Of a stretch of DNA of 56,290 nt, positions 1-56,290 are shown in pieces. The stretch lies in contig JAACJW010000004.1 of NCBI GenBank assembly GCA_021378525.1, positions 1 to 56,290 of the forward strand, given 5' to 3'. Under the pieces are notes generated by a model, which saw only the letters and a list, made by a program, of their open reading frames with translations, ran no database searches and was not told the DNA's origin. Position 1 is the stretch's first letter, and each line of letters opens with the position of its first letter. The stretch comes from Ureaplasma sp. Hg2 (GTDB lineage: Bacteria; Bacillota_I; Bacilli_A; Mycoplasmatales; Mycoplasmoidaceae). The translations under genes and the position numbers were made by a program.

Positions 1-1
1 T

Positions 2-652
2 CCTTTAAAATCGTTAGAAACCAAAATTGAATTAAAAAATATTTCTTTGAAATTAAATAACAAGAAAATTATTCAAAACATCAACATGGTTTTCAATAAA
101 AATAAAAACTATGCAATTGTTGGGCCAAGTGGCGTCGGTAAAACAACTTTGTTTAAAATAATAACTCTTTTTTATAACGATTACACTGGAAATATTTTCT
201 GAGATGGGGTGGAAATGGATGATAAATATATAAGATCTATAAACCAAAATATTTGTTTTATCCAGCAAGATAATTTTTTATTTAATACAACTATTAAAGA
301 CAACATTGTTTTAAACAAGGAATTTAATTTGCTAAAAATGCAAGAAGTTATTAACCTTTGCGGTTTAAATGAATTTATGAAGCAAAATAATAATAACTAT
401 GATTTACCAATATATGATAATGGAACCAATTTGTCTGGGGGGCAAAAACAAAGAATTGTTTTGGCTAGAGGTTTGTACAACGATAAAAAAATATTTTTAC
501 TAGATGAAGCTACATCAGCGATTGATAAAAAAACTAGCGAATCAATTGAATTAAATTTATTAAACAACAGAAATTTTACTGTTATTATAATTTCACACCA
601 CTTATCAAAAAAAATAAATTGTTTATTTGATAAAATATATACATTATTATAA
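2..652 (+). CDS. ABC exporter ATP-binding domain, 5' end outside window
   Basis: The C-terminal nucleotide-binding domain of an ABC transporter, 216 codons visible. Walker A GPSGVGKTT, signature LSGGQKQRI, Walker B IFLLDEATSAID and an H-loop histidine in IIISHHL are all present in order. The Walker B/D-loop form DEATSAID is typical of exporters with fused membrane and ATPase domains (MsbA, ComA, LagD types), so the missing upstream part is probably a membrane domain. A TGA at about 200 is read as Trp within FWDG. The substrate cannot be told. The gene faces the following minus-strand array and probably belongs to the neighbouring locus. Confidence 0.9.
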
Positions 653-719
653 TTCACATCTACTAAAATATTTTCACTTTATAATATACTTTTTTGTTTC
701 TTTTTTTAAGACTAAAAAA

Positions 720-739
720 TACAACCCGTGAAGGTTATA
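720..739 (-). terminator. Shared-type terminator, divergent copy, after RuvA-like gene
   Basis: Hairpin arms around GGGTTGTA followed by a T6 tract on the minus strand. It is a diverged member of the terminator family found after the other units of this array (core AACCCGTGAGG on the plus strand). Confidence 0.6.
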
Positions 740-762
740 TCTAAAAACTCAATATTGTTTAT

Positions 763-1167
763 TTATAAATAGTAGCATGCGGTCTCATAAATAGCCCGTA
801 CTTGCGCCTTATTTAGTTTAGAGTGCTTTTCCATTGTTATAAAATCTTTACTCAATAGAAGCTCTTTAATGTTATTCTGGCTATTTTGGAATAAAGAAGC
901 TACTTTAAAAAAATCTAATGTTGTTCCAACAATGATTTTAGAAAACAGATCGTAAGCTTCATAATTTTTAAACCCGAAGATGGTCTCCACTAGATAGTGA
1001 TGATTCTTCGATAACATTGAATAGGTGTATACCCTCGTATATTTTCCCTCTTCAAATAAATCAATGCTAGATGATCCGACAATAACTTCTTTACCTGTAT
1101 AGTTGTTTTCTATCACGATTGTATCTGATCCTTTTAGAACAACTTTGCCATATAAATATATATTCAT
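763..1167 (-). CDS. RuvA-like Holliday-junction binding protein, short paralogue
   Basis: 134 residues. The N-terminus (YLYGKVVLKGSDTIVIENN) resembles the OB-fold domain of RuvA, and GFKNYEAYDLFSKII matches the conserved segment GFxxxxExxLFxxLI that ends RuvA domain I. Residues about 85-130 could form the helix-hairpin-helix region. RuvA is usually about 200 residues; the C-terminal RuvB-interacting domain is missing, so this is unlikely to be the housekeeping ruvA. RuvA binds four-way junctions and recruits RuvB for branch migration; a short form could bind junctions or interfere with RuvAB (inference). Start chosen at the ATG 7 nt after GGAG. It is expressed from shared leader copy 1. Confidence 0.6.
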   Translation of the reverse strand: MNIYLYGKVVLKGSDTIVIENNYTGKEVIVGSSSIDLFEEGKYTRVYTYSMLSKNHHYLVETIFGFKNYEAYDLFSKIIVGTTLDFFKVASLFQNSQNNIKELLLSKDFITMEKHSKLNKAQVRAIYETACYYL

Positions 1168-1266
1168 AATATATCTCCTTAAATTAAAATTGCATAAATA
1201 CAAAAATAACAAAAGGGACTTATTATGAAATAAGTTTTTTGTTAATGGTTTGAAGTATTTATACTT
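1168..1266 (-). repeat. Shared 5' leader/promoter cassette, copy 1
   Basis: About 100 bp lying directly before the start codon, nearly identical in six places. Minus-strand order: near-palindrome AAGTATAAATACTT (probable -10 region or operator), a two-part hairpin (1208-1214 pairs with 1237-1243, 1218-1224 with 1229-1235), an AT-rich stretch, then the ribosome-binding site AAGGAG. Promoter function is inferred from position. Confidence 0.75.
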
Positions 1267-1307
1267 ATTAAGTATAACTTGAAACGATTAGCTTATCAAT
1301 AAAAAAA

Positions 1308-1327
1308 CAGAACCCGTCAGGATTCCG
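1308..1327 (-). terminator. Shared-type terminator after LRR lipoprotein
   Basis: On the minus strand CGGAATCC-TGAC-GGGTTCTG followed by T7. It has compensatory changes relative to the TAGAATCC/GGGTTCTA copies, which supports a selected hairpin. Confidence 0.85.
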
Positions 1328-1356
1328 TTTAAAACGTTTTATAATAATTCTATAAA

Positions 1357-2385
1357 TTAATTAGTAGTGTCAACCAATGTAAAAGGGTCAACCAATGTAA
1401 TATGGGAGTTTGATTTTAAACTATTTACGTCGTATGCGGTGTTTCTTCCATTATATTTAACGGTAATATCGTGGGTGATGTTCGGTAAACCGGCGATTGT
1501 AGTCAACGATTGACAATAAGAAAAATCCAACATATTTAATTTACTTAAATTACTAATGTCCAGGGAGGTTAGATGGGGGGCATTGATTGACACCGATGTT
1601 AATTTAGTGTTGTGGGAAAGGTCCAGGGAGGTTGTTAGGTATTCAATACTAATAATTGACAACGATGTTAGGTTGGTGCAACCAGAAAGGTCCAGGGAGC
1701 TTGCGGAGACATTAAGGTCCAGGGAGGTTAGGTTGGTTAGAGGGGAAAGGTCCATGTGGTATCCTTTATCATGGATGTAGGAAAAGGTATCAGTAAGTGA
1801 CAATGATGTTAGGTTGGTGCAATTAGCCAAGTCTAAGCAATTTGTATAGCCACGAAAGTCCAGGGAGGTTAGGTTGGGGGTGTTCGGAAGGTCCAGGGAG
1901 GCTAGGAAGAAGGCATCGATTGTCAACGATGCTAGGTTGGGGCAGTAGGAAAGGTCCAGGGAGTCTAGGCCGTCGCCAATAATTGATAATGTTGATGTGT
2001 TTTCAGGTAACGTTCCAGTTTTTATAGATGACATTCCATTTATTTCTAAATGAACTATGTCGATACTATCGGCATTATTTAATCATGGCGGTAAAAACAT
2101 TATATTATGGTCGGGGTCAATCGCACTTGGTGGCACTATTGTTAATTCATCACAATCCATTATTTTAGTTTTTTCGCTATCAGGAATAATATATCCTCCA
2201 CCGAAGGCAGTAGTAGAATCATATACTAAAGTGGTTTTATATTTTGTTGTAGGTTTTGGTTTATCATTATTGCTATCATCACTGCTACTACATGATGTTA
2301 AAACCGCTACGGTCGGAATTGTTACTAAGCTTAATGCTGCTGTCAACATTAATAACTTACTTAGTGATTTTTTATTTAATTTCAT
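1357..2385 (-). CDS. LRR surface lipoprotein
   Basis: 342 residues. A lipoprotein signal peptide with lipobox VAVLTSC (Cys about 32) is followed by an Asp/Asn/Pro/Lys linker. From about residue 110 come roughly ten leucine-rich repeats of about 21-23 residues built on LTSLDLS and LTSLTI. The protein should be anchored by lipid on the outer face of the membrane and present an LRR solenoid. The repeats are nearly identical at DNA level (plus strand AGGTCCAGGGAGGTTAGG repeated), pointing to recent expansion or gene conversion. One TGA is Trp (FLPPW). Start at the ATG after GGAGATAAAA; an upstream in-frame ATG at 2463 would put charged residues and a second hydrophobic stretch before the signal peptide. 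Ligand unknown. Confidence 0.88.
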
Positions 2386-2422
2386 TTTTATCTCCAATTT
2401 ATCTTTATTAATTAATTTAATA

Positions 2423-2447
2423 AGTTTAATATATATATATATGTCAA
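2423..2447 (-). promoter_or_regulatory. Promoter with (AT)7 tract between -35 and -10
   Basis: On the minus strand TTGACA (2442-2447) runs into (AT)7 (2429-2442) and then TAAACT (2423-2428). The spacer is 13 bp; two more AT units would give 17. Same layout as the 6017-6047 promoter. Candidate phase-variable promoter. Confidence 0.6.
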
Positions 2448-2482
2448 TTGTTGATTTCATCACAAGGGATATAACAAAAAAA

Positions 2483-2502
2483 TAGAACCCGTGAGGATTC
2501 TA
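2483..2502 (-). terminator. Shared-type terminator
   Basis: TAGAATCC-TCAC-GGGTTCTA followed by a T-rich tract on the minus strand; ends the 2529-2801 gene. Confidence 0.85.
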
Positions 2503-2528
2503 TTTCAAACTTATTATTACTAATTTTA

Positions 2529-2801
2529 TTAATCGTACATAATCCCATGCAGATAAACTTTCTCATTTTTGATTTTTAAAATCATATAAACGTGGTTGTC
2601 TCCTGCGAGAGCGCTATAAGTTTTTCATTTGCATTCATGTAAATTGTCATAGCTACTTTCTTTATCACTTTTGATGAACATTAAGCTGCGATGAGATAAC
2701 ATATCAAATAAATCACTGTCTCTTTTATCGAGTGTCGATTTATCTCAATTTAGTTTCTTGCATAAAGTTTTTATAGTCGTTTTATTAACAATTTCATTCA
2801 T
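2529..2801 (-). CDS. Unknown small cytosolic protein
   Basis: 90 residues, absent as a single standard-code ORF because of two internal TGA (Trp) codons. It starts MNEIVNKTTIKTLCKKLN and ends HGIMYD. The first 35 residues (IKTLCKKLNWDKSTLDKRDSDLFD) look helical and may be a small DNA-binding or protein-contact region; I recognise no family. The ATG lies 7 nt after GGAG in shared leader copy 2, and the shared terminator follows, so it is a complete unit of the cassette array. Confidence 0.7.
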
Positions 2802-2902
2802 AATATATCTCCTTAAATTAAAATTGCATAAATACAAAAATATAACAAAAGGGACTTATTATGAAATAAGTTTTTTGTTAATGGTTAGAAGTATTTATAC
2901 CT
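2802..2902 (-). repeat. Shared 5' leader/promoter cassette, copy 2
   Basis: Same order of elements as copy 1. It is followed upstream (2961-2981) by a second partial copy of the segment TTGTTAATGGTTAGAAGTA and, at 2988-3014, by a hairpin of AAAAGAG/CTCTCTTTT type that may be an independent terminator. Confidence 0.75.
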
Positions 2903-3026
2903 AATAATTTTAATATATAAGTTATCCGTTTACAAGTTTTTATATTTATTATATAATCATCTTGTTAATGGTTAGAAGTATTAACTAAAAAGAGGGGGCA
3001 ACCTCTCTTTTTTAATATAAAAAAAA

Positions 3027-3046
3027 TAGAACCCGTGAGGATTCTA
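3027..3046 (-). terminator. Shared-type terminator
   Basis: TAGAATCC-TCAC-GGGTTCTA plus T-run on the minus strand, 8 nt after the stop of the zinc-ribbon gene. Confidence 0.88.
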
Positions 3047-3054
3047 TTTAAAAC

Positions 3055-3678
3055 TTAATTCTTTTGGCCATACGCATAGGCATTAGATAAACTTATTTGT
3101 TTTTCAAAAGTTTCCATATCGTTGTTATAAAACGATTCTCTAGCTTTAATCAACCAATAGTCAGCATGACATAAATTTTTTTCACATTTATAATTTTTCC
3201 ATCATTGCTTTTTTTCTTCTAACAAGTCTTCTATTTCTGGTAAGTCTCAAACATCGCCAGCGTCTAGTTCGCTAATGTTTGTTTTTTTATTAGTAATAAT
3301 ACCAATAACTTCACTAGCACCGCCACTACCGTCTATAACATATTCATAGTATTGTGCTTTGGTTAAATCATTTTCATAATTTAACTGATCATATTTTGAT
3401 GTTGATTTAACGATATCATTTTGATAGTCGTCTAGATCATTATATATTTCTAAAGTTTCTTTACTTAAAACTATATTTTGATCTTTCAATATATCCATAA
3501 ATTTTAACTCTTCATAGTTATTAACTAATAGAGTTTGTTCTTTGTGGCATACTTCCCCATCGCATTCATAACAGTAAGCATAAATGCCCCTTAAAAATAC
3601 GTTGCCATCATAATTATATAAGATAGCTTCCCCTCTATTTAAAGGCTTGTTGCATTCATTACATTCATATTTTTTCAT
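3055..3678 (-). CDS. Zinc-ribbon protein of unknown function
   Basis: 207 residues. The N-terminus carries CNECNKP (about residues 5-8) and CYECDGEVC (about 36-44), two CxxC knuckles expected to bind one zinc. The remainder is acidic and probably helical, with a Trp-rich segment (KKQWWKNYKCEKNLCHADYW) near residue 165 encoded partly by TGA. The second of two adjacent ATGs is preferred because it sits 7 nt from GGAG, as in the sister genes. No enzymatic motif is visible. Complete cassette unit with shared leader copy 3 and its own shared-type terminator. Confidence 0.75.
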
Positions 3679-3681
3679 CAT

Positions 3682-3780
3682 AAATCTCCTTGATTGTAAA
3701 ATTGCATAAATACAAAAATAACAAAAGGGACTTATTATGAAATAAGTTTTTTTGTTAATGGTTTGAAGTATTTATACTTA
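3682..3780 (-). repeat. Shared 5' leader/promoter cassette, copy 3
   Basis: Near-identical to copies 1, 2 and 4-6 from GCATAAATAC through to TTTATACTTA on the plus strand. Only the segment next to the start codon differs. Confidence 0.75.
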
Positions 3781-3838
3781 ATGATTATAACTTTTTATTA
3801 TGATCATAACAATCACTAGTATCGAAGACTATAAAAAA

Positions 3839-3858
3839 TAGAACCCGTGAGGATTCTA
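3839..3858 (-). terminator. Shared-type terminator
   Basis: Same hairpin as at 3027-3046, 16 nt after the stop codon at 3874. Confidence 0.88.
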
Positions 3859-3873
3859 TTTAAAACTTAATAA

Positions 3874-4188
3874 TTATTGATCGGTTTTTCAATTACCAAT
3901 ACTGATAATTCCCATGTCTTCCAATTTATTACGATAGGCGCGCCATTCCTCTTTTTGATTATCATAAAAGCAAGAATAGACTCCTTCTTTTTTTAGTTCG
4001 ATTGCAACATAATTGCTTAGTGTTTCATCAGCTTCGATATATTTGGTTTCAGCAGCTATGCTAAAATCATTTTCATCTTTGCTCTCAAAACATTCAACAT
4101 GGCACTCTTCCATTACAGTTACTAAGTTATCACGCTCTTCTTCTGTTAGATCAAAGAATTGTGTAACTTCTATTTCAACAATTTTCAT
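3874..4188 (-). CDS. Unknown small acidic protein
   Basis: 104 residues, strongly acidic (MKIVEIEVTQFFDLTEEERDN at the start; many Glu/Asp after). The last in-frame TGA is Trp and the true stop is a TAA at 3874. Acidity and size resemble DNA-mimic or anti-defence proteins carried by phages and plasmids, but that is only a size-and-charge argument; no family is recognised. ATG preceded by AAGGAG. Complete unit of the cassette array, shared leader copy 4. Confidence 0.7.
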
Positions 4189-4289
4189 ATTTTTCTCCTT
4201 AGTTATGAATTGCATAAATACAAAAAATAACAAAAGGGACTTGTTATGAAATAAGTTTTTTGTTAATGGTTAGAAGTATTTATACCTAA
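4189..4289 (-). repeat. Shared 5' leader/promoter cassette, copy 4
   Basis: Same element order; one substitution in the hairpin loop side (CTTGTTATG instead of CTTATTATG). Confidence 0.75.
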
Positions 4290-4327
4290 TGATTATAACT
4301 TTAAATTAATAGGTTATCAATAAAAAA

Positions 4328-4347
4328 TAGAACCCGTGAGGATTCTA
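4328..4347 (-). terminator. Shared-type terminator after LRR fragment
   Basis: TAGAATCC-TCAC-GGGTTCTA plus T-run on the minus strand; serves the 4383-5979 transcript. Confidence 0.85.
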
Positions 4348-4382
4348 TTGAAACGTTTTTATAATAATCTTATATGTGTCAA

Positions 4383-5130
4383 CTAATGTAAATTTGTATC
4401 AACTAATGTAATGTGAGAGTTATATTTTAGACTATTTATATCATACGCAGTATGATATTGCGCTGTAGAGTATTTAACGGTAATATCGTGGGTGATGTTT
4501 GGCAACCCCGTGATTGTGGTCAAACTATTACAGTCAGAAATATCCAACATATTTAATTTAGATAGATTCGAAAGGTCCAGGGAGGTTAGGGCGCTGTCAT
4601 TAATTGTCAGCGATGTTAGGTTGGTTAAATCGGAAAGGTCCAGGAAATTTTGGGCTAATATAGTTGAATTTGCGCTATTAATTGTCAGCGATGTTAGGTT
4701 GGTTAGATTAGAAAGGTCCAGGGAGGTTAGGCAGTAGCTAAAAATTGACAACGATGTTAGATTGGTATTGTGGGAAAAATACAAGTGGGTTAGGTGGAAG
4801 GCATCGATTGTCAACGATGTTAATTTGGTTAAGTTGGAAAAGTCCAGGGAGGTTAGGCCGGGGGCATTTATTGACAATGTCGATATATTTTCAGGCAATA
4901 TTCCGGTTTTTATAGATGATATCAAACTAACATTCAAATGAACTATATCAATATTACTAGCATCCTTTAATCAAGATGGCAAAAACATTATATCGTGGTT
5001 GGGATCAATTGAACTTGGTGCTACTATCGTTAATTCACCACAAGCCATTATTTTAGTTTTTTCGCTATCAGGAATAATATATCCGCCACCGAAGGCAATA
5101 GTAGAATCATATACCAAGGTAGTTTCTTTT
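4383..5130 (-). pseudogene. 3' fragment of an LRR lipoprotein gene
   Basis: Open from YDSTIAFGGGYIIPDSEKTK to the C-terminus and closely related to residues about 60-342 of the LRR lipoprotein at 1357-2385, with the LTSLDLSNLTNLTSL repeats. It has no signal peptide: going upstream the frame meets a TAA in an A8 run immediately after the end of the 5137-5979 gene. It looks like a donor or leftover of recombination between LRR genes and may serve as a silent sequence reservoir (inference). Internal TTG codons could in principle start a cytosolic product, but no ribosome-binding site is evident. Confidence 0.8.
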
Positions 5131-5136
5131 TTTTAT

Positions 5137-5979
5137 TTAATTGGAAATTAACTTTATATTTGGGTTTGTTTTACTACATGCTATTAAATCAGCAATCATG
5201 GTAGGTGAATTATAACCATTATACGTAACATTAATAGTATGTTTTATATCTTTTAAACCATCTATATTGTTTAAATTTTTAGAATCTGATATGTTTAAAT
5301 CTGTAATATTAGTGGCATTAGATATGTCTAATGATTTTAAATTTATATCATTTATTACAGCAATTTTTTGATAATCTGAATTACTTTTAAACTCAGTGAT
5401 TGGAGTATCATCTATTTTGATATTTTTAACACCTGGATTGATAGTTAAATTAGTTAAACTATCATATGCATATTGATTCTCAATATTTAAAGTTTCCAAT
5501 GAGATATCCGATGATGGATTTGAATTTTTAACTGTAATTGATTTTATACTATCTGGAAAAGGAGTATAAGTACTATTAGACCCATCATTCATGACAATTT
5601 CTTTAATATTGTTAAAATCTAATTCAATATGTTCAATAGTGTGATGATCACCCATTACGCCTGGTAAGCTTACATATAATAAACCTTTAGGTGGGATGTT
5701 TGTTGGGTCTAACTTTATAGTTAAGTTTTTACAAGCATTTATAGCAGATATATCTTGGCTATCTACAACGTAAGCACCTGTGTGAGTGACTTTGTTAATA
5801 TCTCAAATTTCAAGATCTGGTTGATATTTTAATTTAATTGTTAAGTTATCACTATGTGGTGTATCATTATCACTTCCGCTACTACAAGATGTCAAAATTG
5901 CGGCTGTTGGAACTACGATGATTCCTAGTGCGCCTGTTATTAGCAAACATTTTGCTATTCATTTTTTATTTAATTTCAT
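5137..5979 (-). CDS. LRR-like surface lipoprotein
   Basis: 280 residues. Lipobox AILTSC follows a hydrophobic signal (ITGALGIIVVPTAAI). The first half is an Ig-like or unclassified beta-rich segment; the second half has short irregular repeats (LKSLDISNATNITDLNISDSKNLNNIDGL cut into LRR-like units). It shares its first ~15 residues and promoter type with the 1357-2385 gene but the body is different, so recombination at the 5' end is likely. It ends just before the LRR fragment and both would be on one transcript. Start at ATG after GGAGATAAAG. Confidence 0.85.
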
Positions 5980-6016
5980 CTTTATCTCCAATTTGTTTTT
6001 ATTAATTAATTTAATA

Positions 6017-6047
6017 ATCATAATATATATATATATATATATGTCAA
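6017..6047 (-). promoter_or_regulatory. Promoter with (AT)10 tract between -35 and -10
   Basis: Minus strand: TTGACA (6042-6047), (AT)10 (6023-6042), TATGAT (6017-6022). The spacer is 19 bp; one fewer AT unit would give 17. Flanking sequence (CAATTGACA and TTATTAAATTAATTAAT) matches the 2423-2447 promoter. Confidence 0.65.
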
Positions 6048-6077
6048 TTGTCGATTTCATCAGGGGGCATAAAAAAA

Positions 6078-6097
6078 TAGAACCCGTGAGGATTCTA
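6078..6097 (-). terminator. Shared-type terminator
   Basis: TAGAATCC-TCAC-GGGTTCTA plus T7 on the minus strand, after the 6124-6531 gene. Confidence 0.88.
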
Positions 6098-6123
6098 TTT
6101 AAAAACTTAATAGTTTAAAATTA

Positions 6124-6531
6124 TTATCTGTTCGCTCAATAACCACTTACATAAATGGTTCTCCGCATTCTTTTAATTTTTGCGGCCTCTTCGATTGCGT
6201 TATTATAATCGTTTGTTAACCTTTCGATCACTTTAGCTTTATCTTTTAAACAACATATTATATTGGAATGACATGTTACAGCTTTAATAAGTCGATCGTG
6301 TTCTACGTCTGTTAACTCTTTGTCTATCGCCCAGCCATTAATAAACCCATCAGGTTCCATGTCGAACGATTTAAAATCTAGTTCCTTTAGTAGTCTTATA
6401 TCTTCCATTAAACGCTTTACAGGTTGCATTGCTTTCATATATAAATACATTTTTAATTGTGATTGGTTCATTTGTTGAAGTCTTTCGTATTCACTACTTT
6501 CATCATCAATATAAATGATATTATTTGCCAT
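6124..6531 (-). CDS. Unknown helical protein
   Basis: 135 residues, mainly charged and helix-forming with a probable coiled coil near the C-terminus (KAKVIERLTNDYNNAIEEAAKIKRMRR). Two adjacent cysteines sit in the middle (IICCLKDK). The last TGA is Trp (SGYW) and TAA at 6124 ends the gene. ATG follows AGGAGGCCACACA. No family recognised. Complete cassette unit (leader copy 5). Confidence 0.7.
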
Positions 6532-6632
6532 TGTGTGGCCTCCTTAAATAAAATTGTATAAATACAAAAATAACAAAAGAGACCTATTATGAAATAAGTT
6601 TTTTTGTTAATGGTTTGAAGTATTTATACTTA
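6532..6632 (-). repeat. Shared 5' leader/promoter cassette, copy 5
   Basis: Same element order. As at copy 2, a partial second copy (TTGTTAATGGTTTGAAGTA) and a hairpin of AAAGAGG/CCTCTTT type follow upstream at 6692-6743. Confidence 0.75.
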
Positions 6633-6775
6633 ATTATTATAATATAACGAATATCTATTTACAAGTTTTTATATATCATATATAATTAGCTTGTTAATGG
6701 TTTGAAGTATTAACTAAAAAAGAGGGGGCAACTCCTCTTTTTTTATTACTAATCTATGAATATTTGATAAAAAAA

Positions 6776-6795
6776 CAGAACCCGTAAGGGGTCTG
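6776..6795 (-). terminator. Shared-type terminator
   Basis: Minus strand CAGACCCC-TTAC-GGGTTCTG plus T7; changed at several paired positions while still able to pair. Confidence 0.8.
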
Positions 6796-6803
6796 TTTAA
6801 AAC

Positions 6804-7001
6804 TTAATTTTCATAAGAATAATCATTCAGTGGATCATCTTCTATTTTTTCAAGGATAGAAGCTAATCTTAAATTTTGACTTTTAAGCTGAGCGATTTCA
6901 TTTCTTTGCGCTGCGATTGTAAAATCCTTAGGGCAAAGTCCTGCTTGTAAATTATTGTAATATTCTTGACACGCCTTGCATTGTTCATAATTATTATTCA
7001 T
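6804..7001 (-). CDS. Small Cys/coiled-coil protein
   Basis: 65 residues. CKACQEYYNN near the N-terminus and one further Cys (GLCPKD) precede a leucine-zipper-like helix (RNEIAQLKSQNLRLASILEKIEDD). It could dimerise and bind metal, but no family is recognised. ATG after AAGGAG. Expressed from leader copy 6, the last unit of the array before the XRE regulator. Confidence 0.65.
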   Translation of the reverse strand: MNNNYEQCKACQEYYNNLQAGLCPKDFTIAAQRNEIAQLKSQNLRLASILEKIEDDPLNDYSYEN

Positions 7002-7102
7002 ATTTTTCTCCTTCGTTATGAAATTGCATAAATACAAAAAATAACAAAAGGGACTTATTATCAAATAAGTTTTTTTGTTAATGGTTTGAAGTATTTATAC
7101 CT
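7002..7102 (-). repeat. Shared 5' leader/promoter cassette, copy 6
   Basis: Same element order as the other five copies; single substitution in the hairpin loop (ATCAAATAAG). Confidence 0.75.
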
Positions 7103-7158
7103 AATGATTATAATCTATAATTTATTGCTTATCAACGCTTATCTTATATCGATAATAT

Positions 7159-7446
7159 TTAATTAATATAATCAGATTGTTGTTCTAGTCATTTAATAAC
7201 TTTTGCCAAGCTAGGTTGAAACAAAAGCTCAACATCACAGCCAAATACTTCAGCAATAGCTATTGCCGTACTAAGGCGAGGTTTGAATGTGTCAACTTCT
7301 AATCTGCTAATGGTTTGGTGGGTTACATGTAATTTTTCTGCTAATTCTTTTTGAGATAGGTTTAAATGAGCTCTAATAAATTTTAAATTTGTTCTAAAAT
7401 AACAAAATTGGTTATCAGTTATTTTATTTTTTTCAGTTATTTTCAT
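7159..7446 (-). CDS. XRE-family HTH regulator
   Basis: 95 residues. A Cro/C1-type helix-turn-helix spans about residues 17-70: FIRAHLNLSQKELAEKLHVTHQTISRLEVD is the classic SQxxLAxxxxVxxxxISxxE pattern. One TGA near the end is Trp and the stop is at 7159. It lies at the head of the cassette array and next to the replication module, so it may control either the six shared leaders (each has the near-palindrome AAGTATAAATACTT) or the element itself. This is positional inference. Confidence 0.9.
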
Positions 7447-7802
7447 AACTTAATTATATCTATTTTATAAATTTAAAAAAGTTATAAATTATACTATTAT
7501 AATTCTTATATATAAACTAAATATCTAATAACATTGAAAATTACACGTTATATAATTAAATATAAATATAGTAGCAGTTTGCATATTGATTACATGTAGT
7601 GTATAATTTTATTAATTACTATCCGACACAAGTAAAAACTATTAATTGTCCGTTAGTAATTAACAAATAAAAGAAAAACCAATCGCCTGCAAGCGATTGG
7701 TTGGACACAAGTAAAAACTATTAATTGATATTATTATATATTGGTTATTTTCTTTTGTCAATTCTTTTGTTTTGTATATGAATTGCAAAGGACAATTTTT
7801 TG
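7447..7802. repeat. Non-coding region with 24-bp direct repeats flanking a hairpin
   Basis: No gene seen. Two perfect 24-bp direct repeats at 7625-7648 and 7704-7727 (core ACACAAGTAAAAACTATT) flank a perfect 10-bp stem (AACCAATCGC 7677-7686 with GCGATTGGTT 7693-7702, 6-nt loop). Position just before the Rep-like gene suggests an operator, origin or attachment role. On the minus strand the hairpin is followed by T5, so a terminator is also possible. Confidence 0.6.
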
Positions 7803-8510
7803 ATGTATAAAAGTTTACTAAAAAGAAATAATCTGTATCATCTAGAAAATACTAGCTTTAAAAACAAGCCAGAAGCTTTTGACTCTTTCTTAGAAAAAGT
7901 ATCGAAGTATCAGAATGGTTTTAAAGATAAATTTGATATAGATATTTATAATTGCAAACGTCCAACCAAATTTAAACAATTTATAACGTGGGCCAAATCT
8001 TTTCAAGGCAGCGTTAACACATGAACATATATTCAAATGGGGCAACTATTTAATGTACACCCTGAAACAATAGGTCGTTGAATTAAGAAAATTCCATGAT
8101 TATCTTATCAGTGAAACCCTAAAAGTAACTTGCGTAAACGTAAACACCATACTCATTTTTTGAAAATGATTTTAGTTACAGATAAAAAAAAGTTAAAGAT
8201 AGAACAAGATATTTTAAATGCAGCTAGAGAAGAAAATGAAAAGACACAAAATCTTTTAAATGGATCTAGAAAAAAGAAAAAATTGAAACCTATTGAAACC
8301 TCTGAAAATTATATAGAACGAAATAATCGACTTGAGGACGAACGAGCTGCTACAACAATAAAACAAGAAGAAATAAAATATCAAATAGAACTCGCTAAAT
8401 TAGAAAAGAAAAACAAAGGCGTAGCTATTGATTGAAAAGACGACTTAGAAGAAGAACAAGAAACTAAACCGCCGCCTAATCGCAATTTCCGACCTATCAA
8501 CGTTAAATAA
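7803..8510 (+). CDS. Rep-like / HTH DNA-binding protein
   Basis: 235 residues with five TGA-encoded Trp. Residues about 75-105 (TYIQMGQLFNVHPETIGRWIKK) look like a helix-turn-helix. The second half is highly charged, with a long helix (RAATTIKQEEIKYQIELAKLEKKNK). This resembles plasmid and phage replication-initiation or replisome-organiser proteins in layout; I cannot assign a family. It begins right after the repeat/hairpin region and is followed by a terminator and by four iteron-like repeats, which supports a replication or copy-control role. ATG 10 nt after AAAGGA; a TTG at 7800 with 7-nt spacing is an alternative start. Confidence 0.55.
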
Positions 8511-8558
8511 GTTGTTCTATGGAACAAGACAAAAACACCATAATGGCCCTAATAGAAT

Positions 8559-8584
8559 ATTAATAACAAACGTTATTAATTTTT
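8559..8584 (+). terminator. Intrinsic terminator of the Rep-like gene
   Basis: ATTAATAAC-AAAC-GTTATTAAT (9-bp stem) followed by T5, about 50 nt after the stop codon. Confidence 0.8.
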
Positions 8585-8705
8585 CCATTATGTTAATCAT
8601 TAAAAGTGGTTATAACGCTTAAATCACGTTTAATAAAGCTTATAAGATAAGAATAGAACCTATATTTTAACTAAAAATGGTTAATGATCTATTTTACTAA
8701 ATTTG

Positions 8706-8781
8706 TAATGTCGCCCTATTTTTCACTAATGTCGCCCTAATAACAATCTTGTGTCTCCCTAATCATTAGTAATGTCTCCCT
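8706..8781. repeat. Four iteron-like repeats, 21-22 bp period
   Basis: The 12-mer TAATGTC(G/T)CCCT occurs at 8706, 8727, 8749 (first two bases differ: TTGTGTCTCCCT) and 8770. Spacings of 21, 22 and 21 bp place all copies on one face of the helix. Such arrays bind Rep proteins at theta origins or repressors at promoters. The whole 8511-8856 stretch is non-coding. Confidence 0.75.
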
Positions 8782-8856
8782 TTTAAAGTAATATAAAAGA
8801 TACTACTAGATATCACTCTAATAGTATTTTGATAATATAAGTTTTTTATTTAGGAT

Positions 8857-10425
8857 TTAAAACATTCCTCAATCAAAACCGCCTATTCTAATTTTTAACT
8901 CATGCCCATCGCCTAAAATAAAGGGCTCTCCATTAGGAAAAACAAATTTAGGTGTTCCGTCCTCGTTAAAACAATTAAACTTTATATCTATATTCATAAA
9001 TTCATTTCACGAATGAGATGTTGAACCAGACGTTAAAGTAATTTGATTTGTATCAAAAAGAATATCATTTTTAAGAATTTTATTTAAGTTATCATCTTGA
9101 TAATAGTTTTTATAAATATAATTAAGATGATTACTAGGTTGATTAAAGCTAATATACATTGACTCAAAATCATTATTTTTTGGATTTACCACTATGTTTT
9201 GTAGTGTTTTTAATATTGAATCTTTTAATTCGTTATTTAATTTAGGATCATTAGCCACATTACTAGCGGTACATTCGTCACTACCAGGGAATTTTTCGTG
9301 CATTTCTTTATATAAAGAAGGATATAAATTTTCTATAGAATTATTACCGTATGCTGTTATTATTTTATATTTATCTTGTTTGATATTAAATTTATTAGTG
9401 AAGTTATAAGTTTGATCAAACAACGTTTGACTAACATTAAGTTCAATAAAAGAATTTTTACTATTATGATCTATATTTGTAACTTTAACATTGTATAACT
9501 GTAAGACACTTCGCTCAAAATTAAAAATTCAAGAGTTCAAAGTATCATAAGGATTAGTACTCTCCTTTAATTTAACCCCGTTAATAGTCAAATTAACAAC
9601 ATTTTGATAAAAATTATGGACAAAGTCTTCGCCCCACTCATGATCTATATGTCTACTATTACTATAAGTTAATTCTCCTGTTGTTTTTGAATAATCAATA
9701 TCACTTTCATAATAATCATTAAATAAGTTAGGGTCATTATTAAAAGTTAAATCTATATTAACGGGAATATTACTATAGACACCGCTTAAAGCAACATTAT
9801 AACCAACATCATCGACTTCATCATAATAATAAAATGTACCCGATATATCAAACTTAATAAAATTACTTTTTAAAACACTATATCCTCTTCCGCCGATACC
9901 ACCATAAGAAAGATAATCATTAACGTGCATTGTAGGCTTAAAAACTAAATCATCTTCATTATCAATAAAAGCAACACCTTCATTTATATATCATTGTGCA
10001 GCTTTGCTATTAACTTCTATTTGATTATTGAGATTACTAGAAGCGCCACCATGAAAATTTATATCTAATATATCTCTATATTGATTAATATCTTCAAAAA
10101 TATTTTTATTATCTATTTTTAATTGTAAAATTTCTGGATTTTCATAGAAAAAATTTACGAGAAAATTTACATTAGATTTATCAAGAGTAGCTTTATCTTT
10201 TTCACATTCAGATGTAAAGAATTCTAATTCATCATCACCTATTTTACTTAAAGCGTTTTGATCGATTGCTGCTGTGAAAGTTTTTTGTACTGGGGTTGGT
10301 TTAGGCTTATTGCCCGAATCATCGCCGTCTGACGTAGTAGAAGTGCTACAAGACGTTACTAAAGGTGTGATTATTATTGAACCAGCTAATAATAAACTTA
10401 AACCATATCATTTTTTATTCTTCAT
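8857..10425 (-). CDS. Large surface lipoprotein of the conjugative element
   Basis: 522 residues. Signal peptide with lipobox PLVTSC (Cys about 26), then a Ser/Thr/Asp/Lys/Pro linker and a large Asn-rich, Tyr-rich extracellular region with no recognised domain. The start overlaps the end of the preceding 10415-13264 gene by about 11 nt (an ATG at 10428 gives one extra residue), so the two are translationally coupled. Probably exposed on the cell surface, perhaps for mating contact or entry exclusion; inference from position only. Several TGA codons are Trp. Confidence 0.8.
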
Positions 10426-13264
10426 CATCGGCAATCAATTGTTTAAATTTATTTCTTCTTATAATATATCAAATAGCAGCCACAGTTATTACTAAGCCGG
10501 CAATAACACTACAAACGATTGTAGGTATTAATCATGGTAACGTATTAACAATATCCATAATAGTGAAGCCACTTAAATTAAAATTAATAGATTTAGCACG
10601 AGTAATCCCATTTGCATCCATTAAAATACTTTTGTTTTCTAACGAATCCTTTTGTTTCATATTGATACAACCTTTCAATTCGCCGGTATCGTCATTTGGA
10701 TTAAGTGAAATGGTATCTACTTGTGTTTTAAATTCCTCTTTTGTTAAATTAGTTTTAACAACGACATTAACATTATTAATATTAAAATCACTATATTCAA
10801 CTAAGTTATTTAAAATATCTTCTCGCGTCACTTCTGATGGCTTCTTACTAGCAAAATCTAAAGCGCTTACATCGACATCGGTTTTTGCCTGATCTGTTTG
10901 TTCATCAACATTAAAACCACTTAAATTAAACTTAAGTATTTGACTATCATCAGATCCACTCAATAATGTTGAATTAGACTTAGTTTCTAGCGTACTATCC
11001 TTTGTTATTTTAATAGATCCCTTTAATTCTCCGACATCATCAAACGGATTAAGCGTTGTATTTTGAATTTGTGTTGCAAATTGTTCTTTAGTTAAATTGG
11101 TCTTAGCGATAACATTATCGTTGCCTATATTAAAATTACTATATTCAACTAAGTTACTTAAAATATCTTCTTGTGTTATCGTTGAAGGTTTCTTACTAGA
11201 TAAGCTTAATGTTTGAATGTTAATGTCAGTTTTCGCTTGATCCGTTTTCGCGTTTTTGCCAAAGCTAGAAAAGACATGTTGGACAACCTGAGGTTGTTCG
11301 TCCCCAATAGCTTTAAATGTAACCGTTACTTTAATAGTTCCATCCAATTGGTTATATTCTTGACTTATTCCATCATGGGCAATAAAACTATATTGTTGTA
11401 AATTATCAAAATTATTTAAGACCTCAGTAGGTTCGATGATTTTAAACATTCCATACTTTGCCATCGCAAAAGGAGTTTTATTATAATCATCACCAAAAAT
11501 TTCTCCAAATGTTTTTTCGTTATAATCAATAGTTTCAAAGCTAATTCAATCTGCATAATGAATTGCCGGATTGAAATCATATATGGTGTTATTATCATCT
11601 CACTTAGGTGAATATACCCCTTGCGTTTCATCGTATAAACCTATTTGAATGCCAATGTTTTTGCCATCACGATTAGTTTTGCTACCAAAAATATTTCGTG
11701 TCGGTAGGCTACCATCTTCCTTTTTTTCACTAGTCATATTTAAACTCATATCTGTAATTGTAATTCCTGAGTTACCATCTCCTTGACCAAACAAATTTTT
11801 AATAATTGCTTCATTGTCTGCTAAATCTTTTCAGCTATAAGTTCTAACAGTAGGAATGCCTTGTGAAGCTGGCACTGTATAAGAAACCGCTATTTCAAAA
11901 TTACTTAATAACGATCTTAATTTATATCATAAGAAAACATCGTTATTTACTAATTCTTGATTATCTGCATTCACCTTTCAATCTAAAGGCTTAACATCAT
12001 TTAAATTAATAGTTATATTACTTTGTTTTGCCATTGTTAATCAATAGTTTAATGTGTTTTCTTTATCAACATTAATGATACTATATCCCATTTCGGCGCT
12101 TACAGGTGAATTTAAATCAACAATTTTTCCTTGATCAATAGCTTCTATTAAAGCATTCAAATCAAGTGATGTTACTCCTTCTAAACCATCTTTATATTTA
12201 TTGATTAAATTTTGTCTCATTGCTAAATTTTCAGAACTCATCGCTATCGATTGAATATATGAATCATTAGGCATTAAAGTTAGAATGTCTGATTTTTCAT
12301 AATGCTTAGATTTATCTTGATCTACCATTATTAATTTATTTAAGTCAAAATTACTCTGATCAGTTATTAGTATATGACTATCAATAGCTTGTTGGTTTAT
12401 ATATTGATTATTTTTTCTTAAGTTATTATCGCCATGTATATCGTTGTCGTCCATTCCATAAATATTTACACTATTATGTGCAATTCCTACATCATGACGG
12501 TGAGCATAAAAATCAGTTCCCGCAGGAGTACTAGTACGTTGAATTCATGCTTTGCACAAAGGTTCTTCCTTGTTTCAATCCTCTACTAGCTTTGTAGCCT
12601 TTTTCTCACCTTTAGTACCAAGGCCGCACGAAATACTGTTGCCGGATTCCATTGTATATTTAAAATCATCATTATAAACATTATTTTCATTGTAATGATC
12701 ATCTCAGTCTCCAGCATAAATATCATAACCATTTCTTTTTTCAGTAGAAAAATCTAGGTCATATCCGTCTTTATTTAAAAACACATTGGAGGACAAATTA
12801 TTATCATAATTTTTATTTGTTAGCGATTCATATTTATCATTATCAATTTTAAAACTAACATTATTTAAAACATTATGTAATGATGATGAATCGCCTAACG
12901 AAAAACCATTTAAATTCATAGTTATTTTTGATAGAACGGTATTATTATTAACATCAACCATCTTATCGTTAATATTACTTGAATCAGAATAAGAATTATG
13001 ATCATATATTTTAGCATTATATGTCATTGTATCTGGTAAAGTATTAACATTAATCCCATACGGATCAATAAAATTATCATCCTTTGTAATTGGTGCGGTA
13101 TCCTTTACTACTGAAGATGTCTTAGTTTGTGTATTTTGAACACTTGTATTTGTGTTCGAAGTGTTACTAGTGGTTGGCATAAATGTCAAGCTTAGAACCG
13201 AAGCACTAGTAATGATTGGTAGCAAAACGATTGCTACTTTATAGTTTAATTTTTTTAGTTTCAT
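10415..13264 (-). CDS. Large surface protein with two Lipoprotein_17-type repeats
   Basis: 949 residues, read through many TGA (Trp) codons. An N-terminal signal or anchor segment (VAIVLLPIITSASVLSLTF) precedes a Ser/Thr-rich linker. Two homologous blocks near residues 675-770 and 780-870 contain KTDxxxxxLxxxSKKPSxxTxEDILxNLVEYS, the pattern of the mycoplasma 'lipoprotein-associated' repeat (PF04200 type). A C-terminal membrane helix (IPTIVCSVIAGLVITVAAIW) is followed by the basic stop-transfer RRNKFK. Topology is therefore two membrane anchors with a large outside domain. Its place in the element matches the large ICE surface proteins of Mycoplasma (Mbov_0399-like), an analogy from position and size. 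Confidence 0.85.
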
Positions 13265-13609
13265 ATTAAACCTCCTATTTAATAAACTAAGTTTATTATA
13301 TATTAATATTTCTTATTTTTTGGATATAAATAATGCTTGCTTATATAATTAATTATATAATATTTTAGTTTGCTAAATGCAAGCGATATTACAGTATAAA
13401 TAACACTTATAAAACTAGTAAAAATACATCAAAAAAATTCCTTAAGAACGATTCTGTGAAGAAAGGTTCTAGGAATTAGTTTGGTTCCCGGAGGTAACAA
13501 ATTGTTTAATACAATTATACCATGAAATATTTATTATTTATCAGAATGATATAATTAAAGAGTTGAAAGGAGGTAATAAATTGTTTATTTGTTTTACAGG
13601 AGGTATGGC

Positions 13610-13675
13610 TTGGCCCTAGATCTTTTGCTAGTAGTAGTAATTTTATTATTACTTACTGCTAGTAGAAAGGGATAG
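13610..13675 (+). CDS. 21-residue hydrophobic peptide, possible type I toxin
   Basis: TTG start 5 nt after a perfect AGGAGGT. The product begins MALDLLLVVVILLLL and ends in a polar tail TASRKG: one membrane-spanning helix with a basic tail, the usual form of Fst/TxpA/Ldr-type toxins, though shorter than most. Coding evidence is limited to the ribosome-binding site and composition. Confidence 0.4.
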   Translation: MALDLLLVVVILLLLTASRKG

Positions 13676-13691
13676 ACCTTTCTACCTCCGG

Positions 13692-13748
13692 ACAACAAAG
13701 CACAAGAGTTCGACTCTTGGAAAGTGTATCTTAGCGGGTGCATTTTTT
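13692..13748 (+). terminator. Double hairpin and T6 tract
   Basis: CAAGAG-TTCGA-CTCTTG (perfect 6-bp stem) is followed by GTGTATC-TTAGC-GGGTGCAT (7 bp, some G-U) and T6. Likely end of the plus-strand transcript of this locus. Confidence 0.55.
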
Positions 13749-13749
13749 A

Positions 13750-14046
13750 TTACTCCATTCTCCTTCGTTTCCTACGTGATAATCATTTAAAGACTAATAT
13801 AAAAAACAAAATAATAATGCAACCAAAAGTACCACCTAACATACTTTCGACTCATGCTGGCATAAACAAACTCGTGTTAGAAGTATTAAAAATATAATTT
13901 AAGCCGATTGCAGCAAAGATAATTATTAAAATGATATCTAAAATTATTGCTCAATTTTGAATTGTTTCCTTAACGCCATATTTTTCAATATTAAATAATC
14001 AAGGAATAACTATCCGTGTAGGTTGTCGTTTAGCTTTAAAATCCAT
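13750..14046 (-). CDS. Small membrane protein of the transfer operon
   Basis: 98 residues with Trp-coding TGAs. Two membrane segments (about residues 32-52, IILDIILIIIFAAIGLNYIF, and 70-88, GTFGCIIILFFILVFKWL), with a very basic end RRKRRRME. The ATG is 1 nt beyond the stop of the relaxase gene, so it is the third cistron of a TraG-relaxase-membrane protein operon. Function unknown; a transfer accessory role is likely from coupling. Confidence 0.75.
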
Positions 14047-14047
14047 A

Positions 14048-15319
14048 TTAACGCTCCATTTCCTTTTCTTCGATATTCTTTTCCCATCATAATTCCATCG
14101 TCATCATGCGAGACAAACCTCGCGCTAGCGATGTTTCAAATAATTGATTAGTTTTTATAATTCTATTAAAATTTAACCGATCATAAACTTTATTATTTTT
14201 ATAATAGTTTTTTTGATGATAAGACATTTTTAAATTCTTATTTTTATCATTTTCTTTAATTGTTTTTAAAACAGCGTTTCCTAAATGACCTTTTAATTCA
14301 TTTTGGATGTTATTTTTTTCACTAGCTAATTTTTTGTTTAAATCACTATACGTACTAGTACTAGTGTTTCAATTTTGCTTTAGTCTATTTTCATAATTAG
14401 AATATGTGTCATTTAATTTATCATTAAAGCTAGTAAATTTATCTTTTAAATTTTGATTGCTGTCAATTATTTTTTCAACTAATTGATCTATTCCAAATAA
14501 TAATTTTTCAGAATGAATATTATTATATTGAAGACGACCTTTTGTACCTTTTGTTTTTTTAATATCTTTACTTAAATGATCTAATTGTCTTCCTATCTCT
14601 CGATTATTTCTAATAACATCCTTAAACAATGTTTTAAGTTCAATTTTTTCTTTATTCATTTCTACAAACAAACTTTTGTTGTTTTCAAATAACATAACGT
14701 TTTGTCTTGATACTGCGATATAAGTATCTTTTTTTAATTTTCCTCGAACCCTAATATCCTCGTCCTTAACAAACGAAGGTTGATAAACTCTAAAATGGAG
14801 ATGGTGTTTCGATGTGTTGGTATGGAATGCAGCCTGATAAGTAAAATTACGTGGATTCAAGTTATTGTGGCTACAAATAGCTTTAAATGAATTATTAGCT
14901 ATTAAACGTTTCATGTTAGGTAGATCATAATTAATTGTTGATTCTTCATCGAAGCTTACTACTATTGTTCAAATATTCGATTTAGGATGGACTTCAGGAA
15001 GTGAATCATTACTAATGTTATTCCCGACAGCATTAAATAATTCGAATTCATTATTAGGTATTTCTCCTAAAGAACCCTCCCGATTATACATATAACCGAC
15101 CAACGACCCTTCCTTAGCTTGATCTAGTTTTTCTAATTCTTGTTGCAATATTTTTCTTGTCTTGTTATCTAGCGTAGTTTTGCTCAATTCTTCTTCAATA
15201 TGCTTTCTTCTCAAATAATTTAAGTAGTTTCCTTTATTAGTGCTATTACTAGCTAAAAACCCATAATCCTTTGAAGCAGGAGTATAAAATTTTATATTAG
15301 TAATCATTTTAACTGGCAT
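14048..15319 (-). CDS. Conjugative relaxase (MOBP-like)
   Basis: 423 residues. Around 165-176 the segment FHTNTSKHHLHFRVYQ supplies the histidine cluster expected of the relaxase metal site, matching the hTxTxHxHxHxx form of MOBP relaxases. The protein would nick oriT and lead the strand into the recipient. The C-terminal half is a long coiled-coil region. ATG starts 2 nt after the TraG stop and the next gene follows after 1 nt, so nicking and coupling proteins are co-translated. Catalytic Tyr not assigned with certainty (IKFYTPASKDYGF near the N-terminus has candidates). Several TGA are Trp. Confidence 0.75.
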
Positions 15320-15321
15320 GA

Positions 15322-17658
15322 TTAACGCCCGTCCATAGCTTTAAAATCATTTTTATTATCTTTTGATTTTTTATTAGCTTCTTTTTGTTTTGCTTGATTT
15401 TTTACTTTATCTTCCAACTTTTTTTTATCGTCTAGTTTCTTCTTTTTATTATCTTCTTGTTTTTTATCTGCTTTCTTTTCCTTTACGGTCTTAAAATTAA
15501 TTAGATCTAAAAAATATGAAGTGGTCCAATCATTAGTAATATTTTGATTAATTATTTTAGGTATACACCCTTTAATAACATCAACGGTTTGAAATAAATT
15601 TATTACTTCAATGTTTTTAATTGGCTTTTTACGTTGGATTCAAAGGTATAAATTATTTTCTTTGTTTGTTCTTAAATCTTCAGGCTTAATCACTAATTTT
15701 TCATTTTCTTGATCCTGATAAGATTTATTGAGCGATTCCTTATCAATTCCAATTGAGGTGGTTGAATTACTTTTAAAATAATCTATCTTGCCACTAGTAT
15801 CAGATAATCTTTTGTTGGTGTTATAGTCATCAGACAATAAATATAAAGTAGCCATTACATTGGCTTTTAAAATTTCAGCCGTATCACGCCCGTATTTTAA
15901 ATTAATTTGACTATCAGCTTGGATTGCCATAATTGTTCAAATGTTTCTAGAACGCCCTGCCGTTAATAAAGAGTTCATAATATCTATTTTAGGAAGGTTA
16001 CCAAATTCTTCTAAAATGAATAATATAGGACGTGGTAATTTTTGATCTAGATAATTATTACATTTATCTAAAAGAGTGGCATACATGATTTCCACTAGTA
16101 TCGAAGCAAATACATGTTTAGTTGTGTCTACTTCAGGAATAATAATGTAAATAATAGTTGGTCTAATCTCGATCGTGTCAAAGCTACTATCTGAAATCAG
16201 ACTATTTCAAATAATACCTATATTTTTGAATGGCTTAAAAGCATTACCGGCCATACCTTTAATTGTTCCTAAAGCTTTTGGCGACTCATTATAAACACTC
16301 ACCATCTGATCAGAAGAATAGTCTATAATTTTTTTATTAATTAATTCTTGAATTTTTACTTCAATTTCTTCGATTGCTTTATTGTCTTTTTTATCATCAT
16401 CATTTAATTCATTTAGTTTTTTTAATAATTTATTATGATTGATTGTTCAATTTTTTAATTGATTTTTACGATCATCATAAAATTCAATAACAGATTCAGC
16501 TGTTGTTAAATCAATATTCTTGGCTATCGTTGGTAAATTAAAATAAGTATTATTAATTTCACCATTTTCAATAAAATCAAGTTCAATTTTTTCTAATGCC
16601 CGCAACAGTCAACCTAAAACTAATTTAATAGTTGATGGTTCTCAATAACCATCAGCTTGCTTATCGTTGTCTCTAGATTGACAAAATTTAGTAGCTATCT
16701 TATCACACTCATCAAAAGCTTTAGATTTTTCCTGTTCGCTTAAAAGAATCGATTGTTGGCGTGCGCTGTCTTTTGAAATAAAAGCAAAGTTTCCAATGGT
16801 GAAATAAGGATTCTCTGTATCGGCCGAACTTGGTTTATTATCGATCCAAATATAATTATCGATTTTACTCGTATGGATTCTTCTTTTAATTCTATTATTT
16901 TTTAAGAGCAAATAATTTTTAAACTTTGAAAAAGCAAAATCTAGTAAATTAATACTATTGGAATTAAAACTATCATAATAATTATATACTAAAACATCAT
17001 ATCCGTTCTTCTTTGCGAATGCAGAAGTTTTATCAAAAATTTCACCTTTTGGATCGGTTATTATCATCGAAGGTTTAATTGTAGATTTAACATTTAATTC
17101 GATTGTGGGCAAAAGAATGGTCGCGGTTTTACCTGACCCCGATGTTCCATAAAGAATACAATTACTATCCGCTAGTAACCTAGCGGTATAATTCTTGTTT
17201 ATCTTATGTTTTCTAAAATCGCAGGTTAAAGTTTTTTGCGTTGTAACATCTGCATACTTTTCAAACGAATTTTTTTTGACACATTTACGTTGTTGAGAAA
17301 CAGTTAAAGCTTTTGATTCAATAACAAACCCATAAGCATTATGTTTTTGATTTGCAACGATATTTGATTTACTATAATTATCAAAATTTTTGTATGATCA
17401 AAAACCTTTGATGGTAGAACTAGAATGTTTCTTTTTAGAACCGCGATCAAATTTATAAAACTTGTAAAAATAAAATCAAATGCAACCAGCGATAACAAGG
17501 AGATCGAATAGCCACAAATATCAGCTACTAAATCCAGCTACGAACAACGATCAATTTATAGTCTGATTGAAAAGGAAATTATAAATTATATCTATAACTA
17601 TAAAAACAATAAAAAACAAAAGGATAGCAATAGCGATATCAATAATAATTTTTTTCAC
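15322..17658 (-). CDS. VirD4/TraG-type coupling protein
   Basis: 778 residues. Two N-terminal membrane helices (about 4-30 and 38-65), Walker A YGTSGSGKTATILLPT at about 170-178, and a Walker B region ILFILEEFGNLPKI near 545 identify a type IV coupling protein, which delivers the relaxase-DNA complex to the secretion channel. The C-terminus is a Lys/Asp/Glu-rich tail. GTG start 10 nt after GAAAGGA; no ATG in the preceding in-frame stretch. More than ten TGA are Trp. First gene of the minus-strand transfer operon, divergent from the channel genes. Confidence 0.93.
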
Positions 17659-17721
17659 AATAAGGAAGTCCTTTCAAAAGGGACGTGCAGCACAGATGCA
17701 CGACAAAAAAAGATTTTTTGT

Positions 17722-17808
17722 GCCCTTTTGTATCGACTGACAAAAGGGCTCGGCCTGCGGCCTCCTTCGATTTTTAGCAAAGGTTAATAATATTATACCT
17801 AAAAATCG
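17722..17808. other. Palindrome-rich segment, oriT candidate
   Basis: Lies in the divergent 356-bp gap between relaxase/coupling and channel operons. GCCCTTTTGT (17722-17731) pairs with ACAAAAGGGC (17740-17749); GGCCTGCGGCC follows; CGATTTTTAG (17768-17777) pairs with CTAAAAATCG (17799-17808), enclosing a smaller palindrome TAATAATATTA. The most GC-rich patch of the element core. Inverted repeats next to the relaxase operon are typical of oriT. The first hairpin could instead belong to the coupling-protein leader. Confidence 0.45.
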
Positions 17809-17849
17809 TGTTTTTGCGACACAAAAACTAAGCAAGATAAGAGAAAACT

Positions 17850-17952
17850 ATGTCTTTTAATGCTTTTACTTTATATATAAAGGGTAAAAAGACATTAAAT
17901 AAACATTAAGACATATTTTCTTATTGTAAAAAGACATATTATTTAATATAAT
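17850..17952 (+). promoter_or_regulatory. Promoter of channel operon with AAGACAT operator repeats
   Basis: TTGTAA (17924-17929), 17-bp spacer, TATAAT (17947-17952), 62 nt before the ATG at 18015. AAGACAT occurs at 17889, 17908 and 17931, and inverted (ATGTCTT) at 17850. The last copy lies in the promoter spacer, so a repressor bound there would block transcription. Binding protein unknown. Confidence 0.6.
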
Positions 17953-18014
17953 AAAATAGTAATTATTCTTTTTACAAGAGAATAAAAATTGACATTTTTT
18001 TAGGAGGTATTTAT

Positions 18015-18359
18015 ATGGATACTACATCATGAGTCTGAGGGGCAATTATAAATTTAATGGGGGAGGATCAAGGAAGTAAGCTAATAACAGGACTTAATGT
18101 AATATTGGGCATTATCATCGGCGTAGCTGCGGCTGGGTTTATCATTCAATTATTAATGTGATTTGTCAAAAAACAACACATCGAGGAAGAAGAAAATCCT
18201 AAGCACAATAAAAAGATGATGAGAAATTTAGGTGGATTTTTAGGAGTGTGTTCAACGTTTTTTATCGTAACAATGATCTTTAATTTTGCAGGAACATATG
18301 TTGTTCCTGATGATGTAAAAACCGAATCTATTATAATGATTATTCAAACGTTATGATAG
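18015..18359 (+). CDS. Pilin-like small membrane protein (Mbov_0395-like)
   Basis: 114 residues, with TGA codons as Trp from residue 6 on. Two membrane helices (about 27-52 and 80-100) separated by a charged loop KKQHIEEEENPKHNKK, the TrbC/VirB2-like layout. Strong AGGAGGT 6 nt before ATG. The stop overlaps the next start by 7 nt. Position before the polytopic protein and VirB4 matches the Mycoplasma ICE gene order 0395-0396-0397-0398. Likely forms or supports the transfer channel. Confidence 0.7.
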
Positions 18360-20221
18360 ATTTTGCAAACGCATTATTAACTCCGCTCTATACGGTTTTT
18401 TATGAAATATTTATTCAAGGCGGATTAATATTTTTAGATTTCTTATATCAAATATTTACCTTTTTAACAGGTAGCACTTTAACCGATAGTGTCTTCGGCG
18501 TAGCTAAAATGGATAATGGTAACATTAGTTTTATTTTTGACTGATCATCTGATATAGCAAAATATTTTTATATACCAGTATTGGTGCTAGCATTAATATC
18601 TTTAATATTTTTTATTAGTGCAGCATTTTTATCAGATATTTATGGGAATAGCAAACAAAGAAATAGTGCAGATCAATTAGTATCTGGTTGAGGCAAAATG
18701 AAATGAGTTGTTTACTTTTGTGCTAGCATTATTTTTGTGCCAGTATTTTTCTTAATATTAAACATGCTAGTATCGATGTTTGCTTTAATTATTCAACCAG
18801 GAAGTAGTAATATATTAACACCTGAAAATATTAAATATTATAAAACTGAATTGATTCCAAATTTGGATTTGTTAAAGGGAATAGGGGCAAATATTAATTT
18901 AAATACTGATACAGGCTCTGAAAGTTTACGAGACGCACTCGATACTATAGACTCCTCCATTAACAGTTTTATGAAATCTGCAAGCGCCGTTGGGAATAGC
19001 GATATTGCAGATATATGTAATAATATTGAGTCTCAAATTAATAATATAAAATATATGCTCGATGGAAATAATAGTGATAGTGTTATTGTTGCTATAAATA
19101 ATATTGAAGCAATCATTAACAATTTATCTCCGGATAAAGTCATTGATACGGACTCTGCGGAAATTATTAAAAATAATTTAGATATATTCAATAATTTCAA
19201 TTTAAGCTTTATAAACTTAAACGATAATTTAAAAGACTTAGTTAATCATCAATCCACTATTATTGGTTATGACCCTTCTTTTAAAGGTCAATTTGTATTA
19301 ATTGATTCTTTTATTAAGAGTGCTGGGTCTATAGATAAAACAGAAATAGGTTATTTCGTTTCTACTTGCCAAAATCAATCATTAATTTATAATTTATCAA
19401 ATAGTAACGGCGAAAATTTATCATTATATAATCTATCAAACATATTAAGCAACCATAAAGATTTTAGTTATGTTTTATCTATCTATCGTATTATTGCAAA
19501 CGATCCTAATGCTACCAACTGGAAGGACATCCCCGTTTCAGAGCTTAAAGCCTCTAATTTATTAATTGGGCTTGTATTTTTAGTTATGGCAATAATATTA
19601 ATGTTGTTCTTTTGTTTGTTTGTTACAAAAAGAGTGTTTTATCTAGCTATTTATTTCATAGTGTCTGTAATTATCTTTGCTTCGGCGATTCAAGATGATG
19701 GATTAAGAGTTAGCCTGTGATTTAAAGTGGTAATAGGTAAATTTTTATCAATCTTAATAATAACATTAGGATTTAACTTAGGATTAACGCTAGCTAGCGG
19801 TTTTAATTCCATTATTAATAATATTCCAGACCATGACCATTTATGAAAATCAATTACTAGTTGTATCGTTGATTTCTCTGGTTTATTAGCGGCCTATGGA
19901 TCTACCATCTCGCTAGGGAAAATGATAGGTGATGATTCCTCGATGGCTGAAGGCTTTGCAGATATGGCCATTATACGAACAGGCTTCTCATTGGGCGTAA
20001 AACCCGCAATGGGCCTAACTGTGGCCAGCGGACAATTAGCTACGGGTAATGTGGCTGGAGCTACTGGTACTTTAGGAAAAACAATAGGCTTAAACGTAGG
20101 TGGTGGCCATGGCAGTAAAAAAGGCGGCCATGGTGGTCAAAATGTTAATCATGCTAATCCGCCTAAAGCAGCAAACAACGTCAGTAAAGCTGATGTTGGG
20201 AATGCAATTAGATCTAATTAA
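18353..20221 (+). CDS. VirB6/TrbL-like polytopic channel protein (Mbov_0396-like)
   Basis: 622 residues. N-terminal membrane helices (residues about 12-45, 70-95, 120-150), a large outside loop (about 155-395), then further helices (about 400-500) and a Gly/Ala-rich tail with GGGHGSKKGGHGG. A central loop between helix clusters and a Gly-rich C-terminus fit VirB6/TrbL proteins, which form the inner-membrane pore. ATG overlaps the previous stop; VirB4 follows after 11 nt. Several TGA are Trp. Confidence 0.8.
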
Positions 20222-20232
20222 TAGGAGACAAT

Positions 20233-22899
20233 ATGGAAAATTTAATCACAAATGCGCCACCGCTTCGAAAGAAATATTTATTTATATATAAAAAATTTAT
20301 TATTTATCCAGGCGATGTTGCAGCAACAATAATAGCATTAATCATAATGTTGCCTATATTGTTTATGGTCCCTATGTTATGGTGGGCAAGAATTATTATT
20401 GTGGTTGTTGGGTTGGTAATATGAGCGTTGTTAATTTGAAGGAACGATGACGAATTATTTAGAGACCTACTTTGAGATAGTATTAAATTTCTTTTTATAA
20501 AAAAATCATTTATTAAAGGAGAGTCAAAAATTTTCTTTCAACCTAAAAAAATCGAAGACAATCATGTTTCTCAAAAAGATAAACAAGTAACAACTATTTA
20601 TAGAATTTTAGGCAACGATATTTCATTGATTAGTGCAGGAGAATTAGAAAAGAGAATAAGAAATTTATCTCATTTTTATCAACAAGCTATAAATGTAAAA
20701 ATTATAGCTATTGATTCAACATTTAATTTTAAAGAAGATATCAATTATTGAAAAACCAAGGATTGAAAAAAACCAATAAATAAATTGTCATTATATGATA
20801 ATGTCGAACAAATAATGAATATCGATAATAACTCAGAAGTTCTAGAAAAACAATATTATTTAATTTTCAATAGCTATAATAAAAATTCTAATGTAACAGC
20901 TTATAATAAAATTTCAATATATTTAAATGCTATCGGGGTTGTCAGTCAAAAAGCAACGCTTCGTGAAATCAATATGGTCAATGAAAAGTTTTGAAATTGT
21001 AATCTAGACGATACAATTAAAAAATGAAAAGTTAATAATTTAAACTTTACTAATCGTTTTTATAAAATTAACAAAAAATTTTATTGTACGATAGGTGTTA
21101 AAGCTATGCCATTAGTATCACATAATTTATGACTAACTTCATTATATAAAATTGAGAATGCAACCATTATCACTAATATTAGAAATATTGACTCTAAAAC
21201 ATCAGAAAAATATTTAAAGAAATCATATATTTATTCACGCGATAAATATGCCAACATTCGCGCTAATGATCTTATCGGTAATATAAATGCTAATGATTTT
21301 GTTGTAGCGGTAGAACAGACGGCTTCTTGAGTTGCTAATGGGGTGCATGCTTTGAAGGAGACTGAAACCTTTATTTTAATCGAAGCAAAAAAATATAAAG
21401 CATTATTAAAACGGAAAAATGAAATTATAACAGAACTAAAATTATCTGGTTTTAAATGTACGGCCAATGCTTCTAAACAACTTGATTCATTCAAATCGAT
21501 TATTCCTAATAGTGATATTAAGTGTCCGCATTTAAACATCAATATTTTATCTAATTCATTAGGAATGGGATATCCATTCACTTCTATCGACTTTGTTGAT
21601 GAAAAGGGATTCTATTTAGGTTTATCTTCATCAGGGACTCCCGTAAGCGTAAACCTCCACACCAAAAACATGCAACGAAATTCATTTTCTAGCATTTTTT
21701 TAGGAAAAAACGGGGGTGGTAAAACTTATGCTGTCTCTAAAATTATTAAAAATAAAATTATTGATGGTAATAATAAAATTTTTATCATCGATCCAAAGCG
21801 TGATTATTATAATCTAGTTACAAATTTCGGTGGCGAATACATTGATATGGCGGGTTTAAGCCCTAAGTCGAAACGAATTAATCCGTTCCAAGTGTTTATG
21901 AATGAAACCTCTGATGAAGGGACACATCCTTTGATTCGACACTATCGATTCCTCGAAGAGTTTTTTACTATTGTTTTTCCAAAATTAGCTTCTAGTTCGA
22001 CCGACCTATCTTTATTGAATAAGTACATTAAAATAGTTTATCAAAAAAAGAAGATTAGAAACGATACAAACATTTCAAAATTACAGCCTAAGGATTGACC
22101 AATTTGAGAGGATTTATACTTAGAAATTTCTAAAGCTATAAAAAAATGTAAAATTGATGATTTTGATCTAGAACATTTATATACATTAAAAGGCTATTTG
22201 CAAAACTTTTCAAAGGACGGAAACTTTGCTTCGATATGAAATGGGCCAACTAACATCGATTTAGCTAAAAGTGATTTAATATGTTTTGATATTCAAAAAT
22301 TGATATCATCAGGCGGCGATCGAATAGCTAATGCGCAATTATATTTAATGTTAACATTTATGTATACTGCTGTGATTGAGAATAAAGACTACAACGACCG
22401 GTTAGATCCTAACCTAGAAAGTAAATGAATTGATATTTTTGTTGACGAAGGACACGTTTTAACAACTGCTAAAAATAAACAGCCATTATACTTCTTATTC
22501 ACGATGTTTAAAACCATCCGTGGCTATCATGGGGGTGTCCATTTTGTCAATCAAAACATTCAAGGGTTAATGGGTACCGATGAAACAAAAGAGCAAACTA
22601 CAGCGATGATTGATAATGCTCAATATATTTTTATATTTCCGTTGAATCCCAACGATATAAATAATTTAAATACATTATTTGCTTCGCTTGGCGGCATAAC
22701 TGAGAATGAAAAAGAATTTTTATCGATGGCACAAGTTGGCCACTGTATCTTTGCTCCATTTCCAACTTCACGTTTTAATATGCGAATAAATGTTTCTCCT
22801 TTTGAAGAGGAATTGTTTAATAAAAAATTATCTTTGGATATAATTAATAAATATATCAATGAATATGAAGGAGGAACTTATGAGCAATCCGAAGGATAA
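20233..22899 (+). CDS. VirB4/TraE-type conjugation ATPase (Mbov_0397-like)
   Basis: 888 residues. Two N-terminal membrane helices (about 28-65), Walker A FLGKNGGGKTYAV near 491-503, Walker B IDIFVDEGH near 733-741, and downstream motifs GVHFVNQNIQGL (arginine/Q-loop region) as in VirB4 and TraC/TraE ATPases that power channel assembly and transfer. A dozen TGA are Trp. RBS GGAG 8 nt before ATG. The end overlaps the next gene's start by 20 nt. Confidence 0.92.
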
Positions 22900-23311
22900 A
22901 CGACTATCTACATTTCGTTTGAAAGAAGATTCTTTTCATCATATTGAAAATTCGAATCTAAATCTAGTGTCGAACACTTTAACTGGTCAAATAAATGAAT
23001 TAGTGGACTTTGCCATTAGTATTAAACTAGGCGAAAGTTCTGTCGAATACAACAATATTATTTTAGGATCATTAAGTAAAATGATATCTAGTTCAATTAA
23101 ACGGGAACTTGAAGCTCAGACGAACGAACTTAAAACCGAAATAAACAAGGTCTTAGCGTATGAAAAAGCACTAGAGGCTTATTCTATAATGATTGCCAAA
23201 GCGCTCAACACAAAGCATTATAATGAGTTTAAGGACATTATAAGCGATGAAAATAAATTGATCACTAAACAATTGAAACACGATATGAATTTAATAGACA
23301 ATAAAAGGTAG
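22880..23311 (+). CDS. Last gene of transfer operon (Mbov_0398-like)
   Basis: 143 residues, soluble, helical, ending DMNLIDNKR. Near residues 9-45 an RHH-like or accessory region (RLSTFRLKEDSFHHIENSNLN, then a helix) may bind DNA or the ATPase. The start at 22880 has AAGGAGG at 6 nt and is preferred over the upstream in-frame codon at 22859. The TAG stop sits at the very edge of the IS256 copy, so the operon may originally have continued. Confidence 0.7.
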   Translation: MSNPKDKRLSTFRLKEDSFHHIENSNLNLVSNTLTGQINELVDFAISIKLGESSVEYNNIILGSLSKMISSSIKRELEAQTNELKTEINKVLAYEKALEAYSIMIAKALNTKHYNEFKDIISDENKLITKQLKHDMNLIDNKR

Positions 23312-23315
23312 TGTG

Positions 23316-24669
23316 GAATAGTTTGTGTAAATTCGTTTTTTACAAATCCTAATGATGATATTTTAGGATCAAACTTATATCTAATTATAACCTATCTTCA
23401 AATAGGATATGCAATTGGTTTAAGATAAGGCCTCAACTCGCAATTGATGTTGTCCATTTATCAGTTTGATTAAGAACAGATAAAAATAGAATTTTTGAGA
23501 GGGATGTTTCGTTTGGGAACATTCCTTTTGTTTTGGTTATTTTTCTGATATTACGATTTAAATTTTCAATGATATTTGTCGTATATATTAGCTTTCTAAT
23601 TTCCGTTGGGAACTCAAAGAATGTTACCAATTCACTAAAATTTGAACGTCATGATTTAATCGCATAGGCATATTTATGACCTCATTTTTTATCTAAGTTA
23701 TCTAAAGCTTGCTCCGCTAAATTTAAATTAGCAGCTCGATAAATTGATTTAAGATCATTAGTAAATTCCTTAGCATCATCATATCTTATATGCTTCATTG
23801 AATTACGAATTTGATGAACAATACATTTCTGAATTCTCACATTAGGGAACGCTGCAAGCAACGCTTCACTAATACCTTTCAAATTGTCTGATGAACAAAT
23901 TAATACATCTTCCATACCGCGTGATTTCATATCGTTAAAAACACTTAATCAATATTTAGCTGATTCACTTTCACCGATTCAAAAGCCTAAAACATCCTTC
24001 AAACCATCCATATTGACGCCTATTACGATGTAAACGCTCTTTTCGACCATTCGTCCTTCCTCTTTAACTTTAAACCTAATACCGTCAATAAAAAGCAAGG
24101 CATAAGTTTTTTCTAAAGGCCGGTTTTGTCACGATTCAATTTCCGGTAACAATTTATCTGTGATCCGACTCACTAAAGTTGCATCAACATTGATAGCGTA
24201 CATCTCACCGATTATTTTATTGATATCTCTAGTGCTCATTCCCTTGCTATATAAACGAATAATTTTATCTTCAATATTTGAAATATCGTTTTCATGTTTC
24301 TTGACTATCTGAGGTTCATACTCACCATTTCGATCACGTGGTATATTAATGTCGATATACCCGTTTGAACTTTTTAGTGATTTCTTATATGAACCATTTC
24401 TAAAATTTTCTTTTTTTAGATTTGTCCGTTCGTGCTTTTCATACCCTAATTTAGCATCTAGCTCAGCGTTCAATGTTTTTTGAATTAGACCGCCCATACC
24501 TTGAATATATGTTGCTTGTAATTCATGAATATCGTGTTCAATATATTGAGAATTTAATTCATCCAATTTTTGTAAATATTCTTCTTTTGTTAAAGTTTTC
24601 TTCATTTTGTAGAACTCCATTTAATTAATAATAAATTTTATCATCAATTGGAATTTACACAAAGTAATC
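23316..24669 (-). mobile_element. IS256-family insertion sequence, intact copy
   Basis: 1354 bp with ends GAATAGTTTGTGTAAATTC (23316-23334) and the inverted GAATTTACACAAAGTAATC (24651-24669), 17 of 19 matching. Weaker similarity continues about 8 bp outward on each side, so the true ends may lie slightly further out. No target duplication is seen with these borders. A second copy is at 49752-51104 and three remnants occur elsewhere in the window. Confidence 0.88.
23385..24620 (-). CDS. IS256-family (mutator-type) transposase
   Basis: 411 residues, the usual size. N-terminal DNA-binding region, then the DDE core: D in LLFIDGIRFKV, D in ICSSDNLKGI with the following IQKCIVHQIRNSMKHI (the C/DxxxCxxHxxRN region typical of the family), and E in the C-terminal part TTNIIENLNRNIRK. 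All in-frame TGA are Trp. ATG at 24620; an ATG at 24605 (MKKTLTKEEY) is an alternative. Probably functional. Confidence 0.93.
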
Positions 24670-24768
24670 TACAGTCTCGAGAATCCTGGTGGATTTATAT
24701 TTTTATTTTAGTTAAAGCGTTTTACTAATTTTTAATATTTTTTATATAATTAATTATTGAGGTTTAAT

Positions 24769-25146
24769 ATGGACGATAAATATGAAATTGATATAACTAA
24801 TAGAGAAGCAATTGATCGACTTCGTAAACGCCTTAAAAGATTATTTATAATAGTTATACCTTTGGTGTTCGTTTTTGCAATGATTGGTCTTATTTGTAAT
24901 TTAGAAACTTCCAAAACCGATCTTTGGCTCCCACTTGTTATAACATTCACTTCATTATGCTTTGTTTTTGTTATTATCTTTATCGCCCTTAAAGTTAAAT
25001 ACATCCTAACCTTTAAGAAAACTTTTAAAACTAATAATAAAAAAGCATTAAATAAATTTCTATGACTTGTGGGAATGTCTAGATTTGGAATTAAAAGTAG
25101 TTGAATTAACAAATTATTAGCAAGCGTTACTGAAAGTGATGATTAA
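24769..25146 (+). CDS. Small two-helix membrane protein
   Basis: 125 residues. A basic N-terminal region (RLRKRLKRLF) leads into two membrane helices (about 27-45 and 55-76, separated by NLETSKTDLW). The C-terminal 45 residues are basic and end SVTESDD. GAGG lies 6 nt before ATG. Alone between the IS and an LRR gene; terminator downstream. Function unknown. Confidence 0.75.
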
Positions 25147-25277
25147 TTGGAAGTGCTAAAGCAGAAGCTTAATTAAGATAATAATCCAATTAAAAATTAA
25201 CCTAAAGGTTCCAAAGATAAAAGAGCAAATACTAACCTTATTTTAACATAAGTGTCGCGCTTGCTCTTTTACCTTTT

Positions 25278-25306
25278 GGCGACTCATTTCGGAGTCGCCC
25301 GTTTTT
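25278..25306 (+). terminator. Intrinsic terminator
   Basis: GGCGACTC-ATTTCG-GAGTCGCC followed by CG and T5. An outer inverted repeat (AAAAGAGCAA 25219-25228 with TTGCTCTTTT 25261-25270) precedes it. Confidence 0.88.
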
Positions 25307-25430
25307 ACTAGTTTATTTTAACAATTAATTTATTACAAGGTGAATCTTAACTATTGATATATTAAAAATATTAGGGTTTAATACTAACTGATATTTACTC
25401 AAAAAGGTTATTTAACACTTATATTTTTTA

Positions 25431-26804
25431 TTATTTAATAGCTTTGTAAAAATTAACATTATTAAAATCAATGCTTGATGGTTCCAATAAAGTGTGATCA
25501 TCATATAGAACTTTGACTATATGATTTGGATTAGAATTAAAATCTAATTTTGATAAACTACTACACCCTTGTATATCAATTTGTGTTAGCGTGGTGCTTA
25601 CGCCCAAGTCAATACTGGATAACTTATGGTTATAGGAACAATCTAAGGTATCTAATTCATTACCTGATAGATCTAAATATTCTAATTCAGGATTATTTCT
25701 AATATTTAACTCTGTTAAATTACAACCCATTAAATTTAAATGGGCAAGTTTAGGGTTGTTTGCCACATTCAATTCAGTAAATTTATAGCTATCAACCGTT
25801 AGACGAGTTAAGTTAACGTTGGATGACACGTTCAAAGTTGTAAAATTATCTGACAAAATACTAACATCTGATAGTAATGGACAACTTGATAAATCAAGTT
25901 GGGTTGTATTATCATTATAAATATCTAAGCTTTTTAATTTAGGATTAGTAATTTTATTCATATTAATAAGATAATCTGATGATATATCTAAGGTTTCTAA
26001 TTTTAAACAAGTATCAAAGTTTAATGTTGACACCCCATTTAAAGTTAAATCAAGGGAACCCAATTCAGGATTATTAGAAAAATCTAAATTTCCAACAGCA
26101 CCTATTTGTAAGGATTCAATTTTAGGCATGTGTGATAAATCAAAGTTTTCTAAATTAGAACCGTCAGCGTCTAGTATGTTTAATTCTGGGGCATTAATAT
26201 TTAACGTTGTCAACTTATGGTATCAAGTTATATCCAATCGATACAAGACTGGTAAGGTTACATCTAATTTTTCAAGTTGTGGTTTGTGATCATTATCATA
26301 ATCAAAGTAAAGTTCCTTTAGGTTATTGTATTGGTGAGTATTTAAACCAATCGTAAATTGTTCTAACGAAGGACAGTGGATATGAAAGCTTCGCATGTTT
26401 TTGGGATAACTAGTTTGAGTTTGAGATGAACCATCATCAAAAATGATATTAGTAATTCCAAAAACTTCTAATTGCATCTCAAACACATTGGTTGAATCAT
26501 ACAATCATAATGGCAAACTAAGATAAGTGTTATTACCAGCATTAACGCCACTTAAATTAATTTCTAAATACTTAGAATGTTGGATGGCATCTTTATCATC
26601 TGGATTAATAACATAAGCCCCAACTTTCGACTGGTTATTAACGTCTAAATATTCAAAGGTACTATCATATTTTAATGTAATTTTAGCCTCTGTATCTGAA
26701 CTACTGCTACATGATGTTAAGCTTAATGCAGTTGGAACTATTACAATACCCATAGCCCCAGTTATCATTAGTAATTTACTAATTAGTTTTTTATTTATTT
26801 TCAT
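25431..26804 (-). CDS. LRR surface lipoprotein
   Basis: 457 residues. Lipobox LSLTSC (Cys about 32) after MKINKKLISKLLMITG, a signal very close to that of the other lipoproteins here. From about residue 175 on there are some twelve LRR units of the LxxLDLSxNxxL kind (NPELEYLDLSGNELDTLD). Unlike the 1357-2385 gene, the repeats are diverged at DNA level, so this is an older, stable LRR protein. Two TGA are Trp. Surface adhesion or host-contact role is plausible but unproven. Confidence 0.88.
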
Positions 26805-27155
26805 TTATTTCTCCTTTAATTTTAATTAAATAATGCACTATTTACAAGTGCCTACGATTAGTGGATGATTAAATCTAATGCTTCCATTAGCCCAATTAAT
26901 ACAGTTTAATTTTTATGACATATCAATGTAATAAAATATTTTTTTATTTTATTTAAGTTTAGCTAATTAACTTAATAGTTTTCCACTGTACTACCCTAAT
27001 TTTTAATATTGTTCAAAACCATATTTAAATAACATTAAAAAACGGTCTTTTATTATTTTCTAAACGCATTCAAAAGATTCTTATTAATCATACACAAAAT
27101 AAGCTATAAGTTATAATTTTTTCCATAATAATAAAATTATTTCTACTAGATTGTT
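26805..27155. other. Intergenic, no gene seen
   Basis: AT-rich, holds the upstream region of the LRR lipoprotein gene and the approach to the first long direct repeat. No hairpin or ORF that I would call. Confidence 0.5.
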
Positions 27156-27359
27156 ATGATTACCACATCACTATATCTAAATGAATATATGGGAGTTAAG
27201 AAATTAACCATCATCAATAGTACATTGGAATGCTATGAAATGAAAAGAAACGTCCTTAAGAAGTTCCTTAGTAATAATCATGACTTAGATTTCTTGGAAA
27301 CCCATTTCCTTTTAAATAAGAACAATATTTATATTGGTCAAACCGATCAATATAGATAG
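27156..27359 (+). pseudogene. N-terminal fragment of GIY-YIG gene, remnant 1
   Basis: 67 codons nearly identical to residues 7-70 of the full gene at 37197 (starting MITTSLYLNEYMGVKKLT), stopping after IYIGQTDQYR. The catalytic remainder is missing. A hairpin and T-run of terminator type follow at 27361-27396. Confidence 0.8.
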
Positions 27360-27870
27360 AAAAACGAACGCTTTGAAAGTGTTCATTTTTTAATTTACAC
27401 ATAACTATCTAGAAACCCTATTAAGTATGGATCTATATTATATTTTAAATTCGTTTAGCCATAAAGAGTGGTAATTTATATAACGCTGTCCATTAACGTT
27501 GATAGTTTGCGATTAATACATCTTAGCCTCAAACCCAATAAATACTACTTTATCATCAATTATATTAGAACAGAGGGCATTTTATCGTTTAATATCATTT
27601 ATTAAATTTAACTTTTGTTTAAATTTTTAGAGTTTATCATACTAAAATCTAAGTATTAGTTTAACATCGCTCTAACATAACCTTTAGAACCTTCATAAAT
27701 AACTATTAGAGCAACAAATAGTTTCTAATGGAGTTAATTCTCACTCCGACCTCAATTAACTCTCTAATGCATTAATTATTGCTTAAATCAGGTTTTACAA
27801 CGTGAAACTATTATTACAACATCACCATCTCTCAATATATCTACGATATCAAAGCAATTAATGATAGTTC

Positions 27871-28053
27871 GTGACAACCTATGAATGTCATGAAATCAAA
27901 AGAAACGTCCTTAAGAAGTTTCTTAACAATGATCATGACTCAGATATTTCAAGAACCTATTTTCTCTTAAGTAAAAGCAATATTTATGCTGATCAAACTA
28001 TCAACATAAACGGAGAAAACAAACGGATGAAAGCATCGGTGTCATTTTTTTAA
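27871..28053 (+). pseudogene. N-terminal fragment of GIY-YIG gene, remnant 2
   Basis: Second, more decayed copy of the same segment (ECHEIKRNVLKKFLNNDHDSDIS), without the first 25 residues. The order remnant 1, ~510 bp non-coding, remnant 2 is repeated exactly at 31658-32540. Confidence 0.75.
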
Positions 28054-28179
28054 TTTTACAATAAATTTAAGGTAAGACTTATATTTAAACGTTATTAGTT
28101 GGTTTTATAATAATTATAATTCAAATGAAATGATACAATATAAATAGAAAATTTGAATGTGTAATATTAAGGAGTTTAA

Positions 28180-30366
28180 ATGAAATTTAATTTTAATAGT
28201 AGTTTGTTAAATCAATTTGCAACAATGTTTAATGATCCAAAGGCAGCTCTTGCTGAATTTGTTGCTAATTCGTACGATGCTAAGGCTACAGAGGTGAATA
28301 TAATATTGAATTATAATGAAGGGTATATTGAAATTATAGACAACGGTTTTGGAATGAACGAAACTGAATTTGAAAATAATTTTTTAAATATAGGTTTTAA
28401 TAAAAGGGATTTACCCCAATATAAAGAAGGCGCAGATGAAAGAAAAATATTAGGAAGAAAAAGTAATGGACGTTTTGGTGTCTTTGGATTCGCCAAAACA
28501 TTAAATATTCATTCTTTAAAAAATAAAGATATCCAGATAAATTATACGATAGATTTTGTGGAAGCTTCTGAAAACAGAGAAGATGAAGGCCAGGAAAATA
28601 TTTTAACCGGAATAAATGATTTACCAAGGAAAGAAATCATTTTAAACAAGGAAGTTATTAGTAACGGAACCTTATTTAAAATTTGTGATATATATGGTGC
28701 TGGATTACAAGGCAAATTTGAGAATTTTGAAGATTTAGTTAATTATATGACTGTTCATTTTAATCGTTTGATTAAACCTAATAAATTTGAAATCAAATTG
28801 ATAAAAATTAACGGTGATGAAATAACTATAAAAGAGATCGAAAGGCAAGATATTATTTATAAAAAATTAGATAGATTTATTAGCCTACATAACGATGATA
28901 ATGCTAAATACAAAAAAATTATTGAAGATATAATTGTAGAAATAAAAGATAATGATTTGCCTAAAGAAATAGGAGAATTTGAAAATATAAATAGTGATGA
29001 GGAAAAAGAAAATAGAATTATAAAACTTTCAGATAAATTTGTTGTAGATTATAATAAAGGAAAGCAAAATAAAATTTCTATGCCCAATATAGAATGTAAT
29101 TTTATGCTTCAAAAAAGTAGAGATATGGAAATGCAAGAACGAAATATTGGGGGATGAATCGGTACTTTATATACAATCAAAAAGAAACCAAAAAATAATG
29201 ATAAAGGGGATGAAGTGGCCAATAATTTTGGGCTTAGAATATATTCAAGAGGCCGCCTAATCATTAATAATGCTTTATCGCTAGGCAGCACAATAAAAAC
29301 AAATAGATTTTATGATACTTATGTTGTGGGGGAAATAGATGCTGATTTCCTTGACGAGGACAAATATATAGATATTATTAACATTAGTAGAAATGCTATT
29401 ATAGGGCCTGATGAAAGAATGGAAAAACTTTCCGAATATGTTAAATCATTAGTGCTTATGTTAATCAATAAAAAAGATACTAAAAGCAAAACAAATAAAA
29501 AAGCCAAACAAGAACGAGAAAAAGAAATTATTAAAAATATAGATTTGAAAGTAAAAAACATTATTCCTGAAGGAAAAAAGCAAAGAGAATTAACGACTAT
29601 GCTTGGAAAAGAATTGGGAATTAAATTTCCGCCTATTCATAAGGATAGAAAAAATATTTTTGTTAGTTATAAGGACTATATGGAAATATCAAGTGATGAA
29701 ATAATAAAAAAATATACTTCAGAATTTCAAAAATTAGATGGTAATGAATCAAAAAAATTTATAAATGAAAAAAAGATAATAGAAAATTTTTCTTATTTCG
29801 GAACTTTCGCTTTATCAAAAATTTTTACATTCTTGAATTTGAAAAAAAAGTATAACATATATATCTTAATCTCTAATTTTCCTGGATTTGAAATACCTCA
29901 AAGTAAAAATATTTATGACTATATAGGTCTTAATTATTTAAGCTATTATTGTAAAAATTCAGCAATTATTAATATGCTTTCTGATAAATATTTTGATAAT
30001 TGAAATACTGATATTGAGTTTGGAGCGGCGTGAATCACAGAAAAAAATTACTTTCCTTATGCTTATGATTATAGTAAACCAAATAATTTCAAAGACCCGC
30101 TTTCAATGATTTCTGGGGTAAAATTAGAATTTTTATTTATTAAAAGTGATGATGAAACAACATGGGAATCAGCCGCACTACTTCGAAATAATTTATATAA
30201 TATGTTAGAATCAATAAATGTTTCGGAAGATGAACTAAATGAATTTAAAAAGGATTTGGATTCTATAAAATTTAAAAATTTTCTTTGTGGCGAGCTAAAA
30301 AAATCTTTAAAAAATGAAATGGTTAAAAAAAATTCTTTAAAACATGCACACAAAGAATTAATTTAG
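28180..30366 (+). CDS. MORC/MutL-like GHKL ATPase of a restriction system
   Basis: 728 residues. GHKL ATP-binding motifs: N box ALAEFVANSYDA (23-34), G1 box IDNGFGM (53-59), G2-like GRFGVFGFAKT (97-107). The ATPase and transducer part ends about residue 330; the C-terminal half has a coiled-coil segment (KKAKQEREKEIIKNIDLKVK) and an uncharacterised region. GHKL ATPases of the MutL/MORC class occur in restriction-modification operons next to C5 methyltransferases, and that is the arrangement here (methyltransferase 55 nt downstream). I see no clear PD-(D/E)xK motif, so the nuclease activity is unassigned. Two TGA are Trp. Confidence 0.75.
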
Positions 30367-30421
30367 AAAAACAAATAAAGATTCTTAAACTTTATATAGT
30401 AACTTTTAACGGGGTGATATA

Positions 30422-31453
30422 GTGAAAACAATTAAAGGCATTGACTTATTCTGCGGAGTAGGCGGACTTACTAACGGCTTACAGAGTGCCGGAATTAAAA
30501 TTAAAGTAGGTTTTGATATTGATGAAACTTGTCGAAAAGGATTTGAGATAAACAACAAAGCGAAATTTATATCTAAGGATATTAGATCGATTCAAAAAGA
30601 TGATATTTTGCCTTTTCTCAAAGGAGCGGATTACACTCTAATAGCTGGGTGCGCACCTTGTCAAGCATATTCTAATTATCAAAAAAACAAATCATTTGAT
30701 GAAATAACAAAACATAAAAAATATGGTTTAATAAATGAATTTATTAGAATTATAGAAGATGTAAAACCAGACTTTGTCACAATGGAAAATGTACCTCAAT
30801 TAAGAAAAGACCCACTATTTATAAAATTTATAGAATCCATAGAGAGAAATTACAAGTATTATAAATGTGAAGTCATAAATATTGCTAATTACGGAGCCGC
30901 TCAAAATAGAAAAAGATTAATTTTTATTGCATCAAATATCGGTCCTTTAGAAATACCGAAAGGTTTTGAAAATAAGAAATCAATATTTGAAGTCATAGGT
31001 CATTTGCCCGAATTAAAAATGGGAGAAGTTGATAAATTTGATCCATTACACAAATGCTCTAAATTAAATGAAACTAATATGGAACGAATAAAAAATTCTA
31101 AACCAGGGGGCACGTGAAGAGATTGGCCGAAAAATTTATTACCAGATTGTTATCTTAGAGAAAGTGGTAAAACTTTTAGTTCAGTTTACGGTAGAGTGTC
31201 GCCAAATAAGCCATCAGGAACTATAACAACACAATTCAATAGATACGGTAGTGGCCGTTTTGGTCATTATAAACAAAATAGAGCCTTCTCATTGAGAGAA
31301 GGCGCGTTGCTTCAAACTTTTCCTAGTGATTATGATTTTTGTATCACAGATAACGTTCCTATGACTGCTATAGCTAGACAAATAGGGAATGCGGTTCCAC
31401 CTATTATAGGTAAAGTTATTGGAGAAATTTTTATTAATTCAATAAAAAAATAA
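30422..31453 (+). CDS. DNA cytosine-5 methyltransferase (with MORC-like ATPase)
   Basis: 343 residues. C5 motifs in order: I GIDLFCGVGGLTNG (6-19), IV GCAPCQAYS with catalytic Cys80, VI MENVPQ (about 120), VIII QNRKRLIFIA (about 160), IX in KPSGTITT, X QIGNAVPP (about 325). The variable target-recognition region lies between VIII and IX. GTG start at 30422 after GGGGTG. Modifies cytosine in an unknown site and should protect host DNA from the neighbouring ATPase-linked restriction activity. Confidence 0.92.
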
Positions 31454-31657
31454 AGCATATAAATTATTTTTTACAGACCCACTTAATATATTTTTATCTC
31501 CTATTAAAATTAACAAAATTTAATATTTAAATTATAATGCTCACCGCTTACGGATTATTTTGCAATGCATTATAATTGGTTTTATTGCCTCTTATTTTAT
31601 ACCTTAAATATGTAAAGCATTTTGTGTTAATATTAATTATTAATCATCGGAGTAAAT

Positions 31658-31879
31658 ATGAAATCAAATAAAATAATGATTACGACATCACTATATCTAA
31701 ATGAATATATGGTAGTTAAGAAATTAACCTCCATCAATAGTACCCTTGAATGCTATGAAATCAAAAGAAACGTCCTTAAGAAGTTCCTTAACAATAATCA
31801 TGACTTAGATATCTCAAGAACTTATTTTCTCTTAAATAAGGATAATAGCTATGTTGGTCAAACAGATCCGCATAGATAG
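31658..31879 (+). pseudogene. N-terminal fragment of GIY-YIG gene, remnant 3
   Basis: 73 codons beginning MKSNKIMITTSLYLNEYM, identical in form to the first residues of the full gene at 37197, ending QTDPHR. Followed by a perfect terminator-like hairpin (AACGAACGCTTT/AAAGCGTTCGTT) and T4. Confidence 0.8.
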
Positions 31880-32540
31880 GAAAACGAACGCTTTTCAAAG
31901 CGTTCGTTTTCTAATTTACACATAAATATCTAGAAACCCTATTAAGTATGAATCTATATTATATTTTAAATTCGTTTTGCTATAAAAAGCGGTAATTTAT
32001 ATAACGCTGTCCATTAACGTTGATAGTTTGCGATTAATACATCATAGCCTCAAACCCAATAAATATGTGCTTTATTATTAATTATATTAGAACAGAGGGT
32101 ATTTTGTCGTTTATTAAATTTAGCTTTTGTTTAAATTTTTAGAGTTTAGCATACTAAAATCCAAGCATTAGTTTAACATCGTCTAATATAACCATTAGAA
32201 CCTTCATAAATAACTATTAGAGCAACAAATAGTTTCTAACGGAGTAATTCTCACTCCGACCTCAATTAATGCTCTAATGCATTAATTATTGCTTAAATCA
32301 GGCTTTACAACGTGAAATGATTATTACAGCATCACCATCTCTTGATGTATCTACGATATCAAAGCAAATAACGATAGTTAATGGTAGCCTACGAATGTCA
32401 TGGAAGCAAAAGAAACGTCCTTAAGAAGTTCCTTAACAATAATCATGAATTAGATGCCTCAGAAACCTATTCTCTTTTAAACATAGATAGGAAAAGGAAT
32501 ATTTTGCAAAATGTTCCTTTTTTTATTTATGCAAAACTAT
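31676..32540 (+). repeat. Long direct repeat, right copy
   Basis: Second copy of the 27156-28053 repeat with scattered substitutions and small deletions. It also contains two GIY-YIG remnants separated by ~500 bp of non-coding DNA (31880-32380). Confidence 0.85.
32381..32500 (+). pseudogene. N-terminal fragment of GIY-YIG gene, remnant 4
   Basis: Short decayed segment (KRNVLKKFLNNNHELDASETY), counterpart of remnant 2. Confidence 0.7.
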
Positions 32541-33188
32541 CTATAACCCCAATATTTTGTAATTATTTGTTTTTCATATTTCATATGATTAGTGTTTTAA
32601 TATAGGATAACCTTTTTAATCTTTTCTCATTCTCATTTTTTCAAGTATGCTTGAAAATTCTTTTTTTGTAATTTTTTTAGTTTTATTTTGTACTTTTATA
32701 TTCACGTTTTAACCATTATTTTTCTTTTACCTATACATTTATTTTAATTTATTTTAACTATATTTTTTCTTAATTTCTTCCCATTTTTTTATCTTTCTAA
32801 TCTATAATATAGAAATGAATTTTTAGAAAATTTACATAATATAGCGTGATAATCAAAACGTCATTCGTTTAAAAATAAGATAAAAGTTCGGGAACAATGA
32901 TTATTTAGAACTTATTTATTTTAACTGTCGAACGGGATTTATATTTCTTTATACAAACTATTTCACTCACCTGTATTTTTTTTAAATTTAATATATTGTT
33001 TGTGAATATAATCGAAATGACATTCAATCTTCATTTATTCGTAGCCGCTAAAGCTAAGCATAGTTTTAGATTAACTTTATCTATTTTTACCTATTTAATA
33101 TGTTAAGTTTCCGATTTATTATATGAAAAAAGCTAATTTTTTAGATCAATATTTTATCTTCATTGTAAGTTGTCCGATATGTTCGTTA
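32541..33188. other. AT-rich non-coding stretch
   Basis: No gene seen. TTTTCAAG-TATG-CTTGAAAA (32638-32657) followed by a T7 tract is terminator-like but has no clear gene upstream. The rest is pyrimidine-rich decay. Confidence 0.5.
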
Positions 33189-33221
33189 TGTAGAATAATT
33201 ATATGCTATAATTATTCTACA
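33189..33221 (+). promoter_or_regulatory. Perfect 33-bp operator over the RHH gene promoter
   Basis: TGTAGAATAATTATA (33189-33203), centre TGC, then its exact inverse TATAATTATTCTACA (33207-33221). The right arm contains TATAAT, so a bound dimer would cover the -10 element. Half of the motif (TATGCTATAATTAT) recurs at about 33444, before the next gene. Confidence 0.8.
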
Positions 33222-33244
33222 AACATAACATCAGAGGTAATATA

Positions 33245-33418
33245 ATGTCTAAAAAAGAATTATTTAAGGTAAAAGAAAAAGATTTAACTATATCGGTTCA
33301 TTATTCAATAAGAGGATCATTAGCGAAAAAGGTTGAGAACGATGCTGAAAAATACAATATTACTAAATCAAAAATTGTAGATACAATCCTAGAAGATTAT
33401 TATAAAGAAAATAAATAA
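33245..33418 (+). CDS. Ribbon-helix-helix transcriptional regulator
   Basis: 57 residues. Strand DLTISVHYSIRG followed by helices SLAKKVENDAEKYNITKSKIVDTILEDYY, the RHH pattern (beta strand, helix, turn, helix). Probably represses its own promoter at 33189-33221 and perhaps the methyltransferase downstream, where a half-site is repeated. AGAGGTAA precedes the ATG. Confidence 0.8.
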   Translation: MSKKELFKVKEKDLTISVHYSIRGSLAKKVENDAEKYNITKSKIVDTILEDYYKENK

Positions 33419-33704
33419 ATATTATGCTATAAAAGTGCTAACATTATGCTATAATTATATTGGTAATTAATTAGCTGAATATAGAAAAAGAAGGATTTTT
33501 TTTAAGCAATATAAGTTTTCTTTCAAATGAAAAAATTAAACTTTTGTTATATACTTAATTCAAATAAAAATGAATTAATTGATTCTATATTATTTGATAA
33601 GATAAAATATTATTGTGTAAATTGCTAATCAATAAAATTCCTTAAACTTGATAAAAGAAATACAAAACAAAAAATAAATGAGAAAGTATATTGAGGGCTT
33701 AGCT
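33419..33704 (+). other. Leader region with second operator half-site
   Basis: TATGCTATAATTAT at about 33444 likely supplies a -10 region for the methyltransferase gene. A 33-codon ORF at 33527 (MKKLNFCYILNS...) and a frame NIEKEGFFLSNISF before it may be remains of a broken small gene; neither is convincing. Confidence 0.4.
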
Positions 33705-34748
33705 ATGAATGAAAAAATAATAATTTGAGATTTGTTTGGTGGAGGTTGTAATTCTGTTTCAAGAGCTATTAAAAAATATAAGTTTGATCAAAAATATACA
33801 GTTTATACCTTTGACGTTGTAGAAACTCACAAAGAAAGTTTTAGAGGACAATTAAATTATTCGTTTCAAAAATACATTAATATTGATTTAAGTCAAAACG
33901 ATATAATAAATGAATTTTATAAAATGCTTTCTAATAAAACAATTGAAAAGCCAAATATTATAATAAGTTCAACACTTTGTCAATCATTTTCAAAGGTTCT
34001 TTCGATGACTGGAGGCGGGACTTGTTTTTGAAAGCAATCTATTAGGAAGGATAAAACTTCTCCATTAATAGAACGCTCGATTGAAGAATTTGAATTTTTG
34101 AAATCAGGTTTTACTAAAAATTTAAATACTGAAAAACAATTATTTATAAAAAGACTAGGTGAAAAATGTGCGATAAATACTGTTAAATTAATCAGAGAAT
34201 TTAAACCTAATAATTGGTATATTGAAAATCCAGATAGTTCTATGCTCTTTCAATACTTGAGTGTAAACCTAAATTTTAAAGGCTTTTTAAGCATCGCTTG
34301 TTTTGGAGCTTATGGCTTTCCGCAAAATAAATCTGGCGGCTTCTATTCAAATGTTAAAATAGAATTAGATAAAACAAAAAGAAAACCAACTTATGAAACT
34401 CATTGAGAGGAAATTAGCAAAGAATATTATGATGCTTGAGTAAAACAAGTTAAGGAAAAAGGGCTACTTGGCGGATCCCTAGATTTCAGACATGTAAAAA
34501 AAATAAACGATGAATATTATAGAAGATGATATGTAGACATAGGTTATAAAATTGGCGACAAAGGACATTCGTCATTAAAGAAAACTTCTATGACTTTAGG
34601 AAAATTAACAAAAGGTAAGTATATCCTAAAAACAAAGGGAGATTTTAATACAAAACAAATAGGAGAAGCAAATAAAACTTCCCATATTCCAGAGAAAGTA
34701 ATTAAAGAAATATTAGAAGCATTTAAACTATCTACAGTCCTAAAATAA
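33705..34748 (+). CDS. C5-type DNA methyltransferase with atypical motifs
   Basis: 347 residues. Motif I WDLFGGGCNSVSRAI; motif IV is SSTLCQSFSK with Cys92 kept but the usual Pro before Cys replaced by Leu; motif VI is WYIENPDSS (ENP instead of ENV), near residue 170; motif VIII FGAYGFPQNKSGG. ENP-type methyltransferases are common in phages. The start at 33705 has GAGGG at 7 nt; ATG at 33678 is in frame but lacks one. Five TGA are Trp. Likely partner of the duplicated nucleases on the other side. Confidence 0.75.
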
Positions 34749-34884
34749 CAAAGGAAAAGGAACGTTTCCAAACGAAACATTCCTATCTAAAATTATATTT
34801 TCGGTGCTTATCAATCAAGCTGATAAGTGGACAACGAATATCATTGTTAGGATTTGTAGAAAGTAAATTTACACAAACTATTCC
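34742..34884 (+). mobile_element. IS256 3'-end remnant, opposite orientation
   Basis: Inverted relative to the two large copies. It matches the transposase C-terminus (FPNETxLSKI... TDKWTT) and ends in the IS terminus (TTTACACAAACTATTCC). It overlaps the methyltransferase stop codon, so the methyltransferase 3' end may have been set by an old IS insertion. Confidence 0.75.
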
Positions 34885-34900
34885 ATGCAACCCAAAATAA

Positions 34901-35512
34901 TTATATTTGTTGTTTTTTTCATAATTCCTCAATTTGTTCACGTTGTTGTGCGCTAATATCTACACCCAAAAGGTTGGCGAACCTTAAAATTTCATCGCAA
35001 GATAATCCAAAATCAAAAATAACATTTTCTCCATATTTTTCCTTAAAATAATTCATAAAAACAGGGTAAGATTTTTGTAATTTTTTTCAAAATCCTGAAA
35101 GGATAACAATCGTTTTAGAATTACAATTTAATAAATTATTGTAAAAATATTCATGATAGCCAAAGTTTGACTCTAATTTTTCCCAATCACTTCCCGGAAT
35201 TTGTTTATATTTGCTTTCTAAGAAAATTCATTTAAATTTCGATGAATCTAAAAAAGAATTATTTGGATTTTTTATAATAAAGTCAGGAGTCATAAATATG
35301 TTATCGTTTTCTTTATTAAAATAATTATTTTTTTCTTCTTCTTTTAAAAAATATTTTATCGTTCCATTTTTTGCTTTATCATCTATATTTTTAAAAGTTT
35401 CAATATTTAAAATCTTAAGAATTTCAGTAATATAATTTTCTCCCTTTTTTCCTCCTTGTGTCATTCTTCCTCCTTGTGTTTTACTTTCGAATTTACTAAG
35501 TCCTTGTTTCAT
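34901..35512 (-). CDS. PD-(D/E)xK restriction nuclease, copy 1
   Basis: 203 residues. Catalytic core MTPDFIIKNPNNSFLD followed by WIFLESKYK: PD-x(18-20)-ExK. After it, GSDWEKLESNFGYHEYFYNNLL and TIVILSGFWKK, as in several type II restriction endonucleases that face a methyltransferase. The N-terminus carries TQGGRMTQGGKKGENYITEIL. A tandem copy is at 36338-36949, with nearly identical C-terminal two thirds and a diverged segment at residues 40-70. Convergent with the methyltransferase at 33705. AAGGAAATAGT precedes ATG. Confidence 0.75.
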
Positions 35513-36337
35513 ACTATTTCCTTCACTTTCTATATTATTGGATATTACTTTCTCGCCAAATTAACTAATAAAGCGAGCTATATATCTTTATGTTACCATA
35601 CACTTATTAAAAAAGGAAATATTCATGCAAAAATAGAATTATCACGAGTTATAGTTAGACTTACAATTAAAAAAACGAATAAAAATAGCATAGGAAAAAA
35701 AGATATATCTAAATATTTAAATTTATTAAAAAAAATTAAATATTTAGATAACCGGCTTTTATAAAAATAAAATGAAATATTCAGGAATATAAAATTAAAC
35801 ATAATATTAGTCCTAGAAAGGGCGCAACTTACATTGCTGATTACGTTGCACTTGTTACTTCTTATTTACTAGAGCATAAAACGATTTTATAGATAATTAT
35901 AGGGATGATAAATTTGGAAATTATTTTGACAAATTTGAGACTCAAAAATAATAACCCAAATTTAAAACCTAAAAAGGAATAACCCTCTCTTAACGGATGA
36001 AAATATACATACATTAAGAAAGCATTTAATCATGCAGTTTTATATTTAGCTGGTGATATAAATTGGGCGTGTGTACACATAAATTATTACAATCATAAAA
36101 CAAGATTATGAAAATGGAAAATTAGCTAAAATTGGGTTCCCATATACATCACAATAGGATGTTCTTTGTAAGAAAAGAATGGTTTTTTCAAAAGAAATAC
36201 AGAATGAATATATTTAGTTAGCATATCTATCTAAAAAATCATTTTAATAAATATATCAATAAGTAATTAAAACTAGAGCATTTTAAAAGAATAAAAATCA
36301 CATTAGTAAGACAAACATTCCGCACTACCAAATATAA
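35513..36337. other. Decayed spacer between nuclease copies
   Basis: About 130 bp upstream of copy 1 also resembles the region upstream of copy 2, so the duplication covers ~745 bp. A perfect 15-bp inverted repeat lies at 35706-35720/35736-35750. A plus-strand open stretch 35770-35890 (KHNISPRKGATYIADYVALV) is a gene scrap with no start. Rest is decayed. Confidence 0.5.
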
Positions 36338-36949
36338 CTATCCTAGTTTGTGTTTTTCCCATAATTCCTCAATTTGCTCATGTTGTTGTGCGTTAATATC
36401 TACACCTAAAAAGTTGGCAAACCTTAAAATTTCATCAATGGATAATCCAAAATCAAAAAGAGTGTTTTCTCCGTATTTTTCCTTAAAATAATTTACAAAA
36501 ACAGGATAAGGTTTTTGTAATTTTTTTCAAAATCCTGAAAGGATAACAATTGTTTTGGAGTTACAATTTAATAAATTATTATAAAAATATTCATGATAAC
36601 CAAAGTTTGACTCTAATTTTTCTCAGTCACTTCCATTAATTTGCTTATATTTGCTTTCTAAGAAAATTCATTTAAATTTTGATGAATCTAAAAAAGAATT
36701 ATTTGGATTTTTTATAATAAAGTCTGGAGTCATATATATTTTATCTTTATTGGCGCAAAGATCATTTTTTTCTTCTTCTTTTAGAAAATAATTCATATTT
36801 TTACCTTTTGCTTTTTTATCTATATTCTTAAAAATTTCAATATTTAAAATCTTAAGAATTTCAGTAATATAATTTTCTCCTTTTTTTTGCCCTTGTGTAG
36901 TTCTTCCCCCTTGTGTTTCAGCGCTAAAGTTGCTAAGTCCGTGTTTCAT
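36338..36949 (-). CDS. PD-(D/E)xK restriction nuclease, copy 2
   Basis: 203 residues, same length as copy 1. PD (MTPDFIIK) and ExK (FLESKYK) are kept. Differences cluster in residues 8-20 and 45-70 (CANKDKIYMTPD versus KENDNIFMTPD) and at the extreme C-terminus (WEKHKLG). Both copies are open, so the second is either functional with changed specificity or a dosage copy. Same orientation, 825 bp apart. Confidence 0.75.
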
Positions 36950-37196
36950 ATTGTTTCCCTTACTATCTATATTATTGTATATTACTTTCCCACTAAATCG
37001 ACTAATAGAGAAAGTTGTATATATCTATGTTATCACACACATATTAAAAAAAGAAATATCTCTGTGAGAAAATAGAATTATCACTTTTTTACATTGTTTT
37101 TCACGTCTACCTTAACCAAGATATTGATAGTTGAAATATCTAAAATAATTTATGTTAATATTTAATTATTAGATAATAATTAAATACGGAGTAAAT

Positions 37197-38141
37197 ATGA
37201 AATCAAATAAAATAATGATAACCACATCACTATATCTAAATGAATATATGGGTGTTAAGAAATTAACCATCATTAACAGCACCCTTGAATGCTATGAAAT
37301 CAAAAGAAACGTGCTTAAGAAGTTCCTTAACAATAATCACGATTTAGATATCTCGGGAACCTATTTTCTTTTAAATAAGAATAATATTTATGTTGGTCAA
37401 ACCGATCAATTGTCAAGAAGACTAATGCAGCATCATAATAAACGACCTAGTAGCGATTTTGATAAGATTATTTTCTTTATGGACAAAGATGTATGATCAA
37501 AAACTTACTTCGATTATTTAGAATGATTTTTTATTGGTAAAATTTTCAAACAAAATAATTATAAGGTGTTAAATATCGGTAAGCGAGGTAATGAACCAAA
37601 GCTTAGCGAATTAGAAGAATGAAGCATCAATGATTCAATTGATCAAATTTCTTTGTTATTGATTAATTGTGGTGTTGAGTTGGAAGAAACTAAACAAGAG
37701 ATTGAAGAAATGCTAGTCGATAATAAAGATATCATCACCCAAACTGATGATATTATTAAAAATATTGATTTAACAAATGATATTTTTTATTTTCGTAATG
37801 CCAAGATTAAAACGATTGATAAAACTTTTGTTATTTACAAGGATTCAATTGTTAGAGGAACCAATAAATTAGCCAATGATAATGTCGGTGATAGAACAAA
37901 AGCGAGCCAAAATGGATGATATAAAAAACTTAATGAAATTGTAATTAACTTGATTAAGCAAAATAAATTAATTAAATTGGAAGATCGAAAATATCATGTA
38001 ATCAATGATATTGAAGTTAACGACTGAAGTATTTCAACATTAACTAATTTTGTATGTGGCAATACTGGCGTTTTAGGTTTAGACGCTTGGAAAAATAGTA
38101 AAGGCGTAAGTATACGAGAATTCTTAGTTAAATATAAATAA
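37197..38141 (+). CDS. GIY-YIG domain protein with DUF4357-like C-terminus
   Basis: 314 residues. GTYFLLNKNNIYVGQT (about 54-69) is the GIY-YIG core, followed by SRRLMQHHNKR (the conserved Arg/His helix), and EWFFIGKIF supplies the catalytic-type Glu region. The C-terminal part (KDSIVRGTNKLANDNVGDRTKASQNGW ... WSISTLTNFVCGNTGVLGLDAWK) resembles DUF4357-type domains paired with GIY-YIG in restriction-related proteins. Its N-terminal codons are present as four truncated copies at 27.2-32.5 kb. Upstream DNA (GGAGTAAAT before ATG) is shared with those copies. Confidence 0.75.
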
Positions 38142-38172
38142 CCACTTTAAGGTTACCAAACTAGAAATTTTT

Positions 38173-38213
38173 CAGACGATTGTCTGTGGCTTAAGTTTTC
38201 ATACAATTGTATG
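38173..38213 (+). promoter_or_regulatory. Operators of the C-protein-like regulator
   Basis: CAGAC-GATT-GTCTG (38173-38186) and CATACAATTGTATG (38200-38213, perfect palindrome) lie just before the regulator ATG. The CAGAC/GTCTG pair is shared with the palindrome at 39582-39597. Confidence 0.65.
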
Positions 38214-38221
38214 ATTTAGCT

Positions 38222-38434
38222 ATGAATGAAAATAAATATGTGGTAACTAGCTTTGTGAACTCGATGATAGTTTTAAGAAAATCACTAAATATGACACAAG
38301 AGGAATTAGCCTTCAAAGCCGGCTTGCACCGAACGTATATATCTTTAATTGAACGTAACCTGCGAATTCCTTCGCTTGAAGTGGCGGATCGTATTGCAAA
38401 AGCTCTTAATAAAGAACTTAGAGATATGATTTAA
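38222..38434 (+). CDS. XRE regulator, controller (C) protein of an R-M system
   Basis: 70 residues from the ATG at 38222 (MNENKY). HTH about residues 22-50: MTQEELAFKAGLHRTYISLIERNLRIPSL matches C proteins of type II R-M systems closely (SQExLAxxxGLHRTYISxxERG). Palindromes before its own start and before the HNH gene suggest it activates itself and times the endonuclease. Its stop overlaps the convergent HNH gene's stop. Confidence 0.88.
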   Translation: MNENKYVVTSFVNSMIVLRKSLNMTQEELAFKAGLHRTYISLIERNLRIPSLEVADRIAKALNKELRDMI

Positions 38435-39583
38435 TAATCATTGAGTTTTATTGTTGAATATGCCGATTTATGTATTTCCTTAAAATTATTAAAATGATAT
38501 TTTAAATATTTTTCTCTATGAAGAAAGTTGAAGTCGCTTTTTATGATATCTAAGTGGTTAATTTGATTTTTTACATAATCATCTATGTCATTTGCATAAA
38601 CTAGATTAAAATTTTCATCAAAACTAATAATAAATTTATCAAATAATTGATCGTACAAAGCGCTCAATAAAAAACCATTATATTGATTTACTTTTTCTTT
38701 GGAGGAAGATTTTTTTCAAGGTTTAATGTGACTTGCAAACAATAGTTTAGTGTCTTTTATATGGGTAAAGGGGCAATGGTCAAATTCTTTAAGCAAAAGT
38801 TTTCTAAAATAATATTGATTAAGTCTAGCCTTCACCGTTCTTTCTATTTCCTCTCCAACAATATCGTTCTCTTTCAAAGTATCGCTCCAAATGGCTGAAA
38901 TATTTTTAACTATGTCTTCGTCATTTTTAATGGTAAGATTCTTTCTAACTAATCAGAAATGTGGATAGCCACCTATATATTGAGTTGTTAAATAAAAATA
39001 TTTTCCAAAGAACATATAATAGCCACCTGTCATATTAAAAAAGTAGAAAATTGATTTATTACTACAACTATCAATATTTCTAACCTTTATATTTGTTTCT
39101 AAATTTTCGGGAGGGTTTGAAATGTTCTTTATAAAATATGCGTATGAAATAATATCTCCATTATGTTTGATACTATCGTTATAATTTTGATATTTATCAT
39201 TGCTTTTTTTTCACAGATTTTAGGATTGCATTTGACTCGTTATCAAAAATAACGCTACTTCTTTCTCGTCTTTTTCAAATATCTTTTAATTGATAAAGCT
39301 GATTAAGATTTAAGATTGCATTGTTTTCACAATCATCGAAAGAGTTATATTCAGAAATTATAGGTTTATTATTTTTATTTAAAAATTTAAAAATATCACC
39401 AACTGTTTTTTTTGATTCGGGTGTAGATACTTCAAAATATAGATGAAAAATTATATCTTCGAATTTGTTGAATTTGTCAAATTCATTTCTGTATTTTAAG
39501 AATTTTTTATTAGTATATAAAAGATTGATAATATGATTATTTTTCATAATCTGATTATCAATCTTATTGAAATTATCGTCCAC
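38431..39583 (-). pseudogene. HNH restriction endonuclease, frameshifted at an A8 tract
   Basis: The N-terminal 125 codons and the C-terminal ~255 codons are in different frames. The switch falls at A8 (plus strand T8 at 39204-39211); nine A's would restore one ORF. The C-terminal part has a full HNH domain: EFDHCPFTHIKDTKLLFASHIKPW, then YNGFLLSALYDQLFDKFIISFD (CxxT, SHIxPW, NGxxLxxxxDxxFD). The first codon of the GTG at 39583 lies inside the C-box palindrome; an ATG at 39547 is an alternative. Broken, phase-variable, or a sequencing error: the sequence alone cannot tell. Confidence 0.75.
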
Positions 39584-39597
39584 AGACAGCTGTCTGT
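39582..39597. promoter_or_regulatory. 16-bp palindrome, C-box candidate
   Basis: ACAGACAGCTGTCTGT, perfect, at the head of the HNH gene and shared in its arms with the operator before the C-protein gene. Candidate binding site of the 38222-38434 regulator. Confidence 0.7.
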
Positions 39598-39634
39598 ATT
39601 TATTTTATATAGCCTTATCATCAGTGGGAGTTAG

Positions 39635-40831
39635 CTACAAATCTAGGTTTGATATTTTTTTCATTATTTTTTCAACAACACCGACAACCAAAGCATTGCC
39701 CATACAAAAATAACGCATTCTATCAGTCATGCCCCTGGTTCAATCATCATCAAATCCATTTAATCTTTCACATTCAATTGGAGTTAAAAAACGATGCCCG
39801 TGCTTGTTCTTAATAATATGGGTTGAACGATTGACACTAGCTTCACTTGTTAGCATAGTTCTTGATGGTTTATTCAATTCATCAACTAAATTCATTTGAC
39901 CCTCTGAATAATAATAAAGAATGCCATCAGGTCGATATCTTTTAATTTTTTTGCGATCTTTTAAACTTTTTATTTTTTGTAATATATCGCCATCAAGGTA
40001 ATTAAAATCACCCCTTTTTTGGATAATGTCTCTCAACACCAATTTATCGTTTTTTATCAATGGTTCATATGCATTATGATTAATTTTACCATTAAGCATA
40101 ATGCCGAAATTATTAAATTTTCCATTATCATAGTTGTCGGATAATTTTCATAAATTTTTATTTTTATTAAGATCAAAAAATATTTTATTAGATATAGTAA
40201 CTATCGGGAAGATGCTATTTAAAAAACTATCCTTATATATATTTTCTCGATTTTCTTTTTTAAAATTATATATTTTATCACTAATTGATTTAAGTGATGC
40301 AAATATAAAAACTCTTTTTCTTCTTTGGGTAAATCCATATTCTGCGGCATTTATCATCCTTCATTCAACGTTATAACCAGCATCATTAAAACACTTCAAC
40401 ATTATCGCAAAATCACGGCCTCTTTGCGATGTGGGCGACTTTAACAATCGATCAACATTTTCAAGTAGTACTAATCTAGGTTTTTTATTTTGTAAAATTC
40501 AATTAATTTCTCATCATAAAACGCCTTTAGCACCGCGAATTCCCTTGGCGCTTTTGTTAGCAACCGAATAATCTTGGCAGGGGAAACCACCCACTAATAA
40601 ATCAAAGTTAGCAGGAATTTTTTCTTTTGCTTTAGTTATATCCTCACAAACATGATTTTCAGAATTGCCAAAGTTTCTATTGTAGCAATCAAAAGCGTGT
40701 TGTACATTACGTTTTGGTTCTCATTGGTTAGCTCAGATAAAATCAAAAACATTAGAAGCTCTAGTAGCTGCTAATCTAAATCCACCCACACCGGCAAAAA
40801 GCTCGACTACTGTAATTTTTTTATCTGACAT
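39635..40831 (-). CDS. DNA cytosine-5 methyltransferase, Sau3AI-like (GATC)
   Basis: 398 residues. Motif I VVELFAGVGGFRLAA, motif IV GGFPCQDYSVANKSAKGIRG (Cys about 85), VI LLENVDRLL, VIII TQRRKRVFIFAS, X MGNALVV. The form FPCQDYSVA...KGIRGxKGVLWW is that of the M.Sau3AI-type GATC enzymes, and the divergent neighbour encodes a Sau3AI-family endonuclease. It should methylate the cytosine in GATC. Many TGA are Trp. The HNH gene 50 nt downstream could also use it, but the divergent pairing is the better match. Confidence 0.88.
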
Positions 40832-40948
40832 ATTAACCTTTAAATCTAAATAATTATACTTTAATAATATGATAAAAGATCAAGTGATTATTTAAATATT
40901 TTATAATAAAATAATTTTATTATAAAATATGAATTAAGGGAGATTTGT

Positions 40949-42307
40949 ATGGATTATCAATGAACTGAAAAAGAATTAATAGAAAAAATAAAGGAATTAG
41001 AAAATAAAACGGTTTTACAAATTAGTAAATATTCAACTGAGAATTTAAATAATAAACACAAAGGGAGGCTTGGAAACCATATTCAAGAACATGTTTTTGG
41101 AATTAAACCCAATAGTAAACATGAAGCAGATTTTGGAAACTTAGGAATCGAGTTAAAAGTTGTGCCACTAGTTAGACTTGTAAATAAAGATTATAAATAC
41201 CGCGCCAAGGAGCGCGTAGTTTTAAGCATGATTAATTATATGAAGAATACAAAATCACAACGCTTTGAAGAAACTGCTCTATACAGGAAAATCAATAAAA
41301 TATTATATATATTTTATGAACATGACGTAGAGAAAAAAATGGATGATTACAAGATTATAAAATGCTCGTTAGTGAATTTAAAAGATATTGAAGAATACCA
41401 GCAAATAACTGAGGATTTTAAAACAATACAAGATAAAATTTTAGAAGGCAAAGCTGAAGAATTAAGCGAATCAATTACTAAAATTCTAGGTGCTTGCACC
41501 AAAGGAAAAAATTCTAACGATAAAGCAAGACAACCTTTCTCAGAAATAATGGCAATGAAGCGTGCATATTCTTTTAAGCATAGTTATATACTAAAACTTT
41601 TTATGAAATATGGTGATACTTATAATGTTGAAAATAGATTGGCCTATGCCAACGATGAAACGGCACTTAAAAATTATATTTTAAAGTATCAAGGAATGTC
41701 TTTGGTTGAAATAAATCAAAAATTTGATAATGTTGTAAATTTAAATGCTAAAGCTAGAAATAGCATGCTTCTTAAAAAAATTCTTAATGTTAAGAAATTC
41801 GGTGACTTACCAGTCTATCAAAATAACAATCTTTTGTTCAAAACAATTACTGTTAATATGAAAAATGTACCACAGGAAGATATTGGGTTAATTAATATTA
41901 ATATTGATGATTTTAATGAAGGTATATCATTCGATGATTCAGAATTTGCAGACTTCATCATGAATAGAGATATTTTTTTAATCGTGTTTAAAAATTATAG
42001 TAAAGTTAAAGGTGATTTTAACAATATCAAATTAGAAACAATAAGCAAATTTAAATTTAAAAGTGATTTGATGGATAAAGCTAAATATATTTATAACGAT
42101 ACCAAAGATAAATATTTGGGCGCTTTAATTCAAGAAGATGTAGGAAATATAACGAAAAATAATCTAATTAATGCTAGTGATAATCTGGCCTTTCACATTC
42201 GGCCACACGCCGTAAATAAGAAAGATAAAAAACTAACACCAAATAATGATCCAATTACAAAACAACAATATTGATTAAATCGAAAAGAAGTAAATATAAA
42301 TGAATAA
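40949..42307 (+). CDS. Sau3AI/MutH-family restriction endonuclease (GATC)
   Basis: 452 residues, close to Sau3AI (489). Catalytic D-ExK: HEADFGNLGIELKVV (Asp61, Glu68, Lys70). Landmarks shared with Sau3AI: KERVVLSMINYMK, EGKAEELSESITKILGACTKG, QPFSEIMAMKRAYSFKHSY, and LAFHIRPHAVNKKD near the end. Sau3AI cuts before GATC as a pseudo-tetramer whose C-terminal half is an allosteric, MutH-like site; both halves are present here. Divergent from the methyltransferase with a 117-bp promoter region. ATG after AAGGGAG. Confidence 0.93.
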
Positions 42308-42339
42308 TATTTTAAATAATAAATACTGTAAGAATAACA

Positions 42340-43171
42340 TTGAAATATAATGAAAATGAGAATATTTTACGCTCAACAGTCAAAATGGATTGTTATGATT
42401 GCAATTATAAATTAACCAGTTCTGGAACAGGTTTTCTATTTAATTTTAAGGATTTAATTTCTGGAGATTTTATTTGCATTATCACAAATAAACATGTAAT
42501 AAAAGATGCGGCCAGCGTTTCTATAATGCTAACTATGATTAATAATGATAATAATATTGTCAAAGATAAAATAAAATTAGATTCTAGAAAATATAATATA
42601 GAAATTATTGAATATAATCATCCAGATGATGTAGATTTAGTTGCAATAAATTTTATTCCCTTCTTAAAGACGGCAATAGAAATTATAAATAAAAAATGGG
42701 CGTAAAAACAAATATAAATTATTATATAGATATTTTGACGAATCGTTAATACCAAACGGCGATAAACTTTCGCCATATGAGGGAATTAAAACTATCGGAT
42801 ATCCACACGGATTAATAGATGATTTTAATAATATCCCAATTCTGAAAAGCGGAACGACGGCTACGCCTTTCAAATTTAATTTTAATAATGAAAACAAATT
42901 TTTAATTGATTCTGCAATCTATCCCGGCTGTAGTGGCTCGCCGGTCATAATTTATAACGGGGGTGCATACACCACGTCAGAAGGCATATTTGGCAGAGGG
43001 AGATCACTTCTATTGGGAATAATATCGATGGTTTACTTATATTCATCTGAAATTGTACAAGTAAATAAATTGAATTTAAGTTCTAATAATCCAGTAAATT
43101 TAGGCATTGTTATAAAATCAAATGAATTATTAGTTATAAAAGATACGATAGTTAAGCAAATTATAAAATAG
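42340..43171 (+). pseudogene. Trypsin-like serine protease, frameshifted at an A6 tract
   Basis: Catalytic triad can be placed: His in IITNKHVIKDA, Asp in PDDVDLVAI, Ser in YPGCSGSPVIIY. The His and Asp lie in the first frame (stop at 42705), the Ser in another frame downstream. One A fewer in AAAAAA at 42691-42696 joins them (…NKNGRKNKYKLLY…). Start uncertain: TTG at 42340, little RBS. Chymotrypsin-fold proteases occur as effectors or sensors in defence islands. Either an inactive gene, a slippage switch, or a read error. Confidence 0.75.
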
Positions 43172-43297
43172 TATATTTTAGTTATTATAATAATGTAATT
43201 AAGTATCGTGAATAAAGCGTCTACTAAATTACATTTAGTTGCCTCTTCTGTTATAATCTGTTTAATTGAAAGATTATAAATATAAGAGGTTAAACAA

Positions 43298-45163
43298 ATG
43301 GCTAAATTAGTAGAATATTCATGAAAGAATTTCCTAGAAGTTCGCAATAGAAGTTTTGAAATTCCAATCTATCAAAGACTTTACGAATGAACAAAAGATA
43401 ATGTTGAAAAATACGTTGAAGACTTATATGATTTTACAAATGAAAATATCGAAAAAGATAGTGATGATATTTATGAAATGGAATTTAAATGAAGTTCTAA
43501 CTCTGATATCAAATATTATGTCGGATCTTTAATAATCTATAATCATAATGATAACCTTCAATTAATCGTTGATGGGCAGCAAAGATTAACCACGACAATC
43601 TTGATTTTGGTTGCACTTTTACGGGTTTTTGAAAAACACAATGTAAAGAAGAACAAATGTGTTAAAGAAACAATTGAAACAATTCGGAACATTTTATTTG
43701 ATTATGGTTTCGGTAATACAGAAGGTAAAATCAGACTAAAACTTAACAACCTTAATAACTCAAGAACGTTAGAAGATATCATTCGTGATAACCCATCTAA
43801 AACAACCAAAAAAGATAATAACATTGCTATTAACTTTGAACACATTCAGAAATGAATTGGTGATAAATCAAAATCAGCTAATGAGGATATAGTTAAAACA
43901 TCATATAAAATATATCAAGGTTTTAAAACAACTTTAATTCCAGTTATTACAGTTAATAAATCTGATAATCCTAATAAGGTGTTTGAAACCATTAACACAA
44001 CTGGAAAGCCACTACAAGCGGCAGATTTAATAAAGAACCATATATTCTTTTATAGTTGCACTTTTGGTGACAAAAAAACCAATGAATGAAATAAAAAATA
44101 TAGTAATTCAGTTGAGGAATTAATTGGTAAGATAGAAGAACGTAATTTATTTTTCCGTCATATCTTAACTGTTCTAGATAGTGAATGTGAATTAATTAAT
44201 AAAGACGATAACCGAGCAATTTTTACCGCGTTCAAACGGTGGTCTAAGAAAATGGGATTTAATTTTAATGAGGAAAAAGATATTGATAAAATAATTAATA
44301 TAATGTCTAAACAAGCTTTTGTTTTTAGCCAAATAAGAAACTTTAAATCCAATAATGAAAAGGCAACTTATTTTTATGAAGTTGCTAATGCAAGCGGCGG
44401 AACTTATTACCCTTGAATTCATCATATGTTATTGGAATTTGTCGAATGTTCTAACTACGATAGTTTTCAACTTCAGAATGAAGATATGATTAAAGTTTTT
44501 AAACTTGTAGCAAAATATTCCACCTACGCTTTTGTAGCGGGTTCGGATGAAAAAAATATTACTAGAGATGTTCCGAAGTTTTATCATCAATATAAAAATG
44601 ATAAAAATTTAGATTCACATAATTTTAAGGATTTCGAAAAATGATTTATTGAGTCGAAAATTATCAATAAGATTAAATCTGAAACAGACGTAAGAATACA
44701 AGTAATGAGTACGAAGGTTTACAAGAAAAATAGAACAAAAACTAAAAACGTTTTACGGGGAATTGAATTATCCATTACACATGGTGAAAAAACCGAAGCA
44801 TTAACTAAAAATAATTGATCTGTTGAACATATAATGCCACAAAATCCACCTGTTAATTCAGTTTTTAGAAAATACGCTGAATCATCTTTAAATGGCAACA
44901 CAAGTGCAGAAATCCAAGAAGAAGCAATTAATGAATATTACAATATTTATTTGCATGTTTTAGCTAATTTAACATTAGCTAAAAACGCCACTAATACTAG
45001 ATTATCAAATAAAGATTTTGATGACAAGAAAAAGGATTTAAGAAAACATTCATCTTTGGCTATTAATAATAATATTTGTGATCAATATGATAAATGAACA
45101 TTAAATGATATGCGTCGCAGATCTAATTTTCTAATGGATAACTTATTTAAGTTATTTGCTTAA
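43298..45163 (+). CDS. GmrSD-type restriction protein (DUF262 + DUF1524)
   Basis: 621 residues. N-terminal DUF262: IPIYQRLYEW and VDGQQRLTTTILIL (about 92-105), the NTP-binding/ParB-like signature; TINTTGKPLQAADLIKNH. C-terminal DUF1524 HNH nuclease: WSVEHIMPQNPP (about 506-517), then LANLTLAKNATNTRLSN...F. GmrSD is a type IV enzyme cutting glucosylated-hydroxymethylcytosine DNA; related DUF262/1524 proteins restrict other modified phages. Fused, full length, with TGA Trp codons. AAGAGGT before ATG; TATAAT at 43252. Confidence 0.92.
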
Positions 45164-45199
45164 ATTAACGTCCTTTAAGTTCTTCATACTACTAATGTT

Positions 45200-45575
45200 T
45201 AATCGCATTTAAAAGGCACCGGGGAGAACAACTAATGAATCCAAGTTATTGTTACTTAAGTCTAGAGTTTCTGAATTTTTTAGAGGATAAACGAGATTAG
45301 GTAGCACTCCAATCGCTATAATCCAATCAATCTTCTCACCCAATCCTAATTTAACGCCACAGATTTTTTCAAGTCGGTTATCGCTTAAGTCTAGATTTCA
45401 GCATCTCTTGGGGTTGCTTGCTCGATTTGATGAATGACGTGATATTTATTACGTTCTTTGAGTAGCTGTTTATTTTTTTTATATTAGGAACTTAAAATAA
45501 AGGGGAATACAAGCTATTGAGGGAACAATTGAGATTAAAATAATTGCAACTTTAGCAAATATTGCCATTAGTAAT
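45200..45575 (-). pseudogene. LRR lipoprotein remnant
   Basis: Two pieces. A start with RBS (GGAGGC) and signal-peptide-like MAIFAKVAIILISIVPSIACIP at 45482-45571, stopping early, and an LRR piece at about 45200-45385 (LDLSDNRLEKICG ... ETLDLSNNNLDSL). A broken connecting segment (KYHVIHQIEQATPRD) lies between. Remains of a gene of the same LRR family. Confidence 0.65.
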
Positions 45576-45714
45576 GCCTCCTTTTGTTTTGTATCTTTAA
45601 TAAGTTAATAAATTAATTATCTTATTATCCTTAAAATGTTTTACTATGCTAATATAACATGGAATGTAAGAGATAATTATTTTCGCTACAAAGATCATTT
45701 TAAAGGTAATTAAT

Positions 45715-46806
45715 ATGAAAATATATGACATCGCTAAAAAAAGCTATCCAATTTTAATGGCACGAGAAGAAATTAACCCCTTGTTAGTCAGGGAAAGTTA
45801 TGCGCTTTACTGGATTGAACAATTTTATAAACAAGAAATTGACAATATTGAATTAGATAAGATTGTTAAAGTTACAAAATTGAAGATTGAAAGCCTAATT
45901 AAAAAATACCCAAAAATAATAAATTTAAGAAGACGTGGCGTTGATTTATTTCAAGATCATATTTATCGCTCAATCTTTTTTAAAACATCCGTCTTTTTTA
46001 AACGAAGTCAAATTTTAAGTATGTTAAATCAACGCGCTCCATGTTATCTGATGTTAGTTAAATTACCGGAATTATTTGATGTTACCGAAAAGTATGAGGC
46101 AATTGATTTTAATAAAAAAGCTTATATTTTAGATAAACTAGAGCACATCAAACAAGGACTTAAAGAAGCTGAATGTGATGGCGCATCACTTGCCATCTTA
46201 AACGCGACATACGCAGCGTCAATTGATCAGACAACAAATATTTATAAACATAATTTAGAATTAGTGGATGACTATGATATTTTTAACTTTTTTAGAATTG
46301 TTAATGGGTTATTGGAAGGTGAAGAACTAAAGCGTTGAATTAGTTTCCACCGAAATTATCGCCACCCTTTAAAAGATGTTTTTGGATGTATGCTATTAAA
46401 TAACTATAACCTTTTGAATGATTACTTAGTAATCATTGATTATCAATCAATTCCTAGGGGCAATAAGTTTGTTGTTGCAAAACAACAAATAGCAGAAATT
46501 ATTCATACTAAGTATTTAGAGTTTTTTTATTATGCTTATGCTTTCCATAATAATATCGATATCACAGATAAACAAATACTAGCTAAATTTAAAAAAGATA
46601 ACATGGAAATGTTCGAAGCTTACCACAGCACCCTAATGTATTCGGTTTACGATGGTTATGTAGCTCGCAAACAATTAACTAAGGATGAAAAAGCTTTTTG
46701 AAAAAAAATGAAAACAATATCTCGTAAATATGAATTCAGCTATGATTTTTGCAAAATAGATTTTAATCTTTTAAAAATTAATTTAGTTAAATCAATGAAA
46801 AGCTAA
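45715..46806 (+). CDS. Unknown 363-residue protein in defence island
   Basis: Starts MKIYDIAKKSYPILMAREEINPLL. Mostly helical, soluble, rich in aromatic residues (KTSVFFKRSQILSM, KYLEFFYYAYAFHNNIDI). No membrane helix, Walker motif, HNH or PD-ExK pattern seen. Length and the paired halves (W at TGA 46337 and 46700) suggest two helical domains. A promoter-proximal AAGGTAAT precedes ATG and a terminator follows, so it is a single-gene unit. It sits between GmrSD and a complete R-M pair, where single-gene abortive-infection proteins are often found; that is location-based inference. Confidence 0.65.
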
Positions 46807-46822
46807 AGCGGCTAATTACATA

Positions 46823-46850
46823 AAACTGCTCCAGTAGTTAGCAGTTTTTT
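46823..46850 (+). terminator. Intrinsic terminator
   Basis: AAACTGCT-CCAGTAGTT-AGCAGTTT with T6, 17 nt after the stop at 46806. Confidence 0.85.
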
Positions 46851-46950
46851 ATAAAATTGGATTTTAGGAGTTCTGCTTTCCCTTGATATTTTTGTAATAA
46901 AAAAAGTTTAAACAATAATGATTATTAAATTCGCAAATAAACAAAAAATA

Positions 46951-47115
46951 GATAAAATGTTGATTTTATCCATTTTTTTAGTGTCCTTTAATTTAAATCT
47001 ATAATAATTGTAATTATTATAGAGCATTGAAGTAATTATTGAATAAAAATTTACTAAAAAAATAGAAAATTATTTGATTATATTTATGTTAACTAGATAA
47101 AATCAACATTTTATC
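46951..47115. promoter_or_regulatory. Paired palindromes around the methyltransferase promoter
   Basis: GATAAAAT-GTTG-ATTTTATC at 46951-46970 and its loop-inverted twin GATAAAAT-CAAC-ATTTTATC at 47096-47115. Both are perfect 8-bp stems, 145 bp apart. The second lies over the start region of the methyltransferase ORF. Candidate operator pair for looping repression; the first also precedes a T7 tract. No gene in 46857-47095. Confidence 0.6.
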
Positions 47116-48313
47116 TAAGCCTAATTCGCTAGATAAAGAAGACAGAATAACCTTTGTAGACCTATTCGCAGGGATAGGCGGTTTTCACTACGCAGTTGAT
47201 AAATATTGTGCGGAAAATAAACTTACATCTGATTGTGTTTTAGTTTCTGAAATCGATAATTATGCTATCGATACTTATTCTAAAAACTTTAAAATTAAAA
47301 CTGATTTAATTAAAAATATTAGAGATATAGATATTAAGGCCATGCCTAATTTTGATCTATTATGCGCTGGCTTTCCGTGTCAAACTTTTTCTAATGCTGG
47401 TAAGAAAATGGGGTTTCTAGACGAAACTAAAGGAACACTGTTTTTTGATGTATTAAATATTTTACAAACTAAAAAACCTAAGTATGCATTACTTGAAAAT
47501 GTTAAACATTTAGTTCGCCATGATAGCGGTAGAACTTGAGATACGATTATAAAAAGCGTCAAAGAGTTGGGTTACACAACAACAAAGTATCCTTTAATAA
47601 TTTCACCGCATGATATCGGAATCCCCCAAGATCGTAAAAGAGTTTTTATTCCGTTGGTATTAGATTCAGGAGATGAATATTTAGATATTGACTCTCCAGG
47701 TGCAGATAAGATCTTGCCGATAACTAAATTTTTAGACAAACATGTTGAAGATAACTTTTACTTAAACGATTATTTAGAAAGTGTAATCGATGCGTGAGAT
47801 GAATTTATAACCGATATAAAAAAGGTAAATAAAAGAATACCGGTGCTTTGATTATATGAAATGAAATTAGAACCGAGGATTGACGATACCTGAAGTGATT
47901 GACGTATTAAATATAGAAATGATATGCATGCTTTTTACATTAAAAATAAAATATACATTGATAAATGGATGAAGAAATATAATGTTGACTCATGGAAAAA
48001 GAGGGAGCAAAAATTAGAGTGACAAGCCGGTGATACGGAAGTAAAAAAATGTTTTATACAATTAAGACAATCTGGCATCCGTTTTCGAAGGCCTAAATCT
48101 TTCCCTACATTAGTTGCTATGGTTCAGGTTCCGATTCTACGTAATAGTAAAGGTTGAAGATATTTAACCCCAACTGAAAACAAAAGAATCCAGAGTTTTC
48201 CTAAAAAACATACGCCAAACAACAATAATCATATGGCATATAAGCAATATGGTAATGCTGTTAATGTCGATGTAACTCACTATGTGTTAAAAGAAATGTT
48301 TGGGAAATACTAA
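47108..48313 (+). CDS. DNA cytosine-5 methyltransferase with unclear start
   Basis: About 400 residues. Motif I TFVDLFAGIGGFHYAV, IV AGFPCQTFSNAGKKMGF, VI ALLENVKHL, VIII GIPQDRKRVFIPLV, IX and X (PTLVAMVQVP ... QYGNAVNVDV). In-frame ATG, GTG or TTG is absent between the upstream stop (47090) and motif I; only ATT/ATC/ATA codons occur (47108 is ATT). Deleting one A near 47095 would join an upstream ATG at 47086 (MLT-DKINILSKPNS). So the start is either rare or frameshifted. Partner of the adjacent nuclease. Confidence 0.85.
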
Positions 48314-48314
48314 T

Positions 48315-49382
48315 ATGGCTCAACATAAATATTTAGAAATTTTCAATGATAAGATTTTGTCGGTTGAGGTTATAAAAGAAAAAAATCATATTGGTGTATT
48401 AATTGATAGATTAAAATTGGAACATCGTGCCTTAGTATTTTTAGATGAAGAACACGAATCTCATAAATCCTTTGTAAGAAGAAAATTATTTAATATTAGT
48501 TATAATAATATAAATTACAATATTGCGTTATTTCGCCTTGTTCCTTCTGGAGATGTTAAAAAACAAAAAAATGATAAAAGAATACAAGTTTATCCTAAAC
48601 AGATTTATAATACAAATACAATCATCTTAGGAGTTTATGATACTGGAAATAAATTATATTATTTTACTTTTAAAAATTTGAAAGCAATTTCCCCGCCTAA
48701 AAAAAGTGCCTCTGTTTGGATTAAACTGAACGCTTTTTTAGCGTCCCAAAATATAGGTAATATTTCATATAAAGGAAATTTTAGAGACGGAGAACAAGTT
48801 TATATATCTAATAAAATAGAGGATATATTAGATATAGATGAAAGAAATTTTAAATTATTAAATAAAAATGAAATGATTTCAGACTATCCAATAGTTGATG
48901 CAGGAAAGTTTAAAGACGTTCATAATAAAGTTGAGAATTATCGCGTTCCTGATGAATTACCAGCTTATGGTAGAATTTGTGAAAGATATATAGATTTTTT
49001 GTTAACGAACCAATCTGAAATAATAACAGATTTACTACCTTTTAAATTTAGAAAATACAAATGAATCAACAAGGATAAAGAAAGTTATGCGCCTTATGAT
49101 TTCGAAATCAACGATGGCATTTATATCGATGTAAAAGGTACGCATAGTAATAGCATTAGTTTTTTTATTAGTGCTAATGAGCAAAAGTTTCGTGAATCAC
49201 TATCTATACATAACTACTACATCTTCAATCTGATTAATTTTAATGAAATCTGCAGTATAGATAGAAAAAGTAATGTTGATATACAAAAAAACAACAATAA
49301 ATTATATGTATTTAACAATAGCGAAATTGAAGGAATAGAATCGAGCAAAATAATAAACTATCGCTATCATAAGAAAATATAG
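48315..49382 (+). CDS. Restriction endonuclease, DUF3883-like PD-(D/E)xK
   Basis: 355 residues. C-terminal core PYDFEINDGIYIDVKGTHSNSISFFISANEQKF (from about residue 255): Asp in YDFEI and DVK form PD-DxK, and the following SxNE pattern is that of DUF3883/NgoBV-like nuclease domains. N-terminal 200 residues may recognise DNA. Starts 1 nt after the methyltransferase stop; co-transcribed. A TTG at 48300 would give an upstream start. Recognition site unknown. Confidence 0.75.
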
Positions 49383-49751
49383 TTTAACTTAATGTAGATT
49401 AAGTTAAAATGGCAACAGCAATAAGGAATATCATTTACATTTGAAGGTCTTAATTCGTAGAAAACTTCTCTAAAGAACGTTAGTAATACGTATAATAATT
49501 AAGTTTCTAAATAGTATTTTTTAATGAGGTATAGGCGAAGCTATTGTAGACCGGTTTTTGTAAAATTAATTTTTACAAATTAAAAAGATGGTATTTAGAT
49601 TAATCTATGTCTAATTAAAATTCATTTCAAGAGTACGCGTTATCGGTTGGAATAAACTTCAACTCATAATCTCCTAATTTATCAATTCGATTAATAATAA
49701 GAATAAAGGTTTCAAGAGGAAAGTGTTGTTTAAACTCAGGGAGGTAGTGTA
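49383..49751. other. Spacer with truncated gene end
   Basis: A minus-strand open frame 49615-49743 (LPEFKQHFPLETFILIINRIDKLGDYEL cut at the IS) ends with TAA: the C-terminus of a gene whose 5' part is gone. The rest is decayed. Confidence 0.45.
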
Positions 49752-51104
49752 GAATAGTTTGTGTAAATTTGTTTTTTACAAATCCTAATGATGATATTTT
49801 AGGATCAAACTTATATCTAATTATAACCTATCTTCAAATAGGATATGCAATTGGTTAAGGATAAGGCCTCAACTTGCAATTGAAGTCGTCCGTTTATCGG
49901 TTTAATCGAGAACAGATAAAAACAGAATTTTCGAGAAGGATGCTTCGTTTGGGAACATTCCTTTTGTTTTGGTTATTTTTCTAATGTTACGATTTAAATT
50001 CTCAATGATATTAGTCGTATATATTAGCCTTCTAATTTCCGTTGGGAACTCAAAGAATGTTACCAATTCACTAAAATTTGAACGTCATGATTTAATCGCA
50101 TAGGCATATTTATGACCTCATTTTTTATCTAAGTTATCTAAAGCTTGCTCCGCTAAATTTAAATTAGCAGCTCGATAAATCGATTTAAGATCATTAGCAA
50201 ATTCCTTAGCATCATCATATCTTATATGCTTCATTGAATTACGAATTTGATGAACAATACATTTCTGAATTCTTACATTAGGAAATGCCGCAAGCAGCAC
50301 TTCACTGATACCTTTCAAATTATCCGATGAGCAAATTAATACATCTTCCATCCCACGTGATTTCATATCGTTAAAGACACTTAACCAATATTTAGCGGAT
50401 TCACTTCCACCGATTCAAAAGCCTAAAACATCCTTCAAACCATCCATATTGACGCCTATTACGATGTAAACGCTCTTTTCGACCATTCGTCCTTCCTCTT
50501 TAACTTTAAACCTAATACCGTCAATAAAAAGCAAGGCATAAGTTTTTTCTAAAGGCCGGTTTTGTCACGATTCAATTTCCGGTAACAATTTATCTGTGAT
50601 CCGACTCACTAAAGTTGCATCAACATTGATAGCGTACATCTCACCGATTATTTTATTGATATCTCTAGTGCTCATTCCCTTGCTATATAAACGAATAATT
50701 TTATCTTCAATATTTGATATATCGTTTTCATGTTTCTTGACTATCTGAGGCTCATACTCACCATTTCGATCGCGTGGTATATTAGTGTCAATATATCCGT
50801 TTGAACTTTTTAATGATTTCTTATATGAGCCATTTCTAAAATTATTTTTTTTAGATTTGTCCGTTCGTGTTTTTCATAACCTAATTTAGCATCTAGCTCA
50901 GCATTTAATGTTTTTTGAATTAGACCGCCCATACCTTGAATATATGTTGCTTGTAATTCATGAATATCATGTTCAATATATTGAGAATTTAATTCATCCA
51001 ATTTTTGTAAATATTCTTCTTTTGTTAAAGTTTTCTTCATTTTGTAGAACTCCATTTAATTAATAATAAATTTTATCATCAATTGGAATTTACACAAAGT
51101 AATC
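49752..51104 (-). mobile_element. IS256-family insertion sequence, defective copy
   Basis: 1353 bp, 1 bp shorter than the 23316-24669 copy and nearly identical to it. Ends GAATAGTTTGTGTAAATTT and GAATTTACACAAAGTAATC. No target duplication. Confidence 0.9.
49821..51055 (-). pseudogene. IS256 transposase, frameshifted and with a premature stop
   Basis: A 1-nt deletion in an A-run (minus A8TAA against A7GAAAA in the intact copy, about 50840-50850) shifts the frame after residue ~70. A TAA (FSVLD-stop) in the C-terminal part also breaks it. Core DDE region is otherwise conserved. Could still be mobilised by the intact copy's transposase. Confidence 0.88.
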
Positions 51105-51106
51105 GA

Positions 51107-51562
51107 TAGTCCCCTTGCGGTGAATATAATATTGAAATTATTGATTTAATTACTAAGCCAGAATATAGAATATTACAAATAAAACACAAAGATAAAATAC
51201 TAGGTGTCGCTACTTATGAACATCTTCAAACCGAAGTTCCTAATTTTTTTTACGATGATGATTTCGGCCCTGATTATGTAATTAGTTGAAGTATGATTGA
51301 ATCTAATATAATGGGAGAATTTCCTTTAGCTTTTCAAGCTAAAATAAATGAAGTTTTAGATAAACCAATAAGTCCACAAATAATGAAATTAAAAAACAGT
51401 ACAACATCCATTAATAATTATAGAACAAGAAAAACCCATTGATATATCTTTGACACCGTGTATTGCATATATGGTTATTGTTTAAAATTGAGTGCTTTTC
51501 CCTTTATCATGCAGCGAATGGACACAAGGGGTTATCCGTTCGTTAAATTTATCCTTAATTAA
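51107..51562 (+). pseudogene. 3' fragment of an unknown gene, cut by IS256
   Basis: Open for about 150 codons without a start, from the IS edge (GEYNIEIIDLITKPEYRILQ) to TAA at 51562. Two TGA are Trp (WSMIES, HWYIF). No family recognised. Because the left flank of the IS is a 3' end on the other strand, the IS probably mediated a deletion. Confidence 0.55.
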
Positions 51563-51699
51563 GAAAACTAATAGCCCTCCCGTGATTAGGCCGATACCAT
51601 CTGAAAAAATCTCTAGTGAGATATTTCTAGGATTTATCTCACAAGTGAATATTGGTGCTAGTCGCTGCTCATTTTTTAAGGTTGGAATTATGGTTGCTT

Positions 51700-51912
51700 A
51701 TCTGTATAATAAATTGATATACAATGGTTGATGTGTTCTAGCCCCTCTATTGTTGTCAATTCCGTGCAGTCTTGAATGCTTAACCCTATATGATCGTTTG
51801 TACTACCTGTTATGTCTATTGTTTTAGTTGTTGAGTTATCGAATTCAACATCCCATAAATTCGTGCTTTTAGTTTAGTCTGCATGCTCAAATTTATCATT
51901 ATTCATTTTCTA
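51700..51912 (-). pseudogene. LRR lipoprotein C-terminal remnant
   Basis: LSIQDCTELTTIEGLEHINHCISIYYTDKQ aligns with the C-terminal cap of the other LRR genes (LDISDCNSLTTITGLPNITHDITVKY). An in-frame TAA upstream breaks it. No other gene seen in 51563-52157. Confidence 0.65.
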
Positions 51913-52157
51913 GGATGACCATAGGCTAAGTTACATGATAACCGACAAGTTGATTCCTTTTGAGAGATTAAGGATAGTAGTATATTTATTAACTCTAAAA
52001 CTCCCCAAAATACACAACAAGTATGGATGGAATTAACTATTTTAGCATTATAATAGGATAATATCTTGCAAAAAATATATTAAAACTTCCCACAAACAAA
52101 ACTATACTAATCAAATAGAAGCATTTGAAAAGTGAACGTTATGTTAGTGCGCATATT

Positions 52158-52655
52158 TTATTTTGAAAAATAAGCATAAATACTTTCGTGGTTATAACCC
52201 GAATCAGTTTCAAGTCCGGTCATTATAGCGCCGTTCGAAAGTTCATTATTTAGCATAATTATATTCCCACGATTGAAAGATCGATATAACATCCCGGATG
52301 CGTCGGTTGTTATAGTGTAATTCTTAGTCGTTGGTTTTGTTGGAGCGGTAGTTTTATAGAAATAAATACGTACATCATCATAATAGCCATGGTTAGGGTC
52401 ATAGGTTGATTCTACACCTTCAATTTTTGAAACAATTCAGCCGCCAGCTATATAATCTTTCATATCAACAACCATAGTGGATACAAAGCGAGCATTAGTA
52501 TATTGCACTACGGGAGAGGGTGTTGGTGAAGGTTTTGATCCACTTTGTGACGTAGGAATTAAAGTGCCTAATCCTAATCCTAATCCTAAAGTTATGGCAC
52601 TAACGCTTAAAATTAATGCACACATCTTTAAATTTTTATTTATTTTAATTTTCAC
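52158..52655 (-). CDS. Secreted or membrane-anchored protein
   Basis: 165 residues. N-terminal basic region and helix (KMCALILSVSAITLGLGLGLGTLI), then a linker SQSGSKPSPTPSP and a compact extracellular domain rich in Tyr/Thr (WIVSKIEGVESTYDPNHGYYDD). No lipobox Cys, so anchored by the helix or cleaved. GTG start 8 nt after AAGGTGG; another GTG lies 12 nt upstream. Unknown family. Confidence 0.7.
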
Positions 52656-53155
52656 AATACAATCCACCTTAATATATAATTACATTCAAAATACTATAAC
52701 ATGTTTACTTGTCAACTGCATATATATTTAAAAATAGCTCATGACTAATTGATAATAAAATAATTGCACTTTAAATAATAAGAACAGCCTAAATTGAAGT
52801 AGTGATTGCACACGCGACGTATATCAAGATGCTATGCAATATTCATTGGATGGTTTCTATTATATTTAAAATTCACTTTTATAAATTCTAATTATAATAT
52901 TTCAAAACAAACTCATATCTAATAGAACGTGCGGTAGATTTATGATGGGACATCGATTTATAATGTTTCCAATCATATATAATCGCTTTCTAATTTCTAG
53001 CGGGAATTCAAAAAGGATCCTAATTCAATAAAATTACTCAATGTCATTTTATTTAAAACATAATAAAAAAAGATAAATTTAAAAAAATGTTTTTTTATGT
53101 CATTATTAATATATTAAATAACGATAGAATTCATTTTACAAATTAGGAGACCACT
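52656..53155. other. Spacer with IS256 remnant
   Basis: Contains the upstream signals of two divergent surface genes. 52965-53050 is a diverged piece of IS256 (TATATAATCGCTTTCTAATT compares with the transposase region at about 23580-23650). No other gene seen. Confidence 0.6.
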
Positions 53156-54610
53156 ATGAAATTAAGAAAAAAAACTTTATTGAAAATATTTATATCAGCC
53201 ATAATAATACCAATTATTGTAGTGCCTACAGCGATTACCCTTTCATCATGCAGCGATACATTTGCGTCAATCTACAACGATATTTTATATACAATAGAGG
53301 AATCCGATGTTGTTGTCGATTCAGTTAATAAAACTATTTCGTTGAAAAATGACGCAAAAGATAGGATTCAAAAAAAAGAAACTTTGTATGATGGTACAGT
53401 AAATATTGTTACAAAAATTAAAATTGACCTTAGTAATCTAAGGGTCGAAAGCTCTTCTGAGTCTATCGAACCTAATTACCAGTTAAAGCTTCCGCCCTAT
53501 TTTTCGAATGAAAATAAAATCACTTCAATTGAAGTAGAAGGCAGCCAAGATTGCACAGTTTGAATTAGCGAAGCCTCTTGAGCTAATTTATTAGAATCTA
53601 AAAATTTGAAAAATTTGGAATTTAGTAACCTAAATTTCGCTTCAAACGACTCTAAATCAAATGTAGTAAAATCAATCATGAATTCAAACCTAAATTTATT
53701 AACAACTAAAACTAATTTAACATCATTAACTTTATCAAATATAGACAATATATCTTGTAGTATTGATAAAATTTTTGATATGAGAAATTTAACTAAGTTA
53801 AATTTAAGTGGTGGTAATTTTGAAAACTTATTAAGCAATATTGATAATCTATCCAACTTGAATGAGCTACACTTATCATATGATAATCTAAGTACATTAC
53901 CTTTGGAAATTGGAAATTTAACTAAATTAAAGACTTTAGATTTAAGTGGTAATAAATTTGAATCTCCACCTTCTATAATAGGGGGGTTTGCAAATTTAGA
54001 GACCCTTGACTTGTCAGATGATGGTGTTAAAACACTACCTAAAGAATTAAAATACCTAGTGAAATTAACCACCTTGAATCTAAGCAATAATGAATTTTAT
54101 ACAGCTCCGTCTATTATAGGAAAATTAACATCTCTGACCGCTTTGGATCTAAGTTATGGCAGGGTTAGGTCTCTTTCTCCCGAAATGAAAAACTTGAAAA
54201 ATTTGAAAACAATTAATTTAGAATGAAATGATATACGCTCATTCCCAGATGAAATTTTAAGTTTAACTAATTTAGAAAATATTAATATGGGTGATAATTT
54301 GTGTATAGAAATACCCAATGAAATATCTAAATTAATTAATTTAGAGCAACTAGATTTAAGTGGTAGCGGATTTACTTCGCTTCCTTCAGAAATGGGCGAT
54401 TTAAAAAATTTAACCGTGTTATCTATGATTGGTGATTATAATCTAAAATCAATACCTGAATCATTCAAAAAATTACCTTTAATAAGTTTGGATTATGATT
54501 CAGGACTATTCTTTGACAATGATTCTAAAGAACCTTTGCCAAGAGGCATCCAGCAAGCTAGAAATATATGGGAAAACATTGAAACCTATGGCTGTTGAAC
54601 TGCTATTTAA
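53156..54610 (+). CDS. LRR surface lipoprotein, regular 23-residue repeats
   Basis: 484 residues. Signal peptide with lipobox ITLSSC (Cys about 32). Residues about 35-150 are a non-repeat N-terminal domain. From about 185 to 440 come some ten repeats of LxxLxxLxLSxNxFxxxPxxIGxL (TKLKTLDLSGNKFESPPSI), the typical bacterial 23-residue LRR class seen also in host-interaction proteins. Trp from TGA at 53562, 53580, 54224 and 54596. Its repeats are not nearly identical in DNA, unlike 1357-2385. Confidence 0.88.
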
Positions 54611-54651
54611 TAATTCTTAAATTTAACAGCAAGTGTGACACTTGGATTATC

Positions 54652-54840
54652 GATAGTGTAGAATTGAATGCGCAAATTAGCCTTTTACAAATTCTAATGA
54701 TGATATTTTAGAACCAAAGTTATATTTAATTAAATCCTATCTTCAAATAGATATACAATAGGTTTAAGATAATTCTCTAACTAAATCTATGTTGTTCGGT
54801 TATTAATTTAGTTGAGAACAAACAAAAACAGAATTTTAGG
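54652..54840 (-). mobile_element. IS256 end remnant
   Basis: GATAGTGTAGAATTGAATGC and the following ~180 bp match, with many substitutions, the left end of the two IS copies (TTTTACAAATTCTAATGATG). Older than the other copies. Confidence 0.75.
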
Positions 54841-54871
54841 AAGTACTATCTATTTTAAGATTGAGTATTAA

Positions 54872-54904
54872 AACAGATAGCTCGAAAAGAGCTATCTGTT
54901 TTAT
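54872..54904 (+). terminator. Strong hairpin terminator
   Basis: AACAGATAGCTC-GAAAA-GAGCTATCTGTT, perfect 12-bp stem with T-rich tail. Could end the LRR gene transcript (262 nt after its stop). Confidence 0.7.
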
Positions 54905-54975
54905 ATTTATGCCAGAGGAAGGTTAATAACTATGACTAGTAGTCTCCTTCCTTGTGCACAATTATAATAGAACTA

Positions 54976-55110
54976 TATTTGCCTTAAATTATTTAAGTAT
55001 TCATCTAAGATCAATTCTACTAAAATTGAGTAACTTAAACCATTTGCTTTAGCTTTTTTTAAATTTTTTAATCGTATCTTTTTTAATGCTTAATGTAATG
55101 TTTTTCTACA
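54976..55110 (-). pseudogene. RHH-type regulator remnant
   Basis: KNITLSIKKDTIKKFKK in one frame continues as KAKANGLSYSILVELILDEYL in another. The shift is at an A7 run (about 55051-55057). No start codon found. A helix-strand order typical of CopG-like proteins. Confidence 0.5.
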
Positions 55111-55177
55111 AGAAACAAAAAAAGAAACTAACCGCCTAGTCTCTTTTCTTTGTTGAGCATGGATTATCTCATTAGCA

Positions 55178-56041
55178 TTAACTTATTTTACATAATTGAT
55201 CGTAGCGCATCTTATATTTTTCAATATTAATGTTTTCGCTTAATCACTGGTTGATATCTTCATTTGAACTATTGTAAGATAATAGATTACAATGTTTCCT
55301 ATTTGAATTTGCAACAAAGCAACCATTATGATGAATCATAATATATGAATTAATCATTTCGCCCTCTCCTTCAATAACAACTTTTGTTTTAGTATTTATT
55401 ATTTTATTGTTGTCTAAGAAGTCTTGGTATTCACTATTTGATATTTCAAACCCATCACCATGATGATCAATGTTACTGACCTTCATAATTTTTCATTTAT
55501 GCGGTTCTACTTGATCAACAAATAGGCCCATATTACTTTCATTATAATTAAACTTCTCAACTACTGTATTGATTTTAATTTTTATATTAGGATTAATCTT
55601 TTTGATTTCTTTAATAATATCATTATATCGATCGCTAAACGCTTGATTATTAGCCAAGCAATTACCAATTTTAACTAATGTCTTATCTGTTAAGCTGTTG
55701 ATGCTAATGCCGATTGTATCTAGTTTGGTTAACAATGATTGATAAGGTTTGATATTAAAGGCTAACATTGATGCGTTAGTAACAACGGAAGCTTTGCAAT
55801 TGTTTTTGTTGCAAATATCAACCATCTCTTCTAAAACTTTTAATTTTAAAAGTGGTTCGCCTCCTACAAAGTTTATGGCTTTAAACTTTTTACTGATATC
55901 ATCCACTAATATTTTTTTAGCTTCATCGCTTATTTCGTTGCCGATCATCTTTGAAAAACAATATTTACAGTTCATATTACAGGTTTCAATAAAATGATAG
56001 TTAACCTTGAAGTCAAATTGCTTAGTTATTCTATTTGCCAT
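55178..56041 (-). CDS. Prokaryotic viperin (radical SAM, antiviral nucleotide synthase)
   Basis: 287 residues. Radical SAM CxxxCxxC: ETCNMNCKYCF (Cys21, 25, 28) after FKVNYHF; SAM-binding INFVGGEPLL (GGE); ASVVTNASML; GISINSL; then the viperin-specific KINTVVEKFN and EPHKWKIMKV, aligning with human viperin KINSVVNxFN and PxRWKVFQ. The C-terminal ISNSEYQDFLDNNK and SYIMIHHNGCFVANSN also follow viperin. Viperins convert CTP/GTP/UTP to 3'-deoxy-3',4'-didehydro forms that stop phage RNA synthesis. Two TGA are Trp. The start overlaps the upstream stop by 11 nt, so translation is coupled. Confidence 0.9.
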
Positions 56042-56290
56042 TTTTATTCCTCTTTATATTAGCTTTTCTAGCTTCCATTTCCTTATTTGTGATTTTAGCT
56101 ATTTCATCTATTTTTGCGACTGCAGCATTAATCCCTTCTTCAACGGCGATGAGCCCGATATAAGCCTCAACACTTTCGTGTTCATCATAATTAGTGAATA
56201 TAATATTTGGAAATTTATTTTTTAACTCTATAATTAAAAAAATTCATGTAACAGCGAGATTGTTATCTTCAAAGATGCCTGGTTTGATAG
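56031..56290 (-). CDS. Gene upstream of viperin, C-terminal part only
   Basis: 86 codons seen, ending with TAG inside the viperin start region. A Trp (TGA) in LAVTWIFLIIELKNKFPNII. Then NYDEHESVEAYIGLIAVEEGINAAVAKIDEIAKITNKEMEARK, a helical tail. Not recognised. Prokaryotic viperins are often beside nucleotide kinases, but this fragment shows no kinase motif. The coupling suggests a joint function. Confidence 0.6.

Follow-up and report, generated by a model that had tools for sequence, protein, structure and literature searches.

In cluster K mycobacteriophages, repeated leaders termed SAS and ESAS lie just upstream of genes of different families, often together with an inverted repeat, and have been proposed to act in expression or in translation start (PMC3203893). 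The SAS is a 13-bp motif adjoining the start codon, and the imperfect 17-bp repeats of the ESAS flank a variable spacer (PMC3203893). In prophage SPbeta, the MrpR repressor acts at SPBRE, a DNA site of 15 bp (PMC10516654). Stabilisation of bacterial mRNA by 5'UTR stem-loops is also established for other genes (reviewed in PMC7509114). Here, we describe six unrelated small genes with near-identical start and stop signals, carried on a mobile element of a mycoplasma-like bacterium. As with SAS/ESAS, a repeated leader precedes many unrelated genes of one mobile element and, as with SPBRE, one repeated element occurs in several promoter regions, mostly of genes of unknown function, of a single mobile element.

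The window is the whole stretch of 56,290 nt analysed, contig JAACJW010000004.1 of Ureaplasma sp. Hg2, numbered on the forward strand; array ORFs were translated with TGA as tryptophan. The initial annotation had proposed six genes behind a common leader, in units ending in near-identical terminators, and we confirm this arrangement, as single-gene units on the minus strand, for genes g1, g3, g4, g5, g8 and g9. Their coding sequences indeed show no kinship (best pairwise blastp E = 0.046). The description of g1 as RuvA-like holds for the N-terminal domain only, TIGR00084 being far under its cut-off. The first gene of the interval originally noted encodes an HTH_3/Xre regulator, at which the six-gene leader is absent. 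The array lies close to a contig end. Its genes are:

763..1167, minus strand: g1, 134 aa, RuvA N-domain-like (PF01330, E 1.1e-5)
2529..2801, minus strand: g3, 90 aa, orphan
3055..3678, minus strand: g4, 207 aa, orphan with a CxxC-rich N-terminus
3874..4188, minus strand: g5, 104 aa, acidic orphan (pI 4.3)
6124..6531, minus strand: g8, 135 aa, orphan
6804..7001, minus strand: g9, 65 aa, short orphan, Cys-containing plus coil
7159..7446, minus strand: Xre/HTH_3 regulator heading the array, without the shared leader (PF01381, E 7.3e-16)

Only g1 resembles a known family among these cargo genes, and weakly. The five other proteins have no relatives among 395 genomes of the class; relatives of g4 and g8 were absent from viral contigs, and those of g8 from phages. 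AlphaFold models made without alignment were useless for g4 (mean pLDDT 35) and poor for g5 (pLDDT 54).

Two LRR-type lipoprotein genes within the array (2386-1357 and 5981-5137) and a truncated third (5117-4383) had been overlooked:

1357..2386, minus strand: g2, LRR lipoprotein with a leader unlike that of the six genes
4383..5117, minus strand: g6, LRR part of a lipoprotein, no signal peptide, ~74% DNA identity to g2
5137..5981, minus strand: g7, lipoprotein
2384..2475, minus strand: lipoprotein-type leader of g2
5978..6062, minus strand: lipoprotein-type leader of g7

The complete genes g2 and g7 share a leader of their own, found in the genome at these two places only, and the terminator of the remaining array units also closes g2 and g6. 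The lipoprotein genes are outside the shared-leader set, which counts against the joint control that we favour below. The arrangement of the array repeats, as long-leader gene, lipoprotein gene and short-leader gene, with non-homologous genes at equivalent places.

The same contig carries a set of predicted conjugation genes:

14048..22899: MobP-like relaxase, VirD4/TraG, Mbov_0396-type membrane protein and VirB4

The VirD4/TraG gene (15322-17835) matches PF02534, and the Mbov_0396-family ICE protein (18353-20221) scores above the cut-off. The best match of VirB4 is the Mbov_0397 ICE family, while VirB4_plasma is matched at E 3e-142, under the curated cut-off. Predicted TraG/VirD4 and TraE/VirB4 genes of mycoplasma ICE families are thus both present. 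An IS256-family transposase was the only transposase identified in the ORFs scanned. From their common contig, on which element ends were not found, we infer that array and conjugation genes are parts of a single element; there is no evidence that it is circular, since the contig ends do not overlap.

Each of the six units was shown to comprise a predicted sigma-70-type promoter, a 78-nt UTR hairpin, an individual RBS, a coding sequence and a common terminator. The promoters and hairpins are:

1271..1299, minus strand: promoter of g1, TTGATA-17-TATACT
2907..2935, minus strand: promoter of g3 (long-type leader), TTGTAA-17-TAAAAT
3784..3812, minus strand: promoter of g4, TTGTTA-17-TATAAT
4292..4320, minus strand: promoter of g5, TTGATA-17-TATAAT
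6636..6664, minus strand: promoter of g8 (long-type leader), TTGTAA-17-TATAAT
7107..7135, minus strand: promoter of g9, TTGATA-17-TATAAT
1188..1264, minus strand: 5'UTR hairpin of g1, R1 model 99.2 bits
2822..2900, minus strand: 5'UTR hairpin of g3, R1 92.2 bits
3700..3777, minus strand: 5'UTR hairpin of g4, R1 103.8 bits
4208..4285, minus strand: 5'UTR hairpin of g5, R1 93.6 bits
6552..6629, minus strand: 5'UTR hairpin of g8, R1 98.8 bits
7022..7100, minus strand: 5'UTR hairpin of g9, R1 99.9 bits

Likeness among the leaders is not confined to a promoter core. Across the six, identity is 29% 5' of the -35 box, 81% in the -35 box, 47% in the spacer, 89% in the -10 box, 95% (minimum 92%) in the UTR hairpin and 50% in the final stretch ahead of the ATG. 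A 19-nt core, TACTTC(A/T)AACCATTAACAA, is matched eight times in the window, where 0.13 matches would be expected. The leaders of g3 and g8 form a longer sub-type, with an additional terminator and a second copy of this core:

2962..2980, minus strand: second 19-nt UTR core copy, upstream of the g3 promoter
6691..6709, minus strand: second 19-nt UTR core copy, upstream of the g8 promoter
2991..3006: additional terminator hairpin in the g3 leader, long type (hairpin search)
6724..6736: additional terminator hairpin in the g8 leader, long type (hairpin search)

This pattern distinguishes the leader from a simple homologous flank and points to a regulatory function, because the hairpin of the transcribed part has been preserved between neighbouring positions that have diverged. 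It also makes it very improbable that the leader is a recently duplicated promoter without further function: all copies lie inside 6 kb of one contig, as such duplication would have it, but their flanks have fallen to 29-50% identity around an undiverged UTR.

The UTR consensus folds into a 25-bp three-tier hairpin of -17.6 kcal/mol, and none of 2000 shuffles was as stable (mean -4.2, sd 2.0). It is the predicted fold in five of the six whole leaders and in all six isolated UTRs, and standard pairs occupy 99.3% of the pair cells of the alignment, against 31-48% in slid controls. Two stem substitutions (one U-G/U-A and one U-A/U-G) preserve pairing and one, in g5, disrupts it; indels in the A-run and T-run fall within or next to internal loops. 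Both-sided covariation is absent among these six sequences at 95% identity, so that the predicted RNA structure draws on stability and position rather than on compensatory change. In all six leaders the hairpin begins exactly 6 nt past the -10 box, for which reason it probably forms the 5' end of the RNA. A palindrome at the DNA level would resemble the hairpin signal. An Rfam search returned no known structured RNA family at its gathering score.

The units also resemble each other at their ends. There are 14 terminator-like hairpins where 3.0 would be expected, and eight array units are closed by a terminator of the CACGGGTTCTATTTTT type:

708..738, minus strand: terminator after g1
1305..1330, minus strand: terminator after lipoprotein gene g2 (hairpin search)
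2479..2506, minus strand: terminator after g3 (hairpin search)
3024..3049, minus strand: terminator after g4 (hairpin search)
3836..3861, minus strand: terminator after g5 (hairpin search)
4326..4349, minus strand: terminator after truncated lipoprotein gene g6 (hairpin search)
6075..6100, minus strand: terminator after g8 (hairpin search)
6779..6793, minus strand: terminator after g9 (hairpin search)

These are 11-bp rho-independent terminators with T-runs, in which compensatory changes have kept the stem paired; none of 500 shuffles reached the observed covariation score of 0.210.

The explanation that we favour, and consider somewhat probable, is that the six genes form a co-regulated accessory set at one end of a mycoplasma-type conjugative element, produced as separate mRNAs with a shared 5' stem-loop and terminator. 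Transcription of all six units would begin with the outermost nucleotide of the stem or one adjoining it, no more than a base or two from GUAUAAAUAC, and each mRNA would be flanked by structure at both ends, the 5'-terminal stem-loop and the terminator hairpin. The stem-loop may set mRNA lifetime by keeping 5'-dependent ribonucleases away from the 5' end, or one common regulator may act on it; in either case unrelated genes would reach matched expression levels.

The leader could alternatively be a set of DNA operators, comparable to SPBRE, through which the Xre protein (7446-7159) or another protein of the element represses all six units, the candidate operator being the palindrome ACTTATT-N4-AATAAGT or the 19-nt core. 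The position of the regulator at the array head, the two extra core copies upstream of promoters and the presence of the palindrome, at 0-1 mismatch within the window, in the six leaders only would agree with this. We nevertheless regard it as unlikely. Autoregulation by Xre should place a palindrome close to the xre promoter, and none lies there, which weakens the Xre version. Moreover, ~30 nt separate the palindrome from the predicted start upstream of it, conservation spans the whole hairpin rather than a single site, run-length changes shift the spacing of the arms, and an outer-stem U-G wobble in five copies breaks the DNA symmetry but not the RNA pairing.

Another alternative is a translational switch, in which the central segment UUUCAUAAUAAGUCCCUUUU either pairs within the hairpin, so that the RBS is exposed, or binds the RBS and start codon of its own gene and thereby hides that RBS. 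Pairing with this segment is better for the six genes' own RBS regions than for 27 start regions elsewhere in the window (p 0.008, or 0.024 with g1 and g3 counted once, in a one-sided Mann-Whitney test), yet any segment resembling an anti-Shine-Dalgarno would pair with purine-rich RBSs. For g1, g3 and g4 the two folds lie within about 1-3.5 kcal/mol, those of the g1 leader being about equally stable, but the hidden form is 7-8 kcal/mol worse for g8 and g9. In g8, whose RBS is odd, two UTR changes strengthen the pairing with that RBS to -12.8 kcal/mol, compared with -6.7 otherwise; this variant also pairs better with most other RBSs, however, and a change in g9 weakens the pairing of segment and RBS. 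Such a switch seems to us quite unlikely. Mycoplasmas retain few regulators and have few known regulatory RNAs. A bolder proposal, which we advance as improbable, is that the stem-loop represents a new class of element-encoded cis-regulatory RNA, switching between the hairpin and the RBS-hiding fold and common to orphan accessory genes, such that newly recombined genes would at once come under the control of the element.

The initial annotation had suggested searching other genomes for the leader, and we found it absent outside its own genome among 95 genomes of the family and 320 of the order. By blastn, the family genomes gave only weak partial matches outside the own genome. A covariance model recovered the six copies in the window and three further matches in the order genomes at E about 0.007-0.009, which we discounted because chance gives as many over 320 genomes. 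The exact core had six scattered single matches in viral and genome contigs, which we treated as chance; five of them are in Kurthia, Lysinibacillus and Pelagibacteraceae genomes. The array DNA matched no phage or plasmid.

Within the own genome, two related copies of the signal exist beyond this contig, both on contig C25; further weak matches with two mismatches were comparable to a reversed-pattern control (5). C25 carries a relic in the order g4 remnant (3' part only), membrane protein gene, truncated long leader and decayed g1 copy, from which g3 and g2 are absent. This g1 copy is 94% identical, and one on contig C1 32%. The family of this membrane protein gene is represented elsewhere on C25.

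These observations bear on the possibility that leader and terminator are mainly homologous flanks for the exchange of coding sequences, alike through recent recombination. The leaders are mosaic: upstream of the UTR the sister pairs are g1-g5 (0.80) and g3-g8 (0.78), downstream they are g1-g3 (1.00) and g5-g9 (0.91), in conflict with the former. Genes g1 and g3 have 47 identical bases in common, reaching to and beyond the start codon, and both the non-homologous genes at equivalent places of the repeated pattern and the differing gene content of the relic would fit exchange. Four-gamete patterns in homopolymer lengths were not accepted as proof of recombination. On the other hand, recent copying alone should leave the promoter spacer and the RBS region no less alike among units than the UTR, which is not the case; no exchange was seen in a second strain, and the genomes searched lack the leader. 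The C25 copy is decayed, plain deletion and insertion could explain its differences, and its membrane protein gene is of a resident family. We therefore see flank exchange as the main role of the signals as a tentative possibility. Interchangeable cassettes, as originally proposed, are borne out as separate expression units with shared flanks, conflicting sister relations and differences on C25, but not as units whose leader is a mere flank. Under the co-regulation that we favour, leaders and coding sequences may well have been reshuffled within the array, with the UTR as a natural crossover point because, being constrained, it is the longest near-identical stretch of each unit. If this explanation is true, the same promoter, 5'-terminal hairpin and terminator at each cargo gene would provide simple joint control of unrelated genes, and the leader would serve as a handle for finding more of them.

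The locus shares with integron cassettes and phage morons the organization of unrelated small genes as separate units. Recombination of the integron type gains no support here: the units end in rho-independent terminators rather than in an attC per cassette, each gene has its own promoter and one UTR is shared, no IntI or other integrase was found among the 10 array proteins and scanned neighbours, and no attC-like site was noticed in array ORF, family or repeat searches. Like phage morons, each array gene has its own promoter and terminator, but the contig bears conjugation genes and the array DNA is unmatched in phages. With mycoplasma ICEs (MICE), as far as the parts of the review consulted describe them (PMC7466169), the locus shares TraG/TraE-type conjugation genes, species-confined hypothetical genes and eroded copies at other genomic sites; Mbov_0396/0397-type families are a further common feature. 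Those parts do not mention a shared structured leader ahead of cargo genes, and the DDE recombinase CDS22 and terminal inverted repeats of MICE were not identified here, an IS256-family transposase being the only one seen in the ORFs scanned. No close relatives carrying the array element occur in the genomes searched (the family and 320 of the order). Unlike SPBRE, conservation in the array covers a whole transcribed hairpin. Unlike SAS/ESAS, whose motifs are next to start codons in cluster K mycobacteriophages, the ATG-adjacent stretch is variable here, the carrier is a mycoplasma-type conjugative element, and each unit combines a promoter and a shared terminator with a 78-nt hairpin with which the transcript is predicted to begin.

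The array lies on the minus strand (7446 to 763) of a 1.18 Mb draft genome that is 79% complete and reads TGA as tryptophan. Its order is Xre regulator, g9, g8, g7, g6, g5, g4, g3, g2, g1. The same leader, composed of a promoter and a 78-nt 5' UTR hairpin, precedes g9, g8, g5, g4, g3 and g1, one terminator family closes eight units, and the coding sequences proved mutually unrelated when compared with each other. The initial annotation, which described unrelated small genes between near-identical leaders and terminators, is thus borne out on the layout. Both repeats occur far beyond chance (8 matches to the leader core for 0.13 expected; 14 terminators for 3.0). Outside the array, two related terminators are found on C25, another contig of the same genome; other matches are weak and at control level. 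A different common leader, with no other copy in the genome, precedes the two complete LRR-type lipoprotein genes, g2 and g7. At 4383-5981 there is a recombination scar: the signal peptide of the truncated g6, whose LRR part is about 74% identical to g2 DNA, has been lost, and g6 now begins directly behind g7. The divergent xre gene and ORF 7725-8510 are separated by a hairpin with a direct repeat, GACACAAGTAAAAACTATTAATTG, on either side (7625-7730); the repeat is a candidate xre operator.

The similarity of the leaders is not confined to a promoter core. The promoter consists of a -35 box (TTGATA, TTGTAA or TTGTTA), a 17-base spacer and a TATAAT-like -10 box, and exactly 6 bases further stands GTATAAATAC, the first arm of an outer stem. 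From there, 78 transcribed bases fold into a hairpin with three nested stems (10, 8 and 7 pairs). They are 95% identical, and conservation drops sharply to either side, to 47% in the spacer of the promoter and 50% in the stretch from the hairpin to the ATG. In isolation, the hairpin reaches -17.6 kcal/mol, compared with a mean of -4.2 (sd 2.0) for 2000 dinucleotide shuffles, none of which was as low. Two of the three stem changes among the six leaders still leave a U-G or U-A pair, the third (g5) breaks the pairing, and length changes fall in or beside internal loops. The six copies are too similar to show both-sided covariation in the hairpin, whereas the more varied terminators do show it. 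We found no other carrier of this leader among 320 genomes of the order; its six near-identical copies belong to one draft genome. On the plus strand, each UTR centre (1211-1250 and equivalents) reads AAAAGGGACTTATTATGAAATAAGTTTTTTG or close to it, which comprises a stretch resembling an RBS, then ATG AAA TAA and a weak terminator.

A promoter alone does not suffice to explain 78 conserved transcribed bases, nor does recent duplication alone, since the bases beside the hairpin have diverged. The simplest reading of these sequences is that of a functional RNA leader. Transcription in bacteria usually starts about 7 bases beyond the -10 box, which would put the first base of the mRNA at the foot of the outer stem. 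Such a 5' hairpin would protect the mRNA or be recognised by a common factor. We infer this role as the most likely one because in other bacteria 5' stem-loops of this kind make mRNAs longer-lived (review PMC7509114). A translation switch, in which the UTR middle would pair with the gene's own RBS-start region, is a second possibility: the two are nearly complementary in several genes, the pairing energy approaches that of the hairpin in g1, g3 and g4, and the UTR changes of g8 suit its own unusual RBS. However, the energies for g9 and g8 do not favour a switch, and we therefore rate it lower than the first role.

The sequences upstream of the UTR are similar in g1 and g5 and in g3 and g8, whereas in those downstream of it g1 and g3 are identical and g5 is similar to g9. 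Such conflicting sister relations would be expected if the UTR acted as a crossover point, in agreement with the proposal that coding sequences are exchanged through their flanks. Contig C25 carries a second, decayed array of different content: what is left of the 3' end of g4, a gene for a membrane protein, a long-type leader (the sub-type found before g3 and g8) reduced to its 5' part by deletion of promoter and UTR, and a frameshifted g1 copy. Being a relic, it is evidence of turnover but not, in itself, of cassette exchange. The g1 copy has lost its start codon and carries a premature stop and an 11-base deletion; the other differences, in an alignment judged by eye, look mostly silent, so that selection probably acted on the g1 protein before this copy decayed. 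Also on C25 (L065:12000-16800), a family of small membrane-protein genes is present in several diverged copies, and the 3' end of g1 has left two remnants near a ribosomal protein L11-like gene.

The window also encodes a MobP-like relaxase, VirD4/TraG, a membrane protein of the Mbov_0396 ICE family and a VirB4 closest to the Mbov_0397 ICE family. These genes make it probable that the array is part of a mycoplasma-type ICE. Among 95 genomes of the family, 23 encode VirB4 relatives, Ureaplasma sp. Hg2 included. Among the related elements compared, one (L122:15400-19400, on G043:C4) has small ORFs adjoining VirB4, with repeated terminators and a common C-terminal tail (...KRNNLK). Its 255-base leader, present twice with 96% identity, is unrelated in sequence to that of the window. 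This is a single case, but it gives a hint that small ICE genes may have repeated flanks in other elements too. Other genes of the window include:

55178-56041, minus strand: prokaryotic viperin (pVip, E 2.6e-59), a radical-SAM antiviral enzyme, here in a bacterium with TGA as tryptophan
28180-49382: dense run of restriction-modification genes between two IS256-type transposase gene copies, the second broken
30422-31453, 39635-40831 and 47342-48313, in this run: cytosine methyltransferases (PADLOC models)
28180-30366 and 40949-42307, in this run: restriction enzymes
43298-45163, in this run: Orf5/HEC-06/SspE relative

As for the cargo, structure prediction yielded nothing usable for g4 and g5, which lack relatives. 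The suggested kinship with integrons does not hold, as the units are without attC-type ends, nor do the data identify the array as a set of morons. The nearest described arrangements are SAS/ESAS of cluster K mycobacteriophages (PMC3203893) and SPBRE of SPbeta (PMC10516654), where one repeated element likewise stands before many unrelated genes of a mobile element. Both differ from the window leader in size and position, and for SPBRE DNA binding is proven.
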